Part shown: piece by piece, positions 1-64,000 of the stretch
How the letters are laid out: each line of letters opens with the position of its first letter
How positions within the stretch are numbered: the stretch's first letter is position 1
DNA from: a virus
Direction: 5' to 3' (one strand)
Length of the DNA: 64,000 nucleotides
IMG/VR virus record: IMGVR_UViG_3300008448_000032
Location: 1 to 64,000 of that record
Notes under the pieces: model-generated
Database searches by the model: none
Told to the model about the DNA's origin: nothing
The model's input: the letters and a program-made list of their open reading frames with translations, nothing else
Made by a program: the position numbers and the translations under genes

Positions 1-1
1 A

Positions 2-436
2 ATCTTAGCTGCTGCTAACGTTGTTGCTAACAGAGGAAGAAGAGGTCCTGCTAACTTTATCGTTACTAACGCTAACGTAGCAAGTGCACTTCAAGATATC
101 TCTCAGTTCACTTTCGCTCCTTTCTCAAACACTCTAACTCAAAACAACGGTACACTTTACCCTGTTGGATCTCTAGCTGGTATGACTGTATACGTAGACC
201 AAAACATGAGATACGACGATACAAGGGTATTGATTGGTAGAAAAGGTGGAGATGATGAGCCAGGATTGAAATTCATGCCTTACATGATGGCTGAGTCTAT
301 CCAAACTATCTCTGAAGGTACAATGTCTCCGAAGATAGCGGTTAAATCAAGATACGCTCTTGTAGAAGCTGGTTTCTTACCAGAAACTATGTACTTAACA
401 TTCTATGTTAATGTACCTACAGGAGGTTTAGCTTAA
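2..436 (+). CDS. Major capsid protein, gp23-like (3' part only)
   Basis: The reading frame is open from base 2 to the TAA at 434-436, so only the last 144 residues are in the window. The peptide contains GRRGPANFIVTNANVASAL, then a segment AGMTVYVDQNMRYDDT and a C-terminal KSRYALVEAGFLPETMYL. This order matches the C-terminal half of T4-type gp23 capsid proteins (GRRG-NFI, VYIDQ, K-RYG). The product would form the hexamers of the phage head. By eye its codon use differs from its neighbours: of ten Asn codons nine are AAC, while most other genes here use mostly AAT. This is expected for a very highly expressed gene. A strong terminator follows directly. Confidence 0.85.
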   Translation: MLAAANVVANRGRRGPANFIVTNANVASALQDISQFTFAPFSNTLTQNNGTLYPVGSLAGMTVYVDQNMRYDDTRVLIGRKGGDDEPGLKFMPYMMAESIQTISEGTMSPKIAVKSRYALVEAGFLPETMYLTFYVNVPTGGLA

Positions 437-456
437 TCCTAACCTAACTTAATAGA

Positions 457-485
457 AAGTCCTAAGGAAACTTAGGACTTTTTTA
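457..485 (+). terminator. Intrinsic terminator after capsid gene
   Basis: A perfect 10-bp stem (AAGTCCTAAG / CTTAGGACTT) with a GAAA tetraloop is followed by a T run. It lies 20 bases after the capsid stop codon. Confidence 0.9.
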
Positions 486-492
486 TTGTATA

Positions 493-502
493 AGATATAT
501 AC
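493..502 (+). promoter_or_regulatory. Candidate late promoter box (AGATATATAC)
   Basis: A copy of the GATATATA element found throughout the window, here 23 bases before the ATG of the homing endonuclease and just after the capsid terminator. Confidence 0.4.
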
Positions 503-524
503 AATCTATACAATATTAGGAATC

Positions 525-2267
525 ATGAAACTATCTAAAGAATTAGAAGAGATAATAGAAGGTATAAAAAAATACAACGAAGAAGGTAAAAATTCTACGG
601 GATTTTTTACCTTAATCCGGAATCGTTCTAATATATTATCTGAGATAATATCCCTAACTTCTTTTTTGGATTCTAAGTACGGGTTTCCTGAAATAGGCCA
701 GAGGGTTTATCATATAAAGGAATCCCTAACCCAAATTCCCAGATGCCATTGTTCTCTCCCACTGAGGTTTCATAGGCTAAATACCGGGTATTTTTCTACT
801 TGCGGGAATAAGAAATGTAAGGATTCGGTTAAGGTTAACACATTTCGAAAGACGATTAAAGAAAAATATGGGGATTCTTATTTTAAGGAAGGATCCCCAG
901 CAAGAGAAAAATATAAATCTACAATGTCGGCTAAATATGGGGTAGATCATAATTTTAAATCTAAGGAGATTAGAGATAATATAAAAAATACATTAAAGGA
1001 AAAATACGGGGAAGATTCTCCACTAAAAAATAAAAAAATACTGGAAAAAAGAAATTTAACTTGTGAAAATAGATACGGAACTCTAGATTTTTTAAATTCC
1101 GATAAGGCCAGGGAAACTAATTTGGATAGATATGGATTTACAAATCCAATGAAAAACGGAGACATATCTAGAGGAGTTACCGAGAGTTCATCTAGAACTA
1201 AAAGAAAACAATTAGAAGATAAACTTGGGGTTTATCTTATGGATTTAATATCATATTCTACCGAAAGATGTGACGTTTTTTGCAATAGATGTAATGCTAA
1301 TTCTTTTCTGCATTCGGTAACAATTAATGCAAAGCTGAGATCCCAAATAGATCCTTGTTCTAAATGCAATCCTAATTTACACAATAGATCTCTTTTGGAA
1401 GAAGAAATGGCAGGATTTATAAAGGATATTTATTCGGGGGAAATTAAATGCAACGATAGATCTATTTTTTCTGGATCCCCTAAATTTTCTGAATGCGATG
1501 TGTATTTACCAGAGATCCAGATTTCTTTTGAATTTAACGGATTATATTGGCATTCTGAAGCTTATAAAGATAAAAAATACCACCAGGAAAAATCTCAATT
1601 TCTTTTAGATAAAGGAATAAGACTCCATCACATATGGGAAGACGATTGGAATTATAAAAAACCTATTGTAAAATCTATGATATCTTCTTCTATAGGAAAA
1701 TATGAAAGGAAAATATTTGCAAGAAAATGCCAAATATCGGAAGTTCCTAAAAAAGAATATAAAAGATTTTGTGAGGATAATCATCTTAAAGGGTATTGCC
1801 CGGCGAGTAGAGTTTTTGGTCTTTATTATGAGGGAGAATTAGTTTCTCTTATGAGTTTTTCAAAAACAAGAAAATTAATAGAAAGCAAAAATACTTTTTA
1901 TGACTATGAATTAATAAGAAGCTGCAGCAAATTAAATACCCTTATTGTTGGGGGGGTTTCTAAGATAGTTAAAAATTTCATGAGAAATTCAAATGGATCA
2001 CTAGTTACATATTGTGACATTTCGTTTTCCCCCGATCATACAAAAACTTCTTATTCTAAATGTGGATTTGGATTAGTTTCTAAAACAGATCCTGGGTACT
2101 ATTGGGTAATAGACGGAAGAAAATCCAATAGACTCAATTGGACAAAAAAGAAATTGGTTTCTTTGGGGCACGATCCTAAAGAAACAGGAGATTACATAAT
2201 GAATTCTTTAGGGTATTATAAAATCTGGGATTGTGGTAATTATAAATTCGAAATGGTTCCTAAATAA
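525..2267 (+). CDS. Free-standing homing endonuclease, EDxHD (Vsr-like) type
   Basis: I choose the ATG at 525 (580 aa); an upstream in-frame ATG at 486 would start inside the T run of the terminator. The N-terminal part has a Cys cluster (CHC near residue 74, then CGNKKC). Next come several short repeats around (K/R)YG-x-(D/N)xxxK (about residues 110-225), a DNA-binding repeat style common in phage homing endonucleases. The probable nuclease core is at about 325-375: ECDVYLP, ISFEFNGLYWHSE, KYHQEKSQFL and LHHIWEDDW, as in Vsr-fold EDxHD enzymes. The C-terminal third (NHLKGYC, VFGLYYEGELVSLMSFSK, YELIRSC) looks like a GNAT/Mom-type fold often attached to such enzymes. It stands alone between the capsid gene and the next operon, as expected of a selfish insertion, and has no capsid-targeting signature. 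Confidence 0.85.
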   Translation: MKLSKELEEIIEGIKKYNEEGKNSTGFFTLIRNRSNILSEIISLTSFLDSKYGFPEIGQRVYHIKESLTQIPRCHCSLPLRFHRLNTGYFSTCGNKKCKDSVKVNTFRKTIKEKYGDSYFKEGSPAREKYKSTMSAKYGVDHNFKSKEIRDNIKNTLKEKYGEDSPLKNKKILEKRNLTCENRYGTLDFLNSDKARETNLDRYGFTNPMKNGDISRGVTESSSRTKRKQLEDKLGVYLMDLISYSTERCDVFCNRCNANSFLHSVTINAKLRSQIDPCSKCNPNLHNRSLLEEEMAGFIKDIYSGEIKCNDRSIFSGSPKFSECDVYLPEIQISFEFNGLYWHSEAYKDKKYHQEKSQFLLDKGIRLHHIWEDDWNYKKPIVKSMISSSIGKYERKIFARKCQISEVPKKEYKRFCEDNHLKGYCPASRVFGLYYEGELVSLMSFSKTRKLIESKNTFYDYELIRSCSKLNTLIVGGVSKIVKNFMRNSNGSLVTYCDISFSPDHTKTSYSKCGFGLVSKTDPGYYWVIDGRKSNRLNWTKKKLVSLGHDPKETGDYIMNSLGYYKIWDCGNYKFEMVPK

Positions 2268-2281
2268 ACAGAATTGAAATA

Positions 2282-2292
2282 GATATATAATT
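2282..2292 (+). promoter_or_regulatory. Candidate late promoter box (GATATATAATT)
   Basis: Lies in the short gap after the homing endonuclease and ends 14 bases before the ATG at 2307. It probably drives the co-directional genes from 2307 to about 7621. Confidence 0.55.
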
Positions 2293-2306
2293 AAAAAAGT
2301 TTAAAT

Positions 2307-3380
2307 ATGAAAAATATACCTTCTTTCAAACAATTTAATGAAAACTATTCACTTTTAGAGTCTGCTGATTCTAGATTAGAATCTATGTATTATGATTTAA
2401 AGAACGAAGCATCTATAGAAGAATCTTTGGTTACTATAAACGAAGGTCTTTTTGGCAACATGCTAAAAAATTGGGCTTCTAAAACTTTCTTGGGACCTTT
2501 AGGACTTTCTAAAGTTAAATACATAGATAAAGCTAGAGATATCCATTTAGGTCTTGAATTGCAATTATTGGCAAAAAAAGACGATTATGAGACTTCGTTA
2601 GAAAAATATAACGAAGAGATGGATAAACTTTCTTCCGATGTAGAAGGGGATAAACCTAGGATAGAAGCTATAAAAAAGAAAATAGAGGAGGAAAAAAGAA
2701 CTTTTGATGCATACGCAAAATCTCAAAGACTTAAAATCGAAAAAGCTAAAGAAGTTATAGAAGCAGCAATCGATGGAAATGAGAGAAGGAGAGTTTACGC
2801 AGACGCTGGAATGGCTGAGGATAAAATAATTTTAGCAGAGAAAGAATACGATTATGCTAAAAAAAGATCTTCTTCTGAGGATCTAGATGAATTGAGCGAT
2901 AGAATTAAAACATTAAGATCTAATCTAGAAGAAAAAATAGAAAAATTCAAAAAAAGTGAAGAGAAGAAAGACAAGAAAGAAGAGGAGATAACTAAGGATC
3001 AAAAAGAAATTATGGGAGATCCTATTGCAAAAAGAATAATAGACAAGGTTAAAAAAATTAGACCTAAAGGAATTATTGATATTACTGAAGATGTTAAGAA
3101 AGATATAGCTACTTTAGAAGCAGACGAAGAAAGACTGAAAGAAGAGATTAAAAGAAAATCTTCTACCGCTGGAAAAATACAGAAAGAAAAATACAGAAAA
3201 AGACTTAGGATTATCCAAGCTGAGATAGAAGGAAGAAAAAAACAATTAGAAGTTTTAAGAGGACTAGGGAAAGATTCCATAACTATAACTAAAAATCTAA
3301 AAAATCCTAAAAAATCACAGGAGGTTTTAGATAAAATAGCAGAGATAGACATGGAAGCTGAATCTGAAAAATCTAAATAA
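2307..3380 (+). CDS. Coiled-coil protein with capsid-targeting-like N-terminus
   Basis: This 357-aa protein is very rich in Glu and Lys and has long heptad-like stretches from about residue 85 to the end, so most of it should be coiled coil. I recognise no enzyme domain. The N-terminus MKNIPSFKQFNENYSLLE|S has the F-x2-F pattern and an L-x-E site at residue 18. A second I-x-E|G site lies in VTINEGLFGNML (about residues 44-55), a stretch resembling the start of the next gene's product (LYEGNFFDKVKNLL). It is the first of four tightly spaced genes (2307-7028) for helical proteins. By analogy with T4 internal and core proteins it may be a packaged head or prohead-core protein. Function otherwise unknown. 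Confidence 0.7.
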   Translation: MKNIPSFKQFNENYSLLESADSRLESMYYDLKNEASIEESLVTINEGLFGNMLKNWASKTFLGPLGLSKVKYIDKARDIHLGLELQLLAKKDDYETSLEKYNEEMDKLSSDVEGDKPRIEAIKKKIEEEKRTFDAYAKSQRLKIEKAKEVIEAAIDGNERRRVYADAGMAEDKIILAEKEYDYAKKRSSSEDLDELSDRIKTLRSNLEEKIEKFKKSEEKKDKKEEEITKDQKEIMGDPIAKRIIDKVKKIRPKGIIDITEDVKKDIATLEADEERLKEEIKRKSSTAGKIQKEKYRKRLRIIQAEIEGRKKQLEVLRGLGKDSITITKNLKNPKKSQEVLDKIAEIDMEAESEKSK

Positions 3381-3397
3381 AATTAAAATATAAAGAT

Positions 3398-4288
3398 ATG
3401 AACGTATCCTTTGAAGAATGGGAATCTCTTTACGAAGGAAATTTTTTCGATAAAGTAAAAAATTTATTAAGTAAATCTTTGGGAGGAGCTGTCAGCAAAT
3501 TAGATGAATTAGCTCAATCATACAGGAAAAGCGAAGCTGATTATATAAAAGACTGGGATAACGGTAGTATAGAAAAGGATAAACTGGAAATAGAATTAGC
3601 CCAATCTAAAAGTGATCCTGCTGAGATTAAAAAGATAGAGAGAATGATCAAAAGGAATAGAGATGTTCTAGCTACTGCTCAGAGAGCAAGAACGGATAGA
3701 GCTGAAGCTATAGACAAAAAAGCTAGATCTATTTGTAAAAATAATGAAAGATTGGGTACTTATTGGGATGTAGAAATTTCGAGAATTAATGCCGAAATTT
3801 CAGAAAGACTCCATAGAAAAGCAAAAGATCTTAATGACGAATCCGAAGCTTCTAAATTGTACGATATTTACCAAAGAGCTTTAATGACCTCAAAAAATAA
3901 AGAGGAAGAATTTAAATCTAAATTCGGATCTTCTTTTGCTGAAGAGGGTATTAGATCTAAAGATTTGGGGGGAGATGCAGGAGAAGGAACCGATGCTTCT
4001 CAAGAATTATATTTAAATCTACCTATTAAGGAATTTACTTCCAAGGTAAAATCTCTTTCCCCTAAAGAAAGAAGATCTTTAGTTTCCAGACTTGTAAAAG
4101 AAAGAAACGAAAGATACGTTGCCATGGATATAGAACAGGATTCTTTAATCAAACAATTAGATTCTAAGAAATTAAAAGGTAAAGATCTAGAAGAAGAAAA
4201 ATCTAAAATAAAATCTGCTAAAGAAAAATACCTAGAAGAAATAAGGGATCTTAGAGGAAAAATAACCATTGCTAGAAGAAATGATTAG
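3398..4288 (+). CDS. Helical Lys/Glu-rich protein with capsid-targeting-like N-terminus
   Basis: This 296-aa, charged, predominantly helical protein begins MNVSFEEWESLYE|GNFF. That gives F-x2-W and then L-Y-E|G at residues 11-14, a good prohead-protease-like site. The segment NFFDKVKNLLSKSLGGAVSK is amphipathic and resembles GLFGNMLKNWASKTFLG of the upstream gene, so the two may be distant relatives. The middle holds long coiled-coil stretches. It starts 17 bases after the previous stop and its stop overlaps the ATG of the next gene (ATGATTAG), indicating translational coupling. Likely an internal head or core protein by inference; no enzymatic motif seen. Confidence 0.7.
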   Translation: MNVSFEEWESLYEGNFFDKVKNLLSKSLGGAVSKLDELAQSYRKSEADYIKDWDNGSIEKDKLEIELAQSKSDPAEIKKIERMIKRNRDVLATAQRARTDRAEAIDKKARSICKNNERLGTYWDVEISRINAEISERLHRKAKDLNDESEASKLYDIYQRALMTSKNKEEEFKSKFGSSFAEEGIRSKDLGGDAGEGTDASQELYLNLPIKEFTSKVKSLSPKERRSLVSRLVKERNERYVAMDIEQDSLIKQLDSKKLKGKDLEEEKSKIKSAKEKYLEEIRDLRGKITIARRND

Positions 4289-4574
4289 ATTTAATACTTT
4301 TAAGAAATTAGGAATCTTTAATTTTTTGAACGAGGCAGAAAGTACGGATACCCTAATTAGAAAATCCGAAGAGAATCTTTCTTTAAAATTTGATGCTCTT
4401 AAAGAAGCTAAAGCAATGAAAAAACCGGGAGATATTAAATCTAAGATAGATAGCATAAATAAACAATCCCAGATATACATAGAAATCTCTAACTCTCTTA
4501 AAACATTAGGAGCTTTATACCAGAAAAAGTCTACCGAAAAAAAAGAAGTACAAGGAACAGGGGATATATACTAA
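4281..4574 (+). CDS. Small helical protein with capsid-targeting-like N-terminus
   Basis: I choose the ATG at 4281, which overlaps the previous stop (ATGATTAG), rather than an in-frame ATG 12 bases upstream. This gives 97 aa beginning MIRFNTFKKLGIFNFLNE|AEST, one of the clearest copies of the signature (F-x2-F, then L-N-E|A at residues 16-19). The rest is short, charged and probably helical. It sits third in the 2307-7028 run of helical proteins. Function unknown; size and composition suit a small internal head protein. Confidence 0.65.
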   Translation: MIRFNTFKKLGIFNFLNEAESTDTLIRKSEENLSLKFDALKEAKAMKKPGDIKSKIDSINKQSQIYIEISNSLKTLGALYQKKSTEKKEVQGTGDIY

Positions 4575-4583
4575 AACGAAAAA

Positions 4584-7028
4584 ATGAAGAATATTTCCAT
4601 ATACAATCCAATTGCAAAAATGATATTAAAAGAACACAGTTCTTTAATACTAGAAAGCGAAAAAGTAGATGCTTTAATTTCTAAAATATCTGATAATGCA
4701 TTGAATTGTTTTAAAATCGTTAATTTCGATCTTGCTCCTAAAAGAGAAAGAAACCCCAATATAATGAGGGACAAACTTTCTAGTATATCGGGTTCTAAGA
4801 GTGTAAAAACTTTAACTTCTAAATTGATAGACTACTCCGAAAATTCCGAATTAGCTAATAGCAAATACCACGAGGTAAAATCCGAATATATTTCTGCTTT
4901 AAAAAAATTCTGTAGAGCTTTGGTTAGAACTTCAGAACTATCTAAAGATAAAGAATCGGAAATATTAAAAAGGTTTAAAACCCCTCCTGCAAATCTTCAA
5001 AATGCTTTAGATTCTATATCGGAAAGAGCAAAAGACGAAAAAAAGAAATTAGAAGAATCTATTTATTTTATTAATGAATCGCACGTTGGATTTAATACTA
5101 GATTAGATTTTATAAAAAAATCACTGGTAAATCTTCTTTCTTCTGCAGAAGGTAAAAATCAAAAAAATGGATACGGAAGAGACTGGAAAAGAATATTCTT
5201 GGAGCTCGATGAAAAAAGAAGAGTTCTGGATAAGCCAGAAATGGGGTATTCTGAAAGAGGAAGAAAATCTTTAGAGGATTTGGAAAAACAAATTCATAAA
5301 TTTTCAGATGAATTCAACAATGCTTTAGTTCAATCTGTAAATAAAGCTATACAGGGAATTGAAGAGGATGACGAAGTTATAAAAATTTATTCCGATGTAA
5401 CCGAATTGGCTCATCGTGCTCTAGATGATCTCACAAGGGCCAAGGCTCAACAATCGATGGTTTTTAAAGAAATCCTAGATGATTTTGATAATAAAGAAGC
5501 TACGGTCTCTAAAACGATATTTCCGTTAAGCTTAGGGGACAAAGATTCGGATAAAAAAATATGTGGGACCAGACTTATTTCTAATATACAAAAAGCTCTT
5601 TCTTCTATACCTTCCGCTTCGGATGTTATTTCTAACGAAGGAGGGGTAAATGGGGTTTATAATATAGCTTTAAAATCTGTTATTTCTACTATCCAGAAAT
5701 TGGAAGGAAATAAGAACACAAACGGAGAGATAGATAAAACTCTTTTAGATTCTATTCTTGCCTCAGATTGGGTTTCTGCTGATGATAAAAAAAGAATCCA
5801 AAAATCCATAGAAAATATAATGGATAGAGTTGACGAATCCAAAAAAATATTAAGTTTTGATGACGTGGTTTCTCCTTTGTACGAGAATAGGATAGTCATT
5901 AAAAATTCGGAATTTGCAAAAGAACTTTCGGTACAATATGCAAACGCTTTAGAGGATGCTCCTAAAGACTATAAAAATTCAGATTACAAAAAAGGAGAAG
6001 TCTATCAACTTTCTAAATCTTTAAGAAAAGCTTATAAGATAAGTATAGAAGATGAGGATTTTATAAGAGAAGATGGGGATCTAAAATCTTCATATTCACC
6101 AGAATTTATATCTGCTTGGAATAAAGCTTTATCCGAAATAGAAGACCCTGAAGAATATTCATATTTCTATTTTAATGAGGGATTATATTCGATATCTTTA
6201 GAGACAACATCTTTGAAAACCCCTTCGAACTGGCCAAAGTGGAGAAAAGATAGAAAAATAGAAGAAGCGGATAATGAGGATCTTGTTGATTTTATAAGTA
6301 ATTATCTTAAAGGATGGAAAACTTTAGGTATGATAAAACCTGAGTACAGATACACTAAGATTAGAAAATTAATATCAGAAAATCTAGAAAAAGAAGATCT
6401 AAAATATTCCGAAGCTTATACTAAAATGAAAAGCTCTATCCGATATAAAGATGTACCTTATATAGATTATCAAGATTTAAAAAGCGACATAAAAGAAGCT
6501 ATAGAGAATATAATCCATAAAAATAGAAGAGAAATGGATTTAGATAGAGAAGAATTCGTAGGACTAAACAATTTTTTAGTTTCTTTAGCAAATTCTATTA
6601 CTTTCGACGGGGAAAAATTCATAAGCTGTTTAAAATGGATACACGATAATGTTCTGGGAGAAAAGACCTGTAAAAAGGTAGCTTCTGAGGCATTCACATC
6701 TACGGAACAAACGGATAAAGAAACTGGAAATCTCTTAACTTTCGACGGTAATTCTTTAATGGTTCTCCCTTATAAGAATCTACTCCGAAACATGGACATA
6801 AAGAAAGCAGATAAGAAATGCCCAGATTCAATTTCAGGGTTTAGACCTATTATAAATCTTAGTTCTTCAGATTCTCCAATATTAAAAATATTATCTAGAA
6901 ATTTAGGTTATATAACTTCTACGATATTTCCTTCTATTGAAAATCATTTAAAAAGGATGAATTCCGATTCTTTTGGAAAAATTCCTAACGTTTCCCCATT
7001 TAAATGTTTCGATGCGGAAGAAAAATAA
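4584..7028 (+). CDS. Large helical protein, possible internal head protein
   Basis: This 814-aa protein is largely alpha-helical and charged, with no motif I can assign. The start MKNISIYNPIAKMILKEH is followed by SSLILE|SEK, an I-L-E|S site at residue 24 that fits the capsid-targeting pattern less tightly than its neighbours. The C-terminal 150 residues look more globular (TFDGEKFISCLKWIHDNVLG, GNSLMVLPYKNLLRNMD, GFRPIINLSSSDSPILKIL). It starts ten bases after the previous gene. Its end overlaps the region before the Nudix-like gene, whose ATG follows at 7034. Probably packaged or a core component by context only. Confidence 0.65.
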   Translation: MKNISIYNPIAKMILKEHSSLILESEKVDALISKISDNALNCFKIVNFDLAPKRERNPNIMRDKLSSISGSKSVKTLTSKLIDYSENSELANSKYHEVKSEYISALKKFCRALVRTSELSKDKESEILKRFKTPPANLQNALDSISERAKDEKKKLEESIYFINESHVGFNTRLDFIKKSLVNLLSSAEGKNQKNGYGRDWKRIFLELDEKRRVLDKPEMGYSERGRKSLEDLEKQIHKFSDEFNNALVQSVNKAIQGIEEDDEVIKIYSDVTELAHRALDDLTRAKAQQSMVFKEILDDFDNKEATVSKTIFPLSLGDKDSDKKICGTRLISNIQKALSSIPSASDVISNEGGVNGVYNIALKSVISTIQKLEGNKNTNGEIDKTLLDSILASDWVSADDKKRIQKSIENIMDRVDESKKILSFDDVVSPLYENRIVIKNSEFAKELSVQYANALEDAPKDYKNSDYKKGEVYQLSKSLRKAYKISIEDEDFIREDGDLKSSYSPEFISAWNKALSEIEDPEEYSYFYFNEGLYSISLETTSLKTPSNWPKWRKDRKIEEADNEDLVDFISNYLKGWKTLGMIKPEYRYTKIRKLISENLEKEDLKYSEAYTKMKSSIRYKDVPYIDYQDLKSDIKEAIENIIHKNRREMDLDREEFVGLNNFLVSLANSITFDGEKFISCLKWIHDNVLGEKTCKKVASEAFTSTEQTDKETGNLLTFDGNSLMVLPYKNLLRNMDIKKADKKCPDSISGFRPIINLSSSDSPILKILSRNLGYITSTIFPSIENHLKRMNSDSFGKIPNVSPFKCFDAEEK

Positions 7029-7033
7029 TCCCC

Positions 7034-7621
7034 ATGAAACATCTAATACTTTTCGAAAATTATAGAAACGAACACGATTTAGAAACTCTAAGGGATTATC
7101 TTATCAAATTTAATTTACCTGTAGAAAAATGGGGTAAAGGGTATGCAAAAACTTTAAATCATCTTTTTTTAGAAATAGAATCAGGAGAATGCAGGCTGGT
7201 AGAAGAAAATAAAATCCTAATAAGAGAAATAGAATTTGTTATGTGCCAGATCTACTATTCAGAAGGGGGAAATATTCTTAAGCTGATAGAGGAAAAACAG
7301 GTATTTATAGACGGAAGAACTAGAGTAAGAGAAAAAGAATCTTCAGTTTCCGAAAAAATGAAAATAGGAGAAGATCCAGAAGAATCCCTAATTAGAGGAA
7401 TAGAAGAGGAATTAGGAATTTTATTAGAAAAAAATCAGATAATTCAATTGGACGGGGTTGACGAGGATGAAGAATCCCAATCTTTTCCCGGACTTATGAC
7501 CAGATACAAAGGACATAGTTTCGAATGTTTTTTAAACGAGGACCAATTTAATCCTAAAGGGTATGTCGAAACCCAAAAGGACAAAAAGACTTATTTTATC
7601 TGGAAAGAATCCACTATTTAA
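7034..7621 (+). CDS. Nudix-like protein
   Basis: I start at ATG 7034 (MKHLILFENYRNEHD, 195 aa); an upstream in-frame ATG at 7004 lies inside the previous gene. Residues around 110-130 read KIGEDPEESLIRGIEEELGI, which follows the second half of the Nudix box (E-x7-R-x-U-x-E-E-x-G-U). The usual RE is RG and the first Gly of the box is missing. Nudix enzymes hydrolyse nucleoside diphosphates linked to another moiety. The changes may alter or abolish catalysis, so the fold is better supported than the activity. The N-terminus MKHLILFENY resembles other tagged proteins here (MKHIKLFESF, MKKIKLFENY), which hints at packaging. Confidence 0.6.
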   Translation: MKHLILFENYRNEHDLETLRDYLIKFNLPVEKWGKGYAKTLNHLFLEIESGECRLVEENKILIREIEFVMCQIYYSEGGNILKLIEEKQVFIDGRTRVREKESSVSEKMKIGEDPEESLIRGIEEELGILLEKNQIIQLDGVDEDEESQSFPGLMTRYKGHSFECFLNEDQFNPKGYVETQKDKKTYFIWKESTI

Positions 7622-7688
7622 TTTTTTTAATACAATAAAAATCTTATATTTATAAGAAACTATTGTTGTATTTTTTTCTATTATATTC

Positions 7689-8243
7689 ATGATCTACATA
7701 TTCGAAGGAGCTAGAAACTCGGGAAAAACTTTTCTTTCCGATTACACAAGTAAAACTTTTGGAGTTCATAAGTTTAAATTTGATTTCGTAAATTATTTTA
7801 AAGGGCTAAAACTAACTAGTGAAAATAGCAGAGAAACTCATTTTTTTGCTATGGGGAAAGAGCTGATGTTAATGCAACTATCTAGAGATCTAGGAATAGA
7901 AGATTTTATATTAGACCGAGGAATAATAACAGTTTTTTCCTGGGCTCTTCTCGAAAAAAGAATAACGGAAGAAGAAGTAAAATCCCAAATAAAATTTATA
8001 TGTGACAATAGACTTATGGATGGAATTTCTATAATTTATGTAGAAGGGGATAACCCCGATGGATCTTCCAGAAATAAAGATATATGGGATCAATTTGATT
8101 CCAATCCAGAAGAAAAAAAATGGTGTGATTTTGTCATAAATGAATTTGAAATTAATGGATTTAAAATTTTATATTTTAGAAATAATTTTTCAGTAAAAGA
8201 TCTCGAGAATATAAAAATTGTTTTTGGGTCTCTAAAGAATTAA
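7689..8243 (+). CDS. P-loop nucleotide/polynucleotide kinase-like protein
   Basis: This 184-aa protein begins MIYIFEGARNSGKTF, a Walker A loop (G-x4-GKT, residues 7-14) at the extreme N-terminus as in thymidylate, deoxynucleoside and polynucleotide kinases. FILDRGIITVFSWALLE near residue 75 resembles the DR-x-x-S segment of thymidylate-kinase-like enzymes. It would phosphorylate a nucleotide or similar substrate in the cytoplasm; the substrate cannot be told. The gene is followed four bases later by asparagine synthetase, so the two are probably co-transcribed. No capsid-targeting signature. Confidence 0.65.
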   Translation: MIYIFEGARNSGKTFLSDYTSKTFGVHKFKFDFVNYFKGLKLTSENSRETHFFAMGKELMLMQLSRDLGIEDFILDRGIITVFSWALLEKRITEEEVKSQIKFICDNRLMDGISIIYVEGDNPDGSSRNKDIWDQFDSNPEEKKWCDFVINEFEINGFKILYFRNNFSVKDLENIKIVFGSLKN

Positions 8244-8247
8244 AATT

Positions 8248-9654
8248 ATGTGCGGTATAATATTATTAAGAAAAGAAGATTCTAACCAAAAAAGATTAGA
8301 ATCTATAACTCACAGAGGTATAGAATACTCGATAGAAGAAACGGAATCTCATGTAATGTGTCACCACCGTCTTCCTATACAAACATTAGATGGAGATAAT
8401 TGGAACCAGCCAATAGAAATATCTAAAGGAATATATCTTATGTTTAACGGGGAAATATTCAATTACGATAAATCTAGATTTTCTTCCGATACCGAATACC
8501 TTTGTAGTTTATTTTCGGGAATTTCTACTATAGACCCAGAAATGTTTTCTGGTATGTATCTACCTTATATAACAGAATGGGATGGATTTTGGTCTATTGT
8601 AATTTTTGATTCCAATACAAAAAACGTTCTTTGTTTTACGGATCCTTTAGGAAAAAAATGTTTATATAAAAACGATAGGGGAGAAATATGCTCGGAAATA
8701 AAAGGAGTGGTAAATGAAGAATCGGTTATAGATCGATCTACTATAAGTTCTATCCGAAAATGGGGGTATAATAAGGACAAAAGAACTTGTTTTACGAACA
8801 TTACAAGAATATTACCGAATTCTATTTATTTTTATAATATGGAATCCCCTAATTTTGAAAAAGTATTAAATCCGTATTATACATCCTGGGATTCTCCGAT
8901 AGAAGATTTAATAGGAGCAGATTATGAGGATCATATGAATTGGCTTTGGGATAAAATGTTCGAAAGCGTTTCCAATAGACTTGTTTCTAAAAATTATCCT
9001 ATATCTCTTTTAGTATCTGGGGGATTAGATTCCTCTATTATTGCAGCTATATTAAAAGAAATGAATGCAAACACAACTTGGTTTTCTATAGAAAATGGGG
9101 AATCTCAATACGTAGATCTTCTCTCTAGACACTTAGAAACTCCTGTTAAATTTCTCGATTATTCTATGAATATGGAATATGATAAATTTATATATAGAGA
9201 TTGGAACGAAAGTCCTATAGATCTGGGATCGGTTATACCCCAATACCATTTATTTGAATCTATTAAAAAAGAATCTAATTTTAGGATAGTTCTTAGCGGG
9301 GATGGATCTGATGAATTATTTGGAGGGTATTCCAGAATAAAAGAATATGATTCCCAAAGATCCGATATATTCGAGGAACTTTCTTTCTACCATCTTCCCC
9401 GATTGGATAAAATGTCAATGGCACACACCTTAGAATTAAGAAATCCTTTTTTAAATCTAGATATAGTTAGATTCGCACTTCATCTCCCTAAAGAGTGGAG
9501 AACGGATAAAAAAATACTAAAAGACACATTCTCTCCTATGCTTCCCGATGATATAGTGAATAGAAAGAAAGAAGCTTTAAAAAACCCAGAGATAAAAAAA
9601 GATAAAATAGAATATAGGGATAAAGCTATTAATATTTTTCTAGATTCTTTTTGA
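8248..9654 (+). CDS. asnB: Asparagine synthetase, glutamine-hydrolysing
   Basis: At 468 aa this is shorter than typical bacterial AsnB (about 550) but has both domains. The class II glutamine amidotransferase half starts MCGIILL, where Cys2 is the nucleophile after Met removal, and contains THRG and FNGEIFNY. The synthetase half has the PP-loop SGGLDSS (residues 257-263), SGDGSDELFGGY (from 350) and DKMSMAHTLELRNPFL. It converts aspartate, glutamine and ATP to asparagine. The shortfall falls mainly in linker and C-terminal helices, so activity is plausible. It could supply Asn during infection, or amidate another carboxylate, since phage AsnB-like enzymes are sometimes recruited for other amidations. 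It follows the kinase-like gene closely and ends inside a TATATA inverted repeat. Confidence 0.9.
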   Translation: MCGIILLRKEDSNQKRLESITHRGIEYSIEETESHVMCHHRLPIQTLDGDNWNQPIEISKGIYLMFNGEIFNYDKSRFSSDTEYLCSLFSGISTIDPEMFSGMYLPYITEWDGFWSIVIFDSNTKNVLCFTDPLGKKCLYKNDRGEICSEIKGVVNEESVIDRSTISSIRKWGYNKDKRTCFTNITRILPNSIYFYNMESPNFEKVLNPYYTSWDSPIEDLIGADYEDHMNWLWDKMFESVSNRLVSKNYPISLLVSGGLDSSIIAAILKEMNANTTWFSIENGESQYVDLLSRHLETPVKFLDYSMNMEYDKFIYRDWNESPIDLGSVIPQYHLFESIKKESNFRIVLSGDGSDELFGGYSRIKEYDSQRSDIFEELSFYHLPRLDKMSMAHTLELRNPFLNLDIVRFALHLPKEWRTDKKILKDTFSPMLPDDIVNRKKEALKNPEIKKDKIEYRDKAINIFLDSF

Positions 9655-9673
9655 TATATACTTATATCAAAAA
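9648..9673 (+). promoter_or_regulatory. TATATA inverted repeat: late promoter box and possible terminator
   Basis: Two perfect 11-base arms (TTTTTGATATA and TATATCAAAAA) flank a 4-base TACT loop. The left arm contains the stop codon of asnB and a GATATATAC promoter-like box; the ATG at 9682 follows 8 bases after the repeat. Confidence 0.5.
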
Positions 9674-9681
9674 GAAATAAA

Positions 9682-10314
9682 ATGGAAAATGGTAGAATTA
9701 TAAAAGATTTTGATCGATTTAAATTTTTAAACGAAGACCAAACTCTTCTTGGACTTTTAACCGGAGAACTCGGGAGTCAGGTAGAAAAAGCAGGTAAAGA
9801 AGCTATAACAAATTATGCAATGGAGTATTTTGGAATCCCAGTGGATTCAGAAAATCCTGCTACCATTTGGATATTAGAATTATTTAAAAAAATAATGGCA
9901 AATATGTCTAACCGAGATTTGGAAGAAATATTAGAAGGTAGACAATCTATTGATGATGGAGAATTCTGGGTTCCTAAAGTAGTTGATGCTTTTTTAGAAA
10001 CTATACAGGATAGAGGGCCTCAGCCAGCACTTATAGTTGGAGATTGGCTTGGACTAGACACTAATAAATTTTTAGGAAGGCTTCTTATGAATGCTATAAG
10101 AAATAACCTATACAATAGATCTAAGCTTCAAAGAAATCTTTTGTCTTTATGGAATTTAGCTTCGGACGCAGAATTTATTCCTAGAGAAGAAGCTGGGGAT
10201 ATCTATAAAGAAGCAATGGGGGAATTATCTGACGAACAAAAAAAGAAAGTTAAAGATTCTGGATTATGGAACAGCGCTATTAAGCAAGCAGATACTTTAA
10301 GAAGCACTAGATAA
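9682..10314 (+). CDS. Unknown protein with capsid-targeting-like N-terminus
   Basis: This 210-aa protein starts MENGRIIKDFDRFKFLNE|DQTLLG, with F-x2-F and L-N-E at residue 18. The residue after the site is Asp rather than A/G/S. The remainder is helical and moderately hydrophobic (ETIQDRGPQPALIVGDWLGL, then NKFLGRLLMNAIRNNLYN), with no recognised motif. The ATG has an A-rich leader (AAAGAAATAAAATG) and no Shine-Dalgarno, typical of this window. It is followed ten bases later by another unknown gene, so the two are probably an operon driven by the TATATA element before it. Confidence 0.6.
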   Translation: MENGRIIKDFDRFKFLNEDQTLLGLLTGELGSQVEKAGKEAITNYAMEYFGIPVDSENPATIWILELFKKIMANMSNRDLEEILEGRQSIDDGEFWVPKVVDAFLETIQDRGPQPALIVGDWLGLDTNKFLGRLLMNAIRNNLYNRSKLQRNLLSLWNLASDAEFIPREEAGDIYKEAMGELSDEQKKKVKDSGLWNSAIKQADTLRSTR

Positions 10315-10324
10315 AAATAAAAAA

Positions 10325-11230
10325 ATGAACATTAGAGACGTTAAAAAAAGAAATATAATCAATTTTGATGATTTCTTAGATAAGGTTCACGACGAAAACT
10401 ATAAACCGATCAAAAACCAATCTTCGGAGATAAATCCTCTTAGCGGTTTATCTAATATAAAAAGACAAAAAGCTTTTGATTATGCAGGATATGCAGACAG
10501 CGTATTTGCTGGACAATCTAAGATAGATGTTCCAGGAGGAAGAATCGAAATAGGAAAAGGTAAAATAGATGCTATTTCTACAGGATCCGCTTTTTCTTCT
10601 AGCGGGGTGACTTTTGAGTCCCAAACTAGAATAAAAAGGCTAGGAGATATGATCGTAGAAGCTCAACAGATCTCAACGGTAGGTACAATTACACGGGATG
10701 AAAAAACAAAAGGACTTGGAGATCCTAAAAATTTAACCGATGTTGATCTTTTTCCTACTTTAACTAAAAAATTAAACCAGACCCGGAACTATGACCCTTT
10801 TCCTCAGATTTTTAAAGATTTCTTTAAGAGAAATTATTTTTGGTCTTCCGGAAGATTTCATTACAAGGATCCAAAAGGGGAAGGCGGAGATTGGGGCCCT
10901 TATTCTCCCAAAGGTTCTATCTGCTGGACGATGGGATATTCCTGGCCTGCTCATCCAGAAAGAGGAACTCGAAGAGTTCATTTAGAGTTTGAGCCTTCTA
11001 TGAAAAAAGTTTGGTATGTTGGGGAAGAATGGGAAGATTCCACCCCCGGATCCATTTACGGGGCAGCTAGTTGGTCTATGGATATTACGATGGATCAAGC
11101 GGGATTAAATAAAATTATCGAAGGTTTAAAAACTAGTCCTGTCTCTAGATCTTGGGGACGTTACATTATCCAATATGGAGTAGAAGTTTTCCAAAGCAAA
11201 TGGGATAATTCTATATCTTCTGGTTTTTAA
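10325..11230 (+). CDS. Unknown protein, second gene of the 9682 operon
   Basis: This 301-aa protein starts MNIRDVKKRNIINFDDFLDKVHDEN, which has the aromatic spacing (F-x2-F) but only a weak cleavage-like site. The C-terminal half is rich in Trp, Gly and Tyr (YFWSSGRFHYKDPKGEGGDW, WSMDITMDQAGLNKIIEGL, SRSWGRYIIQYGVEVFQS) and looks like a compact beta-rich domain. The N-terminal half is charged and low in complexity. No family recognised. A terminator-like hairpin lies about 80 bases downstream and closes this transcription unit. Confidence 0.6.
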   Translation: MNIRDVKKRNIINFDDFLDKVHDENYKPIKNQSSEINPLSGLSNIKRQKAFDYAGYADSVFAGQSKIDVPGGRIEIGKGKIDAISTGSAFSSSGVTFESQTRIKRLGDMIVEAQQISTVGTITRDEKTKGLGDPKNLTDVDLFPTLTKKLNQTRNYDPFPQIFKDFFKRNYFWSSGRFHYKDPKGEGGDWGPYSPKGSICWTMGYSWPAHPERGTRRVHLEFEPSMKKVWYVGEEWEDSTPGSIYGAASWSMDITMDQAGLNKIIEGLKTSPVSRSWGRYIIQYGVEVFQSKWDNSISSGF

Positions 11231-11307
11231 GCGTTTTAAGCAATTTTATTATTTTTTAATGGATAACTAAGTAAAATCAAGATAGATTGATTAGAAGCAA
11301 AATAAAT

Positions 11308-11344
11308 AAACCTCTTATCGAATAGATTGGAGGTTTTCTTTTTG
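11308..11344 (+). terminator. Probable intrinsic terminator
   Basis: AAACCTC pairs with GAGGTTT around a 15-base loop that can form a small inner ATC/GAT stem, followed by TTTCTTTTT. It separates the 9682-11230 unit from the DUF1566 gene at 11362. Confidence 0.6.
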
Positions 11345-11348
11345 TATA

Positions 11349-11360
11349 GGATATATAAAA
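11349..11360 (+). promoter_or_regulatory. Candidate late promoter box (GGATATATAAAA)
   Basis: Follows the terminator directly and ends only one base before the ATG at 11362. If it is a -10-type box, the transcript would be almost leaderless. Confidence 0.55.
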
Positions 11361-11361
11361 C

Positions 11362-11781
11362 ATGGAATACGTAAGACTTGGAAATTTTGAGGTTTGGCCA
11401 GATCAATTGAATTGGAGCGTACCCGGAGTCCCCGAGGATTATTTTGGAAATCCCCAGAGCTATTATTTCTTGCTGGATGAATCTTTATTTGAAGAATTTA
11501 TAGCATTAAAGGTAGGACAAGGGTGGAGATTGCCCGATTTAAATGAAATGACTTATATGGGAAATATTTATCATTCTCTGGGAATATCAAAAAGTAAAAA
11601 ATTATATTTTCCTACTGCATACAATTACATAATCCAAGAAACTTTAAATTCGGACTCGGAAAATAAGTATTTCTTCAATCTCGAAAACGGAACTTCTAAT
11701 CCCCAACCTTGGGTTCCCGGATTTTTTCTTTCAAGCGCGGGAAAAAGAACTTTTAAAATCCAGCCGGTTAGAGATGTTTAA
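11362..11781 (+). CDS. DUF1566 (Lcl C-terminal-like) protein, copy 1 of 4
   Basis: This 139-aa protein has the landmarks of the DUF1566/Lcl C-terminal domain, a C-type-lectin-like fold: GQGWRLPDLNEMTYM in the middle and IQPVRDV at the extreme C-terminus. Three more proteins of this type lie at 32211, 33408 and 33782. Such domains are found in secreted or surface-binding proteins, so a ligand-binding role is plausible but not shown. It has no signal peptide and no capsid-targeting signature. The next gene (11834) carries a packaging-like tag; the same pair of gene types recurs at 32211-33408. Confidence 0.7.
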   Translation: MEYVRLGNFEVWPDQLNWSVPGVPEDYFGNPQSYYFLLDESLFEEFIALKVGQGWRLPDLNEMTYMGNIYHSLGISKSKKLYFPTAYNYIIQETLNSDSENKYFFNLENGTSNPQPWVPGFFLSSAGKRTFKIQPVRDV

Positions 11782-11807
11782 AACGATCTTAATTCTCTCC
11801 GCTATTT

Positions 11808-11819
11808 TGATATATACAA
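11808..11819 (+). promoter_or_regulatory. Candidate late promoter box (TGATATATACAA)
   Basis: Sits between the DUF1566 stop and the chosen ATG at 11834. Its position argues against the longer reading of the next gene that would start at 11774. Confidence 0.5.
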
Positions 11820-11833
11820 AAACCCAAAAGGAA

Positions 11834-12616
11834 ATGAAAATTAAAAGATTTAATGATTTTATGTCAGAATCCATTTTTGATAAAGATTTTTTTAGCAGAA
11901 TAGGATCTCTAGTAAAAGATACTGGAACTCCTGGATATTCTTCTTCTAGTACTCAGCATAGCCAAAGTTCTTCAGAACCTTCTATCTCTTCTTCCGTTGA
12001 CAGAACCCCAAGAAGTATGGGACAAAAATCTTCTTTAACCCAAGGAGCTTTAACCGCAAATACAAATAAGAATGCTCCTATGGTGGTTGTTTTCGGGGGA
12101 ACCGACGTCGGAGGAAAAGCTAGCGGAAAATACATGTACGATTATTTTACTCCGGATGTTCTATCTAAGTATAATGTTTTTGTAGCAAATTCGTCGAGGA
12201 TAAACGGCGAAAAAGCTTGGAAAGAAATACAAGAAAAATCGGTAGAACTTGGGCTTAATCCTTCTAAGAAAATACTATATTTGTTTTCGGGGGGATATTT
12301 TCCTGCAATGTCAATAGGAGGAGCCGGATTAGACATGGATAAGAGAATAGACTATCTTAATAATACTTTTGATAAAATATTTTTAGTTGATATATGGATA
12401 GGAAAAAGTGGATCTACTTTCTATAAAAAATTAGCAGAAAAATGTGGAAATAAATTAGAATATTATTCTTATGGCGGAAATAATTCGGGAGGTGGATCTA
12501 ATAATATTCCAGTAAGAAATTTAATAGTCTCTAAAGCTTCTAAATCTCATTTGACTGCTCCTGATCATATGAGGACAAACGATGAAGCCATTAAATCATT
12601 AAAATCCCAATTCTAG
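11834..12616 (+). CDS. Tagged alpha/beta-fold protein of unknown function
   Basis: I choose ATG 11834 (260 aa), preceded by AAAAGGAA and a promoter box; the frame is open to 11774, but that start overlaps the upstream gene. The N-terminus MKIKRFNDFMSE|SIFDKDF continues with SRIGSLVKDTG. It is strikingly like the 32617 product (FNEFVSESILDS, then KIGSLVKST). A Ser/Thr/Pro linker follows (about residues 35-80). The C-terminal domain alternates beta strands and helices (APMVVVFGGTDVGGKASGKY, KKILYLFSGGYFPAMSIGG, FDKIFLVDIW, ending with KSHLTAPDHM), reminiscent of hydrolase-like alpha/beta folds. I cannot assign a catalytic triad. Probably a packaged effector enzyme. Confidence 0.6.
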   Translation: MKIKRFNDFMSESIFDKDFFSRIGSLVKDTGTPGYSSSSTQHSQSSSEPSISSSVDRTPRSMGQKSSLTQGALTANTNKNAPMVVVFGGTDVGGKASGKYMYDYFTPDVLSKYNVFVANSSRINGEKAWKEIQEKSVELGLNPSKKILYLFSGGYFPAMSIGGAGLDMDKRIDYLNNTFDKIFLVDIWIGKSGSTFYKKLAEKCGNKLEYYSYGGNNSGGGSNNIPVRNLIVSKASKSHLTAPDHMRTNDEAIKSLKSQF

Positions 12617-12618
12617 TT

Positions 12619-13290
12619 TTGAAGATAATAAATTTCCAAGATTATTTTTCGATTAATGAATCTAAGCATTCCTATTTTAGAAGAAAAGCTTTGGATTATT
12701 CTTTCGCGGATCTAGAACCTTTTATAGACAAAGAAACAATGTTAGAACATTACAATGTTCACTATAAGAAATATACTGATCTTTTAAATGAATGCATAGA
12801 CGAAGAATCTATACCGGTTCAAATGGGACCAAATATGGAGGGAATAATATCTATACTTAGAAATGTTGGTAGATACACAGATAAATTAAGAAATAATGCC
12901 GGAGGTTTCTATAATCATTTTTTATATTTTGATCAATTTACCCCAGAATTAAATTCTCCCGGTGGAGAAATAAAAAAATCTATTCTTACCTCTTTTGTTT
13001 CTCTATCTAATCTAAAGAAAGAAATGTTAGAAGCTGGGCTTTCCCAGTTCGGATCGGGATGGGTTTGGCTGATATCGGATTCTTCCGGAAACCTTTACAT
13101 AAAGACAACCCCAAATCAGGACAATCCCTTAATGGAAGAATCTTTTAATGATAAGATTCTATTGGGTATAGATGTTTGGGAACATGCTTACTACCTTAAA
13201 CACAAAGCAGATAGAAAATCTTACCTTAAAGAGGTTTTTAAGGTTATAGATTGGGACAAAGTAAATTCTAGATTTTTATCTTTTAATTAG
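12619..13290 (+). CDS. Fe/Mn superoxide dismutase with capsid-targeting-like N-terminus
   Basis: The start is TTG at 12619, two bases after the previous stop, giving 223 aa. From about residue 32 the protein follows the Fe/Mn-SOD family throughout: ETMLEHYNVHYKKYTDLLN with the first metal ligand at His44, NNAGGFYNHFLYF with His100, GSGWVWLI, then IDVWEHAYYLKH with Asp185 and His189. All four metal ligands are present. The reaction is dismutation of superoxide to oxygen and peroxide. Ahead of the domain is an extra N-terminus, MKIINFQDYFSINE|SKHS, with F-x2-Y and I-N-E|S at residues 12-15. This matches the packaging-type signature shared with many genes here. I infer it is carried inside the head and delivered with the DNA, or protects the packaged contents; host-derived ancestry is likely. 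Confidence 0.85.
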   Translation: MKIINFQDYFSINESKHSYFRRKALDYSFADLEPFIDKETMLEHYNVHYKKYTDLLNECIDEESIPVQMGPNMEGIISILRNVGRYTDKLRNNAGGFYNHFLYFDQFTPELNSPGGEIKKSILTSFVSLSNLKKEMLEAGLSQFGSGWVWLISDSSGNLYIKTTPNQDNPLMEESFNDKILLGIDVWEHAYYLKHKADRKSYLKEVFKVIDWDKVNSRFLSFN

Positions 13291-13574
13291 AAAGGTTTTC
13301 CCTGACTAAATCCGTAGAATACTCCTGGAGTTAATGAGGGTCCCGTAGCCAAAAGTGTTAAATTGAAAACTGTAGGACTTGTTAAGTTTCCTAGAGAGAT
13401 TGTTATTCTATTATTGTTTAGATCGTAATAATCTAAAACTCTTGAATTTCCTTGGGTGACTAATATGGTAGAGATTGGTGCCATTATCGAAGAAGGCCCA
13501 AAAGTAGCTCCTGTAGCTCCCGGAGCATAGTTAGTTGATGCATATAGCGGAAATCCGTAGTTACCTTGTATCAT
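13287..13574 (-). CDS. Small Gly/Thr-rich protein, possibly structural
   Basis: This 95-aa minus-strand protein is low in charge and rich in Gly, Thr, Ser and Asn (NYAPGATGATFGPSSIMAP, ITISLGNLTSPTVFNLTLLA), suggesting a small beta-structured virion or decoration protein. It has its own TATATA box and follows the terminator of the upstream minus-strand gene, so it is a separate transcription unit. Its stop codon overlaps the stop of the convergent SOD gene. No capsid-targeting signature and no known family. Confidence 0.55.
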   Translation of the reverse strand: MIQGNYGFPLYASTNYAPGATGATFGPSSIMAPISTILVTQGNSRVLDYYDLNNNRITISLGNLTSPTVFNLTLLATGPSLTPGVFYGFSQGKPF

Positions 13575-13584
13575 AATTTTTTTA

Positions 13585-13597
13585 TTTTATATATCAA
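13585..13597 (-). promoter_or_regulatory. Candidate late promoter box, minus strand
   Basis: On the minus strand the sequence reads TTGATATATAAAA, 11 bases before the ATG of the 13574 gene and immediately after a terminator for the preceding minus-strand gene. Confidence 0.55.
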
Positions 13598-13622
13598 AAA
13601 AAACCCTGCTTTTGGCAGGGTC
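13596..13622 (-). terminator. Intrinsic terminator, minus strand
   Basis: On the minus strand ACCCTGC and GCAGGGT form a 7-bp stem with a short loop, followed by a long T run. It ends the 14049-13645 gene. Confidence 0.85.
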
Positions 13623-13644
13623 TATATTAATTAATTTTTTTAGA

Positions 13645-14049
13645 TTATAGGAATCTACTAAACACGTTTCCTTTGGAAATGTACCCAGAAAGATCTTCTA
13701 GAGGAACTTCTTTATCCTCGTTAGTCATTTTATAATCAGTATCCCATGTAGTAACATTAAAAGTTAAAGGGGAAAGAGATTTATCTTTCTCTGTAATTAT
13801 TCTAACAAATCCTCCGTTAGTAAGAGGAATATGACACATGAAAAGACCAGCATCTCCTATTTCTGCAGCATTTCCGGCTTTTTCTGACTCGTTAGCTATA
13901 TCAACAACCCCTTGTATATCGGTATCTTCAAAATCGATAGGACCTTTGTATCTATCGAAAGGCATCCATTGAAATATTCCTTTTTCTAAACTAACAGAAG
14001 ACTCATTCAAGCTCTGAGAAAAACTTTCAAATAATTTTATGTGTTTCAT
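13645..14049 (-). CDS. Unknown small protein with capsid-targeting-like N-terminus
   Basis: This 134-aa protein begins MKHIKLFESFSQSLNE|SSVSLE, a very clear copy of the signature with L-N-E|S at residues 14-17. The rest is a small mixed alpha/beta domain (GDAGLFMCHIPLTNGGFVRI, LTFNVTTWDTDYKM) without recognised motifs. It is a single-gene unit on the minus strand with its own TATATA box upstream and a strong terminator downstream. Likely a packaged protein by inference. Confidence 0.65.
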   Translation of the reverse strand: MKHIKLFESFSQSLNESSVSLEKGIFQWMPFDRYKGPIDFEDTDIQGVVDIANESEKAGNAAEIGDAGLFMCHIPLTNGGFVRIITEKDKSLSPLTFNVTTWDTDYKMTNEDKEVPLEDLSGYISKGNVFSRFL

Positions 14050-14071
14050 ATCTAATTTTATTTTTTAACAA

Positions 14072-14083
14072 ACTATATATCTA
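14072..14083 (-). promoter_or_regulatory. Candidate late promoter box, minus strand
   Basis: Reads TAGATATATAGT on the minus strand, about 22 bases before the ATG at 14049. Confidence 0.45.
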
Positions 14084-14105
14084 TCTTATATATTTTTTTT
14101 TAGAT

Positions 14106-14861
14106 CTAATCTGAAATTATAGGAATTAGTATCGTTTCTACGAAATTTTTCATATCCTCTATAGATATGTTGTCTAAATCGTCCATTTGGGAATGACATT
14201 TTCCTAACATTTTTATATCTAAAAAACCATTCTCATTTTCTAGAAGGGATTCCCCCTCTAGCAATATAGGGAGAGGATTAATTACGGTAGTGTCTATACC
14301 CATGGCCATTAAGGGAAGACAATCGTTTCCTGGCGTTTTCATGGATGGACAATTAAATTTATTTTTTATGGATTCAGAAAGCTTTCCTGGATAATCGCCT
14401 ATGAAGAAATTGGTTCCTCCTTTTCCTGTAAGCTCTAAGTTTAAAACCCATTCTATCTCTCCGAATTCTCCTTCTATTATTTGTTTCCCCAGCCTCCTGG
14501 ATCCAATAAATCCCACTTCTTCCCCGTCGGTTATCACAACATTGATTTGAGGACATAAAGATTTTAAATATATTGCATTTATAACTGAAGCTGAATTATC
14601 GTTAGCATTATCAGAATCGGGATTTACTATATCGTGATGAGCTATCACCATTTTTTTGCTTTCCCCTCTAAGTATTATATTGAATCCTTTACAATCAAAC
14701 CTTTCGATTTTAAATTCATCTATTTCGTAAGGGATTTTATTTTCTTCCAATAGCGATACGATAAATTCTACCCTTGGAGTTTTTTCTTCCCCGTTAAGGT
14801 AAGCAGGACCTTTATTTCTAGCCTTGCAAAATCTTTCTATAGAATTTAATATATTTTCCAT
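14106..14861 (-). CDS. M28-family zinc aminopeptidase-like protein
   Basis: This 251-aa protein has the zinc-site motifs of M28 peptidases in order. VIAHHDIVNP has the first His and Asp at about residues 75-77, NANDNSAS has the bridging Asp88, VVITDGEEVGFIGSR has the catalytic Glu pair, LNLELTG comes next, and the C-terminal KCHSQMDDLDNIS supplies the last His. M28 enzymes remove N-terminal residues or act on small peptides and amides. There is no signal peptide and no capsid-targeting signature, so it probably acts in the infected cell. It is divergent from the gene at 14941. It could take part in processing phage proteins or in peptide scavenging; the substrate is unknown. Confidence 0.8.
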   Translation of the reverse strand: MENILNSIERFCKARNKGPAYLNGEEKTPRVEFIVSLLEENKIPYEIDEFKIERFDCKGFNIILRGESKKMVIAHHDIVNPDSDNANDNSASVINAIYLKSLCPQINVVITDGEEVGFIGSRRLGKQIIEGEFGEIEWVLNLELTGKGGTNFFIGDYPGKLSESIKNKFNCPSMKTPGNDCLPLMAMGIDTTVINPLPILLEGESLLENENGFLDIKMLGKCHSQMDDLDNISIEDMKNFVETILIPIISD

Positions 14862-14908
14862 TTTATCAAATATAATAAAAAATTCGTATTAAAAAAATGT
14901 AATATCTT

Positions 14909-14919
14909 GGATATATACT
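14909..14919 (+). promoter_or_regulatory. Candidate late promoter box (GGATATATACT)
   Basis: In the divergent gap, ending 21 bases before the ATG at 14941. Confidence 0.5.
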
Positions 14920-14940
14920 TTAACCAATTATAAAATAGCC

Positions 14941-15216
14941 ATGAAAGATTTTTTTATTAAAATGTTATCTTCAGACGGAAAAATTTCTTCTAAAAGATTT
15001 TCCGCATTTTTTACTTTAGTTAATATAATAGTTCTTACTTATATTGCTACTTTTTTATCTAAAGAAAATCAAACCCCAGAATTTATGTTTGATGCACTAG
15101 CTCTTATTGCTGGTGGTGGATTAGGTCTTACCGTAATAGAAAAGATATTTAGCAAAAAGGAAGAACCTAAAAAAGAAACCCAAGAAACCCCAATAGATGA
15201 GGAACCAATCCAATAA
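14941..15216 (+). CDS. Small two-helix membrane protein, holin-like
   Basis: This 91-aa protein has two hydrophobic segments (about residues 20-40, FSAFFTLVNIIVLTYIATFL, and 50-65, ALALIAGGGLGLTVIEKIF) and a charged, proline-containing C-terminal tail ending DEEPIQ. Size and layout resemble class II phage holins or other small phage membrane proteins. No named family is clear. The next gene starts inside it (15197), so the two are translationally coupled. A second small membrane protein at 27862 is the better holin candidate. Confidence 0.5.
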   Translation: MKDFFIKMLSSDGKISSKRFSAFFTLVNIIVLTYIATFLSKENQTPEFMFDALALIAGGGLGLTVIEKIFSKKEEPKKETQETPIDEEPIQ

Positions 15217-15448
15217 AATTCTAAGATTAGACGAATATATGATGCAAGAAGGATCTTGCATGAGCGAAAAAGCAAAAGCTTTATTGAAAGAAGCTTGCGA
15301 GGCTTGTTTAATGAAAGAAGCAGAAGAATATGATAAAGACCCTCATGAATCTCATACCTACGAGGGATATATGAATGAATGTTCTTCTTACCTTAGAGAA
15401 ATGATGGGTAATAGAGGGTATTCCGATCTACACAAACACTACAGATAG
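15197..15448 (+). CDS. Small Cys/Glu-rich unknown protein
   Basis: This 83-aa, acidic, helical protein has cysteines in an irregular pattern (GSCMSEKAKALLKEACEACL, then NECSSY). It overlaps the end of the upstream membrane-protein gene by 20 bases; an alternative start lies at about 15239. No family recognised. No capsid-targeting signature. Confidence 0.5.
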   Translation: MRNQSNKILRLDEYMMQEGSCMSEKAKALLKEACEACLMKEAEEYDKDPHESHTYEGYMNECSSYLREMMGNRGYSDLHKHYR

Positions 15449-15462
15449 TAGATAATATTTTT

Positions 15463-16659
15463 ATGGTAAATTTAAAATACTTTAAAATTTTCGAAAAAGA
15501 GATTTACCTTAAAGAATCTATTGAAATACAGAATGTTTTAGATAATTCTTTTTCTATAGAAGAATATAAATTAAAATCTTGCGACATAAAATATACAGAA
15601 GCAGGATCTAAAAATTATTGGAATATAAGTGCTCCCACCGAATTTACTAAAAAAATACAAATAGATCAAAAGATAAATTCAATAAAACAAAGAATAGATC
15701 CTATCTTTAAAAGAACAAAAGAATATTACATTAAATATACGGGAAGCCCTTATTTTACAAAAAAAATAAGGGAAAAATCAAGAAAACAAGGTAGAAAATG
15801 GGGTCCAACTAATAAAGCTTCTCTAGATAAATTTATAAATTCAATTTATTATCGTACTTATCCTCCTAACGATTTGCCCGGTTTTTCTCCTCCGGGACTT
15901 TTAGGCTGGGTATCCATGACGGTTTACGATAAAAAAACAAAAAAAGAAGTACCTTCTTATAATCTAATAAACATAAATATAAACGAGTTAACTAATAATT
16001 TTTCAGAGAAAGAAATGTCAGAAGTATTAATCCATGAAATGAGACACTGCATAGATGCATATTTTATCAATCAAGGGTTAGATATAGTTCCGGGAAATGA
16101 TGATTATGCTGCATTACTAGATCTGATAAGACAAGCTGGATGGAGAAAATTAACTCCCGAAGAGGATGAATTTTTAGAAAATTACTTGGGCCGTGGACTT
16201 TCAAAAGAAGAAAGGATGAAAAAATATAAATCCAACGAAATGGAAAATTCTGCAAGATATCAGAGATTGAAATCGGATATGGGAGTTTACGATTTTGGAA
16301 CTTTTGAAAATTTTATTTCTCTTTTAAAGAAAAATTTAACTGCAGAAGATAAAAAATGGAATAAAAAAACTTTAAAATTAGAAAAAATAAAAGATCTTGA
16401 ATTAGTATTTACCGAAGATGGAAAATTAAAAATCCCAACATCTTCTTCGAATCTAGATTTAACGACTACCAAAAGAATTTATTATTACTACGGGAAAAAG
16501 GAAATTAAAGATGATGTAGAAATTCTTTTTTATAATTTTTTAGAAAAAAGTAAAATTAAAAATGAATCTGTAATAAATCTAAAAAAATTATATAACCACT
16601 CTTTACAATTTGCTAAGAATGATTCCAGTAAAGGAGAAAAAGAGGAACAAACCGCTTAA
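15463..16659 (+). CDS. HExxH metalloprotease-like protein with capsid-targeting-like N-terminus
   Basis: This 398-aa protein has EVLIHEMRHCIDAYF with the zinc-protease motif H191-E-M-R-H195 inside an amphipathic helix. That is the hallmark of gluzincin/metzincin-like peptidases. The third ligand is not obvious; Glu and His residues follow in the next 80 residues. The N-terminus MVNLKYFKIFEKEIYLKE|SIE fits the packaging-type signature (F-x2-F, L-K-E|S at residues 16-19). A charged Lys-rich region flanks the domain. If both readings hold, this would be a protease packaged in the virion, able to act in the host at the start of infection or inside the head. Confidence 0.65.
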   Translation: MVNLKYFKIFEKEIYLKESIEIQNVLDNSFSIEEYKLKSCDIKYTEAGSKNYWNISAPTEFTKKIQIDQKINSIKQRIDPIFKRTKEYYIKYTGSPYFTKKIREKSRKQGRKWGPTNKASLDKFINSIYYRTYPPNDLPGFSPPGLLGWVSMTVYDKKTKKEVPSYNLINININELTNNFSEKEMSEVLIHEMRHCIDAYFINQGLDIVPGNDDYAALLDLIRQAGWRKLTPEEDEFLENYLGRGLSKEERMKKYKSNEMENSARYQRLKSDMGVYDFGTFENFISLLKKNLTAEDKKWNKKTLKLEKIKDLELVFTEDGKLKIPTSSSNLDLTTTKRIYYYYGKKEIKDDVEILFYNFLEKSKIKNESVINLKKLYNHSLQFAKNDSSKGEKEEQTA

Positions 16660-16675
16660 AAAAGAATAGATTTCT

Positions 16676-16822
16676 CTACCCTTGTCCTACATATAATTTT
16701 TTGTAGTTTCTAGATTTTTTAAGCTTAGAGTATTTAGTCTTGGCGTGAATTCCAGGTCTTTTTCTCTTTGATCTCTTTACGAACTGTCTTACAGTATTCG
16801 TTGATGTTTTTTTAGCTGCCAT
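16676..16822 (-). CDS. Very small basic protein
   Basis: The minus strand from 16822 reads ATG GCA GCT and runs 48 codons to a TAG at 16676-16678: MAAKKTSTNTVRQFVKRSKR, then KRPGIHAKTKYSKLKKSRN, then YKKLYVGQG. It is strongly basic and has its own TATATA box 26 bases upstream. Small proteins with an RPG-HAKTK-S-K-S-NYKK-Y-GQG pattern recur in phage genomes, from memory. A nucleic-acid-binding role is likely from charge. Function unknown. Confidence 0.65.
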   Translation of the reverse strand: MAAKKTSTNTVRQFVKRSKRKRPGIHAKTKYSKLKKSRNYKKLYVGQG

Positions 16823-16847
16823 TTTTCTTTCTTTTTATAATTCAAAA

Positions 16848-16858
16848 TTATATATCAA
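16848..16858 (-). promoter_or_regulatory. Candidate late promoter box, minus strand
   Basis: Reads TTGATATATAA on the minus strand, upstream of the small basic protein gene. Confidence 0.5.
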
Positions 16859-16948
16859 AAGAAAAATGAAAATTTTATCCCTCTTCTTTGAAGGGTAAGA
16901 TCTAGAGATGGATGAACCTGAGATATCATCCATCCTTCTTCTACTAAT

Positions 16949-17407
16949 TCATCTAATTTTTTCTTGTTCATTTCTTTTCTCCCCTGATTTTCTTTTGTAT
17001 ATCTCATATAGATCCATTTCATTTCCTTCACATTCCGAAATAGATTCTTCCCAGACGTCGAAATCGAAAGCTTCTAAAAGTCCTTTTTTAAGCAGAGATA
17101 TTCTTTTTTGCTCGTATTCTATATGAGATTCTTTTAATTTTTCTATCCTTTTTTGGTATGGTGTCCATCTAGATCTAGACCATTCTTCTAAAGCTTCTCT
17201 TCCTATATAGGGTTTTTGTCTTCTATATTCCTCTACTTCTTCTTCGAACATTCTGATCTCTTCGTTAGACATCTCCCAGTAAGGGCTCGGACTAAAATCT
17301 CCATGCTGAATCTGATGCCAGACTAAAGGATATCCTGACCCTTTAGAAGTTTTTGTTAAAGGGGTAGAAACTTTAACCCCTCTTTTCCACCAATTGAAAA
17401 TTCCCAT
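16949..17407 (-). CDS. Unknown charged protein
   Basis: I start at the ATG at 17405-17407 (MGIFNWWKRG, 152 aa); a TTG nine bases upstream is the alternative. The protein has a Trp-rich N-terminus and a long Glu/Arg/Lys-rich helical second half (EMSNEEIRMFEEEVEEYRRQ, YQKRIEKLKESHIEYEQKR). No recognised domain, no capsid-targeting signature. It lies downstream of two other minus-strand genes and may be co-transcribed with them. Confidence 0.5.
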   Translation of the reverse strand: MGIFNWWKRGVKVSTPLTKTSKGSGYPLVWHQIQHGDFSPSPYWEMSNEEIRMFEEEVEEYRRQKPYIGREALEEWSRSRWTPYQKRIEKLKESHIEYEQKRISLLKKGLLEAFDFDVWEESISECEGNEMDLYEIYKRKSGEKRNEQEKIR

Positions 17408-17444
17408 ATAAGACAAATATAAGGAATAAAATGGAAATAAAAAA

Positions 17445-17867
17445 TTATTTTATAGGACCTCCTGTAACCCATGCATCACAGGTTCTTTTAGCAGCACATT
17501 TAAATTTTAGAAATCTACAATACCCCAATTCTCCTCCTTCCACGACATCCATAGGATCTTCTGATCCCTCGTCATCTCCTATCCCTTTTGCTATACAGTT
17601 AATTGTCTTTTTGGATATGTCAAAAGCTGCACAGTTTCCGCAAAGAGCGTTTTTAGCTTCTTTAACAGTATCTAATTTCCATTCTTCGGCTTTTTCGTCC
17701 CAGAATTTTTTATTTGGCTGGCTAGGATCTAATGGTCCATATCCAAATTCGTCTATAGCTTTTTGCCGATTTTTTAGATTTAGCTTTATATCCTGTGTTG
17801 CTGGGGGACAAGATTTAGCCTCATTTATGATTTCTATAAAACCATTAAATCCCTGTAGATTTTTCAT
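17445..17867 (-). CDS. Cys-cluster protein with capsid-targeting-like N-terminus
   Basis: This 140-aa protein starts MKNLQGFNGFIEIINE|AKSCPP, a clean copy of the signature (F-x2-F, I-N-E|A at residues 14-17). The C-terminal part has a cysteine set in the order LCGNCAAF, INCIAKG, LGYCRFLKFKC and KRTCDAWVTGGPI. This spacing suggests a metal or iron-sulphur centre, reminiscent of high-potential iron-sulphur-type folds; that is inference. Its start overlaps the end of the upstream minus-strand gene by 23 bases. Confidence 0.6.
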   Translation of the reverse strand: MKNLQGFNGFIEIINEAKSCPPATQDIKLNLKNRQKAIDEFGYGPLDPSQPNKKFWDEKAEEWKLDTVKEAKNALCGNCAAFDISKKTINCIAKGIGDDEGSEDPMDVVEGGELGYCRFLKFKCAAKRTCDAWVTGGPIK

Positions 17868-18171
17868 TTTGTATTTGTTTTATTCTTATTCTTACTTGTT
17901 TTTCTATTTCCAATATGTAGGAAAGATCCTCTTCTATTTTGTTCTCGATAACCCATCCTAACCCAGGAAGAACCCTAGATATGTTGGTTTTCATTACCAG
18001 TGTTAAATGGTTACCCTCTGATATCTTATAGTATTTAAATCCTTTTATTTTCGTTACCTCTTCAAAAAATTTATCCAATTGATTTATGAATCTCGTATCT
18101 TCAATAACAAGACCAGGAAAACCTTCTTCTAAAAAAGAAGAGTATTTGATGTTAAATTCTTCTCTTTGCAC
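17845..18171 (-). CDS. Small unknown protein with capsid-targeting-like N-terminus
   Basis: This 108-aa protein reads from a GTG at 18169-18171: MQREEFNIKYSSFLEE|GFPGL, with L-E-E|G at residues 14-17 after an aromatic-spaced helix. The rest is a compact alpha/beta domain (NHLTLVMKTNISRVLPGLGW, LSYILEIEKQVRIRIKQIQ). It overlaps the next minus-strand gene, suggesting coupling. The GTG start is the only reasonable one close to the signature. Confidence 0.5.
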   Translation of the reverse strand: MQREEFNIKYSSFLEEGFPGLVIEDTRFINQLDKFFEEVTKIKGFKYYKISEGNHLTLVMKTNISRVLPGLGWVIENKIEEDLSYILEIEKQVRIRIKQIQNEKSTGI

Positions 18172-18189
18172 AAACTATTTATCTTTTTT

Positions 18190-18201
18190 GTGATATATAA
18201 A
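18190..18201 (+). promoter_or_regulatory. Candidate late promoter box (GTGATATATAAA)
   Basis: Lies in the divergent gap, only two bases before the GTG at 18204. Either the transcript is nearly leaderless or translation starts at the in-frame ATG at 18246. Confidence 0.5.
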
Positions 18202-18203
18202 AC

Positions 18204-18746
18204 GTGAAAGTTCCAAAAAGATATCTAAGTAAGAATCCCAATGTAATGAAAAGGGAAATTAAGAAGCATGCGGAGAAGAAAGATTCAGATTCTTCTGCCT
18301 ATAAAGAATGGGATGCTGACTATAAGAGTAGAAAAGCGGGTAAAGGGAAACCGGTTAAAACCACCGTAAGTAAATACACTAAAAAATATAAAGAAATGTA
18401 CGGGGAAAGTGAATCTCAATCTAAATTAAAATCCATAATGGATTATGAATCTTTTTCTAATTCACTTAATGAAGGATCCCGAAAAGGATCCGTCGACACT
18501 AAAGGATCACCTGCAGATAAATCACTTAGAAAAAAAGCTGAAAAATCTGGATTTCCACTAGGTATATTAAAAGAAGTCTTCAAGCGCGGAAAGGCCGCAT
18601 GGAAGACCGGACACGTTCCCGGGACGACCCCGGATCAGTGGGCACACGCAAGGGTTTCGAGCTTTATTACAGGGGGGAAAACGACTAAAATGCAGGATAA
18701 GGCTCTATATCAACAAGCCAAAAAAGCAAGAGCTGCTAAAAAATAA
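18204..18746 (+). CDS. Basic protein with C-terminal DUF5872-like domain; 3' end replaced
   Basis: This 180-aa, strongly basic protein has a C-terminal half, LRKKAEKSGFPLGILKEVF, AAWKTGHVPGTTPDQWAHAR and SSFITGGKT, that matches the DUF5872 pattern of phage and virus proteins. Upstream is an internal copy of the packaging-type motif, MDYESFSNSLNE|GSRKG, about 75 residues in. The start is GTG 18204, or possibly ATG 18246. From about 18581 to 18660 the DNA is 65% GC by my count (52 of 80), far above the surroundings. The last 51 bases are duplicated after the adjacent GIY-YIG gene (19762-19812). I infer that the present 3' end came in with that endonuclease and the native end was displaced. Confidence 0.65.
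   Translation: MKVPKRYLSKNPNVMKREIKKHAEKKDSDSSAYKEWDADYKSRKAGKGKPVKTTVSKYTKKYKEMYGESESQSKLKSIMDYESFSNSLNEGSRKGSVDTKGSPADKSLRKKAEKSGFPLGILKEVFKRGKAAWKTGHVPGTTPDQWAHARVSSFITGGKTTKMQDKALYQQAKKARAAKK
18696..18746 (+). repeat. Direct repeat copy A (3' end of DUF5872 gene)
   Basis: These 51 bases encode DKALYQQAKKARAAKK-stop and match 19762-19812 with 8 mismatches by my alignment. The two copies flank the GIY-YIG gene. Confidence 0.8.
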
Positions 18747-18775
18747 ATAATAAATGAAATAAACGAATTAACCCG

Positions 18776-18787
18776 TGATATATATTA
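18776..18787 (+). promoter_or_regulatory. Candidate late promoter box (GTGATATATATT)
   Basis: Four bases before the ATG of the GIY-YIG gene. Confidence 0.45.
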
Positions 18788-18791
18788 TATT

Positions 18792-19727
18792 ATGGTGGGG
18801 GTAATTTACAGGATAACAAATTTATTAAATTCAAAGATCTATATAGGATCAGATACAAAAAACGGGGGAAAGGGAGATCCTTCATATATGGGATCCGGTA
18901 TTTTAATAAAAAAAGCAATCGAAAAATACGGGATTGCTAATTTTAAAAAAGAGATTCTTTTTCAATGTAGTTCATCGGATGAACTAAAAACAAAAGAAAC
19001 CGAATGTATTAGAGAGAATCGATCTTTTGACCGATCTATAGGATATAATATTTCCGACGGATACTGGGGAGGAAATACATTAACTAATCATCCCGATATA
19101 GAAAAAATTAAGAAAAAAATTTCTAATAATACGATTATTAATTCTTTTAAAATTACCGAGGGAAGAAAAAAATTTTATCTAAATGAAACCTCGGAAGAAA
19201 GAGAGAAAAGAATAAATAATATTAAAAAAGGAATGGAAAAAGCAGACAAGAGTTTTTTTCATAGTGATGTTTACGGAAAAAATCTTTCGGAAGGAATTAA
19301 AAATTCGGAAAAATTTCAGGATTATAATAAAAAAAGATCAGGATCTAAGAGAGGGAAATATTCAGTAAACTGGGATTCCTATGCAGAAAAAAGAAAAGAA
19401 GAAATATCTAAGATAAGTTCGGAAAAATTAAAGTGTGTTTTGGAGGGATTAGTAGATAAAGATCATTCAACATTTTTCTGCTATTTAAAAGTATATCTTC
19501 ATTTGGAGGATAAGGAAAAAATAGAAGGCCTTGATGATTTTATAGGATATTTAGAGGAAAATTTATATTCTTCAAATGTAAATCACATAGACATAAGAAA
19601 AAAATATAAAGAGATCGGATTGGAAAATAAAAAATTAGGAAAATCCACGACTGTTTTAAAAAGTCTTTATTCTTTTCAGATTAAAAATTATCCTAATATA
19701 ATAATTAATCCAGTTAAAAGGTTTTAA
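18792..19727 (+). CDS. GIY-YIG homing endonuclease
   Basis: This 311-aa protein opens with MVGVIYRITNLLNSKIYIGS, the GIY-YIG pair in the form VIY and YIG with typical spacing. KAIEKYGIANFKKEILFQC and KETECIRENRSFD follow, the latter with the conserved Glu-bearing region, and then GYNISDGYWGGNT. This is the I-TevI-like nuclease domain (about residues 1-100). The C-terminal 200 residues are Lys-rich and helical and probably bind DNA. As a mobile gene it cuts an allele lacking it and is copied in by repair. It sits precisely between two copies of a neighbouring gene's 3' end and has no packaging-type signature. Confidence 0.85.
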   Translation: MVGVIYRITNLLNSKIYIGSDTKNGGKGDPSYMGSGILIKKAIEKYGIANFKKEILFQCSSSDELKTKETECIRENRSFDRSIGYNISDGYWGGNTLTNHPDIEKIKKKISNNTIINSFKITEGRKKFYLNETSEEREKRINNIKKGMEKADKSFFHSDVYGKNLSEGIKNSEKFQDYNKKRSGSKRGKYSVNWDSYAEKRKEEISKISSEKLKCVLEGLVDKDHSTFFCYLKVYLHLEDKEKIEGLDDFIGYLEENLYSSNVNHIDIRKKYKEIGLENKKLGKSTTVLKSLYSFQIKNYPNIIINPVKRF

Positions 19728-19761
19728 TAGATACTGAGATTATTTATAATCGGAGGTTTAG

Positions 19762-19812
19762 AATAAGGATTTATATCAACAAGCTAAGAAAGCAAAAGCT
19801 GCTAAGAAGTAA
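19762..19812 (+). pseudogene. Orphan 3' end of the DUF5872 gene
   Basis: In frame it reads NKDLYQQAKKAKAAKK-stop, a near copy of the end of the 18204 gene, but nothing upstream forms a complete gene. It is the likely remnant of the original 3' end, cut off by the endonuclease insertion. Confidence 0.75.
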
Positions 19813-19814
19813 TC

Positions 19815-20372
19815 TTATTTATCTTTTTTAATCTTTTCGTGTGAATCGGGGAGAACATTAAACCCGTACTTTTTTCCTAGTATTATTAGTAAAGGAGTAA
19901 TCGGTATAGGAGAAGGTATTCCTTGGATTGCTATTAGCGGAAGGACTTTAAGGAGATCTATAGATTGGTATTTTAGAAATTTCTTTTCGTCTTCAGTAAC
20001 CTCTTTCCCCATTACCATTTTTTGTAGAATTTCTGCTGCTTCTTTTGTTTCTTTGGATTCCCTCTTTACTCCTTGTTTAATCTCTTTTACGAGCTCTACT
20101 CCTTTCTTTAAAGCTTTCTGTGCATACTCGTAAGCTTTGTTCTCGAATATGAATTCTTCAAACCTCTTTATTCTTCCTTCTGAAAGCTTTTGATTTCCCT
20201 GATGAGCTAAAGATCTCTGAGCTAATTGGGATGTGTGAGTCTCTAGCTCTTCATGGGAATGGTATTTTTCTTCCGAAAATTCTCCGCATTTAGAGCATTC
20301 CCCGTTCTTTTTGTCTAATTTATTCCCGCAGTCTCTGCAGTGGGTTCTAGTATTTCTTTCGTTCTTTTTCAA
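19815..20372 (-). CDS. Zinc-ribbon protein with hydrophobic C-terminus
   Basis: This 185-aa protein has an N-terminal zinc ribbon (HCRDCGNKLDKKNGECSKCG, two C-x2-C knuckles). An internal packaging-type motif follows (RIKRFEEFIFE|NKAYEY, I-F-E site near residue 75), then a basic helical region. A hydrophobic segment (SIDLLKVLPLIAIQGIPSPI, then PITPLLIILGKKYGF) ends in LPDSHEK. The last part resembles the LETM1-type membrane-associated domain in general layout; this is weak. It is followed one base later by no other gene and is probably co-transcribed with the 22086 gene, whose stop lies two bases upstream of this start. Confidence 0.55.
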   Translation of the reverse strand: MKKNERNTRTHCRDCGNKLDKKNGECSKCGEFSEEKYHSHEELETHTSQLAQRSLAHQGNQKLSEGRIKRFEEFIFENKAYEYAQKALKKGVELVKEIKQGVKRESKETKEAAEILQKMVMGKEVTEDEKKFLKYQSIDLLKVLPLIAIQGIPSPIPITPLLIILGKKYGFNVLPDSHEKIKKDK

Positions 20373-20373
20373 A

Positions 20374-22086
20374 TTATTTTGCTGCTATAAGAGAATCTAT
20401 TTTAGTAATATTTTCGTCTTTGTATTCGATAGCAGAAAGAAGTTTTTTGTATTGGTCTTCTGGTATATTAAAGGACTTCCCTTTTTGCTTCAAGGCTATA
20501 AACCCCTCTATTTCTTTAATTATAGAAAGAGTAGTTTCTTTTATTTCCTCCATATCTTTCTTAGTGTAATCTCCTTCCACAACATAATCAAAAACCTCCC
20601 ATGCACTTACTGTGTACATTCCACTTAACTTAAATTCTTTAAGGAAATCTGAAGTAGGAATGCCTCTCTCTTCTCTAACTATAAACGAAACTATTCCTGA
20701 AACTTGATCCCATTGATCTGGAGAAACTACGCCATTGAATATTCCTTGTTTTATGTTTATTAAACTCTTTATTAGAGAATTAGGGGTTAAAGATTTACTT
20801 TCTCTATAAAATTTCTCCAAAGAAAGTTTTATGGTTACCTCTTCATCAAATTTATCTATAATTTCTTGGATGAGTTCTTGTGGGTATTCAAGTTGTTTTA
20901 AGAATGCTGCATAATTTATTCCCGATCTATGGAAATCCCTATCTGATCCTGTATTGGTCTTCCAAGCACAGTTTTTAACAACCCCGTCTTTTTTGATAGT
21001 TACTCCTAAAAGGTATTTTTTGTTTGCTTTAGGCAGATTTCCGTTTATTATATTTAATTGAATAGATCCATCGCCGTAGCTCCAGAAAGTAGAATCATTA
21101 TTTATACAGAAATTAGTGTCCCCAGAAACTGCTCTTTGTGCTTCTGGAGTTCTAGCCGACATGGCTAAATACCCTTTTTTGTTATAGAAAATACCGGCTC
21201 TAAGTCCTAGAGCTACTATTTTTTCTGTGTATTCATCTAACCCAAGATTCCAATTATCTACTAAATCAGAAGAATCCCTGACCAGAGTTTTAAAAGCTAC
21301 TTTAGGGTCCTTGAATTGAGGATATGCTTTTAAATTATCCGGCGTATCCGAATATTTCATCCCTGTAGTTTTTTTCCACTCTTTAAAAGGATATTCAGTT
21401 TCTCCCGTTTCGGGGTTTACCCTGGGTTTTAATTTTTCTAGAGATAGAGCTATTAATTCTAATTCCTCTATTAATTTTTTATCCGAAGGATCTTTAGAAG
21501 AAGAAGCTTTCTTAAATTCTTCTTTCATTCTAGGTATAAAATCGTCGTAGATTTTTTTAAGCTTTCTTTTGGATTGCATTGCTCTAAGATCATCCCCTAA
21601 TACCTCATATGCTGGGCTTTCGTCTTCCTTAGAAGGAATTATCCTAGCATAAGCATCTACATTTTTTAAAGGAAGTTCATTTAGGCTTGGCTTCAATTCA
21701 ACCATCATATTATAGATACCAGTAGGACTACCTACCGTGGCACTTTCTGGATCCATTTCTACGGATACCAACTCTTCCCAAGGGCATCCATCTATAACAT
21801 ATAATTTTGTAAGAAGGTATATCCATCCTTCATTCTTAGGTAATTTTTTAGATCCCCCCGGTTTACTCGAGGGATGAAGTTCTCCATTTTCGTGGTACTT
21901 CCCTTCTTTGGCAAGGTCCAAAATTTGCTGGTACCTTGGATCTCTCCATATGCTCTTTTTGATCTCTTCTGGAATCTCGTTTACATTCTTTTTTTGTTTT
22001 TCTGCATAATCCTTTACCAATAAAGCTTTTGCTGCAGCTATGTTTTCTAGTATTAAAGATGATTTTTGTAGTTCGTAAAAGTCCAT
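20374..22086 (-). CDS. Large unknown protein with capsid-targeting-like N-terminus
   Basis: This 570-aa protein starts MDFYELQKSSLILE|NIAAAK, with I-L-E at residue 14. It has a mixed alpha/beta character, with a notable block KKGYLAMSARTPEAQRAVSG, TNFCINNDSTFWSYGDGSIQ, YLLGVTIKKDGVVKNCAWKT. That block looks like an enzyme or binding domain of about 150 residues; I cannot name it. It is the first gene of a minus-strand pair that starts at a palindromic TATATA element shared with the divergent gene at 22135. Possible packaged protein. Confidence 0.6.
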   Translation of the reverse strand: MDFYELQKSSLILENIAAAKALLVKDYAEKQKKNVNEIPEEIKKSIWRDPRYQQILDLAKEGKYHENGELHPSSKPGGSKKLPKNEGWIYLLTKLYVIDGCPWEELVSVEMDPESATVGSPTGIYNMMVELKPSLNELPLKNVDAYARIIPSKEDESPAYEVLGDDLRAMQSKRKLKKIYDDFIPRMKEEFKKASSSKDPSDKKLIEELELIALSLEKLKPRVNPETGETEYPFKEWKKTTGMKYSDTPDNLKAYPQFKDPKVAFKTLVRDSSDLVDNWNLGLDEYTEKIVALGLRAGIFYNKKGYLAMSARTPEAQRAVSGDTNFCINNDSTFWSYGDGSIQLNIINGNLPKANKKYLLGVTIKKDGVVKNCAWKTNTGSDRDFHRSGINYAAFLKQLEYPQELIQEIIDKFDEEVTIKLSLEKFYRESKSLTPNSLIKSLINIKQGIFNGVVSPDQWDQVSGIVSFIVREERGIPTSDFLKEFKLSGMYTVSAWEVFDYVVEGDYTKKDMEEIKETTLSIIKEIEGFIALKQKGKSFNIPEDQYKKLLSAIEYKDENITKIDSLIAAK

Positions 22087-22100
22087 TTTTATAAAATTAT

Positions 22101-22120
22101 TTTTTGATATATATCAAAAA
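22101..22120. promoter_or_regulatory. Perfect 20-bp TATATA palindrome, bidirectional promoter candidate
   Basis: TTTTTGATATATATCAAAAA is its own reverse complement and lies in the 48-base gap between divergent genes (starts at 22086 minus and 22135 plus). It presents the GATATATA box on both strands at 14 bases from each start. Confidence 0.65.
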
Positions 22121-22134
22121 TAAAATCTCAGAAT

Positions 22135-22419
22135 ATGAAAATTTACAACTCGATAAATGAGTTTTTGGCAAATTCTCCAAAACCAGGGGTAAGACCCGAA
22201 ATAAAACCAGGGGTAACTCCAGGTACTAAACCTAAATACCCATCTCCTATAAGAAGAGATAAGCCTTCAGTTGTACCGGATAAAAAGGCAGAAATAGAAG
22301 TTCTAACGGTTAAGGCTACCGAAGAAGATTTAGTGGAAAGATTTATCTCTGAATTAAGAGAGCAAGATAAAGAAGTGGAAATTGCATTTTCTGCTATGAA
22401 AAAAAGATACTCTAAATAA
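22135..22419 (+). CDS. Small Pro/Lys-rich unknown protein
   Basis: This 94-aa protein starts MKIYNSINEFLANSPKP. A Pro-rich low-complexity segment follows (PGVRPEIKPGVTPGTKPKYP), and then a helical acidic tail (ATEEDLVERFISELREQDKE). The N-terminus loosely resembles the packaging-type signature (I-N-E near residue 9). It is translated just before the 563-aa tagged protein. Function unknown. Confidence 0.5.
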   Translation: MKIYNSINEFLANSPKPGVRPEIKPGVTPGTKPKYPSPIRRDKPSVVPDKKAEIEVLTVKATEEDLVERFISELREQDKEVEIAFSAMKKRYSK

Positions 22420-22425
22420 TAAATT

Positions 22426-24117
22426 ATGATTAAAAGTTTTGAACAATATTTAAATGAAGCTTCTCTGGGAGGAAACCCTGGAATACCTGGGGAAGGAGGA
22501 AAATCTGGATCTTATAGGCTAGAAACTGAAATGTACTCTAAACAACAAGTAAGAGATCTAGAAAGAAGATACGGTCCTAAAATGGCACAACTTCCTATGC
22601 TAGCTAATAGATTAAGAGAGTTACAGTCCGGACACGAAAAAGATCTAGAAAAATTAGCAGAAAAAGCAATTAGATCCCTATACGGAAGAATGATAGAAGA
22701 TGTTACTCTAGATATTAAATTTCCCCAACCTGGAGAAATTCCAAAAATGATGGAAGACGTTCCTGATGCATCTCCTAAAATCCTTAAGATACCCAAAATT
22801 GAAGAGCTTAAGGACAAAGATATAATATCGGAAATCCAAAAAAGAAAAATAATAAACAACATAACCCAAGGAGAAGCAGTTAATTCCAAAAAAGCTTTAA
22901 ACCTTCCAGAAGTCATTGAAGGGATGAAGAAAATAATGGGAGACGAGAAAGCAAAAGAGTACATAAAACTTTCAAATGAAGTTAGTGATATAGCTCAAGC
23001 TTACTATTGGATAATTCCGGTAGAAGTACAGGAGAGAATGTGGAAAACCAATAAAGAGGGGATGAGTGGAGTAGTTGGCGTTGATTGGGAAGAAAAAACT
23101 GAATCTGAAGAAGACCTAGCTAAAAAAATTCTGGATAGTCTAAATAAAGACGGGGATCTTCCTAAAGAAGAGACCGAAGAACTTTTCTACGAAACTCAGC
23201 CAACAATAAAAGCAAGGGGGAAAGATTTTTCTATGCTTATCCACGAAACGGTTAAAGGAGTTTATGAACTAATCGCTGCTATTGCAATTCCTGACGGCGA
23301 AGAGGTAGCGGGAACAGTTCTTATGAATACAGATTCATTAGCAGATGAAATAGAAGATCTTAGATATGGACCTAAGATAGCATCCGATATTAGAGACTAC
23401 CTAAATACGTTCCCTGAAGTTCAAAATGATGAAGTTCCTAATCTAAGAGAACACATCATGGGCAAACTCTACATCATGGATGCCCCAGAATTTCTAGATG
23501 TTATTCTTTCTATACTTAATGGGGATAATAGACACAGAAGAAATATAGAAGGAATAATTAAAGATGTAATTAAAGAGATAAGAGATTTTGAACTAGAAGG
23601 AGCTTTAGGAGATTTTGGTATAGATAACGATGACGATTATATGCCAGAACCACAGGGTAAAAAAGATTATTCTCAAATGGATAATGTAGATCTTAAGAGA
23701 CATCTGGATGATGCTTTAGATAGAAGGGATTTTGACGAGGCAAGAATAATCCATTCTTATATAAAGGAATCTAAAGAAGCAGACGAGGCTTGGGCTCTAA
23801 TCCACACTTACGGAGGATACCCTTCTAATTCAGATCCTTCCCAGATAAATGAATCCGAAGAATTCAATGATCTATATAAAGGAACAGTTCTGACAATGGA
23901 CGTTATAGATGGAAAGACCAGAGAGAAAAAAGGAACCATAAAAACTAAAATAAACGAAATGGTTCTAGAGGGTAACTCTTATTTTCTAAGATGTTCCGGA
24001 GACGTAAATATAGTTTACGATAAAGACACACAAGAATTTGTAGAAGGTTATAAACCCCAATATTTAGTTTATCAATTGGATGAATCAAATTCTCAAATTC
24101 TAGATTTTTTAAAATAA
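22426..24117 (+). CDS. Large acidic protein with capsid-targeting-like N-terminus
   Basis: This 563-aa protein begins MIKSFEQYLNE|ASLGGNPG, one of the most T4-like copies of the signature (compare MKTYQEFIAEA of T4 internal proteins), with L-N-E|A at residues 9-12. A Gly/Pro linker follows, then long helical acidic regions. NVDLKRHLDDALDRRDFDEA, followed by RIIHSYIKESK, resembles the UvrB/UvrC interaction helix pair. A beta-rich tail comes last (GTVLTMDVIDG, NSYFLRCSGDVNIVYDKD). No enzyme motif seen. Likely abundant internal head protein by inference. Confidence 0.65.
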   Translation: MIKSFEQYLNEASLGGNPGIPGEGGKSGSYRLETEMYSKQQVRDLERRYGPKMAQLPMLANRLRELQSGHEKDLEKLAEKAIRSLYGRMIEDVTLDIKFPQPGEIPKMMEDVPDASPKILKIPKIEELKDKDIISEIQKRKIINNITQGEAVNSKKALNLPEVIEGMKKIMGDEKAKEYIKLSNEVSDIAQAYYWIIPVEVQERMWKTNKEGMSGVVGVDWEEKTESEEDLAKKILDSLNKDGDLPKEETEELFYETQPTIKARGKDFSMLIHETVKGVYELIAAIAIPDGEEVAGTVLMNTDSLADEIEDLRYGPKIASDIRDYLNTFPEVQNDEVPNLREHIMGKLYIMDAPEFLDVILSILNGDNRHRRNIEGIIKDVIKEIRDFELEGALGDFGIDNDDDYMPEPQGKKDYSQMDNVDLKRHLDDALDRRDFDEARIIHSYIKESKEADEAWALIHTYGGYPSNSDPSQINESEEFNDLYKGTVLTMDVIDGKTREKKGTIKTKINEMVLEGNSYFLRCSGDVNIVYDKDTQEFVEGYKPQYLVYQLDESNSQILDFLK

Positions 24118-24139
24118 ACCAAAAAAATAAAAACAAAAA

Positions 24140-24150
24140 GGATATATAAT
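24140..24150 (+). promoter_or_regulatory. Candidate late promoter box (GGATATATAAT)
   Basis: About 30 bases before the ATG at 24180, in a 62-base AT-rich gap. Confidence 0.55.
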
Positions 24151-24179
24151 TCAATTAACTTAAAAATAAATAATAAAAT

Positions 24180-25664
24180 ATGAAAACAACAAGACCAGTA
24201 TTTGAAAGTTTTTATTCTTTCGTAGATTTTCTTAATGAATCTATTGATGGAGAATATTACGAAGATTATCTTTTAGAGGATGAAGGAGATCCGGGAGATG
24301 AATTAGATTCTGACACAGAAACCGGAAAGCTTTCCGAATTTTCAAATAGTCTAAGAGGGATGGAAAAAATTAATCCAAAAATTGTAGAAAAACTTTCAGC
24401 TTCATTTAAAACATTGGTTACCGATGCAGGAGCAAAAGCTTTGGAATCTTATGCCCAAAAAATTGCATCTTTTGCTGCATCTACGAAATCAGGAGTTAAA
24501 TTGATAAGAAACCAATTGACTGGAGGTGGCGCCGGAGCATATTATAAGTGGTTAATTAACGGGACTTGTAAAGTTAAAGGTCAGCCAGCAATGAATGAAG
24601 AAGGAGTTATTAGAGATCTAGCTTTAACTGTAGATGACGATGGATCGTCTTTCTACCCTCTTTCTGATGTTCTTATTGGAATATTACAGAGAAATTTGAA
24701 AGCTTTATCCGATGTATTGGCAACAAAAGATGAAAAAACAATCCAAAAAGCTGCTAATGGAGGTAAAAAAGGAGGAAATGGAATAATTGAAAAAAAACAA
24801 TTGTTAACGATAGATCCAGCATCAATAAAAACCAGAATATTAGAAGTACTCCCGTACGAGAAAGAATTCCATACGGCGGCAAAAAAAGATATGAGAGACG
24901 GGACTCAAGTGGGACCAAAAGACAGCTATGTAATTTCTGCTTCCCGACTAGACGGAAAAGATAAAGTTAAATTTGGGAGATATGAATATGCCTTTGTCCT
25001 TCCTATTTGGGCTTTAGTCCCATCGTCTATAAAAGCATCTACCAACAAGGTGGATGAAAAAACATATACGACTGTTCTTCCCCCTGCTCAGGGAACTGAA
25101 ATTAAAATTGTAGATAAGCCTTTTAATTCTTCTAAAGAGCAATTCTTTTCAGCAGGATCCGTAACTTTATTACAATCAGGGGTAAATGATATGAAAGCTA
25201 TGCTTTCTCAATTTAATTCGATAGAAAAAATAAAAGTTGTAGGTGGAGCATCCCAAGCTCCTACTAAATATGTATCTTCTAATGAAGAAACAAAAAAAGA
25301 AATTACCCAAGAAAATACAAAAGCAGCAAAAGTGTTAATAGGAAATGGATATCTTGCTTATGACCGAATGCTAGCAGGGGTAAGCGCTTTTGAAAAAATG
25401 AAGGAAGATGGAATCCAGCAACTTAAAAATTGTACTATAGAAAAATCTACGGCAGATGAAGTTCTTAAAAATGTACAAACGATAGATGCAGAAAGTGATC
25501 CTAAAATGCAACAAATTACTTTTTATGTTAGTGGTATGGTCAAAGGAGTAGATCAAATAGCAGATAATAAACCAACTATAATTAAAAGGACTGTTGACAT
25601 AACATCTCAACAGGTGAAAATTGTTCAATTTCAATATGTTTTAGCATTTGATATTAAGAAATAA
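24180..25664 (+). CDS. Tagged protein with possible OmpA-like C-terminal domain
   Basis: This 494-aa protein starts MKTTRPVFESFYSFVDFLNE|SIDG, a strong signature (F-x2-F, L-N-E|S at residues 18-21), followed by an acidic stretch. The middle is a mixed domain (KSGVKLIRNQLTGGGAGAYY). Residues of about 310-410 read KEQFFSAGSVTLLQSGVNDM, IEKIKVVGGASQAPTKYVSS, EITQENTKAAKVLIGNGYLA. This resembles the OmpA-like peptidoglycan-binding fold (F-x-GS-x-L...G, GGAS, N-x-LS-x-xRA). If so it could hold peptidoglycan or a partner. A bidirectional terminator follows, so this is a single-gene unit. Confidence 0.6.
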   Translation: MKTTRPVFESFYSFVDFLNESIDGEYYEDYLLEDEGDPGDELDSDTETGKLSEFSNSLRGMEKINPKIVEKLSASFKTLVTDAGAKALESYAQKIASFAASTKSGVKLIRNQLTGGGAGAYYKWLINGTCKVKGQPAMNEEGVIRDLALTVDDDGSSFYPLSDVLIGILQRNLKALSDVLATKDEKTIQKAANGGKKGGNGIIEKKQLLTIDPASIKTRILEVLPYEKEFHTAAKKDMRDGTQVGPKDSYVISASRLDGKDKVKFGRYEYAFVLPIWALVPSSIKASTNKVDEKTYTTVLPPAQGTEIKIVDKPFNSSKEQFFSAGSVTLLQSGVNDMKAMLSQFNSIEKIKVVGGASQAPTKYVSSNEETKKEITQENTKAAKVLIGNGYLAYDRMLAGVSAFEKMKEDGIQQLKNCTIEKSTADEVLKNVQTIDAESDPKMQQITFYVSGMVKGVDQIADNKPTIIKRTVDITSQQVKIVQFQYVLAFDIKK

Positions 25665-25685
25665 TAAGAAACAATAAGAAACAAA

Positions 25686-25717
25686 AAAACCCAGATTTTT
25701 AAATCTGGGTTTTTTTG
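25686..25717. terminator. Bidirectional terminator
   Basis: AACCCAGATTT pairs with AAATCTGGGTT around two bases, flanked by A and T runs on opposite sides. It lies between convergent genes ending at 25664 and 25731. Confidence 0.9.
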
Positions 25718-25730
25718 TTTCCCCAATTTT

Positions 25731-26234
25731 TTATTCTATCTCTGAAATTTCTGAAATTCCAGAAAGACTTTCCCTTGTTATATTATTATCAACAATTAAT
25801 CCGTATCGGATTAATCCCCCATATTGTTTAGTAGCTACTGCTGAAAAATCTACATAATATTTTTTTATAGTTTTTTCTCCCCCAAAATTAGGACTGTTGT
25901 ATAAATATTCAACGTATTCCTTTACTATCCTTTTAGCTTCAGATAATTCATCTTTTTCGTGATTAACCATCCCTCCTCCTTTTGTACCAAAGCACATTGG
26001 ATCCCCTGCTTCTTCCTGACTAACTGCTTTTGCTGCATAGTTATTAGTAGTGTCTTCGATCATCCAAGGAAATGCTACGTACATTTCTTGAGTTAAATAC
26101 TTTTGGAATAATTGGACATCAAATCCTTTGCTGATGTCGAATCCATCCGATTCACTAAAATCTTCGAATCCTGTCTTTTGTGCATTAATAGATGTTCCAA
26201 ATGCTAATGCTAAAACTAAAACTAACTTTTTCAT
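25731..26234 (-). CDS. Secreted protein of unknown function
   Basis: This 167-aa protein has a textbook signal peptide: MKKLVLVLALAFGTSINAQ, with cleavage expected after NAQ, a style common in Bacteroidota. The mature part (about 148 aa) contains the blocks QKYLTQEMYVAFPWMIEDT, CFGTKGGGMVNHEK and YVDFSAVATKQYGGLIRYGL. I recognise no family. It is the only clear exported protein in the window and could act in the periplasm or outside the cell, for example in exclusion of other phages or lysis control. It has an unusually T4-like TATAAATAA box upstream. Confidence 0.65.
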   Translation of the reverse strand: MKKLVLVLALAFGTSINAQKTGFEDFSESDGFDISKGFDVQLFQKYLTQEMYVAFPWMIEDTTNNYAAKAVSQEEAGDPMCFGTKGGGMVNHEKDELSEAKRIVKEYVEYLYNSPNFGGEKTIKKYYVDFSAVATKQYGGLIRYGLIVDNNITRESLSGISEISEIE

Positions 26235-26259
26235 GGCTTTTAAAAATTAAATTAATAAA

Positions 26260-26273
26260 TTATTTATAGATCA
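26260..26273 (-). promoter_or_regulatory. Candidate late promoter with TATAAATA box, minus strand
   Basis: On the minus strand the sequence reads TGATCTATAAATAA, containing TATAAATA exactly, 25 bases before the secreted-protein start. Confidence 0.5.
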
Positions 26274-26361
26274 AATATACGGTATTTATCGTAGAAAAAA
26301 AATTTCCGGTAAAAAAATTTAAAAAAAAGAAACTAAAAGAAATAAAATCATATAAGGGTCG

Positions 26362-27816
26362 ATGACTAAATTAAAAAAGAAAGAATTAATACCTAAGGTA
26401 GACACATCTACACTAAACGAGGACCAGAAAAAGTCTTTTGATTCCCTGGTAGATTTTATAACGGATCTCAATGATGATTCTATATACGTTCTAAAGGGAT
26501 GGGCAGGAACTGGAAAAACTTACACCATAAGTCTTCTCGTTAGATACGTTTTAGAAGTCATACAGCCGACTCGTCTCTGGTACAAAGTTGGTGTTACCGG
26601 TCCTACTAATAAATCCGTACGCGTAATAAGAAAAGCAACTGGCATATCCAGCTCTAGAGTTCAGTTTCAAACTGTCCATAAGATACTTGGGCTTTCAGAA
26701 AAGATCACCTCAGATGGACAGCAGATCTTTGTCAATGATGGGGATTTTAGACCACAGATAAGAACTCTAAAGCTTCTTATTGTTGATGAGGTATCTATGC
26801 TCAACGACGATCTTTTTGAGGAACTTCTTAAATATCGGGATAAAACCAAAATCATTTTTATGGGGGATCCAGCTCAGATTCCTCCCGTAGGAAGACCTGA
26901 TTGTATTCCTTTTAGGGATGAGCTCCTAGATGGATATAGAATAAAAACTCTAAATCTCAGACAGATAATGAGACAAAAAGAGGGAAATCCCATAATAGAA
27001 TCTTCTGTAAAGATAAGGAAGAATATAGGAAATTCTAATTCCGGAATCTCCCCCGAAAATAAAATAAATCAAATAGGTGAAGGAGTAGAATTTGTAAATC
27101 TAAATTCTCCGGAATCCAGATCTTCTTTCAGAACAATTTTAGAGAAATACTTTAAAACTGATAGATTTAAAGATGACCCAGAATACTGTAAGATAATAGG
27201 ATGGAGAAATAAAACTATATCCTCTATGAACGATCTAGTAAGAAAGGTTATCTACGGAGAAGAAGCTCTATCTTCTAAGATTCTAATTGGGGAAAAACTC
27301 ATAGCAAATTCTCCTATCCTCGAAAAAGACACGATAATATTTAATACCAATGACGAATTTACTGTGGAATCTTTCGAAGTAGAATCAGAAGATCTAAGGT
27401 TTAAAGTCTCCGATCATCCGGATGACGACCCGTACCCGATATCTCTAAAACATTACGAAGCCTTAGTTTCCTACTTGGACGAAGATGATGATTTGGTAAG
27501 AAGAACCATCCGTATCCTTCACGAAGACAGCGAAGAAGAATTTAAAAAATTAGCAAACGTACTTAAGCTTAGAGCTATAAATAAAAAGGGAAAGGATAAG
27601 AGCTGGCTTGTCTATTATAATTTCCTTAGAAGGTACGCAGATGTTATGTACAGTTATTCGATAACTGCACACAAGGCACAGGGAAGCACATACGACACGG
27701 TATTCCTACTAGAAGACGATATAGATGTTAATTGGAACATCATAGAAAGAAACCGAATAAAATACACAGCTTATACGAGATCAAGTCGAAAACTCTATGT
27801 GGTCAAAAGATATTAA
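26362..27816 (+). CDS. dda: Dda-like SF1 DNA helicase
   Basis: This 484-aa protein has the SF1B (RecD/Pif1/Dda) motifs in order: Walker A GWAGTGKT (residues 46-53), motif II VDEVSML (141-147), motif III GDPAQIPPVG (from 168), LRQIMRQ, and motif VI TAHKAQGSTYDTV (from 435), then YTAYTRSSRKLYVV. Dda in T4 is a 5'-3' helicase that helps start replication and clears proteins from DNA. No late-type TATATA box lies close upstream, in keeping with an early or middle gene. Size is near T4 Dda (439 aa). No packaging-type signature. Confidence 0.88.
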   Translation: MTKLKKKELIPKVDTSTLNEDQKKSFDSLVDFITDLNDDSIYVLKGWAGTGKTYTISLLVRYVLEVIQPTRLWYKVGVTGPTNKSVRVIRKATGISSSRVQFQTVHKILGLSEKITSDGQQIFVNDGDFRPQIRTLKLLIVDEVSMLNDDLFEELLKYRDKTKIIFMGDPAQIPPVGRPDCIPFRDELLDGYRIKTLNLRQIMRQKEGNPIIESSVKIRKNIGNSNSGISPENKINQIGEGVEFVNLNSPESRSSFRTILEKYFKTDRFKDDPEYCKIIGWRNKTISSMNDLVRKVIYGEEALSSKILIGEKLIANSPILEKDTIIFNTNDEFTVESFEVESEDLRFKVSDHPDDDPYPISLKHYEALVSYLDEDDDLVRRTIRILHEDSEEEFKKLANVLKLRAINKKGKDKSWLVYYNFLRRYADVMYSYSITAHKAQGSTYDTVFLLEDDIDVNWNIIERNRIKYTAYTRSSRKLYVVKRY

Positions 27817-27825
27817 GCAGAAAAA

Positions 27826-27837
27826 GATATATAAAAC
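27826..27837 (+). promoter_or_regulatory. Candidate late promoter box (GATATATAAAAC)
   Basis: Just after the helicase stop and about 25 bases before the small membrane protein at 27862. Confidence 0.6.
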
Positions 27838-27861
27838 ATATTAACCTTAAAACTAATAAAA

Positions 27862-28023
27862 ATGAAAAAAGAACAAATTTTAGGAATTGCTAGACACACA
27901 TTAACTTTTATCGGTGGTATTCTAGTAACAAAAGGACTTTTTGATGCATCTGTTTGGGCAGAAATTTCAGGAAGTGTTATCACGTTAGCTGGTCTTATCT
28001 GGTCAGTTATCGATAAAAAATAA
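27862..28023 (+). CDS. Small membrane protein, Pam3-gp28-like putative holin
   Basis: Read directly from ATG 27862 to TAA 28021-28023, this is a 53-aa protein: MKKEQILGIARHTLTFIGG, ILVTKGLFDASVWAEISGS, VITLAGLIWSVIDKK. Two short hydrophobic helices flank a GLFDAS-W turn. The pattern R-x-L-T-x-I-G-G-x-L-V-x-K-G-L-x-D ... G-x-V-I-x-L-x-G-x-x-W-S-V is that of the Pam3-gp28 family of putative phage holins. It would form the membrane lesion that times lysis. It has its own promoter-like box and terminator, and a possible cell-wall enzyme lies two genes downstream. Confidence 0.75.
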   Translation: MKKEQILGIARHTLTFIGGILVTKGLFDASVWAEISGSVITLAGLIWSVIDKK

Positions 28024-28043
28024 GAACCTTCCCTATTCGTCAT

Positions 28044-28069
28044 CCCCAGGAGAAATTCTGGGGTTTTTT
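28044..28069 (+). terminator. Intrinsic terminator
   Basis: CCCCAG and CTGGGG form a 6-bp GC-rich stem with an 8-base loop followed by six T. It closes the holin unit; a promoter box begins two bases later. Confidence 0.88.
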
Positions 28070-28070
28070 G

Positions 28071-28081
28071 TGATATATAAA
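28071..28081 (+). promoter_or_regulatory. Candidate late promoter box (TGATATATAAA)
   Basis: Directly after the terminator and six bases before the ATG at 28088. A GTG at 28070 in the same frame would start inside the box and is therefore rejected as the start. Confidence 0.6.
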
Positions 28082-28087
28082 AATAAA

Positions 28088-28735
28088 ATGATCTATTCTT
28101 TTTCCGTATTCGAATCCATGAAAAATGGATCTAATCTATTGGATAAAGCAAGTCCAGATTTTGTACCCCATGAAACTTTTCATGAATTCTCTTGGGTAAA
28201 GCCAGAAGAATCTGAATGGTACTATTCTATAAAGAGAAATTCGCCTTTAGAGATTCCGAGAAATAGAAAATTCTATGACACGTTAGATTCCCCGTTAAGA
28301 GAAGGAGTGGAAATACTTCATAAAAAAGGAATCCCTACAACTCCTTCTTGCTCAGGTCATTTTAATCCGGACTCTTTCTATAATAAAATATACAAATCTC
28401 TTTGTTCCGAAGAAGAAGAAATAAGAGGGAAAGGGATAAATCTAAAAGATCCGGAAACGAACGAAAGGTATGTCTATAAAGATCCCAATTATAGAATACC
28501 CTGGGAGGAAAAATCATTTCTGGAAATATCTAGAGAGCATGGAAAAAAAGGAATAATAGGAATTTTAGATCCTATGGGTGAAATACAAAGGAGTCTAATG
28601 GAATCTTCTGGATCTGATTGTCAGATAACAAGAAACGGAAATTTAACTTTTTTCATAACTTCTCCTAAAGATAAAAAATCATTGGATTCCTCTTGGGAGA
28701 ACTTTAACGATTCCATCAAAAATTTTTTTAAATAG
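28088..28735 (+). CDS. Unknown protein with weak capsid-targeting-like N-terminus
   Basis: This 215-aa protein begins MIYSFSVFE|SMKNGSN; V-F-E|S is a weak version of the signature. It contains REGVEILHKKGIPTTPSCSG, followed by HFNPDSFYNKIYKSLCSEEE, and later GKKGIIGILDPMGEIQRSLM. The combination TPSCSGH hints at a metal or active site but no family is clear. It is followed by the YkuD-like gene with its own promoter box, which overlaps the stop of this gene. Confidence 0.55.
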   Translation: MIYSFSVFESMKNGSNLLDKASPDFVPHETFHEFSWVKPEESEWYYSIKRNSPLEIPRNRKFYDTLDSPLREGVEILHKKGIPTTPSCSGHFNPDSFYNKIYKSLCSEEEEIRGKGINLKDPETNERYVYKDPNYRIPWEEKSFLEISREHGKKGIIGILDPMGEIQRSLMESSGSDCQITRNGNLTFFITSPKDKKSLDSSWENFNDSIKNFFK

Positions 28736-28746
28736 GATATATAAAT
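28735..28746 (+). promoter_or_regulatory. Candidate late promoter box (GGATATATAAAT)
   Basis: Overlaps the last base of the previous gene and lies 20 bases before the ATG at 28767. Confidence 0.6.
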
Positions 28747-28766
28747 TAAAATCTAAATTTATAATT

Positions 28767-29375
28767 ATGTCATACACAAGAGAACAAATTGAAGCGACAG
28801 TAAAATCTAAAGGGTATGTTTGGTTTGAAGATTCTTCGAATAAAACTTACGATGTTAATATTGTAGGGGTTAGGAATACTTCTCCTGCGGTTTACAAAAA
28901 AGTAACAAACGTATTCGATGACCATCTAACTCTTTCCTTTAAAGATGAAAAGGGAGCTTGGCAATACTATTGCTGGATGGGAACTTGCGATCCCGGAAAA
29001 AAAGGAGTAGAACAATTCCACAATAAAAAAGGTGTTGCTAGACTAGTTCCTGGACAGTATAGAGGAGTATGGAAAATAGACCTACACCAAGGAAAATATG
29101 AAGCTCTTTGTCAAAGAAATGGAAATGTTACGGTTTGGAGAGATGCAAATAGGGATTTAGTTTTCGAAGAGAATGTAACGGATACTGGAATTTTTGGAAT
29201 CAATATCCACAAAGCAGGACAAGATTCAGCTTGGGTTGAAAATTGGTCCGAAGGATGCCAGGTGTTCAAAAGAGTTAAGGATTTTGATGTGTTTATGTCT
29301 ATATGTAAAAAAGCATCAAAAATTCATGGAAACAAATTTAGCTATACTCTTCTAGAATCAACAGATATAAAATAG
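28767..29375 (+). CDS. Possible L,D-transpeptidase (YkuD)-like cell-wall enzyme
   Basis: In this 202-aa protein, TGIFGINIHKAGQDSAWVEN (His148) is followed by NWSEGCQVF (Ser161-Glu-Gly-Cys164). A His followed by S-x-G-C is the catalytic signature of YkuD-type L,D-transpeptidases, which join or exchange peptidoglycan cross-links via the Cys. The rest (LVPGQYRGVWKIDLHQGKYE, VTVWRDANRDLVFEEN) is beta-rich as expected. The spacing is shorter than in classic YkuD domains, so a related peptidoglycan-active fold is possible. Its position two genes after the holin candidate suggests a role in lysis or in cell-wall modification. No signal peptide, no packaging-type signature. Confidence 0.5.
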   Translation: MSYTREQIEATVKSKGYVWFEDSSNKTYDVNIVGVRNTSPAVYKKVTNVFDDHLTLSFKDEKGAWQYYCWMGTCDPGKKGVEQFHNKKGVARLVPGQYRGVWKIDLHQGKYEALCQRNGNVTVWRDANRDLVFEENVTDTGIFGINIHKAGQDSAWVENWSEGCQVFKRVKDFDVFMSICKKASKIHGNKFSYTLLESTDIK

Positions 29376-29379
29376 TAAA

Positions 29380-30786
29380 ATGTCTAGAAGAGTTAAAAAT
29401 TATTGGAATTTTTTAAATGAAGGAAATGCCCTTACTAAAAGTAAGGCAGCAAAAACTATAACTGCTGTTATAGACCCCGATACAAGGAGAAACATTAAAA
29501 GAAAATCCCAAGGAGAAATAGAGCAAAGTAAATCCAAAGACGGACAGACTTGGGCTGCAGATACTAGATACACATATCTTCCAGAGGAAGAAGGATATGT
29601 GGGATGGTCCAAATTTCACTTCGGTAAAGTAGTTTTGAGGGAAATCGAAGAAGAAGGATCAACAGAAAATGTGTATGAAGTTTTAACCGGACTAAATAAA
29701 GGGGTAAAAGGACCTTACGAATGGCAATCCGGAAATATCGGAACCCCAATTTACAATCCTCCGTATGGAAAAAAATGGGCAGATCTCCTAGGTCCTGACG
29801 AGGAATTCTTCAACAATTATGAATGGAATTCTAATCCTCCGATGAAAATTACATCTGTTCCCGGAATCGAAATAGCTAAAGTTGGGAATAAAGGGGAATG
29901 CCAATTAATCTACACCGATAAATTTCAGCTTTACGGAAAAGTAAAAATATATCATGATTTTAATTCAGATTCTAATTTTTCTTATGAGGTTTCGGATGGA
30001 AATAATAAAGGAAAAAAAGGAAAAGGATTTTCTTTTATAAAAAGGGAAGAACTAGAAACAAAAGAAATTACTCCTTCTACCGAATTCCCTATTTTAAATA
30101 ATTTTTCAAAGGACGGAGAAATAATAAAAGCTTATGTAAAATTCCCTTATCCAACTCACAATGGATCAGGGTTTGGTGCCCAGTATGCAGGAAGTCCTTC
30201 GGGTAAACCTTATTCAATACCTTCTTCGTCAATAAACCCGGATCATTATATATGGTTAGATACTTCTGAATTTGAATCTATAAATTCTTCTAGCCTAGAT
30301 GTTTTCAAATCTCTTTACGGAGATTTGAAATATAAAGATAAATTCGGAGAAAAAACTCTCGGAAGTCAATATCAAGAAAAATCTAAATATTATTGGGCAG
30401 ACATAGGATCAGAGATAAAAGGGAATAAATTATCAGGATCTTATCTTTTCAATTATTTAGGATCTGGAAGCTACATCTATCTATATAGTGTTAATTCAAA
30501 AAACGAGAGTAATGCAAGATTAAAATGGGACGATGAAGTAGGATGTTTTGGTAATAATTTTTTCACTGGACTTTTTATTACGGGGTTTGATCTTAAAAAT
30601 CCAGGGGATAAATATACTAGAGAATATCTAAAAGGAGAATGGTTTTGGGATTACAAGAACAATTATGTGTGTTTACTATATGCTTATAATTCAAAAGGAG
30701 AAAAGAAAAGTGTAATATATAATTTAGATTCTCCTTCAGAACCGGTTCCTTATGATAAATGGGGGGGAGCAGGAGGAGATTGGTAA
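29380..30786 (+). CDS. Large unknown protein with capsid-targeting-like N-terminus
   Basis: This 468-aa protein starts MSRRVKNYWNFLNE|GNALTK, with the aromatic spacing and L-N-E|G at residues 12-15. The rest is rich in Gly, Lys, Tyr and Trp with beta-like alternation (GYVGWSKFHFGKVVLREIEE, KVKIYHDFNSDSNFSYEVSD, PDHYIWLDTSEFE). It looks like repeated small beta domains, possibly SH3-like. No family recognised. It starts four bases after the YkuD-like gene and is probably co-transcribed with it. Confidence 0.6.
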   Translation: MSRRVKNYWNFLNEGNALTKSKAAKTITAVIDPDTRRNIKRKSQGEIEQSKSKDGQTWAADTRYTYLPEEEGYVGWSKFHFGKVVLREIEEEGSTENVYEVLTGLNKGVKGPYEWQSGNIGTPIYNPPYGKKWADLLGPDEEFFNNYEWNSNPPMKITSVPGIEIAKVGNKGECQLIYTDKFQLYGKVKIYHDFNSDSNFSYEVSDGNNKGKKGKGFSFIKREELETKEITPSTEFPILNNFSKDGEIIKAYVKFPYPTHNGSGFGAQYAGSPSGKPYSIPSSSINPDHYIWLDTSEFESINSSSLDVFKSLYGDLKYKDKFGEKTLGSQYQEKSKYYWADIGSEIKGNKLSGSYLFNYLGSGSYIYLYSVNSKNESNARLKWDDEVGCFGNNFFTGLFITGFDLKNPGDKYTREYLKGEWFWDYKNNYVCLLYAYNSKGEKKSVIYNLDSPSEPVPYDKWGGAGGDW

Positions 30787-30799
30787 TTTAAAAATTAAA

Positions 30800-31696
30800 A
30801 TGAAAAAAATAAAACTATTCGAAAACTATTCTTTAGAGAATTATGAAAGAGAGATAGAAGAATCTATTTATGAAAAATGGTCTTCTAGAAATGGGGATTC
30901 TTTATATCTATTAGAATCCATGGGTTCTGAAGAGGAAGATAGGCTGGATTGGCTTGATGATGAGGAATTAACACCGGGAGAAATGAGAGCTTTGGAGAGA
31001 GATCTTCAAGTTATTTCTAAAGAGCAACTAGCTGCTTTGTATCTAAAAGCTTTAGGACAATATGAATTCGGGGATCCAGAAAGAATGAAAGGAAGAAGAT
31101 CTAAATCAGAGGTTGTTCAAGAAGACGTATATGTAACTGGAATCCCAGGAATAGAAGAATTTTGCTCTGAAGACTGGAAAAGCGGAAATCTATTTATTGG
31201 TCCTAGTGCTCTTTCTGATGCGATAGGACTGAGATCTTTGGGTACTGTAACAAGAACAGTTAATAAATTTAGACTTCTTTTAGACGGAGAATCAGAGGGA
31301 AGATATGACGAGGTGGTTTACCCTAAAGTTATAAATGCGTTTGATTTTTTCAAAGGAAAATCTCCAGAAGTTATACAGGGAATAGCTGCAGGGGGAATAC
31401 AAAATCCAGAAACTTCTAAAGAGCACAGATCTGTTCTTAAAGGATCTGGTATTTCTAAAGCTGATTCTCTAATAATAGGAAAATTGGTTCATTCTCTTTT
31501 TAAAGATTATATGTCTAATTCTTTTTTCAGGAAGAATGTTTGTAAAGCTCAAAGCTCTGCTATATCTTCTATTTCCAAATCTAAAAGAATATCTCCTGAA
31601 GAGCTGGAAACATCATATAAAAATTATCTAATATCTCAAAAAATGTTAGATAAATTCAATTGGTGCGGACTTTATTCTAAATATGGGATCTACTAA
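30800..31696 (+). CDS. Acidic helical protein with capsid-targeting-like N-terminus
   Basis: I choose ATG 30800 (298 aa), after the previous stop and an A-rich leader; the frame is open to 30752 but that start lies within the previous gene. The N-terminus MKKIKLFENYSLENYEREIE continues E|S (I-E-E|S near residue 20) and begins like MKHIKLFESF of the 14049 gene. An acidic helical region follows (EEEDRLDWLDDEELTPGEMR). Then a globular part contains TGIPGIEEFC and IQGIAAGGIQNPETSKEHRS. Function unknown. Confidence 0.6.
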   Translation: MKKIKLFENYSLENYEREIEESIYEKWSSRNGDSLYLLESMGSEEEDRLDWLDDEELTPGEMRALERDLQVISKEQLAALYLKALGQYEFGDPERMKGRRSKSEVVQEDVYVTGIPGIEEFCSEDWKSGNLFIGPSALSDAIGLRSLGTVTRTVNKFRLLLDGESEGRYDEVVYPKVINAFDFFKGKSPEVIQGIAAGGIQNPETSKEHRSVLKGSGISKADSLIIGKLVHSLFKDYMSNSFFRKNVCKAQSSAISSISKSKRISPEELETSYKNYLISQKMLDKFNWCGLYSKYGIY

Positions 31697-32175
31697 AAAT
31701 TAAAATTTCCTAGAAAAAGAAGAAAGGAAATTACCAAAAGAAATTCATAATGTCTTTTTATGTAAATCTTAGGGTTTATACAATCAACATAATTTATTCT
31801 TTCATAGAAATAATCACATCTATCTCTATCTGATAAAGAAAATTCCATATTTGATTTTTCTAAAAATTCTGAATTTTGTTTAGATTCCCATTCGTAAAAC
31901 ACCTCAGCTTCCATACACATATCCAATACGGTTTCCCGAGTAAGAATTACCCTCTTGTGTTCTGCAATTATTAAAAGGGGAATAAAAAATCCTAGGAAAT
32001 AAGTATTATAATAAAATTCTATTCCAGCAGATACTAGGATTAGAAAAGAGTAGAGACCTAAACTAGATTTCTTACCCGTAAATAATATAGGAAAAATTCT
32101 AAACATTTTAGAGGTCTCGGGACATTCCCGATATAAAGATCTGTAGAATTTTTCTGATTTCGATTCTTTTTCCAT
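31693..32175 (-). CDS. Small membrane protein of unknown function
   Basis: I start at the ATG at 32173-32175 (MEKESKSEKFYRSLY, 160 aa). A longer reading to 32247 would cross the divergent promoter and gene. There are hydrophobic segments at about residues 40-85 (SLGLYSFLILVSAGIEFYYN, TYFLGFFIPLLII) and at the extreme C-terminus (FLLVISFLLFLGNF). The charged region between has several Cys and Asp residues. Function unknown. Confidence 0.5.
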   Translation of the reverse strand: MEKESKSEKFYRSLYRECPETSKMFRIFPILFTGKKSSLGLYSFLILVSAGIEFYYNTYFLGFFIPLLIIAEHKRVILTRETVLDMCMEAEVFYEWESKQNSEFLEKSNMEFSLSDRDRCDYFYERINYVDCINPKIYIKRHYEFLLVISFLLFLGNFNF

Positions 32176-32185
32176 TTTAAAATAA

Positions 32186-32201
32186 TTGATATATAAATCA
32201 A
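32186..32201. promoter_or_regulatory. Near-palindromic TATATA element, bidirectional promoter candidate
   Basis: TTGATATATAAATCAA is palindromic apart from its centre and lies in the 35-base gap between divergent genes at 32175 (minus) and 32211 (plus). Confidence 0.55.
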
Positions 32202-32210
32202 ATATAAGAA

Positions 32211-32606
32211 ATGTCTCGTATAATAAAAATCGGCCATATAGAAGCATTAATAGATTATCCGGAAGATGTCGTAAATACTCATTGGGATCTAGCAGAAGAA
32301 AAGATAAAGAATAATTACGGAAAAGGATGGAGACTTCCTACAGTGGAAGAACTCCTTTATATAAAAGATTTATCCCTGGAGTTCGGTATTTTTTCAGATT
32401 TCAATGTCGACGATGATTATTGGACATCTAAATCCGGAGAGCCTGGTTATATTCCAGATCGTAATGAGTTCGGCGAAGATTTTAGATGGTTCTATCAGGT
32501 GAGAATGCCCAATAATAAAGATCTCCAGGGTTTCGAGGATTCCCAGAAAGAATTTCTTTGTCACGTAGATTATTACGGAAATATTTTACCGGTAAGAGAT
32601 ATATAA
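32211..32606 (+). CDS. DUF1566 (Lcl C-terminal-like) protein, copy 2 of 4
   Basis: This 131-aa protein has the full landmark set: KGWRLPTVEELLYIKDL, DDYWTSKSG and, at the end, YGNILPVRDI. Of the four copies it is the closest to the family pattern (WRLPT-EEL, YWTS, PVRD). It directly precedes the tagged NlpC/P60-like gene with a promoter box overlapping its stop, repeating the arrangement seen at 11362-12616. Ligand-binding role inferred from the C-type-lectin-like fold of the family. Confidence 0.75.
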   Translation: MSRIIKIGHIEALIDYPEDVVNTHWDLAEEKIKNNYGKGWRLPTVEELLYIKDLSLEFGIFSDFNVDDDYWTSKSGEPGYIPDRNEFGEDFRWFYQVRMPNNKDLQGFEDSQKEFLCHVDYYGNILPVRDI

Positions 32607-32608
32607 AA
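32597..32608 (+). promoter_or_regulatory. Candidate late promoter box (GAGATATATAAA)
   Basis: Overlaps the last codons of the DUF1566 gene and precedes the ATG at 32617 by 8 bases. Confidence 0.5.
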
Positions 32609-32616
32609 TAAAAACT

Positions 32617-33408
32617 ATGAAAACTATTAAAAATTTTAACGAATTTGTATCCGAATCTATTTTAGATTCACCTATTTTCCAAAAAATTGGATCACTTGTT
32701 AAATCCACCCTGAATAGATCGGTAAATACTACTGAATATGAAAATGAGGTGGAAAAAGGAGATGCTGCAGAACCCGGAGGAGTTATGGGAGAATCCCCTA
32801 TAGGAAGAGGAACTTCATTAGAATCCGATATGAAATTTACCAAAGAAGAGATGGAAACCTTTGGAGAAAAAATAGGAATAACCGATAAAGGAGACAAGGC
32901 AAAATTGGAACAGCCCTCCACCGGTCCTATAGGAAATATATCAAATTCTGCGTATGCTAACCTAAATGTTTCTACAAGAGGAATCCCGGGTACGGATGGT
33001 GGAAATCTTGGATGTGCTGCTGCGACTTCTATAATGTTCTATCGGGCAACTGGATATTCCTTAGCCGGGGGAACGACGGTTTGTATAGGAACTCTTACCA
33101 TATATGACGAATTGGATAAGAAAAGTAAAGAACCTTTATCTCCTTGGAAAAAGGTAACAGATTGGAAAAATGATTACATGCCTGGTGATATTATCGTTAC
33201 TAGAAGAAGATCCAGACCTGGACATATCGGGGTAGTGGTTAATGATGGAAATATAATTTCAAATTCTTCATCTGGATTTAAAGGAGATAAAATGGGACAA
33301 ATAGAAGAAAATTACACTATAAAATCCTGGGATAGCGTAGCTAGAAGAAATCCTACGGAAACCGCAATATTTAGATACCAAGGTCCTTACAAGAACAGCT
33401 GGTCTTAA
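32617..33408 (+). CDS. NlpC/P60 or CHAP-like peptidase with capsid-targeting-like N-terminus
   Basis: This 263-aa protein begins MKTIKNFNEFVSE|SILDSP, then IFQKIGSLVKST, almost the same tag and follow-on segment as the 11834 product. A Gly/Glu-rich linker comes next. The C-terminal domain has GNLGCAAATSIMFYRATGY (Cys133), YMPGDIIVTRRRSRPGHIGV (His203) and NIISNSSSG. This is the Cys-His layout of CHAP and NlpC/P60 endopeptidases, which cut peptidoglycan stem peptides. I infer a packaged cell-wall enzyme that could be delivered with the genome. Its stop overlaps the start of the next DUF1566 gene (TAATG). Confidence 0.7.
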   Translation: MKTIKNFNEFVSESILDSPIFQKIGSLVKSTLNRSVNTTEYENEVEKGDAAEPGGVMGESPIGRGTSLESDMKFTKEEMETFGEKIGITDKGDKAKLEQPSTGPIGNISNSAYANLNVSTRGIPGTDGGNLGCAAATSIMFYRATGYSLAGGTTVCIGTLTIYDELDKKSKEPLSPWKKVTDWKNDYMPGDIIVTRRRSRPGHIGVVVNDGNIISNSSSGFKGDKMGQIEENYTIKSWDSVARRNPTETAIFRYQGPYKNSWS

Positions 33409-33785
33409 TGAAAAGATTTATAGCAGGAAGAGTAGAAGTTTGTCTCGGATATGATTTTGAAGAGATGGATAAATCTGATGCTATAGAAAAATGCAAACAA
33501 TTAGGCCCCGAATGGAGATTGCCAAATGAGAATGAAATCAGGTACATTTGCCAAAATTTATCTTACGGAGGGAATTCTGATTTTTGGACTTCTAGTGGAA
33601 CCTTGGGAGGAATAGTTAATCGAAGAGGAAAATTCCTTAATGAACCCTCATATTGGATGGGAGAGCCCGAAGGAAGGAGTAGGTCATATATATATGATTG
33701 TCAATTTACAGGAAATAGATGTTTTCAAGTATTCGATAGATCTAGAAAGACGAATTCTGTATTTATGGGCGTTAGAGAGATATGA
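33408..33785 (+). CDS. DUF1566 (Lcl C-terminal-like) protein, copy 3 of 4
   Basis: This 125-aa protein contains GPEWRLPNENEIRYICQNL, SDFWTSSGT and the ending FMGVREI, matching the WRLP / W-TS / V-R-(D/E) landmarks. It is coupled at both ends: its ATG overlaps the stop of the peptidase gene and its stop region overlaps the next ATG. The variable central loop (SYWMGEPEGRSRSYIYD) differs completely from the other copies. Confidence 0.7.
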   Translation: MKRFIAGRVEVCLGYDFEEMDKSDAIEKCKQLGPEWRLPNENEIRYICQNLSYGGNSDFWTSSGTLGGIVNRRGKFLNEPSYWMGEPEGRSRSYIYDCQFTGNRCFQVFDRSRKTNSVFMGVREI

Positions 33786-34105
33786 AAATGATAGATCTAG
33801 GACATACAATAATGGAGATTTCTGAAGATTCTAAAGATGGAAAATGGAAGGATTTCAATGAGTTATCAGAGAAAGAGGGATTTAGATTTCCTACTTTAAA
33901 TGAGCTAAGGTATTTATATTCACTAAAAAAAGATCTCGGAATAGGAGATTTTGCTGATAGATGGTTTTGGTCTTCTGAAGTTATGGAAAGAAACATATAT
34001 TCTCCTGGATCTAAATATTATTTTAAAGATTTTAGGGATGGAATAGAAGATTGGGAATACGCATATATGAGATCTGCTTGTCTTATAAGAGTTTACGATA
34101 AATAG
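33782..34105 (+). CDS. DUF1566-like protein, copy 4 of 4 (shortest)
   Basis: This 107-aa protein has EGFRFPTLNELRYLYSLKKD and DRWFWSSEVM, and ends with ACLIRVYDK. The W of WRLP is replaced by F, and the terminal PVRD is reduced to IRVYD, so this is the most divergent copy. It overlaps the previous gene by 4 bases and is followed by a bidirectional terminator, ending the 32211-34105 operon. Confidence 0.6.
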   Translation: MKMIDLGHTIMEISEDSKDGKWKDFNELSEKEGFRFPTLNELRYLYSLKKDLGIGDFADRWFWSSEVMERNIYSPGSKYYFKDFRDGIEDWEYAYMRSACLIRVYDK

Positions 34106-34115
34106 TCAAACAAAA

Positions 34116-34142
34116 AAACCAGAATCTTTTGGATCCTGGTTT
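34116..34142. terminator. Bidirectional terminator
   Basis: AAACCAGAATC pairs with GATCCTGGTTT (one mismatch) around a 5-base loop, with an A run on the left. It lies between convergent genes. Confidence 0.8.
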
Positions 34143-34163
34143 ATCTTAAATCTATTTTATTTA

Positions 34164-35171
34164 TTATTTTAATTTTTTTCTTAAAATAACTCCCGCTTGG
34201 TAGGAAGGAACTGGAACACCCGGATACATTTTAGGGTAAGTTCTCATAAATAGAGTTTCTGGAATGTGTCTGTGCATATAAAGACCATAGTACTCCATAT
34301 CCGGATTATTCTTAAGAACCTCATCCATAATCATAGAAGATAGTAAATAAGGTTTTTTATTCTGAATCATATCTTTGATTAGAGTAACAAAGTATCCACC
34401 TGGCTTTAAAAATTCAATACCTTGTGTGTACATACCATTAACAAGATCCCAATATTCGCTTCCTTTAGTTAGACCGATATTATTTGGATGCTCATAATCG
34501 AAAGTTTTATCATTTAAAGTTCCATCTGCATTTTTAGCCATTCCCCTTTGTGGAGCATCTGAAGATTTCCCACTTAATTTAGGATATGGAGTACCGTTAA
34601 CGATTAGGGATAATTGACCTCTCTCGATACCCGAGCTTTCTAAATTCTGAGTTGTATTTCTAGCATCTCCTTGAACCAACTTAGCAACAACATCATTTCT
34701 TTCTACCTGAGCTGCAATGTTGTTATAAGCAATCTGGGGATACTCTAGCTCAACTCCGATCGAATTCCTACCGTTATTATATGCTTCAACCAAAGTCGTT
34801 CCTGTTCCACATGTAGGATCAAATACCCAATCTCCTGGTTGAGTTAGATTCTGTATTGCCCATCTATACCCTTGCCAGTGTCCTGGACATAGGTGCTTAT
34901 CCTCTTGCTTAGGATAATACTTATATCTTGCAGACTGAGAATAGTATTTGTCTCTTTGGGTATCGTAGATTTCACCTAAGAAATTTTGGGTATAATCCGT
35001 AGTGTGATAATCAGAAGGCAATTCCATTCTTACCAAAAGTTCTTCTGTAGGAGTAATATCGTTTCTGTAAACGCTTTTATCCTTAGGATCTTTTTTGATT
35101 TTTTCTACTGGAGCTGGAGCTTCTTTAGGTTTAGTTTTGTCCTCGAAAGGAACTTGTTTCATTTCAATCAT
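34164..35171 (-). CDS. DNA methyltransferase, N4/N6-amino type, gamma-like motif order
   Basis: This 335-aa protein has a Pro/Lys-rich N-terminus, then HLCPGHWQGYRWAIQNLTQP (motif X-like), WVFDPTCGTGTTLVEAYNNG (motif I, SAM binding) and SIGVELEYPQIAYNN (motif II). Next comes LSLIVNGTPYPKLSG in the place of motif IV, and a C-terminal region with FLKPGGYFVTLIKDMIQN. The order X-I-IV is that of gamma-class amino-methyltransferases. Motif IV is normally (D/N/S)-P-P-(Y/F); here it is GTPY, which is unusual and may affect specificity or activity. No partner nuclease is nearby, so it probably protects phage DNA or alters regulation. No packaging-type signature. Confidence 0.75.
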   Translation of the reverse strand: MIEMKQVPFEDKTKPKEAPAPVEKIKKDPKDKSVYRNDITPTEELLVRMELPSDYHTTDYTQNFLGEIYDTQRDKYYSQSARYKYYPKQEDKHLCPGHWQGYRWAIQNLTQPGDWVFDPTCGTGTTLVEAYNNGRNSIGVELEYPQIAYNNIAAQVERNDVVAKLVQGDARNTTQNLESSGIERGQLSLIVNGTPYPKLSGKSSDAPQRGMAKNADGTLNDKTFDYEHPNNIGLTKGSEYWDLVNGMYTQGIEFLKPGGYFVTLIKDMIQNKKPYLLSSMIMDEVLKNNPDMEYYGLYMHRHIPETLFMRTYPKMYPGVPVPSYQAGVILRKKLK

Positions 35172-35200
35172 TTCTCAATTTTTAATTAATTATTATAATG

Positions 35201-35214
35201 AATTTTATATCTCG
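35201..35214 (-). promoter_or_regulatory. Variant promoter box, minus strand
   Basis: Reads CGAGATATAAAATT on the minus strand, about 30 bases before the methyltransferase start. It departs slightly from the TATATA core. Confidence 0.35.
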
Positions 35215-35232
35215 ATTTTATAAAATTATTTC

Positions 35233-35245
35233 GGGATATATAAAA
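35233..35245 (+). promoter_or_regulatory. Candidate late promoter box (GGGATATATAAAA)
   Basis: 13 bases before the GTG at 35259 in the divergent gap. Confidence 0.6.
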
Positions 35246-35258
35246 AAATATTATTAAA

Positions 35259-36323
35259 GTGAACAATCTTAATAGATTCTGCGAATGGGCGATCAATGAA
35301 GCCTCTTATTTTACTAAATGGGCTTCTACCCCATCGAACATAACAGCAGCTCAAAAAAGAGACATTGAATCCAAAGTAGAAGCTTCTTCTTCTGTTGATA
35401 TGGAAATTCTTAAAAATTTCAATCCTTCTTATAGCTCTAGATATTGGGAGGCTTTAAAAATAAGATTGGGAGAAAATAAAATAAAATTTAAATATGGAAA
35501 CACCTCAGCAATTCCTAAGCAGTGGATATATTGGGGAGAAAAGGTAATATATTCCGACAAAAGACCACTCCTTTCTAGAAATAACTCAACTAAAGAGGAG
35601 GTTTTAGCTTATTTTCCTATCCCATTCAACGGAGTAGTTCTAGATAAATTTTGGGTTGTTGCAGTATGGAAAAACGCTTCGGGAGTAAATATGTTAAGGG
35701 AAATGTCTTTAAAGACATACCTTACTAAAAGTACTAGGGATATAATAGATATTTATTTTAAGGGATATTCTTCCCCGGTGACCAATAAATCAAATCCCAA
35801 AGATTATTGGACCCTTATCGCTATAATGGCCTGTGAAAATTTTCCAGAACAATCTCAGGGAATGGCAGATGTTGCTCAATCTATATACAATAGATATTAT
35901 GTTAATGGAAAGCCTTACGGTAAAACCATATCTGAAATAATACTTGCTAAAGGACAATACGAACCCGTTACAAAAGGATTAAAGAAAGGAGCAGACTGGA
36001 AAAATGTAAATAGCAGATCTAAAGCTATAAGTGTTTATATGAAGACTAAAGGAAGTACATCAGATGTAGCTAATAAAGCAATAAATAATGCTATAGCTGC
36101 ACAATCCGGTAAATCTTATGTCTCCCAGGCAAAATCCCACGTGAAGACAAGAACAGAATTTTTGGCTTCTTCTCCTAAGTCTTCTTCCGCGGTTTCTCCG
36201 GTAGAAAGATCTGATCCAAAAAAACACAATTCTTTTTTCTGGAACTATGCCGGAAAAAATCAATATTATGCTAAAAAAGATTTCTCAGCAAAGCCTATCC
36301 CATCGGAAGTTAAGATCGCTTAA
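35259..36323 (+). CDS. SleB/CwlJ-like cell-wall hydrolase with capsid-targeting-like N-terminus
   Basis: This 354-aa protein has a GTG start and reads MNNLNRFCEWAINE|ASYFTK, with F-x2-W and I-N-E|A at residues 12-15. The catalytic domain (about residues 180-275) reads LIAIMACENFPEQSQGMADV, AQSIYNRYYVNGKPYGKTIS and EIILAKGQYEPV. This follows the SleB/Hydrolase_2 pattern (E-A--E-..G--AVA-V--NR ... GQF), with Glu193 as the likely catalytic residue. These enzymes cleave the glycan strand of peptidoglycan. The first 180 residues are a separate region of unknown fold, and the Ser-rich tail ends with NSFFWNYAGKNQYYAK. I infer a virion-packaged lysin, possibly acting at genome entry. Confidence 0.7.
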   Translation: MNNLNRFCEWAINEASYFTKWASTPSNITAAQKRDIESKVEASSSVDMEILKNFNPSYSSRYWEALKIRLGENKIKFKYGNTSAIPKQWIYWGEKVIYSDKRPLLSRNNSTKEEVLAYFPIPFNGVVLDKFWVVAVWKNASGVNMLREMSLKTYLTKSTRDIIDIYFKGYSSPVTNKSNPKDYWTLIAIMACENFPEQSQGMADVAQSIYNRYYVNGKPYGKTISEIILAKGQYEPVTKGLKKGADWKNVNSRSKAISVYMKTKGSTSDVANKAINNAIAAQSGKSYVSQAKSHVKTRTEFLASSPKSSSAVSPVERSDPKKHNSFFWNYAGKNQYYAKKDFSAKPIPSEVKIA

Positions 36324-36335
36324 GATATATAAATA
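36324..36335 (+). promoter_or_regulatory. Candidate late promoter box (GATATATAAATA)
   Basis: Immediately after the hydrolase stop, 8 bases before the ATG at 36344. The bases AGAGG just before this ATG are one of the few Shine-Dalgarno-like strings here. Confidence 0.55.
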
Positions 36336-36343
36336 AAAAGAGG

Positions 36344-36778
36344 ATGTCAAGAATATACGATTACGGAGCTTTTTCAAATAATAAATCTAAATTTTCGGAT
36401 TCGGGTAATAAATTTGGGTACGAGATGTCTTTTGTCGATATAGATATATCGGGAAAGCCTAAAGAATTTAGAGATATAATTGATGTTAAAGTTTTTATTG
36501 AATATTCCACTAACGTCGTTTCCAATAAAAGAGGTCTAGAAAGAGTTGATTTTTCCGTAGATTGTATAGAGCTTATAATGGATATTGAAAATTCCGTCGG
36601 GAAGAACGAGGAGATAGATTTTGATCTTATCCCAGGAAAAACTATAGATTACGGCCAGGTTAAGTATACCATAAATGAATTTCCTATACCTTCTTATCCT
36701 CAAAGAATAGAAATAAATATGAACGGGTTTACAGATCCTACGAGGTTTGATGTAATGGTTTATTTTGGAAATAACTAG
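36344..36778 (+). CDS. Unknown small protein
   Basis: This 144-aa protein has alternating beta-type segments (GYEMSFVDIDISGKP, DVKVFIEYSTNVVSN, RVDFSVDCIELIMDIEN) and a C-terminal FDVMVYFGNN, suggesting a beta-sandwich. No signature of packaging and no known family. It is the first gene of a run continuing to 36781 with a 2-base gap. Confidence 0.55.
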   Translation: MSRIYDYGAFSNNKSKFSDSGNKFGYEMSFVDIDISGKPKEFRDIIDVKVFIEYSTNVVSNKRGLERVDFSVDCIELIMDIENSVGKNEEIDFDLIPGKTIDYGQVKYTINEFPIPSYPQRIEINMNGFTDPTRFDVMVYFGNN

Positions 36779-36780
36779 GA

Positions 36781-37749
36781 ATGAGAGAAATTCTAGAATA
36801 CGAAAGTTTTAATCCTCTTCACGAATCTAAAAAATATGAGGGCCTAAGATCTGTTAAAAAAACTTGGGGTGGAGAATACATTCTAGACGTTGACGATTAT
36901 CAAAAGACAAACAGCAAACCTTTAAAGGGATCTATATTAATAGGAAAGGATAGCGGAAAAGCCGTTGCTCTTACATATTTAAATCCGGATGGAAGCGAAT
37001 CTAAATACCTTTGGGTTCCTTATTTCGGAGCTTATATGAATAGAAATACCGCAGGAGGGATAAGCTCTATTAAAATAACACCTTATAAAAATTGGTTATC
37101 GCAGTCAGAAAATGAAAAAAAGCTTGAAGATTTTTTAGATGGATTTCAAGAATCTATAGAAAAAGAAAAAACTGAAAGCGAGAAAACCGTAGGACTTCAG
37201 GCACAAAAAGATTTAGACCTTATATTAGACATGTACGGAATAAATTCTCCGATAGAAAAATTTGAAAAAGGGGATAGAGAAAATGAATGGAGAGCTATTC
37301 TAGAAAATGGATTTGTCGTCATAATAAAAAAGAGATCTTCTGAGGATCTTGTAGGAGAATTTAGAATTTACCCCAAGGAAAAAGAAGAATTTCCATATAT
37401 AGAGATAAGCACGGAAAAAAATGAGAAAGGGTTTAAATTTAAAAGACCCGGAGAATATATGATTCGAAGAAGAATAGATATGACCGACCTCAAAAAAGAT
37501 CCCGTAGCTTTATACCTGTTTAAGAATATAACAGGTCTCCAAGAATATGAGGACGAAAAATCATTATTGAACTATTTTGAATCTCTAGTAAAATCTCAGG
37601 ATACTTCTTACCAAATGTCGGATGATTCCAGATCTTATAAGAGTGGACAGTCCGAAAGAGAAGAAATAAATCTGGTTTCCAAATTACTAGAGGATTTCTT
37701 AACTTCTAAAAAAATAGAAGAAATCTACACAAAGAACAAAAAAAGATAG
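36781..37749 (+). CDS. Unknown protein with capsid-targeting-like N-terminus
   Basis: This 322-aa protein starts MREILEYESFNPLHE|SKKYEG, with L-H-E|S at residues 13-16. A beta-rich region follows (GEYILDVDDYQ, SILIGKDSGKAVALTYLNPD), then a helical charged linker and a second domain (EWRAILENGFVVIIKKRSSE). The Lys/Glu-rich tail is probably helical. It is the last tagged gene going rightwards; none of the structural genes from 39938 onwards has the tag. Confidence 0.6.
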   Translation: MREILEYESFNPLHESKKYEGLRSVKKTWGGEYILDVDDYQKTNSKPLKGSILIGKDSGKAVALTYLNPDGSESKYLWVPYFGAYMNRNTAGGISSIKITPYKNWLSQSENEKKLEDFLDGFQESIEKEKTESEKTVGLQAQKDLDLILDMYGINSPIEKFEKGDRENEWRAILENGFVVIIKKRSSEDLVGEFRIYPKEKEEFPYIEISTEKNEKGFKFKRPGEYMIRRRIDMTDLKKDPVALYLFKNITGLQEYEDEKSLLNYFESLVKSQDTSYQMSDDSRSYKSGQSEREEINLVSKLLEDFLTSKKIEEIYTKNKKR

Positions 37750-37782
37750 AAACTTTTCTCTTTTATTTTTCTATTATCCTTG

Positions 37783-38064
37783 ATGGAAATAGATAAGTCT
37801 TTTATTCTCAATAAGGGAGAAACTTTAATACTTAAAAAGAAGGGTGGTTTTATTTATATGGAATTTACCAGAAGAAATGAGAAACACCTTCACGACATCA
37901 TAGAATTAGAATATAGAAATTCTAGGAGTAAGAAGAAGGACCCTTCGACTTGGATAATCGAAAAAGATTTTATCTCTAGAATTCTTTACGAGATAAATTC
38001 TTGTGGGTTTGAATTTCACGAGATCAAAAAGGTAGAAAAAATAAACAAAAAAGAATCAAAATGA
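37783..38064 (+). CDS. Small basic unknown protein
   Basis: I use ATG 37783 (93 aa); an in-frame TTG precedes it. Charged alpha/beta protein (GETLILKKKGGFIYMEFTRR, FISRILYEINSCGFEF) with a Lys-rich C-terminus. No family recognised. Followed six bases later by the next gene. Confidence 0.5.
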   Translation: MEIDKSFILNKGETLILKKKGGFIYMEFTRRNEKHLHDIIELEYRNSRSKKKDPSTWIIEKDFISRILYEINSCGFEFHEIKKVEKINKKESK

Positions 38065-38070
38065 TTCATA

Positions 38071-38706
38071 ATGAGAAAATTAATTTCTTTTTTTAAAACA
38101 AAAAAACAGGATTCAAAAATGGAAACTAAGGAGAAAAATTTAGAAGATTTAACGTTAAAATATCGTGGAATGGTATTTGAATGGATCAAAGGTGATTTAG
38201 CAGGATCCTCTAATTTATTTAAAGGGGTCAAACAAACCGGGGAAAATTTCTTTATAGAGTTTGTAGAAGGAGGAAGAATAAACGAGGAACTAGTTGAGGA
38301 GTATACTCTTTTTTATCCTGCTCCCCCTACCCCACAGTCTTTACAAATACCAGGATCCCCCGAAAAATCATCAACTGTTACATCTATAGTTTATGGGGAA
38401 TCCCAAAAGGCTTCTAACCCCGATTCCCCTATTTATAATCTTCTGGTTAAGCAGAAGAAAAATATGGTAGAGGTTTCTATTAAAATAGAATTAAATCTTC
38501 CTTCCAAGGAATTATATAGCGTTCTTTCTTCCTCTTTCGAAGATGCAGAAAATGAAATTATAAAATTTGTTATCGACGGGGTAGATATAGAGGATATAAA
38601 AAAATCTCTGTCGGAGTCGATAAAAAGAAATTACTATTCCCCAGGATCTTCTCTGGAAAAAAATTCCGGAAAAAAGATAAATAAGGAAAAAGATACTAAT
38701 GAATAA
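38071..38706 (+). CDS. Unknown protein upstream of Nudix gene
   Basis: This 211-aa protein has a basic N-terminus (MRKLISFFKTKKQDSK), a beta-rich segment resembling a small barrel (DLTLKYRGMVFEWIKGDLAG, ENFFIEFVEGGRINEELVEE), and a Ser/Pro-rich middle. A helical acidic C-terminal part follows. No recognised domain. Its stop overlaps the ATG of the Nudix gene (ATGAATAA), so the pair is coupled. Confidence 0.5.
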   Translation: MRKLISFFKTKKQDSKMETKEKNLEDLTLKYRGMVFEWIKGDLAGSSNLFKGVKQTGENFFIEFVEGGRINEELVEEYTLFYPAPPTPQSLQIPGSPEKSSTVTSIVYGESQKASNPDSPIYNLLVKQKKNMVEVSIKIELNLPSKELYSVLSSSFEDAENEIIKFVIDGVDIEDIKKSLSESIKRNYYSPGSSLEKNSGKKINKEKDTNE

Positions 38707-39283
38707 GGAAGAAAAAATATTATACTCGTCCGATAGATTTGAAGTCGTGGATGCAGGAGAAAATAAAGGGGTTAGAACTAAATGGGATTCCGTGTTAATA
38801 CTTCCTTTTGTTTCTGATGATAGGGGTCTTCCTTTAAGTCTGGGGGTTTTAAATGAGAGAAATTTTTTTAGAAATGGAGGGTATGCTCTATCAGTTATAT
38901 CAGGGAGTCCGGAAGACGAAGATCCCAATACTCTAGCTACCGCACAGAGAGAACTTTTAGAAGAAACCGGATATGACGTTAAAGAAGAAGAAAGATGGTA
39001 TTTTTTAGGAACATTGACCGGAAGTAAATTTGTCGATTCTATACATCCTTGTTATGGAGTGGATATTTCAAATCTAAACCCAGGAGAACCTTTAACTGAT
39101 GGATCAGAGCAAGAAAAACTTTCTCAATTTGTTCTTATTCCGTCGAACCAAGTTTTGTCTATAGAAGATCCTTTTGTTCCTTCTTTATTCCTTCGGATTT
39201 TTAAATATGTTGTGGGAATGGACATATATAATAGAGAGGATTCTATATTTTCTAAGAAAAAAGAAATAAACACCGAAATTTAA
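38699..39283 (+). CDS. Nudix hydrolase
   Basis: In this 194-aa protein, EDEDPNTLATAQRELLEETG followed by Y supplies the core RELLEETGY of the Nudix box, with upstream Gly and acidic residues at slightly longer spacing than the consensus. The segment SVLILPFVSDDRGLPLSLGV and the downstream YFLGTLTGSKFVDSIHPCYG fit the ADP-ribose/NDP-sugar branch of the fold. It would hydrolyse a nucleoside diphosphate derivative. Unlike the Nudix-like protein at 7034 it keeps the RE of the box, so it is likely active. No packaging-type signature. Confidence 0.75.
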   Translation: MNKEEKILYSSDRFEVVDAGENKGVRTKWDSVLILPFVSDDRGLPLSLGVLNERNFFRNGGYALSVISGSPEDEDPNTLATAQRELLEETGYDVKEEERWYFLGTLTGSKFVDSIHPCYGVDISNLNPGEPLTDGSEQEKLSQFVLIPSNQVLSIEDPFVPSLFLRIFKYVVGMDIYNREDSIFSKKKEINTEI

Positions 39284-39287
39284 TAAA

Positions 39288-39581
39288 ATGAATCGAGCAC
39301 AGAGAAGAAAAATGCTTAAAGATGCGGGCTTGTTAGGAAAGCAAGCAGAGAAAAACGGAATAAAAATAGACAAAAGAGAGCTAAATTCCCTTATTAAATC
39401 AGGAGAAGATAAAAGAAGATCGGATCTCCAAAGAATAAAAAATCAAAAGATAAGCGAGGGGAAAGTAGAAAAAAATACCTCAGAGGAATTCATACAATTT
39501 GTTACATATCCAACAGATACTTATAGTGGTCTATCCACTTTTTTAAGTAATCCGGATTGGGAAGATACCGGGAATGATTAA
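39288..39581 (+). CDS. Small basic protein
   Basis: This 97-aa protein starts MNRAQRRKMLKDAGLLGKQA, a basic helical opening seen in small phage tail-chaperone-like or regulatory proteins. It ends with TYPTDTYSGLSTFLSNPDWE. Its stop overlaps the ATG of the next gene by one base (TAATG). Function unknown; position just before the structural operon would suit an assembly factor. Confidence 0.5.
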   Translation: MNRAQRRKMLKDAGLLGKQAEKNGIKIDKRELNSLIKSGEDKRRSDLQRIKNQKISEGKVEKNTSEEFIQFVTYPTDTYSGLSTFLSNPDWEDTGND

Positions 39582-39925
39582 TGGAAGTCCTTATGCCTGA
39601 AACTAAGAACCTGGTTTTTTATATCTCTAAATATAGTCCCAAGGAATCTAAAAAAAGAATAGAAGATATTCTAGACTTTTATATAGTTGACATATCTAAA
39701 ATAATAAAAGATCTCGGGTATGACACTAAAAATTTGACCGTACAATCAGAATTTATACTCAATTATTCAATTCATAAAAAAATCATTCATGGAATATATA
39801 ATAGTAAATGTGAGGGTATTCTCATTTGCTATAGAGGTAATTCTCCGGATTTCGTGGATAATTTAATTTCATTCATCGAAGAATTACAGGAACCAATAGA
39901 ATACTCTTTCAATTTTATAAATTGA
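39581..39925 (+). CDS. Small unknown protein before the baseplate operon
   Basis: This 114-aa, mixed alpha/beta protein (NLVFYISKYSPKESKKRIED, CEGILICYRGNSPDFVDNLI) is translated from an ATG overlapping the previous stop. Twelve bases separate it from the first large structural gene. No family recognised. Confidence 0.5.
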   Translation: MEVLMPETKNLVFYISKYSPKESKKRIEDILDFYIVDISKIIKDLGYDTKNLTVQSEFILNYSIHKKIIHGIYNSKCEGILICYRGNSPDFVDNLISFIEELQEPIEYSFNFIN

Positions 39926-39937
39926 AATTAATTTTTT

Positions 39938-41848
39938 ATGTATTACTTTTCAGGGACAAACCCTAACGATGCAACAGATGGATTTAGCGCTGGGGAAAAT
40001 TATCCAGGGTCTCCTTTATATCAAAGTATATTACAGGAAAGATCAGGTCTTCTAAATTCCTATCTTAGCAACATAGGATCCGAAAATCCGACAAAAGCTA
40101 AATTTGGACTTCCCAGATCTCTTTTTTACGACGGAGCAAAATTAGATCCCGATGTTAAACAGGCAGAAAAGTATGGGCTCTTTATGTTCTATTCTTTCGA
40201 CGGATCAGGGGGAACTAATTTTTTCTTGGATCAATATTACCTATCTGAGAAACCAGAATATAATAAATTAATATCCTCTCCCGCTTCCAAAAATCCCACA
40301 GCTGCCCAGCTGGTAAGAAATAGCGATGCTTCTCTGTTATTATCAGCGGGAAAAAGTGCTGATGAGATTCAAAAGAATAATCCTATAAGAGGGGGAATAC
40401 ACGCTCCTTATTATTGGAAAGATTTTGTTTATTGTAAATATTATGGGACTATACCTAATAATAGACTAATAACTCTAAGAAGGTTTTCTAGTCCGGTTTT
40501 AGATAATTTTTCTCTTCCCCCGGGATTGAGAAATGCTGAAAACCTAAAGAAGGGGGTAGGTATGCCTGTCGCACAAGCGGTTACTTGGTTTGGAGGGAAT
40601 ACCGGGAATACTTTAAGTACTCTCGTAGGATTTAGCACCGGATTAGCTTGGACCGATCAACAAATTGATGCTGAAAAAATACAGAAAGCTTTTGGGGATG
40701 GACTTATTAATTCTACTGCATTCGAAACCCTTAGCGATTTAGTCTCCCAGGCAGGAGGTAACGGAACAGATGTAAAATTAAGGGAGGAGGAAAAAAAATT
40801 AGGAGTAGAAGCTTTAGCTACAGGTCTTAGCCCAGATAGAGAACAGCTAACAAGAGAAAGATACTATAAAGCTTTTTTCGATGCCGTTAAAACCGACACC
40901 GAAGGAAGATTTGGTATCCTTAATGAAAAAATATGGGTTCCTGTAGATGTTATAAAAAGCACATCAAAAAGAGATTTTGGATTAGATTTTACTTGGCAAG
41001 ATCTTGTTCTTAAATTTTCATACGATCTTACCTCAGTAGGAGAAGTTAATAGTAAAGCAGCTATGTTTGATATCCTAGGTAATTTGCTCTCAATAGGAAC
41101 AAACTATGGTAATTTTCTAACCCCTTATATAAGATATAATTCTGAATACTCAGCTTTAACTTTTCCTGGGGGGGATGCGGGGGCAAAACTTTTCTATACA
41201 GATCTTAACCAATTTATTTTTAATAACATACAAAAAATGTTTATTAGCGATAATTCCAGTACTACCGGGGTAGGAGGAACTACGGTAGATAAGCCTAAAG
41301 TAGAAGGATTTGAAACGAAGCTAACGCAGTTACAAGCAGATCTAAATGATGGAGTAATTGACAATCCCGAATTGGCAAAAGAACTTTTTGATGCTATACA
41401 ATCCGTTTTTGGATCGAGAGCAGCCCAAGAATGGCAAGCTCCTATTTCTATGTACAGCGGAGCTGCGATAGGAGAATGGCATGTTGTTATAGGAAATCCA
41501 TATAATCCAATAGCAATGATAGGAAATCTTATATGTAAAGGGGTAGTTATTAAATTTTCAGATACATTAGGACCTGACGATTTCCCTTCTGGTTTAGAAG
41601 CTGAGATAACCGTAGGACACGCAAGACCTAGGGAGAGAGGAGAAATTGAAAGTATATTTAATAGAGGAGATGGAAGACTTTATCAAAGTGTTCAGACTAC
41701 TTCTTCTAATGCACAAACGTACAATTCCGAATTTGATGTTTCTGGGCAGGTATTCAATCCCCTTACTATTCCTACTTTCTATAATCCTTCCGATGGAGGA
41801 TTACCAGGATCCGGAGGCCCAGTAACTTTTGATGACCTTGAATTGTAG
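39938..41848 (+). CDS. Virion structural protein, baseplate/tail module
   Basis: This 636-aa protein is rich in Gly, Asn, Ser and aromatic residues. It has the block VAQAVTWFGGNTGNTLSTLV and a conserved-looking C-terminal region: ISMYSGAAIGEWHVVIGNPY, NPIAMIGNLICKGVVIKFSD, FPSGLEAEITVGHARPRERG, EIESIFNRGDGRLYQ. The latter pattern (EWH-TIGNP-NPI, GLG-DDFP-GL, H-RPRDR-I---FN-G-GR) is one I associate with structural proteins of T4-like phages of environmental bacteria. A role in the baseplate or tail-tube initiation complex is inferred from the downstream genes. Confidence 0.55.
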   Translation: MYYFSGTNPNDATDGFSAGENYPGSPLYQSILQERSGLLNSYLSNIGSENPTKAKFGLPRSLFYDGAKLDPDVKQAEKYGLFMFYSFDGSGGTNFFLDQYYLSEKPEYNKLISSPASKNPTAAQLVRNSDASLLLSAGKSADEIQKNNPIRGGIHAPYYWKDFVYCKYYGTIPNNRLITLRRFSSPVLDNFSLPPGLRNAENLKKGVGMPVAQAVTWFGGNTGNTLSTLVGFSTGLAWTDQQIDAEKIQKAFGDGLINSTAFETLSDLVSQAGGNGTDVKLREEEKKLGVEALATGLSPDREQLTRERYYKAFFDAVKTDTEGRFGILNEKIWVPVDVIKSTSKRDFGLDFTWQDLVLKFSYDLTSVGEVNSKAAMFDILGNLLSIGTNYGNFLTPYIRYNSEYSALTFPGGDAGAKLFYTDLNQFIFNNIQKMFISDNSSTTGVGGTTVDKPKVEGFETKLTQLQADLNDGVIDNPELAKELFDAIQSVFGSRAAQEWQAPISMYSGAAIGEWHVVIGNPYNPIAMIGNLICKGVVIKFSDTLGPDDFPSGLEAEITVGHARPRERGEIESIFNRGDGRLYQSVQTTSSNAQTYNSEFDVSGQVFNPLTIPTFYNPSDGGLPGSGGPVTFDDLEL

Positions 41849-41876
41849 GGGGATAAAATTAATTTAATATAAAGAC

Positions 41877-42455
41877 ATGCTAACTATAGACACATTATTC
41901 GTAAACAAAGAGATATTTAATCCTAATCCTGAAAATGAGGCTTCTTCTTTTGGTATATGGGATTTAACAAAATCTTCGGTAAATTATAATATAGGATTTA
42001 TGAATTCCCGAAAGATTTATACGGTACCCGAAGGCCAGGAAATGAGACCAGATCTTATATCTCTTTACCAAACAGGGGATATCCAGTATTGCGGATCTAT
42101 AATGAAAATCAATGGAATATCAAATCCTTTTGCTATAGACAAAGGACAATCTATGTTTATACTAACCCCTTCGGTAATACAAAAAACCTACGAAAAGAAA
42201 AAGAATGAAAATACTCAGGGGGGATCTAATAAATCTTCCGCCCTGGATAACATTAAAAAAACACAGGAAGATAAAAAATTTAAAATTAGCCCCGGAAGAA
42301 AAAAATTCTTAGATAAATCGGTAAAAAATACTCCCCCTTTAATTTTACCTCCTAACGTCTCCCAGCCAGGGGATAGAAGATTTTCAAGGAAGGGAAGAGT
42401 ATTTACTTTTGCTCCTGATGCAGGAAAGGGAGGATTTAATAGACCTTTAATATAA
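41877..42455 (+). CDS. Baseplate wedge protein, gp53-like with LysM-type segment
   Basis: In this 192-aa protein, residues about 50-100 read EGQEMRPDLISLYQTGDIQY, CGSIMKINGISNPFAIDKGQ, SMFILTP. This is the R-DLIS-x-x-YG-----W-I-xKINNIxNPF-x-x-x-G---x-IP layout of T4 gp53-type baseplate proteins, which contain a LysM-like fold. The C-terminal half is basic and disordered-looking (Lys, Pro, Ser, Asn). gp53 helps lock neighbouring wedges into the hexagonal baseplate. It lies between the 39938 structural gene and the hub gene. Confidence 0.65.
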   Translation: MLTIDTLFVNKEIFNPNPENEASSFGIWDLTKSSVNYNIGFMNSRKIYTVPEGQEMRPDLISLYQTGDIQYCGSIMKINGISNPFAIDKGQSMFILTPSVIQKTYEKKKNENTQGGSNKSSALDNIKKTQEDKKFKISPGRKKFLDKSVKNTPPLILPPNVSQPGDRRFSRKGRVFTFAPDAGKGGFNRPLI

Positions 42456-42458
42456 AAA

Positions 42459-43964
42459 ATGGCTTCTACCAGAATAAATCAAATATCTTTAAATGATATT
42501 AAATTAGATCAGCAATTTCTAGTAGTAGAAGGAAATGATCCCAGAGATCAAGATTCAAATTCAGGCGAAAGGACAGGGGTTCTTTCTCCGTACATGACTA
42601 TAAATGCTTATCCTGTTGGATATTACCTAAAATCATTTAAATTAGATTTAACCGGATTTTTACCGGTTATTAATTTCTCTTTTTCCGCAAAAAACTCCAC
42701 TTTTATCTCTGTTAATTACCCCAAGGACGGGGATATAGTTTCGGTTTATATCGCTTCTCCTGAGGAATATTATAAACCGATGAGAATGGATTTCAATATA
42801 CTGAATGTAAAGAGTGACGTTTCCAGTAGATATTCGGATTCAGGAAGTGCATCGGAGCCAGACTGGAGCCAATTGAAATTTCAGGTAATGGCAGAATGCA
42901 GGGTTCCTTCCCTATATACTCCAGTTATAAAAGCATTTAGAGAAAAAAGCTCCTGGCAAACCCTATTAGAGGTATCGGAAGATCTCGGTCTAGGGTTTTC
43001 GACTAATGAGGATACGACAGAGGACATTATGACTTGGATATGCCCGAATTATTCCTATTATGATTTTATACAAGAAGTATCTTTAAGATCGTATAAAGAT
43101 GATAATGTTAGTTTTTTTGATTGCTGGATAGATCAATACTATAATCTAAATTTTGTAAATTTAGGTACTCAATTTGAACAGCAGGATATAGTAAAAGAAG
43201 AAATTGTTTTTCTACCTGGGTATTATGCAAATTCGGTGTATAAAGCTGATGCCAAATTAAGTGCAAAAACTAAACTCGAACCAATTAAAACCCCCCTCAT
43301 CTTACAGAATACCTTAGATAAAAATACATACCCTTTTGCTATAAATGGATACACTTTAATTTCAAATTCTGGTACTAATGTAAATAAAACCGGTTACATA
43401 GTAAATATTGGGTTTTATGATGAAAATCAGGAAGAGGAGAATCCTGAAAATAAGTATGTTAATTACGATATAGAATCTATAACTAATAACGATGCTATAA
43501 TATCAGGAAAAATATTACAGAAGGGAAGGGGAAATGAGGAAGAATACAAAAAAGAGAAAAGAAGAGAATGGCTCGGAATACTAAACAAAAAAGATGAAAG
43601 CGGAGGTGTTCACCTAAATTATCTCCATTCTAAATATCAAAATCTTATAAATTATAATGATTGCACCAAATTTACTCTCAAAGTCGAACTTGACGGTTAT
43701 TTTGCTGGGATATACAGGGGTCAGGTAGTTCCTGTATTGATAGAAGTTAAAAATGTGAACCTTAGGAGAGAAAATGTAGGCAATAATAATTCTATCGGAC
43801 CTAAAACTGATAATTTTCTATCCGGTAATTATGTGGTAATGGGATCGGAAGTTAATTGGGGAGATTCGGTAGGGTTTAAGCAGATACTATATTTATGCAA
43901 AAGAGATTGGATAGTAAACAGAGCAAGTGGGCTTCCTAAAGTTTATCCTTTCGTTTTAGAATAA
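42459..43964 (+). CDS. Baseplate hub protein, gp27/tail-hub-like
   Basis: This 501-aa protein has an N-terminal beta-rich domain (GYYLKSFKLDLTGFLPVINF, DIVSVYIASPEEYYKPMRMD), then KSSWQTLLEVSEDLGLGFST and MTWICPNYSYYDFIQEVSLR. YKDDNVSFFDCWIDQYYNLN follows, the Q-x-L-x-x-VA-x-LGLG and FL----W-D-Y-NL pattern of contractile-tail hub proteins (gp27, gpD-like). The hub trimer holds the spike and closes the tail tube. Four genes downstream of the start of the module is the spike (46407), as expected. Confidence 0.7.
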   Translation: MASTRINQISLNDIKLDQQFLVVEGNDPRDQDSNSGERTGVLSPYMTINAYPVGYYLKSFKLDLTGFLPVINFSFSAKNSTFISVNYPKDGDIVSVYIASPEEYYKPMRMDFNILNVKSDVSSRYSDSGSASEPDWSQLKFQVMAECRVPSLYTPVIKAFREKSSWQTLLEVSEDLGLGFSTNEDTTEDIMTWICPNYSYYDFIQEVSLRSYKDDNVSFFDCWIDQYYNLNFVNLGTQFEQQDIVKEEIVFLPGYYANSVYKADAKLSAKTKLEPIKTPLILQNTLDKNTYPFAINGYTLISNSGTNVNKTGYIVNIGFYDENQEEENPENKYVNYDIESITNNDAIISGKILQKGRGNEEEYKKEKRREWLGILNKKDESGGVHLNYLHSKYQNLINYNDCTKFTLKVELDGYFAGIYRGQVVPVLIEVKNVNLRRENVGNNNSIGPKTDNFLSGNYVVMGSEVNWGDSVGFKQILYLCKRDWIVNRASGLPKVYPFVLE

Positions 43965-43979
43965 ATCTAATTTTAGATA

Positions 43980-43990
43980 AATATAAATAA
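43980..43990 (+). promoter_or_regulatory. T4-type late promoter box (TATAAATA)
   Basis: An exact TATAAATA (43982-43989) lies in the 31-base gap before the ATG at 43996. It could give an internal start of transcription in the structural operon. Confidence 0.5.
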
Positions 43991-43995
43991 AAGTC

Positions 43996-46407
43996 ATGAG
44001 TTTTGGTTTTTCAGGAGCAACCGATAGGGATAGGTATAGGTTTTTAAGCGGGTTTAAGCTTAACGACCAGGGAAAAAATGAGGATCCAACATATCTCGGA
44101 TTCTCCGTAGATTTTGTTTTTGATGATGGCCCGGGGATAGATTCGGATTATGGAACACCAATAAGTCCTTTATTTAGAGAGGGAAACTATTCCCCTATTG
44201 CTGGTCCGAATATATTCGGGCAAGACCAATATCAATTCAGAACCGGAGAAGTTTTGTTTTATTCTGCTCAAAGATATTTAGAGAATAGAGAGCAGAGGGA
44301 AAATTTTACTACGGTCGGAAAAAGATCCCAGATGCTTAAACAATTTAAAATTCTTTTAAGGGATATAACAAAAAATCAGCCTTGGTTTTTTCAATCGATA
44401 TCCGGTCTTGATGCCCTATATAAAGTTGCAAGACCAGGATTTCAGGATCAGGGGGGATCCGATGATTTTAATCCTTCTAGAGCTAATACCATAGAAATAA
44501 AAACTTTAGAGTCTTTAAATTTAAGAATGACCGCTCTTGCGGATTTATATAATCACGCTACTTTCGATTACGTGAATATGAGAGAGACTATTCCTAGAAA
44601 TTTAAGAAGATTCAGGATGAACATTTTTGTTACGGATCTTAGAAATTTCTTCAAAACGAATAGACTTATAAATTCTTCTACCACCCTAAGTACGATAGCC
44701 AATACTGCAAATTTATTGGGCTCGGGAATAAATCCAGGAAATAATTTAGCTGCTTCTACTTTGGACAGCACGGGGAATTTTGCAACGGATAGCGGATCTG
44801 GAGGACTTCTCAATATTGGCCAAAATGCCTTAAGTTCTGAAGGATTGAGCAATCAGCAGGATCAAACTGGGATTAAGCCCATAATTGTTATACAGTGTAG
44901 TAATTGCGAGTTTGATTTTACTGAAAGTTCTCCCATATCTTCCGATATAAATGCGGGAACCGACGCAGGACAACCCCTAGAACAATCCTTTAAAATCCAC
45001 GTAGGAAGAGTAAGAATAAGAAGCCAGTATCCAAATATAAGGTTGGACAAAAGACAATTGATAATATCTGATGATGTGTTTACCGAAAAGAGCTCAGTCC
45101 AGGCTTACGAAGGAGATCCTTCGGGAAGAACTATTTTTGGTATTGATGTTTCGAATGGTCCAGCAGGGGATCTACTTGAACAAGGAGGAAATGCTGTTAA
45201 TAATTTAATAGGAAACACTGTAAATGACCTTTACAACCGGGGAGCTCAAATATTAGGGGATTCCCTTAGTGGAGTAGATCAATTGTTACTGGGAAATATA
45301 TACTCTTTTAATCCTTCCGAAATAATAAACGCTTCCGATTTAAGTTTAAACGATATTAGGGATTTTTCAAATCAAAAATCTAGTGTAAATATTTCTCGAG
45401 CTGAAAGAGAAGGGTTACCTAACCCTCAGACAATGGGAAAAGGGGGTCCTCCTGAAAATAAGTATTCTACCCGAAAATTAGGGGCAAAAGGACAGGACGA
45501 ATATCCGAGAGTTCCTGGACGAGATCTAGGTGTTACGCCTCCAGGTTCTCCAACGATAGGAAGAGTTTATGACAATGTTGGGAGTCCTTCCGATGCTTAT
45601 ACTAATGTTCCGGGAAAAGATTTAGGCCCACCGGGAAGAACTTACAGAGCTCCTAGAGAAGATGATAAATACAAAGGAGTTCCAGGAAAGGATCTTGGGG
45701 GTCAAAGAAGAATTTATAAGAACCCAACAGGAGATTCTTATAAGGGGGTTCCTGGTAAAGATTTAGGGGTTCCCCAAAGAGTTTATCCTACCACAAATGA
45801 GGATTTTTATCCTGATGTACCCGGAAAAGATCTAGGTGTTCCCCAAAGAGTTTATCCGGATATTAAAGAGGATATTTACCCCGACGTACCAGGAAAAGAT
45901 TTAGGAGTTCCCGAAAGAAGATATCCTTTGGTAAATGACGATATTTATCCTGACGTACCGGGTAAAGATTTAGGAGTTCCGGAAAGAAGATATCCTTTGC
46001 TAAATGACGATATTTACGCTGACGTACCTGGTAAAGATTTAGGGGTCCCTGGAAGAAAATACCCTTTGGTTAATGATAATTTATATAGAGACGCTATTGT
46101 AAAATCTAATGAGTTAAAATCTAGAGAAATAGTTTATAAAGAAGAAATAAAATCTAAAAACTCTGGGCTAGGAGATGCATATACGGACCCCAAAAAGGAT
46201 TTATCCCAGTTCGACACTAAACCTTCCCCGGTATACCCTCAGGAGAAAACAAAATATTTCAGAGGAGGTCTTGGCGATCTTTATCCCCCTACGCAAGAAG
46301 ATTTTAACCCAGATTCTCCAGGGGATTTAGGAAACTTAAAACCTAAAGGGTCGTATAATATAAGTCTTGGAGGTAAAAATCCAGACCCTACTAAATTTAA
46401 TTCTTAA
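43996..46407 (+). CDS. Tail tube/baseplate-junction-like protein with tandem repeats
   Basis: In this 803-aa protein the first 360 residues are a folded region. QMLKQFKILLRDITKNQPWF, FQSISGLDALYKVARPGF, IEIKTLESLNLRMTALADLY and IPRNLRRFRMNIFVTDLRNF resemble the tube-like fold of gp48/gp54 and gp19 relatives. Then comes VIQCSNCEFDFTESSPI. From residue 501 to about 697 runs a 23-residue tandem repeat with core VPGKDLGVP-R-YP (eight copies). A less regular tail follows with LGDLYPPTQED and SPGDLGNLKP. The repeat part may be flexible and exposed. The stop overlaps the spike gene start (TAATG). Assignment of the N-terminal region is moderate; the repeat region is unlike any baseplate protein I know. 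Confidence 0.55.
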   Translation: MSFGFSGATDRDRYRFLSGFKLNDQGKNEDPTYLGFSVDFVFDDGPGIDSDYGTPISPLFREGNYSPIAGPNIFGQDQYQFRTGEVLFYSAQRYLENREQRENFTTVGKRSQMLKQFKILLRDITKNQPWFFQSISGLDALYKVARPGFQDQGGSDDFNPSRANTIEIKTLESLNLRMTALADLYNHATFDYVNMRETIPRNLRRFRMNIFVTDLRNFFKTNRLINSSTTLSTIANTANLLGSGINPGNNLAASTLDSTGNFATDSGSGGLLNIGQNALSSEGLSNQQDQTGIKPIIVIQCSNCEFDFTESSPISSDINAGTDAGQPLEQSFKIHVGRVRIRSQYPNIRLDKRQLIISDDVFTEKSSVQAYEGDPSGRTIFGIDVSNGPAGDLLEQGGNAVNNLIGNTVNDLYNRGAQILGDSLSGVDQLLLGNIYSFNPSEIINASDLSLNDIRDFSNQKSSVNISRAEREGLPNPQTMGKGGPPENKYSTRKLGAKGQDEYPRVPGRDLGVTPPGSPTIGRVYDNVGSPSDAYTNVPGKDLGPPGRTYRAPREDDKYKGVPGKDLGGQRRIYKNPTGDSYKGVPGKDLGVPQRVYPTTNEDFYPDVPGKDLGVPQRVYPDIKEDIYPDVPGKDLGVPERRYPLVNDDIYPDVPGKDLGVPERRYPLLNDDIYADVPGKDLGVPGRKYPLVNDNLYRDAIVKSNELKSREIVYKEEIKSKNSGLGDAYTDPKKDLSQFDTKPSPVYPQEKTKYFRGGLGDLYPPTQEDFNPDSPGDLGNLKPKGSYNISLGGKNPDPTKFNS
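45496..46086 (+). repeat. In-frame tandem repeats, 69-bp unit (VPGKDLG)
   Basis: Eight copies of VPG(K/R)DLG occur. The last five are spaced exactly 23 residues apart with unit YPDVPGKDLGVPERRYPLVN then DDI; the first three are more divergent and irregularly spaced. Codon choice varies between copies, so they are not a recent simple expansion. Confidence 0.9.
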
Positions 46408-47084
46408 TGTCATCTAGTAAGTCATATCTCGGGGTTATAGTAGATATAAACGACCCGTTAAAGCAGGGAAGAGCCAAAGTAAGAGTTTTTGGTATATTTG
46501 ATGATCTTGAGATTGAAGATATACCTTGGTCGGAACCAGGAACAGCTAGTGAATATTTCGGGGGAGGAAAAGGAGGGGGAGCAGTTAGTGTTCCTAGACT
46601 TGGGGCCGTAGTCTATTGTTCTTTTGAGTCTGAAAATTACTATAAGATGTATTTTGACATCATAAAAGAATTTTCTCCCGACCTCGTAGAGGAAATGAAT
46701 GAAGAAAATTCTTACGAAGGATTCCATTCATTAATATATGATTCTGAAGCACAGCCAGGAAGTTTAAAATTATTCTATAGCCGAAAAAAAGGTTTAGTTT
46801 TTGAATTAGGGGATGCCAAAGTTCAATTGGATACCCAGAACGGAGGAGAATTAAGGGTTGTAATAAAAATGGGGGAAGACGAAATAAGAATGGAGAATAA
46901 AAAGGTCATAGTAAATTCGTCAAATATAGAATTAGGAGAAGGAGCAGCTCAGTCTGTAATACTCGGAGATTTGTTTAAAGATCTTTTTAATTCGCACACA
47001 CATCCCACCCCAGTAGGCCCATCCGGAACTCCTGTACCTTTGATGACTCCAGCTCAGTTAAGTCAAGTTTCTAAAACTAAATAA
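46407..47084 (+). CDS. Baseplate spike protein, gp5/gpV-like OB-fold
   Basis: In this 225-aa protein the N-terminus SYLGVIVDINDPLKQGRAKV, then RVFGIFD, IPWSEPGTASEYFGGGKGGG and VSVPRLGAVVYCSFE, is the OB-fold of T4 gp5-type spike proteins (G-V-V-NDP--GR-KVRI-G, PW--P, G-W-P--G--V-V-FE). The C-terminal part is a repeated beta-strand stem (GLVFELGDAKVQLDTQNGGE, VIVNSSNIELGEGAAQ) and ends with NSHTHPTPVGPSGTPVP, typical of membrane-piercing spikes. There is no lysozyme domain, unlike T4 gp5. It lies on the tip of the tail tube. Confidence 0.8.
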   Translation: MSSSKSYLGVIVDINDPLKQGRAKVRVFGIFDDLEIEDIPWSEPGTASEYFGGGKGGGAVSVPRLGAVVYCSFESENYYKMYFDIIKEFSPDLVEEMNEENSYEGFHSLIYDSEAQPGSLKLFYSRKKGLVFELGDAKVQLDTQNGGELRVVIKMGEDEIRMENKKVIVNSSNIELGEGAAQSVILGDLFKDLFNSHTHPTPVGPSGTPVPLMTPAQLSQVSKTK

Positions 47085-47087
47085 AAT

Positions 47088-48509
47088 ATGCCAGCTAATT
47101 GGGTCAAATTTACTAGTGATTTATCTCAGTACCTATCTTCGAAAAAGGAAAAAAGCTCCAAAGAAACTGCTGATAAGATAATAGATCTATATATAGAAGC
47201 TATAGGTAATAAAGCCCAGCCACTCCCAGGAACTTCTTTTTTCAACCCAAATGATCCTAGAGTTATTTCAGGAAAGATCGCTTTAAAAGAGTCCTTTGCT
47301 AAAGCAATGGATATTATGTTAAAAGATCCAGATCAGCAAAAAATAACTTTTGAAAAGAAGAAAAAAGATAAAAACTTTTCCGATCCTGAGAAATTAGAAA
47401 AGGCTCAGAAGATACCAGATTCTCCCCCTGCTGAGCCTATAGAATTTCCACCTGTAGACGAAAAGTATTACGATGAGATTATAGCAAATTCAGGGATAAC
47501 ATTTTTTATAAAACAAAAAGATAATAAAAAATCAAACAAAATATTCGATTATAATACTAAGGTTGATTTGACAGCTTACAATGGATATGGTATACCCCTG
47601 TCTATTTTCGGAAATGATCTGGAAGAGATAAAATCTACCTTAAATACTTATGGCAAACTTCCGGGTCTTCTTAAACTTATTTCTTATAATAATCCGGGAT
47701 TTGATCTTTTGCCAGACATAAATAAAAAGGGGATTAATACTACTCACGGGGAACTTATAAAATATTTTATAGATCTTTATTCTAAAGGAGGATCATATAG
47801 GATAATAGGGGACCAATACAGGAGTTCAACCGGATACGGGGAAGAAAATCTAACCCCGCAGATAGAAAAAGAGTTATCCGTTTTGGTAAATTTATATTCC
47901 GGGGAATTAGAAAAATGGTTTAAAGTTGCAGCTCCTTATATAGAAAAGACTGCGACGGATAAAGCTATAGAAGAGACTAAAAAAGAAGAAGAAATACAGG
48001 AAGGAGAAAAAGTAGAGGGATCTGAAACTGTTTTAAATAAAACAGTAGAAGAAATATCATCTTTCCTTTCCATAAGTCCAGAAAAAGATCCTTATATGAT
48101 TATGGCAAATTCTTTGGTTTTGTTTTGGACTGTTATAGGAATCTCATCTCCTACTATATTTTTAGGACCATCTGGGGTTCCTCCTTCAGTTTTACCGGTC
48201 CCGGGATTATACCAAATAATATTTCCAGGTATCCCTTTTATTCTAGGAAAATCACTGAAGATAGCTTTTAACGTAGGGTCAAATTCTAAATTTATCCCCG
48301 ACATTCCATTTGAACAATTTCAAAAAAGTCCTGAATTGGCTAATAAAAAGATAGAAGAAATTGGAAAACTTTCATCTAAAGCGACTGCTTCGGCGATAGC
48401 ATCAGTTTTTGCTTCTCACCTTTTAACGATTAAATTTCTATATTTTGGATCGATACCTGCGGTTCCTAGTCCTATACCTTCTACTTCTTTTGTTTATGCC
48501 ATTTATTAA
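47088..48509 (+). CDS. Unknown structural-module protein
   Basis: This 473-aa protein starts MPANWVKFTSDLSQYLSSKK. A helical N-terminal domain (residues 1-75) is followed by a charged linker, then a globular domain with GYGIPLSIFGNDLEEIKSTL and KYFIDLYSKGGSYRIIG. The C-terminal 150 residues are hydrophobic and Pro-rich (SLVLFWTVIGISSPTIFLGP, SGVPPSVLPVPGLYQIIFPG, YFGSIPAVPSPIPSTSF), perhaps a membrane-active or tail-interior segment. Position after the spike suggests a tail or baseplate component. No family recognised. Confidence 0.55.
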   Translation: MPANWVKFTSDLSQYLSSKKEKSSKETADKIIDLYIEAIGNKAQPLPGTSFFNPNDPRVISGKIALKESFAKAMDIMLKDPDQQKITFEKKKKDKNFSDPEKLEKAQKIPDSPPAEPIEFPPVDEKYYDEIIANSGITFFIKQKDNKKSNKIFDYNTKVDLTAYNGYGIPLSIFGNDLEEIKSTLNTYGKLPGLLKLISYNNPGFDLLPDINKKGINTTHGELIKYFIDLYSKGGSYRIIGDQYRSSTGYGEENLTPQIEKELSVLVNLYSGELEKWFKVAAPYIEKTATDKAIEETKKEEEIQEGEKVEGSETVLNKTVEEISSFLSISPEKDPYMIMANSLVLFWTVIGISSPTIFLGPSGVPPSVLPVPGLYQIIFPGIPFILGKSLKIAFNVGSNSKFIPDIPFEQFQKSPELANKKIEEIGKLSSKATASAIASVFASHLLTIKFLYFGSIPAVPSPIPSTSFVYAIY

Positions 48510-48518
48510 TTTTAAATA

Positions 48519-48530
48519 GGATATATAGAT
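48519..48530 (+). promoter_or_regulatory. Candidate late promoter box (GGATATATAGAT)
   Basis: Lies in a 23-base gap, two bases before the ATG at 48533. Confidence 0.5.
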
Positions 48531-48532
48531 AA

Positions 48533-49936
48533 ATGACCGAAAGAAATCACATAGATAAACTTAATGCACTCTCCTCTTCCGTTATAGGATTTGAGTTTGA
48601 ATTCTATACAAATATGCTTAAGGGTGAAGCTGCTGAATCTATAGGAAAAGAGGTTAAAAAGAAAGTTCAGGTATCTGAAAAATACCACTCGGACTTAAAA
48701 GTAACTTCTTCTCTTTTTAAATTAGAACCCGACTATTCAGGGGGAAATAAAATGGTCGAACTCATAACTGGTCCTATGGAATATTCTGAAGCTATTCCGG
48801 TAATGATAAAGATCCTTAATTGGATTGAAAAAAATGGTTGGACCGATGACAGATGCGCTTTCCAATTTTCGGTTAGCTTTGATAAATTTAGAAGAGAAAT
48901 AAAAGACAGAATAGAAAATTTAGATAAACTTAAATTTATATTGGGTCTGGACGAAAATTTCATTTATTCTAAATTTGGAAATAGATCTAATAATGTTTAT
49001 GCAAATACCGTAAAGAGAGTAGTTCCTGTCAATAGATTTTCTATATTGGAAAATATAAATTACATAGATCCTAAAATGTTCAAAGTCCCAGACGAGAAAT
49101 ATTATGGGGTCAACTTCACCAAATTAAAGGACGGGTATCTGGAATTTAGATATTTGGGGAATAGAGATTATCAGAAGAAAATAAGAGAGATAAGAGAAGT
49201 TATCGATTATGTTATTTTATATCTTTATGATATTTTAAGTCATCGTTCAAATGGATACACTAAAGAAGATTTAGCTAAGCTGAGGGAAATGATGAAGGAG
49301 TACAGCAAAGTCGTAAAATGCTATAGTAATCCTGAATTATTTTTTATGCACTACCCAGATTTTCACGTATTTGTAGATCTTAAAGGACTTGACGAAAATA
49401 TAAAAACCTATTTTCCGATGATTAAAGATAAAATATTCGATCTTTTGGTAGACGGAAATATAAAATCTTGCTATTTCAACTATGATACTACAAACGGAAG
49501 GTATCAGATAAAAGAAGCTAGGATAAGAGATTTTATGAAAATAAAAGATATTGATTTGATATCCTGCGATATTAAAGGCGGTGTTTTAGAAAATTGTAAT
49601 TTGTATACCTGCGACATAAAAAAATCAAGAATAGAAAATTGCAATGTTGCAAATGGGTGTAAAATAGGATCCTCTAAAGTTAGTCAGAGCGTAATAGAAT
49701 TTTCTAATGAATTAACAAATTGTTTTGTTGATTGCAAAGGGAAAAATGTTAACTGTAAAATGGTCGGGGGAGTTCTTAGGGATGGTAATATTGGGGAGTA
49801 TGCAGAAATAAGTAAAGACACCATAAAGGTCAAAGGGTTTAATGACCTTAGAAATCAAAGATTTGTTACCGACAGTAGGTTAAAAGATCTAAATTTCGAT
49901 TATAAGAAACCCAAATTTGGAAACCTAAACTATTAA
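48533..49936 (+). CDS. Amidoligase-like protein with C-terminal beta-helix-type repeats
   Basis: The first 240 residues of this 467-aa protein follow the layout of Amidoligase_2-type enzymes (glutamine-synthetase fold). These are VIGFEFEFYTN, LEPDYSGGNKMVELITGPME, YSEAIPVMIKILNWIEKNGW, TDDRCAFQFSVSFD, LKFILGLDENFIYSKFGNRS and YYGVNFTKLKDGYLEFRYLG. Such enzymes join an amino group to a carboxylate using ATP. From about residue 340 a different region repeats short elements (ISCDIKGGVLENCNLYTCDI, KKSRIENCNVANGCKIG, SNELTNCFVDCKGKNVNCKM) like a right-handed beta-helix. The gene lies in the middle of the baseplate operon. It may modify a virion protein or host peptidoglycan; the target is unknown. 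Confidence 0.6.
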   Translation: MTERNHIDKLNALSSSVIGFEFEFYTNMLKGEAAESIGKEVKKKVQVSEKYHSDLKVTSSLFKLEPDYSGGNKMVELITGPMEYSEAIPVMIKILNWIEKNGWTDDRCAFQFSVSFDKFRREIKDRIENLDKLKFILGLDENFIYSKFGNRSNNVYANTVKRVVPVNRFSILENINYIDPKMFKVPDEKYYGVNFTKLKDGYLEFRYLGNRDYQKKIREIREVIDYVILYLYDILSHRSNGYTKEDLAKLREMMKEYSKVVKCYSNPELFFMHYPDFHVFVDLKGLDENIKTYFPMIKDKIFDLLVDGNIKSCYFNYDTTNGRYQIKEARIRDFMKIKDIDLISCDIKGGVLENCNLYTCDIKKSRIENCNVANGCKIGSSKVSQSVIEFSNELTNCFVDCKGKNVNCKMVGGVLRDGNIGEYAEISKDTIKVKGFNDLRNQRFVTDSRLKDLNFDYKKPKFGNLNY

Positions 49937-49939
49937 AAA

Positions 49940-50734
49940 ATGACTCTAGATGAATTAGTACAAGAAATAGAGGATGCTATATCTTTTAGCTGCTCTCTTC
50001 CATATAACCTAAATAGACAGGAAACTGAAAGAATTATAAAAAGAGCTAGAGCATGGTTTTATGATAACTATCAATATGCGGCGGAAGAAAGGATAATGGT
50101 TCTCGGTAACAATCTATTCAATCATGAAGAATTTAGAAAAACCAGACAGATCAAACTTCCTGATTCTATAGTAACTGTATATGACGTTAGAGAGGTCGGG
50201 GGAGCTGGTATTTCTGGAAACCCGGATAGAGATTTTAGCGATTCTAAATTACTAGGATCAGAATTACTCCTTTCCCCTTTTATCGGGGATAACCTAGTTT
50301 ATAGAACAGTTATGTATTCTTATTTCGATTTAGCTAAAGCATATCTATTACCTACTTATGCTTTTAAATGGAATAAGAACACTAAATTTTTAACTATATT
50401 GGGTAGAGATCCGGGGAGAAGCGGAAAAGGAGGAGGATCCCAACAAGCTCAATTGGCTCAAGGATTTGGTTCTGGCGGTAGCGACGTTGCCGTTAGATGC
50501 TTTGTTGCTATAAATGACGAATATTTATATGATGACGAATTGTTTGTTAGATATTGTATAGGAAAATGTAAAATAGCTTTAGGAACTATGCTTGGTGTAT
50601 TTTCTTATACTCTTCCTGGGGGAGTACAGGTTAACTCCGGAGACATAAAAGCAAACGGGGAAGCGGAGGTTCAAGAAGTGATGGAGATGATAAATGGGGA
50701 GAACACGGCTTCTTATTTTCTTCAATGGTCTTAA
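49940..50734 (+). CDS. Virion structural protein, unknown
   Basis: This 264-aa protein has TLDELVQEIEDAISFSCSLP, RQETERIIKRARAWFYDNYQ, a Gly-rich loop (GRDPGRSGKGGGSQQAQ), and a C-terminal VRYCIGKCKIALGTMLGVFS then YTLPGGVQVNSGDIKANGEA. The overall pattern (short helices, G-rich loop, C-terminal helix with LG-x-x-x-G) is common to small neck, head-completion or wedge proteins of T4-like phages. It directly precedes gp25, so a baseplate wedge role is inferred. Confidence 0.5.
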   Translation: MTLDELVQEIEDAISFSCSLPYNLNRQETERIIKRARAWFYDNYQYAAEERIMVLGNNLFNHEEFRKTRQIKLPDSIVTVYDVREVGGAGISGNPDRDFSDSKLLGSELLLSPFIGDNLVYRTVMYSYFDLAKAYLLPTYAFKWNKNTKFLTILGRDPGRSGKGGGSQQAQLAQGFGSGGSDVAVRCFVAINDEYLYDDELFVRYCIGKCKIALGTMLGVFSYTLPGGVQVNSGDIKANGEAEVQEVMEMINGENTASYFLQWS

Positions 50735-50762
50735 TTCATATTATTTTTTAGATTTTTTTTCT

Positions 50763-50775
50763 CGGATATATAAAA
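50763..50775 (+). promoter_or_regulatory. Candidate late promoter box (CGGATATATAAAA)
   Basis: In the gap after the 50734 stop, 11 bases before the gp25 ATG at 50787. Confidence 0.6.
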
Positions 50776-50786
50776 AAATAAATTAT

Positions 50787-51161
50787 ATGCTGAGAGAAAT
50801 TTATAATAGAGATCCCGAAGATCCAAATTATAAAGAGGATCAAATCGAAGTTACGGATCCTTTAGAAGCTTGTCTTGGAAAAATAAAAATGCTCCTATTT
50901 ACTAAAAAAGGAGAAGTTTTAGGAGATTCTAGTTTTGGATTAGACTTAGAAGGTATGGTGTATGAATTAGAACTATCCGAAGAAGCTATAAAAAAAGAAA
51001 TACAGGACAGTATAAGAGCTTATATTCCTGAATTTTACAGTTTGGGAGGAACTTATAAATTAAATTTTTATTTAGGTACTAATAGAGATATAGCAACCCT
51101 AGATTTTAAATTTAATTCAAATTCCGGATTAAGCCCAATAGTTACATTGTTAATAACTTAA
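50787..51161 (+). CDS. Baseplate wedge protein gp25 (lysozyme-like GPW/gp25 family)
   Basis: I choose ATG 50787 (124 aa), after the promoter box; the frame is open further upstream into the previous gene. EACLGKIKMLLFTKKGEVLG, DSSFGLDLEGMVYEL, EEAIKKEIQDSIRAYIPEF and the closing beta strands match the gp25/gpW family (I---L-T--GE---P-FG--L---LFE). gp25 forms the core bundle of the baseplate wedge and starts sheath assembly. gp6 follows three bases later, the same order as in other contractile phages. Confidence 0.85.
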   Translation: MLREIYNRDPEDPNYKEDQIEVTDPLEACLGKIKMLLFTKKGEVLGDSSFGLDLEGMVYELELSEEAIKKEIQDSIRAYIPEFYSLGGTYKLNFYLGTNRDIATLDFKFNSNSGLSPIVTLLIT

Positions 51162-51164
51162 AGA

Positions 51165-52976
51165 ATGAATATTTATAAAAAGAATAATATAGTTATAGGG
51201 GGATTACTTTCTAGCACCTATAATTTTATATCCAGAACTTACTCGCAAAGTAAAAATTTATTTACAGTGGCTTCTGCATGGGGACAAATATTATTTGTTT
51301 TCCAGAACATATCTCAACTTATACTTTACTTTATAGAGGATTCAATTACTGAATTGAATATAGAACAAGCAACCAGAGAGTATTCGATAAGAAGTCTTGC
51401 AAGGATATCAGGATACGATCCCAGAAGGTCAGGAACTGCTCAGGGAGAAGTCATAGTTTCGTGGAATTCTTCTAATACACAAGCACAGGGCGGATCTATT
51501 ATAATACCAAGGAATACCCAAATAAGAAATCAACAAAATGGACAGATATACACTTTAATACTTCCTTCAGATAGAGTAACTGTTCCTCTCTCTTCCCAAT
51601 TTACCCCGTTGACGGTAAAAGTTGTCCAGGGATCTTTTACCTCTTCTAATTTCACTTCAAACGGAAATGTGTTATTTAGTTTTAATGTTCCTTCCCTAAA
51701 TGGATTTGCTATAGATCAATTTTATATTGATGTTTATGTCAACGAAGAGAAATGGAGGAGATATGATTCTCTTTATGATATACCATTAAACGCAAAAGGA
51801 TTTATAGTTAAAAGCGGAATATCTAGCGGGATAGATGTTTATTTTGGTAACTCTTTCTTCGGACAAATACCCCAAGCTGGATCTAGAATTAGAGTAGAAT
51901 ATCTAAGTAGCATAGGAAGAAAAGGTAATTTAAATTCTACCCAAAATAATCCCCTTACCTGGAAATTTTTAACCAGCGGAACAGATTTATATGGAGCTTC
52001 TTTAGACCTAAATCAATATCTGAATATAGCAAACTCGATAGATCCAGATTTTGGAACGGATCCAGATGCTAGTTCTCTAATACGAATAGTAGCTCCAAAG
52101 ACCAGTAGATCTTTTGTTTTTGCAAATGCAGATAGCTATGAAATATTCTTAAATAAATTAGGGATATTTTCTCAGATACAAGCATATTCTACTTTCGATG
52201 ATGATTATTTGGATGACGATAATGTTATTTACATATACCTAATACCTGATGTAACTTTAAATATTTCTACGGATCAAGATTATTTTAGTATACCCGAACA
52301 AAATTTTATATTAACCGAAAATCAAAAAAATAAAATTATAAATCTAATAGAAGATTCCGGTTCTATGATAGCTACTACAGTAGTTAAGATAACTTCTCCC
52401 GTCATAAAAAGATTTGTCCTTAATATAAGTATATCCATATTCCAGGGATTCGATCCCAATACGATAAGACAACAGATAAGAACTAAAATATCTGATTATA
52501 TGTTAAACCTGAAAAGGAGGGACAAAATACCGAAATCTGATATCATAGCAATCGTGGAATCTATTTCGGGGATCGATTCTGTTAATGCAGAATTTATATC
52601 CCAAGACGATCAGGATAAAATAAATTCCATCTCAGCAAATACCCAGCTAAATCCTGTTGCAACTTCAGGATTAATTTCTTCAAATTTCCAAGCTCCCCAA
52701 ACCCCTTTAGGAACCCCGATTAATATTCCAGAAAATATAATATCTGCTAATTTTCAATCTTCCTCTATCGATGTTTTCGGGGACATCATAATAGGAAGAA
52801 ATCAATTGGTTTTGCTTAGAGGCGGGTGGGAAGATTCTAATGGAAATAGATATGAATCTAGCCCAATCCGAGGAAAATTAGGTCCTCTTAATATAATTAT
52901 ATTAGGAAAACCAGTTCCTAATAATTTCAATACTCAATTAAATAAAACAACAAGACAATCGATTGTCAATGGATAA
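51165..52976 (+). CDS. Baseplate wedge protein gp6 (baseplate J-like)
   Basis: In this 603-aa protein NLFTVASAWGQILFVFQNIS, QLILYFIEDSITELNIEQA and SIRSLARISGYDPRRSGTAQ mark the N-terminal helical arm of gp6/baseplate-J proteins. Beta-domain segments (GEVIVSWNSSNTQAQGGSI, IPRNTQIRNQQNGQIYT) follow. IKRFVLNISISIFQGFDPNT and QIRTKISDYMLNLKRRDKIP, then KSDIIAIVESISGIDSVNAE, are the C-terminal BPJ hallmark. gp6 forms the wedge ring around the hub. Position right after gp25 supports the assignment. Confidence 0.85.
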   Translation: MNIYKKNNIVIGGLLSSTYNFISRTYSQSKNLFTVASAWGQILFVFQNISQLILYFIEDSITELNIEQATREYSIRSLARISGYDPRRSGTAQGEVIVSWNSSNTQAQGGSIIIPRNTQIRNQQNGQIYTLILPSDRVTVPLSSQFTPLTVKVVQGSFTSSNFTSNGNVLFSFNVPSLNGFAIDQFYIDVYVNEEKWRRYDSLYDIPLNAKGFIVKSGISSGIDVYFGNSFFGQIPQAGSRIRVEYLSSIGRKGNLNSTQNNPLTWKFLTSGTDLYGASLDLNQYLNIANSIDPDFGTDPDASSLIRIVAPKTSRSFVFANADSYEIFLNKLGIFSQIQAYSTFDDDYLDDDNVIYIYLIPDVTLNISTDQDYFSIPEQNFILTENQKNKIINLIEDSGSMIATTVVKITSPVIKRFVLNISISIFQGFDPNTIRQQIRTKISDYMLNLKRRDKIPKSDIIAIVESISGIDSVNAEFISQDDQDKINSISANTQLNPVATSGLISSNFQAPQTPLGTPINIPENIISANFQSSSIDVFGDIIIGRNQLVLLRGGWEDSNGNRYESSPIRGKLGPLNIIILGKPVPNNFNTQLNKTTRQSIVNG

Positions 52977-53517
52977 TAAAGATCAAAACCAAAAATTTTC
53001 TCCATTTTTTCCGGGAGATGAATTAAAGATAAGTTATTCTGTTAATGGGGTAAAATATAGAACCAATAACACTACTTTCTATAACGATAAAGATCAATAC
53101 AAAACCAAAGAAGAGGCTGAAGATAGATCTATAAATATAGGATGCTCTGGATATAGAAGCTCAATAATAAATTCTACCGGAGATGTAAAATTTTATCCTT
53201 GCTCGACTTCTTCTGAGTATTCCGAAATAATGAGGGAAATGTCAACTACAGAATTAGAAAGATCCTATTATGATTTCGATCAGAGAAATAATATATTCGA
53301 TGTAATGTATAGTGTTAATGATAATGCTTATTCTGGTTTTGACTACAAAGGAAAAATTCTAAATAATACCTTATCTAAAATTTTATTTAAAGATCCGACA
53401 AAAGCTAATATATTATCATATTTCGAAAAAGGATTTTTTGCTTTAGTTGAAACAACTAAACAAATAAAAAATTATTTTAACTACACAGTACCTAAAAACA
53501 ATAGGAGGGTTTTTTAA
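52969..53517 (+). CDS. Baseplate-operon protein of unknown function
   Basis: This 182-aa protein starts at ATG 52969, overlapping the gp6 stop; an in-frame TTG two codons upstream is the alternative. It is rich in Asp, Asn, Ser and Tyr (NNTTFYNDKDQYKTKEEAED, RSYYDFDQRNNIFDVMYSVN) with few hydrophobic stretches and a basic C-terminus (KNNRRVF). Place in the operon, between gp6 and the gp7-like gene, suggests a wedge component. Confidence 0.5.
   Translation: MDNKDQNQKFSPFFPGDELKISYSVNGVKYRTNNTTFYNDKDQYKTKEEAEDRSINIGCSGYRSSIINSTGDVKFYPCSTSSEYSEIMREMSTTELERSYYDFDQRNNIFDVMYSVNDNAYSGFDYKGKILNNTLSKILFKDPTKANILSYFEKGFFALVETTKQIKNYFNYTVPKNNRRVF
53503..53508 (+). promoter_or_regulatory. Strong Shine-Dalgarno (AGGAGG)
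   Basis: AGGAGG lies 10 bases before the ATG at 53519, within the last codons of the previous gene (two AGG Arg codons). It stands out because most genes in the window have no such site, though it may be chance. Confidence 0.5.
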
Positions 53518-53518
53518 T

Positions 53519-56500
53519 ATGGCAGATTTAAATCTTAAATTTTTTAATAAAAGAGGAAACCCGTTAAATTTTGAATACATTGGTCCTACTGGCCCTAGTC
53601 CTTTGGATAACGTGTTTAGGTATAAAACCAACGCGGTCTCTTCCTCAAATGGAGATGTTATTTTTCAGCAATCTGGACCAAATTACACATTTCAGTTCAA
53701 TTACGACGATGTTAATTTTTTCAATATAAAAGAATGGGCTTCTGAAGTAGATTATTCTATACAAAGAGGAGCAGAAGTTTTTCTTGAAGGAAAAGTTCTA
53801 TCGGGAAATAAATTTAAAGGTAAAATTTATTCTTGTGTGGATAATGGTACCTTTATTTTAATAACTATACCTGTTAATTCTTTAACTGGACAAAATATAA
53901 TAAGCGGGGGAAGCACTATAGCTTTCAATACGACCTACAAAAATAGACCAGGAGGATATTTTTTCGGAAATATGTATTTCGACCAGGTCTCTGCTGGACT
54001 ATACGAGAACGAACAAATATTTATAACCCAACAAGTAATAGGACCTTCCGGGGGAAAGGAATATAGCTACCCTAGAACTCTTGCAACGGGATCAACCTCG
54101 GGAAAATGGAGAACGAGGTGGTCAAATAATAACTATGGAAATATAGACGTAACCGAAATTATATTTACGTATAAGATATTAGATTCTCTCCCTGAGGGAG
54201 AAGGCCATCCTCTCATAGTATCTTACCCTAACCTAGCTTATACCGATGTGATAGTTTCACCTTCGGATTATTATTCCAATGGAAATTTAATTTCTCCTAC
54301 CTTTAATTCTTCCGAATCTAAATCGCTTTCCGTAAATGTTGGATTAAATGGGCCTGAAGAATCTGAAGAGGTATACGAGAGAAAACTAATACTAGAGGAT
54401 ATAAGTTCTGGGGCAACAGGAGAAAATGTAAAGAAGATATTAGAAGTTAATTTTTATGGTCAAATAATAGCAGAAGATGAAAGGCTAAAAGTTTTAACAA
54501 ATAATTTGGGAAGATCTTTTGACCCTGTAGATTCTATAATTCTAAGAAATCATGACCCTAAGGAGCCTTTGCCCAATTACGAAGAAATAAACGAAAAGAG
54601 AAAAGAACTTCTTTTAGCAGGGGAAGATATATTTCCATATATAGGAAGTTATAAAGGTCTAATAAATGCTCTGAAATTTTTCGGATACCAAGACTTAAGA
54701 ATAAAAGAATACTGGCTAAATTTAGATTATACCTCGGTAGAAAACATAACTCCTCCTATAGTTCAAAATCAACAAGCCATAAATCAAATAAGATCCCAGG
54801 TATTACAGTCTGGGAGTCAGTCATATCAGATAAAAGATGTTCTCTCCAATCCAAATAGTGGGAAATATAGATTAGAACAGACGTATGGTCCAGATTCGGA
54901 GGGGAATTATGTATTGGATGTATCGTCCCAATACACATTATTTCCTACCGATGTTTATAAGAAAACCTCTTTATTCGGTTTGTATTATGATATAAACAAG
55001 GTAACATCAGAAACTGATGAGTATGGATATCCCGTAGTGGTTGACGCTTTTGCTTTTACACAAGAAGAAGTTTTGATAAAATTATTTGGTCTTAAAAAAA
55101 AGTTAAAAGAAGAATATTTACCTTTAAATGCCAGAATAATTGATATAACCGGAGAAGGAGTTTATTTTACTGTTTATAATACAAGAGCTTGGACGGATGT
55201 CAATTCGGATTTTGTTATTAGCTCCGGAAAGATTTTTGATTTTTATATAAACCCTGATGTTTCTTACATAGGGGATATTAGAAATTTTAATATAAGACCT
55301 CTAGATCTTTCCATACAAACTCCTAGCATTTATGGCGATTCCTATGACATAGGTGTAAATGTTTTGGGAGGAACCGGAAGCGCTCTTTATTTCTCCGGAT
55401 TTCCGGATTTAGGAATAACCGGTCCTTCTGGGCCAAATCCTATTCTAAATGTAGTTTCAGGAAAATCTTATACATTTAGCCTTTCTACGGAGGGATTTAC
55501 TTTTTACATAACCGAATCCCCTTCTTTTTCTCAACAAGACCCTTTGGGGATAATTGGGAACGGAGCAACCTCAGGGTCAGAAAGCATTGTGTGGAATGTA
55601 TCCCCTAATCAATCAGGACCAGTATATTATTACTGCCCAGAAAATTACTCTATAAACGGAACTATTAATGTTAATCCTCCCCAGCTATCCGATTTAGGCA
55701 ACACGATAAATCCTTTAGATTTTCAGCAGAACTACACGGCAGAACAAAATAGAAATTTGATAAAATCTATAAATGAATACTATCAGTTACAACAGGAGGG
55801 AAAAATAGAGTTTTTAGGGGATGGAAAATACGATCCCCCTTCTTATACTGATCCCTCTACAAATGAACAATATCGAAGACCCATAGGATCTCCTATAGTT
55901 TTAGAATTGGGACTCGATAGATGGTCTTGGGACGAAATGAATGTTACCTGGAGATCTGTAAATGTTCCTACTTTTAAGGTGGGAGATTTTGTCCAGATAA
56001 AATCTCTTCAAGCTTCTTTAACTCCAGGAATTAGCGGGGGATCTATATCTTCAGTAACTATAAATAGTCCGGGGCTTGGATATTCTTCTACCCCTCTTAT
56101 AACGGTAACAGGTGGAGGAGGTATAGGAGCTTCTCTAGTTCCTGTCATAACCGGGACTAAAATAACTTCTATAAGTATACTTTCGGGAGGGTCCGGGTAT
56201 ACTTCTCCCCCAACTTTGAATATTTCTTTTTTACCGTCCGGAGATTCCGGGTATGTAGTTTCTACCAATTATTCTTTGGGAACCTATGACGTACAGCTTA
56301 CTTCCAATTCTATGGTTTATACTTTCGAAGATATAGATCTTATCTCTTCGAATCAGGTATATTCTTCCATGACTTGGGACAATATAGATTTTTCCAATCT
56401 CGTAGAGATAGAATGGATAATAAATAAGGATTCTACACAAGAAGGATCCCCTTATAATTTTGAATTTAGAGGGCCTATAGTCGATTTTTATAGTCTTGCC

Positions 56501-57952
56501 CACTTTATCCCCTATGTTGGAGATTTCACGATCACCTGCAATCTATATGATGCCTTTAACGCGAAGTCAACTAAGATTAAAGGGAAAAGTTTAAATATAC
56601 AACCAAAGAAAATAAAATTAGAATCTTGGGCTTCCGAAGAAGCTAGCTCTTGGACTAGATATAGAGAAGTAGAAAATTATATCTGGGAAAATGTTATTAG
56701 GGGATGGGACTCTTATGAATCTATTTGGGAATTTCCGGCAGAAGGGAAAAGTGAATCTAAGATGAAAAATCTAATCCCCGAAGAGATATTAGATTTTGCA
56801 TTTTATGGAAATAAAGCCGAAGAAGGACAAGATGTTTACGTTAAAGTCAAAACCACCCCGGTCGGAGCTACAGGAGAAATACTTTTATCACAATCGTTTT
56901 TGAACGTCTCTGAGATATATTCTTTAGAGGTAACACCTTCTCAATATGGATACGTGAGAATATCTTTCTCCTCCCCCCACGGATTAAGCACCGGGGATTA
57001 CGCTTATATTGTAAATACGATTCCGGAATTAGAGGGAAGCTGGAACATAACTGTTATTTCCCCACTAGAGATAAGAATAAACACCGTATTAGAATCTGTA
57101 TGGTCTGGAGTTATATCTTCTGTCTCGCCTAATAGATTAAATGTGGATTCTTCTATATACACTTCCCAGCAAATAACAGGAAGTGGAGATGTTTCGGTTG
57201 TAGTTGGAGGGGTTACTATAGGATCTACTATTGCAGGTGAATCCCTTTATAACACTACAAATTATTTAATTTCTTCGATAAACAATCTAACCACATATCC
57301 AGATTATTTTGCAACCTGTTTAGACCCAACTTCTAACCCTACGTCAATAATCATAAATGCTTCCGATGATTTGGGTAGTACCCAAAATGGAGTTACCGTG
57401 ATTGTCAATACTGATGGTCTTTTATCCACTGTATATTACGATCCAACATTAGGTAATGGTTCTAGTCCTACAGAAACTTATGAATATTGGAGTGAGTCTA
57501 GTGAAAATTACCCTAATGAAAATTTAAAATTTTGGGGAACTAAAAGAATAAATTGGGATATATTCTTTAATAACACTTGGGAAGATGGATATGCTCATTC
57601 ATGGTTGGATTTTGAATTTAATAATGATTGGCTAGGAGGATTTGAATTACACAATTTAAGTATAGGGGATTTAATATCAGTTAGCTCTGGAATATTAACT
57701 CCTCCCGATACCAAAAATTATAATTCTTCTATTTACGGTTTAGGATTCTACGGGATAACAGGATCTACTATACAGGAAATAGCAAATGAATTAAACGGAA
57801 ATTCAAATTCCCACATAGGAAATTATTACTACAGGCCGGTTCCTAACGAAACAGGTTCCTTTAGTAGCGATTCCCCTCCGATTAATTTAGGAATAAGTAG
57901 TTTTGCCCCTTCGGTTTCTCCTTATCCGGCTCCTCCTTCGGTACCTGTGTAA
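53519..57952 (+). CDS. Giant baseplate wedge protein, gp7-like, with cupredoxin-like insert
   Basis: In this 1477-aa protein, residues 1-360 are beta-rich (NRPGGYFFGNMYFDQVSAGL). Near 373-400, YIGSYKGLINALKFFGYQDL then RIKEYW is a pattern I associate with gp7-type wedge proteins of T4-like phages. Around 646-720, SGKSYTFSLSTEGFTFYITE and SGPVYYYCPENYSINGTINV have the shape of a cupredoxin-like domain common in phage structural proteins. Around 838-905, two GLGYSSTPLITVTGGGGIG / GSGYTSPPTLNIS units form a G-x-GY-x-x-P repeat. The protein would be the backbone of the wedge, linking to fibres. Immediately upstream is a strong Shine-Dalgarno sequence. Confidence 0.65.
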   Translation: MADLNLKFFNKRGNPLNFEYIGPTGPSPLDNVFRYKTNAVSSSNGDVIFQQSGPNYTFQFNYDDVNFFNIKEWASEVDYSIQRGAEVFLEGKVLSGNKFKGKIYSCVDNGTFILITIPVNSLTGQNIISGGSTIAFNTTYKNRPGGYFFGNMYFDQVSAGLYENEQIFITQQVIGPSGGKEYSYPRTLATGSTSGKWRTRWSNNNYGNIDVTEIIFTYKILDSLPEGEGHPLIVSYPNLAYTDVIVSPSDYYSNGNLISPTFNSSESKSLSVNVGLNGPEESEEVYERKLILEDISSGATGENVKKILEVNFYGQIIAEDERLKVLTNNLGRSFDPVDSIILRNHDPKEPLPNYEEINEKRKELLLAGEDIFPYIGSYKGLINALKFFGYQDLRIKEYWLNLDYTSVENITPPIVQNQQAINQIRSQVLQSGSQSYQIKDVLSNPNSGKYRLEQTYGPDSEGNYVLDVSSQYTLFPTDVYKKTSLFGLYYDINKVTSETDEYGYPVVVDAFAFTQEEVLIKLFGLKKKLKEEYLPLNARIIDITGEGVYFTVYNTRAWTDVNSDFVISSGKIFDFYINPDVSYIGDIRNFNIRPLDLSIQTPSIYGDSYDIGVNVLGGTGSALYFSGFPDLGITGPSGPNPILNVVSGKSYTFSLSTEGFTFYITESPSFSQQDPLGIIGNGATSGSESIVWNVSPNQSGPVYYYCPENYSINGTINVNPPQLSDLGNTINPLDFQQNYTAEQNRNLIKSINEYYQLQQEGKIEFLGDGKYDPPSYTDPSTNEQYRRPIGSPIVLELGLDRWSWDEMNVTWRSVNVPTFKVGDFVQIKSLQASLTPGISGGSISSVTINSPGLGYSSTPLITVTGGGGIGASLVPVITGTKITSISILSGGSGYTSPPTLNISFLPSGDSGYVVSTNYSLGTYDVQLTSNSMVYTFEDIDLISSNQVYSSMTWDNIDFSNLVEIEWIINKDSTQEGSPYNFEFRGPIVDFYSLAHFIPYVGDFTITCNLYDAFNAKSTKIKGKSLNIQPKKIKLESWASEEASSWTRYREVENYIWENVIRGWDSYESIWEFPAEGKSESKMKNLIPEEILDFAFYGNKAEEGQDVYVKVKTTPVGATGEILLSQSFLNVSEIYSLEVTPSQYGYVRISFSSPHGLSTGDYAYIVNTIPELEGSWNITVISPLEIRINTVLESVWSGVISSVSPNRLNVDSSIYTSQQITGSGDVSVVVGGVTIGSTIAGESLYNTTNYLISSINNLTTYPDYFATCLDPTSNPTSIIINASDDLGSTQNGVTVIVNTDGLLSTVYYDPTLGNGSSPTETYEYWSESSENYPNENLKFWGTKRINWDIFFNNTWEDGYAHSWLDFEFNNDWLGGFELHNLSIGDLISVSSGILTPPDTKNYNSSIYGLGFYGITGSTIQEIANELNGNSNSHIGNYYYRPVPNETGSFSSDSPPINLGISSFAPSVSPYPAPPSVPV

Positions 57953-57978
57953 TGATAGATTATACCTTTTTTAAAAAG

Positions 57979-57990
57979 GAATATATAATA
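57979..57990 (+). promoter_or_regulatory. Candidate late promoter box (GAATATATAATA)
   Basis: Preceded by CCTTTTTTAAAAAGG, a short palindrome that might act as a weak terminator, and followed 12 bases later by the ATG at 58002. Confidence 0.45.
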
Positions 57991-58001
57991 AAAAAAGATT
58001 A

Positions 58002-61000
58002 ATGCCAGGAAGTAGTATTTATATAAATCAAATAGATTTAGATCCCAATTTTTTTGTTTGGGCCACCGGACAGGATTTAAGAAAATTTAATGGAAACTCG
58101 TGGGAATATTACGACAGTACAAATTCCTCGGTTCCTAGTGGATCCCCTTATTATTTGGATACGAGATCTATATCTATAGATTCCTCGGGGTTAGCTTGGT
58201 GCGGGGTAGCTCAAGGACCAACAGCTTCTTATAATTCTCCTTGTGTATTTAATGTTTCGACCGAGGATGTTTCAGTAGGAGAAAAATGGGATTTTTCTGA
58301 CCTTGGGAATTTTAATTTACCACAAGAGGTTTCCCTTGTATACTCTTCTCCTTACGGAAATGAAATTTTGACTTTTTTATCTCCTTTGAATGGGATAGGA
58401 TCTACAGGAGCAACCTCTTATACAAGAATAAATGGGGTTACCGGGGGTAGACTATTCTTTTACGATAAAAATATAGAAAAATGGAACGAGACCCTTCCTG
58501 GATATACGTGGCCCCATATATTTGAAATAAAGGCAAAAGGGTATAAAGGAAAAGAATATAAATATTTTCTAGGAACTACCCAAGGTTTATGGATAGTTCC
58601 CCCTGGAATTCTTTCTACTATTTCATTAGAAGGAGGAGGAGAAATAGTTAAACAATCAAAAGTTTACAATACAAGTACCAGTGGCATAATATCCAATCAA
58701 GTATACACTTTAGATTTTGACGAAAATGGAAATCTTTGGATAGGAACGGATCAAGGGATATCCTTTTTCGATGGACATAAATTCTGGAATTACGATACTT
58801 CTGGCCCGGTCACATACATAAAATCGAGAGAAAATGGACACGTTTTCTATTCCATAGGGGACGGGGAGCTTTCCCAGGGAACTGGGCTTTGGCATTTTAA
58901 TGGAACTACGCATACTAACATTAATTCTTCTAATTCGAATCTTCCGAATGATAATATAATAAATATAGATCTAATAGAAAATGGAACTAAGCAATCAAAT
59001 TTAACTTTATATGAAAATTCTTTATGGATTCTTTGTTTGAATGAAATTTCATCTTTTACTTATGATCTTCCCCATGTTTATGCTTCTTCCAAAAGCGAAG
59101 GAGCTACTGGGTGGAATTTTACATATCGTGTTCCTTACGGGGGAACTGGAGCTACCGGAGCTCCCCCTCTAGCTAAAATGAATAAATATACATGGGGCTA
59201 TCCGGAATGGCAAACTTATGATACTGAATTTGTATCTTCTAAACTTCCCGGAACGGATCCTAGAAACCTTTTCCTTACTGTTCCTCTTAAAGATATTTCA
59301 GACGGAAAAGCTGGGGAGCAATACTATTGGAGTAATTCCCCGATAGCTAGTCATGAAGAAAAAGTTCTTAGCGAAAAAATAGGTCTTTCCATGTGGGAAT
59401 CCCCTGTCGGGGTAGGAGGATCCGGTGGAGATGTTAAAATCACATGCTCGACGTCAATAGAAACAGATTTGGGTATTAAGTATTTTGTAGGAGGGTATAT
59501 CACCGGTGAAACCCAAGCTTTCTTTGGGTATTATAACGATTCTTCTCTAGCATATGTTAATAACTTAAATCCGACTATAGGAGGATCTGGGGGAACTGCT
59601 GGATCTTCAAGTTATTATGGCGAAATGGGATTTGTTGTATGTTACGATTATTCTGGGTCTGTAGAAAGTATTTTACCTTTCAGGGGATATAAAACTAGAG
59701 TAGATTCTTTAGATCCTAGCCCTGATGATAATTCAATATCCGTTTCTGGAAGTTATTCCTGGTTCATAGAATCTGGACCTTGGGTATGGAATTCATGGGA
59801 GGGAGCTAATTCGTTTTCAGGAAATGGAGCTACCGGATCACCATACGGAGCGACTAATTTAAATTATCCAGGATTAACTTCAGGATCTTATCCTTGGATA
59901 TACGATCCGCTATCATCATTTTCAGTTTTATTTTCATCTTTTTGGACTTACGATCCAATGGCTACCTCTACAATTTCTTCTGGAGAATTTGATTTTTCAT
60001 ATGATGGATCTGGATATAATATAGAAAATATAAATGGGATCTACATATCTTTTATTGATGATACTTCTATCGATTATACATCTCAGATGGAAAGTCTTGT
60101 TACCGCAAATTCTATAGAAGTATCTCTATTCCCTTCTATTTATACTATTACTTCCATATCTTCGATACCATCAGGACTTTTTATAGGACTTATTTATCAA
60201 TCTGGATCTACTGGGGTTATTCCTTTTGTTGGGGGAACTAGTTTAAGATTAGATTTTTACGAATGGAACAACGAAGCATATCCTCTAGTTAAAAATATAG
60301 GATCTTTCCCTGGAACACCTGAAGCAAATTCATATGGCGTTTTCTCTGCGGAAATACACAGAGAGATAGGTGATAAATTCTCTTTTACCGGAATAACCGG
60401 CGATTATAATTCGGGAATAAATTCTTCTTATCGGGTTAAAAAATTTAGGAATTTCCCTGTTAAAAATTTAAATACCCTTTCGGGAAATAATTATGTTCCC
60501 CTTACCTCAATACAAAGGACTAATTACCATACGCATTTATTAATACAGTCCAATCTTTCTGGAAATCTTGCAGATCTATCCACTTTAAAAAATGATTGGA
60601 TCTGGACGAATGATAATTCTTCCGTTGATAATTACCTTTCGGATCCAGCTTATACCGGATTACTTTCTTATGTAAAGATAAATAATTTAGATTATTCTCT
60701 TCAATCCAATTATAATTCAAATACTCCTGGTTCTACTGGGGGATGGATAAGGGTTGGATCTGAAATAAATGCTTTAGATCTTGGTGAATCTGTTGTCATA
60801 ACCGGATCTGCTACTGGAGGATTTTATTTTTCTGGGAATTATCTTTCTCCTTCGGGATCTTCCAATTCTCCTTTTTATATATCGATAACCGATAACCCTG
60901 TAGGGTCTACTGGATTCTATTTAGAATCTTTTGGTCTTACCGGCAATAAAATAGATGTAACCAAGGATAAATCCCATTATTATATAACAACCGTTGTGGG

Positions 61001-62060
61001 ATCTTCAGGATCTTATTTTGGAAAAAATTTCGTAGCAGATCCAGATAAAACTTATTTTTTAACATCAAAGCTAACGGAACAAACGGTATGTAAAAGTATT
61101 TTTTATCCGTCAGTTACCGGATCGAATCCCTCTTTGGATTTAAAAAATACTTTGAAGCTTCCCAATGGACAATTTGTAGTTCATTATGAAGATTATGATG
61201 ATCTGTATACGGTAAAAGTTCTTAAGACTGATGAGGATTCTAGGATAAATGATATGATCACAGTATCCGGATTTAACGGGGATCTTTCTTTAAGTACAGA
61301 TTCGGATTCGAATATATTATTTTCTGGATTTAATTCTCTTGGTCTTACCGGATCAGCATATGTCAATTTTGGATATGTTAATGTTGGGTATATCGTTAAT
61401 GAAATACCAGAAACTTTTATAGACTTTGATTACATAGACGTAGGATATTTTGTCAATTCTGCAAGTGGATTCGTTTACCTTCTTAAACAATATAAGCCGA
61501 ATCTTGGTATAAATGAGGGAGAGATAATATCAAGACCGGGATCGGATCCTTGGGTATGGAGCGATTCCCACGTGAAAGAAGAGGGATCTTTTGAAGTACC
61601 GCTTATGTCTACGGTAATATTTAACAATTATTCTTCGGAAATATACGGAAAAAATAATAATAAATGGATATTAAGCAATTCAGCTACCGGGGAAGAAATT
61701 CTAAATATAAAATATTCTCCTTATTTCATTTATACTTTTACCGAAGAAGGGGAATACACTATATTTAATGAAGTTTCGGATTCGGAAGGAAATGTATATG
61801 CTACTACCGGTAACGGATTTATAAAAGTCATAGACCATAAAAAAATGAGAATCCCTGGAGTAAAAAGTGGACCTATAAATTCTATAAATTACGGAGCAGA
61901 GGGTCCTTTTGATATTAAATCTTATCAAGGAAATAAAGTAGCAAGAGATATAGAAAAAGAGCAAAAGGAGATAGAAAAAAATAATAAAATCAGATTTGCT
62001 CCAGCCGTAACCATAGAAGATAATCCAGATATTGCTTACAAAAAAGTAAATATAAAATAG
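58002..62060 (+). CDS. Large tail appendage protein with beta-propeller-like repeats and PKD-like end
   Basis: This 1352-aa protein has no signal peptide. Residues 1-330 contain repeated propeller-blade motifs: WATGQDLRKFNGNSWEYYDS, SISIDSSGLAWCGVAQG, TLDFDENGNLWIGTDQGISF then FDGHKFWNY (about 238-265), and GLWHFNGTTHTNINSSNSNL. These match the two-component-regulator-propeller (Reg_prop) blade style common in Bacteroidota. The middle is a long Ser/Gly/Tyr/Thr-rich beta region. The end has VPLMSTVIFNNYSSEIYG, YTFTEEGEYTIFNEVSDSEG, a PKD-like domain. Expected role: side tail fibre or baseplate-attached receptor-binding protein. A glycan-binding propeller is plausible; receptor unknown. Confidence 0.6.
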   Translation: MPGSSIYINQIDLDPNFFVWATGQDLRKFNGNSWEYYDSTNSSVPSGSPYYLDTRSISIDSSGLAWCGVAQGPTASYNSPCVFNVSTEDVSVGEKWDFSDLGNFNLPQEVSLVYSSPYGNEILTFLSPLNGIGSTGATSYTRINGVTGGRLFFYDKNIEKWNETLPGYTWPHIFEIKAKGYKGKEYKYFLGTTQGLWIVPPGILSTISLEGGGEIVKQSKVYNTSTSGIISNQVYTLDFDENGNLWIGTDQGISFFDGHKFWNYDTSGPVTYIKSRENGHVFYSIGDGELSQGTGLWHFNGTTHTNINSSNSNLPNDNIINIDLIENGTKQSNLTLYENSLWILCLNEISSFTYDLPHVYASSKSEGATGWNFTYRVPYGGTGATGAPPLAKMNKYTWGYPEWQTYDTEFVSSKLPGTDPRNLFLTVPLKDISDGKAGEQYYWSNSPIASHEEKVLSEKIGLSMWESPVGVGGSGGDVKITCSTSIETDLGIKYFVGGYITGETQAFFGYYNDSSLAYVNNLNPTIGGSGGTAGSSSYYGEMGFVVCYDYSGSVESILPFRGYKTRVDSLDPSPDDNSISVSGSYSWFIESGPWVWNSWEGANSFSGNGATGSPYGATNLNYPGLTSGSYPWIYDPLSSFSVLFSSFWTYDPMATSTISSGEFDFSYDGSGYNIENINGIYISFIDDTSIDYTSQMESLVTANSIEVSLFPSIYTITSISSIPSGLFIGLIYQSGSTGVIPFVGGTSLRLDFYEWNNEAYPLVKNIGSFPGTPEANSYGVFSAEIHREIGDKFSFTGITGDYNSGINSSYRVKKFRNFPVKNLNTLSGNNYVPLTSIQRTNYHTHLLIQSNLSGNLADLSTLKNDWIWTNDNSSVDNYLSDPAYTGLLSYVKINNLDYSLQSNYNSNTPGSTGGWIRVGSEINALDLGESVVITGSATGGFYFSGNYLSPSGSSNSPFYISITDNPVGSTGFYLESFGLTGNKIDVTKDKSHYYITTVVGSSGSYFGKNFVADPDKTYFLTSKLTEQTVCKSIFYPSVTGSNPSLDLKNTLKLPNGQFVVHYEDYDDLYTVKVLKTDEDSRINDMITVSGFNGDLSLSTDSDSNILFSGFNSLGLTGSAYVNFGYVNVGYIVNEIPETFIDFDYIDVGYFVNSASGFVYLLKQYKPNLGINEGEIISRPGSDPWVWSDSHVKEEGSFEVPLMSTVIFNNYSSEIYGKNNNKWILSNSATGEEILNIKYSPYFIYTFTEEGEYTIFNEVSDSEGNVYATTGNGFIKVIDHKKMRIPGVKSGPINSINYGAEGPFDIKSYQGNKVARDIEKEQKEIEKNNKIRFAPAVTIEDNPDIAYKKVNIK

Positions 62061-62123
62061 GAAATTTTAATGGGTATCTGCTGTATAATAAATAAGAATT
62101 CTAATTTTTAATTATTCAAAAAA

Positions 62124-62137
62124 ACGATATATAAAAA
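62124..62137 (+). promoter_or_regulatory. Candidate late promoter box (CGATATATAAAAAT)
   Basis: In the 90-base AT-rich gap, 13 bases before the ATG at 62151. A 13-codon reading frame in the same gap is not convincing as a gene. Confidence 0.6.
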
Positions 62138-62150
62138 TAAAAAATAAAAA

Positions 62151-63065
62151 ATGGCATCAACTGTAAACATTACTGAAATTTTAGGATCTGATTCGATATC
62201 AGGATCTAGAATTACTATTAATTCTAATTTTTTAATCCTACAAAACTGGGTAAACGGATACGTTCAGGTTTTTGGAGTAGATACAACTAATGGTATATTA
62301 GATTTAACTACTGCATCAACCGGAAAAGTTGCAGCTAAGATAGGGAGATTCGATTCTCTTTCTTTACCTGCATCAGGAACCGCTTTAACCTCTTTTGATT
62401 CTTTAGGCGGATCTTCTTTTGTCTCCGTTTCCTCTACTAATGTTACAGTTTCTGGAGCCTTAACTGCTAATGGAACTATTACTTTTGGCTCAGGATCTTC
62501 TTTTGTCGCAGGAGGTACTTCGAGCTTCAATGGATCTTTAAGTGCAAATGCAGCCTTTAATTTAGGGGTTCAAGGTCACGTAATAAGTCAGAATACAACA
62601 GTTGCAACAGGATTAACTGCAGGGAGCCCATTTCCTTCTACATCTTTAGGAGGAGGGGGATATCAGACATCTACCTCTGCTTCTCCCTACGCAATAACTG
62701 GTCTAGAAGATGTCGTATTTGCAGATTGTGGGGCTCCTGCAGGATTTTATTTGAAAGTTGTAGATGGAACATCTCCAGTGGGCGGAACTTTACCGAATAT
62801 ACCCCAGGGAACAAGAGTAACAGTAGTAAATACTAGTGCTGCAACCGGATACATTTGGACAGGACTTACTGGATCTACTACTTATTATACGGGATTCAAT
62901 ACGGATTCTACTTATGGTGGGTATTCACCTTCGGGAATTGTAATACCGACATCTAAAGCATATAGATCTTCAGTTACTCTTCAATGGGAACCTAGAATAG
63001 GTCAGGGACAAGCTACGATGAATGGATCATGGGTAGTTATAGGATCTGCTAACGTTACGGTTTAA
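62151..63065 (+). CDS. Structural protein, fibre-like
   Basis: This 304-aa protein is dominated by Ser, Thr, Gly, Ala and Asn with short repeated beta strands (SGALTANGTITFGSGSSFVA, GGTSSFNGSLSANAAFNLGV), typical of trimeric fibre shafts. A globular end follows (GFYLKVVDGTSPVGGTLPNI, TRVTVVNTSAATGYIW). The N-terminus SRITINSNFLILQNWVNGYV may be the attachment helix. It is probably a tail fibre or head-associated fibre. No catalytic motif. Confidence 0.55.
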   Translation: MASTVNITEILGSDSISGSRITINSNFLILQNWVNGYVQVFGVDTTNGILDLTTASTGKVAAKIGRFDSLSLPASGTALTSFDSLGGSSFVSVSSTNVTVSGALTANGTITFGSGSSFVAGGTSSFNGSLSANAAFNLGVQGHVISQNTTVATGLTAGSPFPSTSLGGGGYQTSTSASPYAITGLEDVVFADCGAPAGFYLKVVDGTSPVGGTLPNIPQGTRVTVVNTSAATGYIWTGLTGSTTYYTGFNTDSTYGGYSPSGIVIPTSKAYRSSVTLQWEPRIGQGQATMNGSWVVIGSANVTV

Positions 63066-63080
63066 TAATATTATTTAAAA

Positions 63081-64000
63081 ATGGCAAAAACCCCTTTTAT
63101 TAGGCCACTTCAAGTACAGGGAGGTACTTTTTATACTTTTACCTCTTCTGCTGAGGATTTGGCTTTTACCTTTAACAATACTACAAATCAATTTAGGTTT
63201 TCTAAATTTGCCCTTTTAAATATACCCGATTTTGATAATAGTTCTTCGTCAGATACAAATTATGTTAGATTAAATGGTCCTGATGGAGCTTTTTTAGATT
63301 GGGCTAATAATACTCAGAAGATAATAACTGGAGATTCTAATATAGATTTTTCTCAAAGTTTTCAGAGTTATTGTTTAAATTTAGAATCTATTATAACTGG
63401 GGACGATAATTACGATCCTACTAAAAAACAAAATATATCCGAAAGGGTATTTTTTAAATGGCTTAAAGAAATAGGTGCCATAAGATTTAGACCCTCAAAT
63501 TCTAATGAGGTTTCTTCTTCTCTGGATCAGAATTTAGTGGTCAATGATTCAGAAGGACTTCCCATAACACAGAAGAGATATGTTGAAGGAGATGTTACCG
63601 CGGGTACTACTGGTGCTTATGGGATGACAGGATCTACATATAATAGAGTAGTTCAGTATTTAGGAAATTTGGATATAGTAAATTCTGTAACCAATAATAA
63701 TAATTCTTATTCTGAAGTTTATGTATATGTTCCTACGTCTGCAGGAAATACCCCAACGGTTTTATTTAAGAATGTGGTGGACAGTAATTATAAACCAGAT
63801 TACCAATGGACAAACAGCCCAATAAATCCATTAAATGATGAGTATTTATACGGAAGAAATTATACCGAAAATAATCCTAGTGGTTTAACTAATCTTGCAA
63901 TATACGACGACGATGTTCTAGGATCTCCTGTAGCAAATAGAATAGACACTGCTCTTAATGCTGGCGTTACTGGAAATTGGTATTCTCCTAGGGATACTGC
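63081..64000 (+). CDS. Structural protein, truncated by window end
   Basis: The frame opens at ATG 63081 and stays open to the last base (306 codons seen). It begins MAKTPFIRPLQVQGGTFYTF, then SSAEDLAFTFNNTTNQFRFS. Further on are ERVFFKWLKEIGAIRFRPSN, YNRVVQYLGNLDIVNSVTNN and NSYSEVYVYVPTSAGNTPTV. This looks like a large virion protein conserved in T4-like phages of environmental bacteria, from memory; specific role unknown. It continues the structural operon. Confidence 0.55.
   Translation, partial: MAKTPFIRPLQVQGGTFYTFTSSAEDLAFTFNNTTNQFRFSKFALLNIPDFDNSSSSDTNYVRLNGPDGAFLDWANNTQKIITGDSNIDFSQSFQSYCLNLESIITGDDNYDPTKKQNISERVFFKWLKEIGAIRFRPSNSNEVSSSLDQNLVVNDSEGLPITQKRYVEGDVTAGTTGAYGMTGSTYNRVVQYLGNLDIVNSVTNNNNSYSEVYVYVPTSAGNTPTVLFKNVVDSNYKPDYQWTNSPINPLNDEYLYGRNYTENNPSGLTNLAIYDDDVLGSPVANRIDTALNAGVTGNWYSPRDT

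What the first reader, a model, noticed from the sequence alone, without database searches (positions are those of the whole stretch)
12619..13290. A superoxide dismutase that appears to be packaged in the phage head
The Fe/Mn-SOD domain retains all four metal ligands (His44, His100, Asp185, His189). It is preceded by an extra roughly 30-residue N-terminus, MKIINFQDYFSINE|SKHS, that matches the capsid-targeting-type tag of its neighbours. A virion-borne antioxidant enzyme delivered with the genome would be a new kind of internal protein, perhaps countering an oxidative host response or protecting packaged DNA and metal enzymes.
Basis: partly seen in the sequence, partly recalled or inferred. 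Interest (0 to 1): 0.85.

Follow-up and report, generated by a model that had tools for sequence, protein, structure and literature searches.

The report
Phage-head-packaged superoxide dismutase
A giant freshwater bacterial virus carries an intact superoxide-destroying enzyme with a short removable tag that in phage T4 loads proteins into the virus head, so the enzyme is probably shipped inside the particle with the viral DNA; the same tag pattern recurs in many distantly related phages.

Summary
Window 12619-13290 (+, TTG start) encodes a Mn-type Fe/Mn superoxide dismutase. All four metal ligands are present and the domain is under strong purifying selection (dN/dS 0.03). It carries an N-terminal tag ending INE|S. 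The extension is about 18 residues, not 30.

The packaging reading is well supported by comparison, though not proven biochemically for this phage. The window begins inside the T4-type major capsid gene. In relatives the gene just before it is a gp21-type prohead protease, and T4 gp21 cuts after L/I-X-E. Of 19 independent viral SOD extensions, 18 carry [ILVF]-x-E just before the SOD domain (shuffled mean 4.9); the 80 nearest bacterial SODs have no extension or mostly signal-peptide-like leaders. Neighbouring genes share the tag; tail genes do not. A distant homologue in Pseudomonas jumbo phage PA5oct has an IAE|A tag and is marked 'ESI-MS/MS' in GenBank.

In one branch SOD is fused to a predicted nuclease through a linker with two invariant [IL]-x-E sites, as if a packaged polyprotein.

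Precedents: phage SOD genes are reported as ROS-defence genes; PBCV-1 packages an unrelated Cu/Zn SOD. I found no report of tag-targeted SOD in a phage head. The benefit is untested.

The parts
12619..13290 (+). Fe/Mn superoxide dismutase precursor, 223 aa (TTG start)
   Evidence: dN/dS 0.033
12619..12660 (+). Putative capsid-targeting propeptide MKIINFQDYFSINE (residues 1-14), predicted cut after Glu14
   Evidence: T4 motif L/I-X-E (PMC9026906); conserved as MKIINFYDYLPINE|A in L005; helix 6-14 with low pLDDT; 18/19 viral SOD extensions carry the motif
12661..13287 (+). Predicted mature SOD starting at Ser15; ligands H44, H100, D185, H189 (precursor numbering)
182..436 (+). C-terminal end of the T4-type major capsid protein (Gp23)
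   Evidence: Pfam Gp23 1.3e-9; 96% identical to the C-terminus of the MCP of relative G043
2307..3380 (+). Tagged protein MKNIPSFKQFNENYSLLE|S; tag kept in relatives
3398..4288 (+). Tagged protein MNVSFEEWESLYE|G (G043: MTLNFTEWERLNE|A)
4281..4574 (+). Tagged protein MIRFNTFKKLGIFNFLNE|A
9682..10314 (+). Tagged protein MENGRIIKDFDRFKFLNE|D (L005: ...FKKVNE|S)
11834..12616 (+). Gene directly upstream of SOD, tagged MKIKRFNDFMSE|S (ORF opens at 11774; likely start 11834)
13645..14049 (-). Tagged protein MKHIKLFESFSQSLNE|S
15463..16659 (+). Tagged protein MVNLKYFKIFEKEIYLKE|S, weak SprT-like metalloprotease match
17445..17867 (-). Tagged protein MKNLQGFNGFIEIINE|A
22426..24117 (+). Tagged protein MIKSFEQYLNE|A
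24180..25664 (+). Tagged protein MKTTRPVFESFYSFVDFLNE|S
29380..30786 (+). Tagged protein MSRRVKNYWNFLNE|G (G041: MRRVKDYRTYLNE|S)
35259..36323 (+). Tagged cell-wall hydrolase MNNLNRFCEWAINE|A (Hydrolase_2 1.8e-6)
36781..37749 (+). Tagged protein MREILEYESFNPLHE|S

Best explanation
The gene encodes a working Mn-type superoxide dismutase that a T4-type jumbo phage packages inside its head. The N-terminal ~14 residues act as a capsid-targeting propeptide: they bind the prohead core or scaffold, bringing SOD into the prohead. The phage's gp21-type (S77) prohead protease then cuts after Glu14 (I-N-E|S), leaving mature SOD among the DNA, to be ejected with it into the next cell. Delivered SOD removes superoxide from the first minute of infection, before any phage gene is expressed, protecting incoming DNA, co-delivered proteins or the host's Fe-S enzymes. 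Basis: enzyme identity and tag are shown by sequence; protease specificity, packaging and cleavage are inferred by homology to T4; ejection and the protective role are inferred only.
For: SOD domain intact and under purifying selection. The tag ends in the T4 gp21 motif L/I-X-E at the length of T4 propeptides. The window starts in the Gp23 gene; in relative G043 the next gene upstream is the S77 protease, fused to a scaffold-like tail of repeats (YSEYLAEN...) carrying [LIV]-A-E every 14 residues, and L-N-E|S at MCP residue 43 is invariant in 14 MCPs. 8 of 9 SOD-bearing IMG/VR contigs over 100 kb, plus PA5oct and Vibrio 2.275.O, carry S77. [ILVF]-x-E 6-14 residues before the SOD domain in 18/19 viral extensions, shuffle mean 4.9, maximum 11 in 5000 shuffles. 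In several distant phages SOD is the only gene nearby with such a tag. Tags are absent from tail genes and their Glu is kept across orthologues in most cases. PA5oct homologue MNDSIKKYISIAE|A is noted ESI-MS/MS; in that phage N-terminal [IL]xE[ASG] is enriched among MS-detected proteins, 9/93 against 9/314, p=0.009. T4 CTS fusions carry foreign enzymes into heads and host cells (PMC9026906).
Against: No virion data for this phage. Its own protease gene lies off the 86.9 kb fragment (no S77 hit in G000). PA5oct's MS list also holds soluble replication enzymes (RNR, thymidylate synthase, ligase), so carry-over is possible, and that homologue is only ~30% identical with altered second-sphere residues (NHE in place of NQD). 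Three viral SOD clusters (L028, L045, L059) and Vibrio 2.275.O lack the N-terminal tag. L/I-x-E is a short motif, and the shuffle test ignores relatedness. SOD is absent from 27 other records of this phage family that were searched, so it is accessory.
Confidence: 0.74

Rival explanations
1. SOD is an ordinary auxiliary metabolic gene acting in the infected cell's cytoplasm; the N-terminal tag is incidental or serves another purpose.
For: Freshwater phages are reported to carry SOD and other ROS-defence genes thought to protect the infected host (PMC6802176); three viral clusters have no tag.
Against: It does not explain a short [ILVF]-x-E tag in 18/19 otherwise dissimilar extensions, the same tag on neighbours but not on tail proteins, or the PA5oct MS detection.
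Confidence: 0.15
2. SOD is packaged and works mainly within the particle, protecting packaged DNA or metal enzymes from photochemical superoxide or keeping Mn in the head; ejection is incidental. (A variant of the packaging reading, differing in where the enzyme works.)
For: Sunlit freshwater or marine origin of many relatives (inference from the collections); full active site.
Against: Superoxide does not readily damage DNA directly, SOD makes H2O2, and no catalase-like tagged protein was seen among the window proteins scanned (inference).
Confidence: 0.2
3. The packaged SOD fold is used as a structural or DNA-binding internal protein and catalysis is not needed.
For: PA5oct homologue has changed second-sphere residues though all ligands are kept.
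Against: Complete active site and dN/dS 0.033 in the window pair.
Confidence: 0.08

Closest known systems
T4 internal proteins IPI, IPII, IPIII and Alt with capsid-targeting sequences, processed by gp21
   Same: Short N-terminal propeptide ending L/I-X-E, gp21-family protease, cargo not needed for structure, loss and gain between relatives (PMC9026906, PMC5694885)
   Different: Cargo here is a conserved metabolic redox enzyme; T4 IPI is an injected anti-restriction protein and Alt is an ADP-ribosyltransferase (latter from own knowledge). Packaging not shown here
PBCV-1 A245R and other virion-packaged viral SODs
   Same: Virus-encoded SOD packaged in the virion; less superoxide in infected cells (PMC7019647)
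   Different: Cu/Zn SOD fold of a eukaryotic algal virus; no prohead-protease tag route described
Phage SODs reported as ROS-defence auxiliary genes in freshwater metagenomes
   Same: SODs among ROS-defence genes of freshwater phages (PMC6802176); Fe/Mn SOD among viral genes of a Lake Erie bloom (PMC12542629)
   Different: Read as host protection during infection; packaging or tag not mentioned in the passages found
Bacteroidota MnSOD (Sphingobacterium 6gsc/5a9g)
   Same: Fold, ligands, Mn-type Gln167; nearest solved and genomic relatives
   Different: No such tag; the viral set is split from all 40 bacterial rows in 98% of bootstrap trees

Membership tests
Fe/Mn superoxide dismutase (SodFM) | Both Pfam domains over cut-off | tested here: met
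Fe/Mn superoxide dismutase (SodFM) | His-His-Asp-His metal ligands plus second-sphere H/Y/W/Q/E | tested here: met
   Invariant H44, H48, Y52, H100, W148, Q167, D185, W187, E188, H189 in 34 sequences
Fe/Mn superoxide dismutase (SodFM) | Superoxide dismutation activity | not testable with these tools
   Needs an enzyme assay
T4-type CTS-targeted internal head protein | N-terminal propeptide of about 7-20 residues ending L/I-X-E | tested here: met
   MKIINFQDYFSINE|S; 18/19 viral extensions; motif from PMC9026906
T4-type CTS-targeted internal head protein | gp21-family (S77) prohead protease in the same phage | tested here: inconclusive
   Not in the 86.9 kb fragment; present in 18 of 21 other records of the same family, next to the MCP where the window is cut off
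T4-type CTS-targeted internal head protein | L/I-x-E sites also in scaffold and capsid proteins | tested here: met
   Relatives: scaffold-like repeats and MCP SLNE|S at residue 43
T4-type CTS-targeted internal head protein | Mature cleaved protein present inside the virion | tested here: inconclusive
   PA5oct homologue noted ESI-MS/MS; no data for the window phage
PBCV-1-type packaged SOD | Cu/Zn SOD fold | tested here: not met
   Fe/Mn SOD domains and fold

The most novel reading that the evidence does not exclude
Head-packaged SOD is an old, widespread phage strategy: many unrelated T4-type and jumbo phages load a Mn-SOD, in one branch as a self-separating SOD-nuclease polyprotein, and inject it so that superoxide produced at infection is quenched before phage genes are expressed.
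Probability: 0.45. Interest if true: 0.85.

Novelty: new variant of a known kind. Interest (0 to 1): 0.74.

Why it matters
If true, phages deliver a ready-made antioxidant enzyme with their DNA, implying that superoxide is a real obstacle in the first minutes of infection, possibly part of a host response. It would turn a gene class read as host-supporting metabolism into an injected effector. It also gives a sequence rule (short N-terminal L/I-x-E tag beside a gp21-type protease) for predicting virion cargo in uncultured jumbo phages.

Tried and rejected
Signal peptide: rejected for the window tag by reading the sequence; it is charged and has no hydrophobic core, unlike the leaders of exported bacterial SODs. 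Recent acquisition from a bacterium: not supported by the tree, viral and bacterial rows separate in 98% of bootstraps, though bacterial sampling was limited to the 80 nearest. Chance motif: rejected by shuffles. General N-terminal bias of these genomes: rejected by tail genes, internal windows and SOD-only neighbourhoods. Scans that led nowhere: genome contigs with the window SOD alone found no relative; the 814-aa neighbour found only the same relative; Pfam and PHROGs gave nothing for most tagged neighbours; PDB sequence search of the fused C-terminal domain was empty. 'Phage' records OR84xxxx/OR85xxxx and MW462191 look like bacterial DNA and were not used. The PA5oct omics paper is not in the library, so the MS note rests on the GenBank record alone.

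Full report
What is there. The ORF at 12619-13290 (+) encodes 223 aa matching both Fe/Mn-SOD domains, closest in the PDB to Sphingobacterium MnSOD. The metal ligands H44, H100, D185 and H189 and the second-sphere residues H48, Y52, W148, Q167, W187 and E188 are invariant in a 34-sequence viral and bacterial alignment. Gln167 in NQD and Gly96 are the Mn-type arrangement (established SOD knowledge). AlphaFold2 folds the domain with high confidence and leaves residues 1-20 loosely placed, with a helix at 6-14. Against the 92%-identical orthologue in L005, the domain has dN/dS 0.033 while the tag has changed faster, yet keeps F..DY..INE apart from F10L. GC matches the phage (31% against 33%). The TTG start follows directly on the upstream gene and is ATG in L005.

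Where it lies. Window 182-436 is the C-terminus of the T4-type capsid protein Gp23, so the window, which is also the start of an 86.9 kb fragment, opens inside the capsid gene. Its relatives are jumbo phages up to 373 kb. In relative G043 the order is S77 protease, MCP, then genes syntenic with window 2307-11230. The protease ORF carries a long tail of 14-residue repeats such as YSEYLAENLDK, each with [LIV]-A-E: a likely protease-scaffold fusion built to be shredded, as T4 gp22 is. All 14 MCPs compared share SLNE|S at residue 43. T4 gp21 cuts after L/I-X-E and removes short N-terminal propeptides, the capsid-targeting sequences (PMC9026906; PMC5694885). S77 is found in 18 of 21 other records of the family. 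SOD was found in none of the 27 family records searched besides G000; it is otherwise known in this family only in L005. In G043 the window's 11.3-35 kb stretch, with SOD and many tagged genes, is replaced by a single gene, so this looks like a variable cargo island.

Is the tag real? Among genes at 2-39 kb, 12 of 47 carry [IL]xE[ASG] at residues 5-28, against 3-4 in internal windows of the same proteins; none of 27 tail genes does. The Glu of the tags is kept between the window and its relatives in most cases although flanking residues change. In the wider collection 80 viral SOD loci were fetched. They and the window protein form 21 clusters below 75% identity. Adding PA5oct and Vibrio 2.275.O, 19 sequences have an extension, and 18 of these carry [ILVF]-x-E 6-14 residues before the domain; 5000 shuffles gave a mean of 4.9 and a maximum of 11. 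Examples: MKIRITESQYNLILE|G, MKLMSILTE|A, MNYDKLADLILE|E, MKTFNQQISHILE|A, MRELIKKILKEGFLSE|A. Three clusters start directly at the domain. Of the 80 nearest bacterial SODs, 55 have no extension and the rest mostly have export-type leaders; a loose form of the motif occurs in 9 of 80. In several distant phages the SOD is the only tagged gene within about 12 kb, so this is not a genome-wide N-terminal habit. Caveat: shuffles ignore common descent.

Is it packaged? Indirect support comes from PA5oct, a cultured Pseudomonas jumbo phage. EST35_0261, called hypothetical, is an SOD homologue with all four ligands and the N-terminus MNDSIKKYISIAE|A, and the record notes ESI-MS/MS. 93 of its CDS bear this note and most unknown ones among them are named structural protein, so a particle proteome is the likely source. 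N-terminal [IL]xE[ASG] is enriched among noted proteins, 9/93 against 9/314, p=0.009. Soluble enzymes are in the list too, so carry-over is not excluded. All but one of the nine SOD-bearing IMG/VR contigs over 100 kb, PA5oct and Vibrio 2.275.O have the S77 protease.

An unexpected variant. In one clade SOD is followed by a linker and a ~270-aa domain. Two linker glutamates are invariant in 13 sequences and sit in [IL]-x-E. The C-terminal domain has an E...D-x12-Q-I-K pattern and weak structural matches to PD-(D/E)XK endonucleases and Holliday junction resolvases (model confidence is low, no Pfam or PDB sequence match). The simplest reading is a polyprotein cut in the prohead into SOD and nuclease.

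How it probably works. SOD joins the prohead core by its tag, is cut after Glu14, stays with the DNA and is ejected. T4 CTS fusions with beta-galactosidase, EcoRI or GFP reach 20-200 copies per head and enter the host (PMC9026906), so an SOD of about 24 kDa is an easy cargo. The benefit is the weakest step: superoxide rises in algae infected by chloroviruses and is lower with PBCV-1, which packages Cu/Zn SOD (PMC7019647). Freshwater phages are thought to use ROS-defence genes (PMC6802176). For bacteria, one Campylobacter phage is hindered by peroxide stress, while the two phages compared infected a sodB mutant similarly (PMC8540345).

Novelty. Each ingredient is known: CTS cargo, viral SOD, virion SOD in a eukaryotic virus. 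A head-targeted SOD in phages, its breadth, and the SOD-nuclease polyprotein are not in the papers I could search; that library is partial. I rate it a new variant of a known kind.

Noticed in passing
L040:5881-7419 and L035, L037, L041-L044, L049, L050, L056, L064, L066, L072, L076: SOD fused through a linker with two invariant Glu in [IL]-x-E context to a ~270-aa predicted PD-(D/E)XK-like nuclease domain: possible packaged polyprotein.
   Followed up: partly
L251:13-1977 (G043) and L255-L267: S77 prohead protease fused to a long scaffold-like tail of 14-residue repeats (YSEYLAENLDK...) with an [LIV]-A-E site in each repeat.
   Followed up: partly
window 11834-12616 and 32617-33408: Two otherwise different proteins share an extended ~30-aa N-terminus (FNxFxSESxxDxxxFxxIGSLVK), as if tags move between cargo genes; the second has a weak NlpC/P60-CHAP match.
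   Followed up: no
window 35259-36323: A cell-wall hydrolase (Hydrolase_2/SleB-like) carries the same type of tag (AINE|A).
   Followed up: no
L004:7986-8555 (Vibrio phage 2.275.O): SOD homologue without N-terminal tag has a C-terminal extension with LDE|S (KMLDESVNIRHLINFISK), possibly a C-terminal propeptide like that of T4 Alt.
   Followed up: no
L015:5737-6651: SOD preceded by a ~100-aa extra N-terminal region with tag-like LKSLLMEE just before the SOD domain.
   Followed up: no
window 486-2267: Homing/HNH endonuclease directly after the major capsid gene end (phrog_3339, 1e-101).
   Followed up: no
window 18204-18746: DUF5824 protein has a tag-like stretch MDYESFSNSLNE|G in the middle of the chain rather than at its N-terminus.
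   Followed up: no
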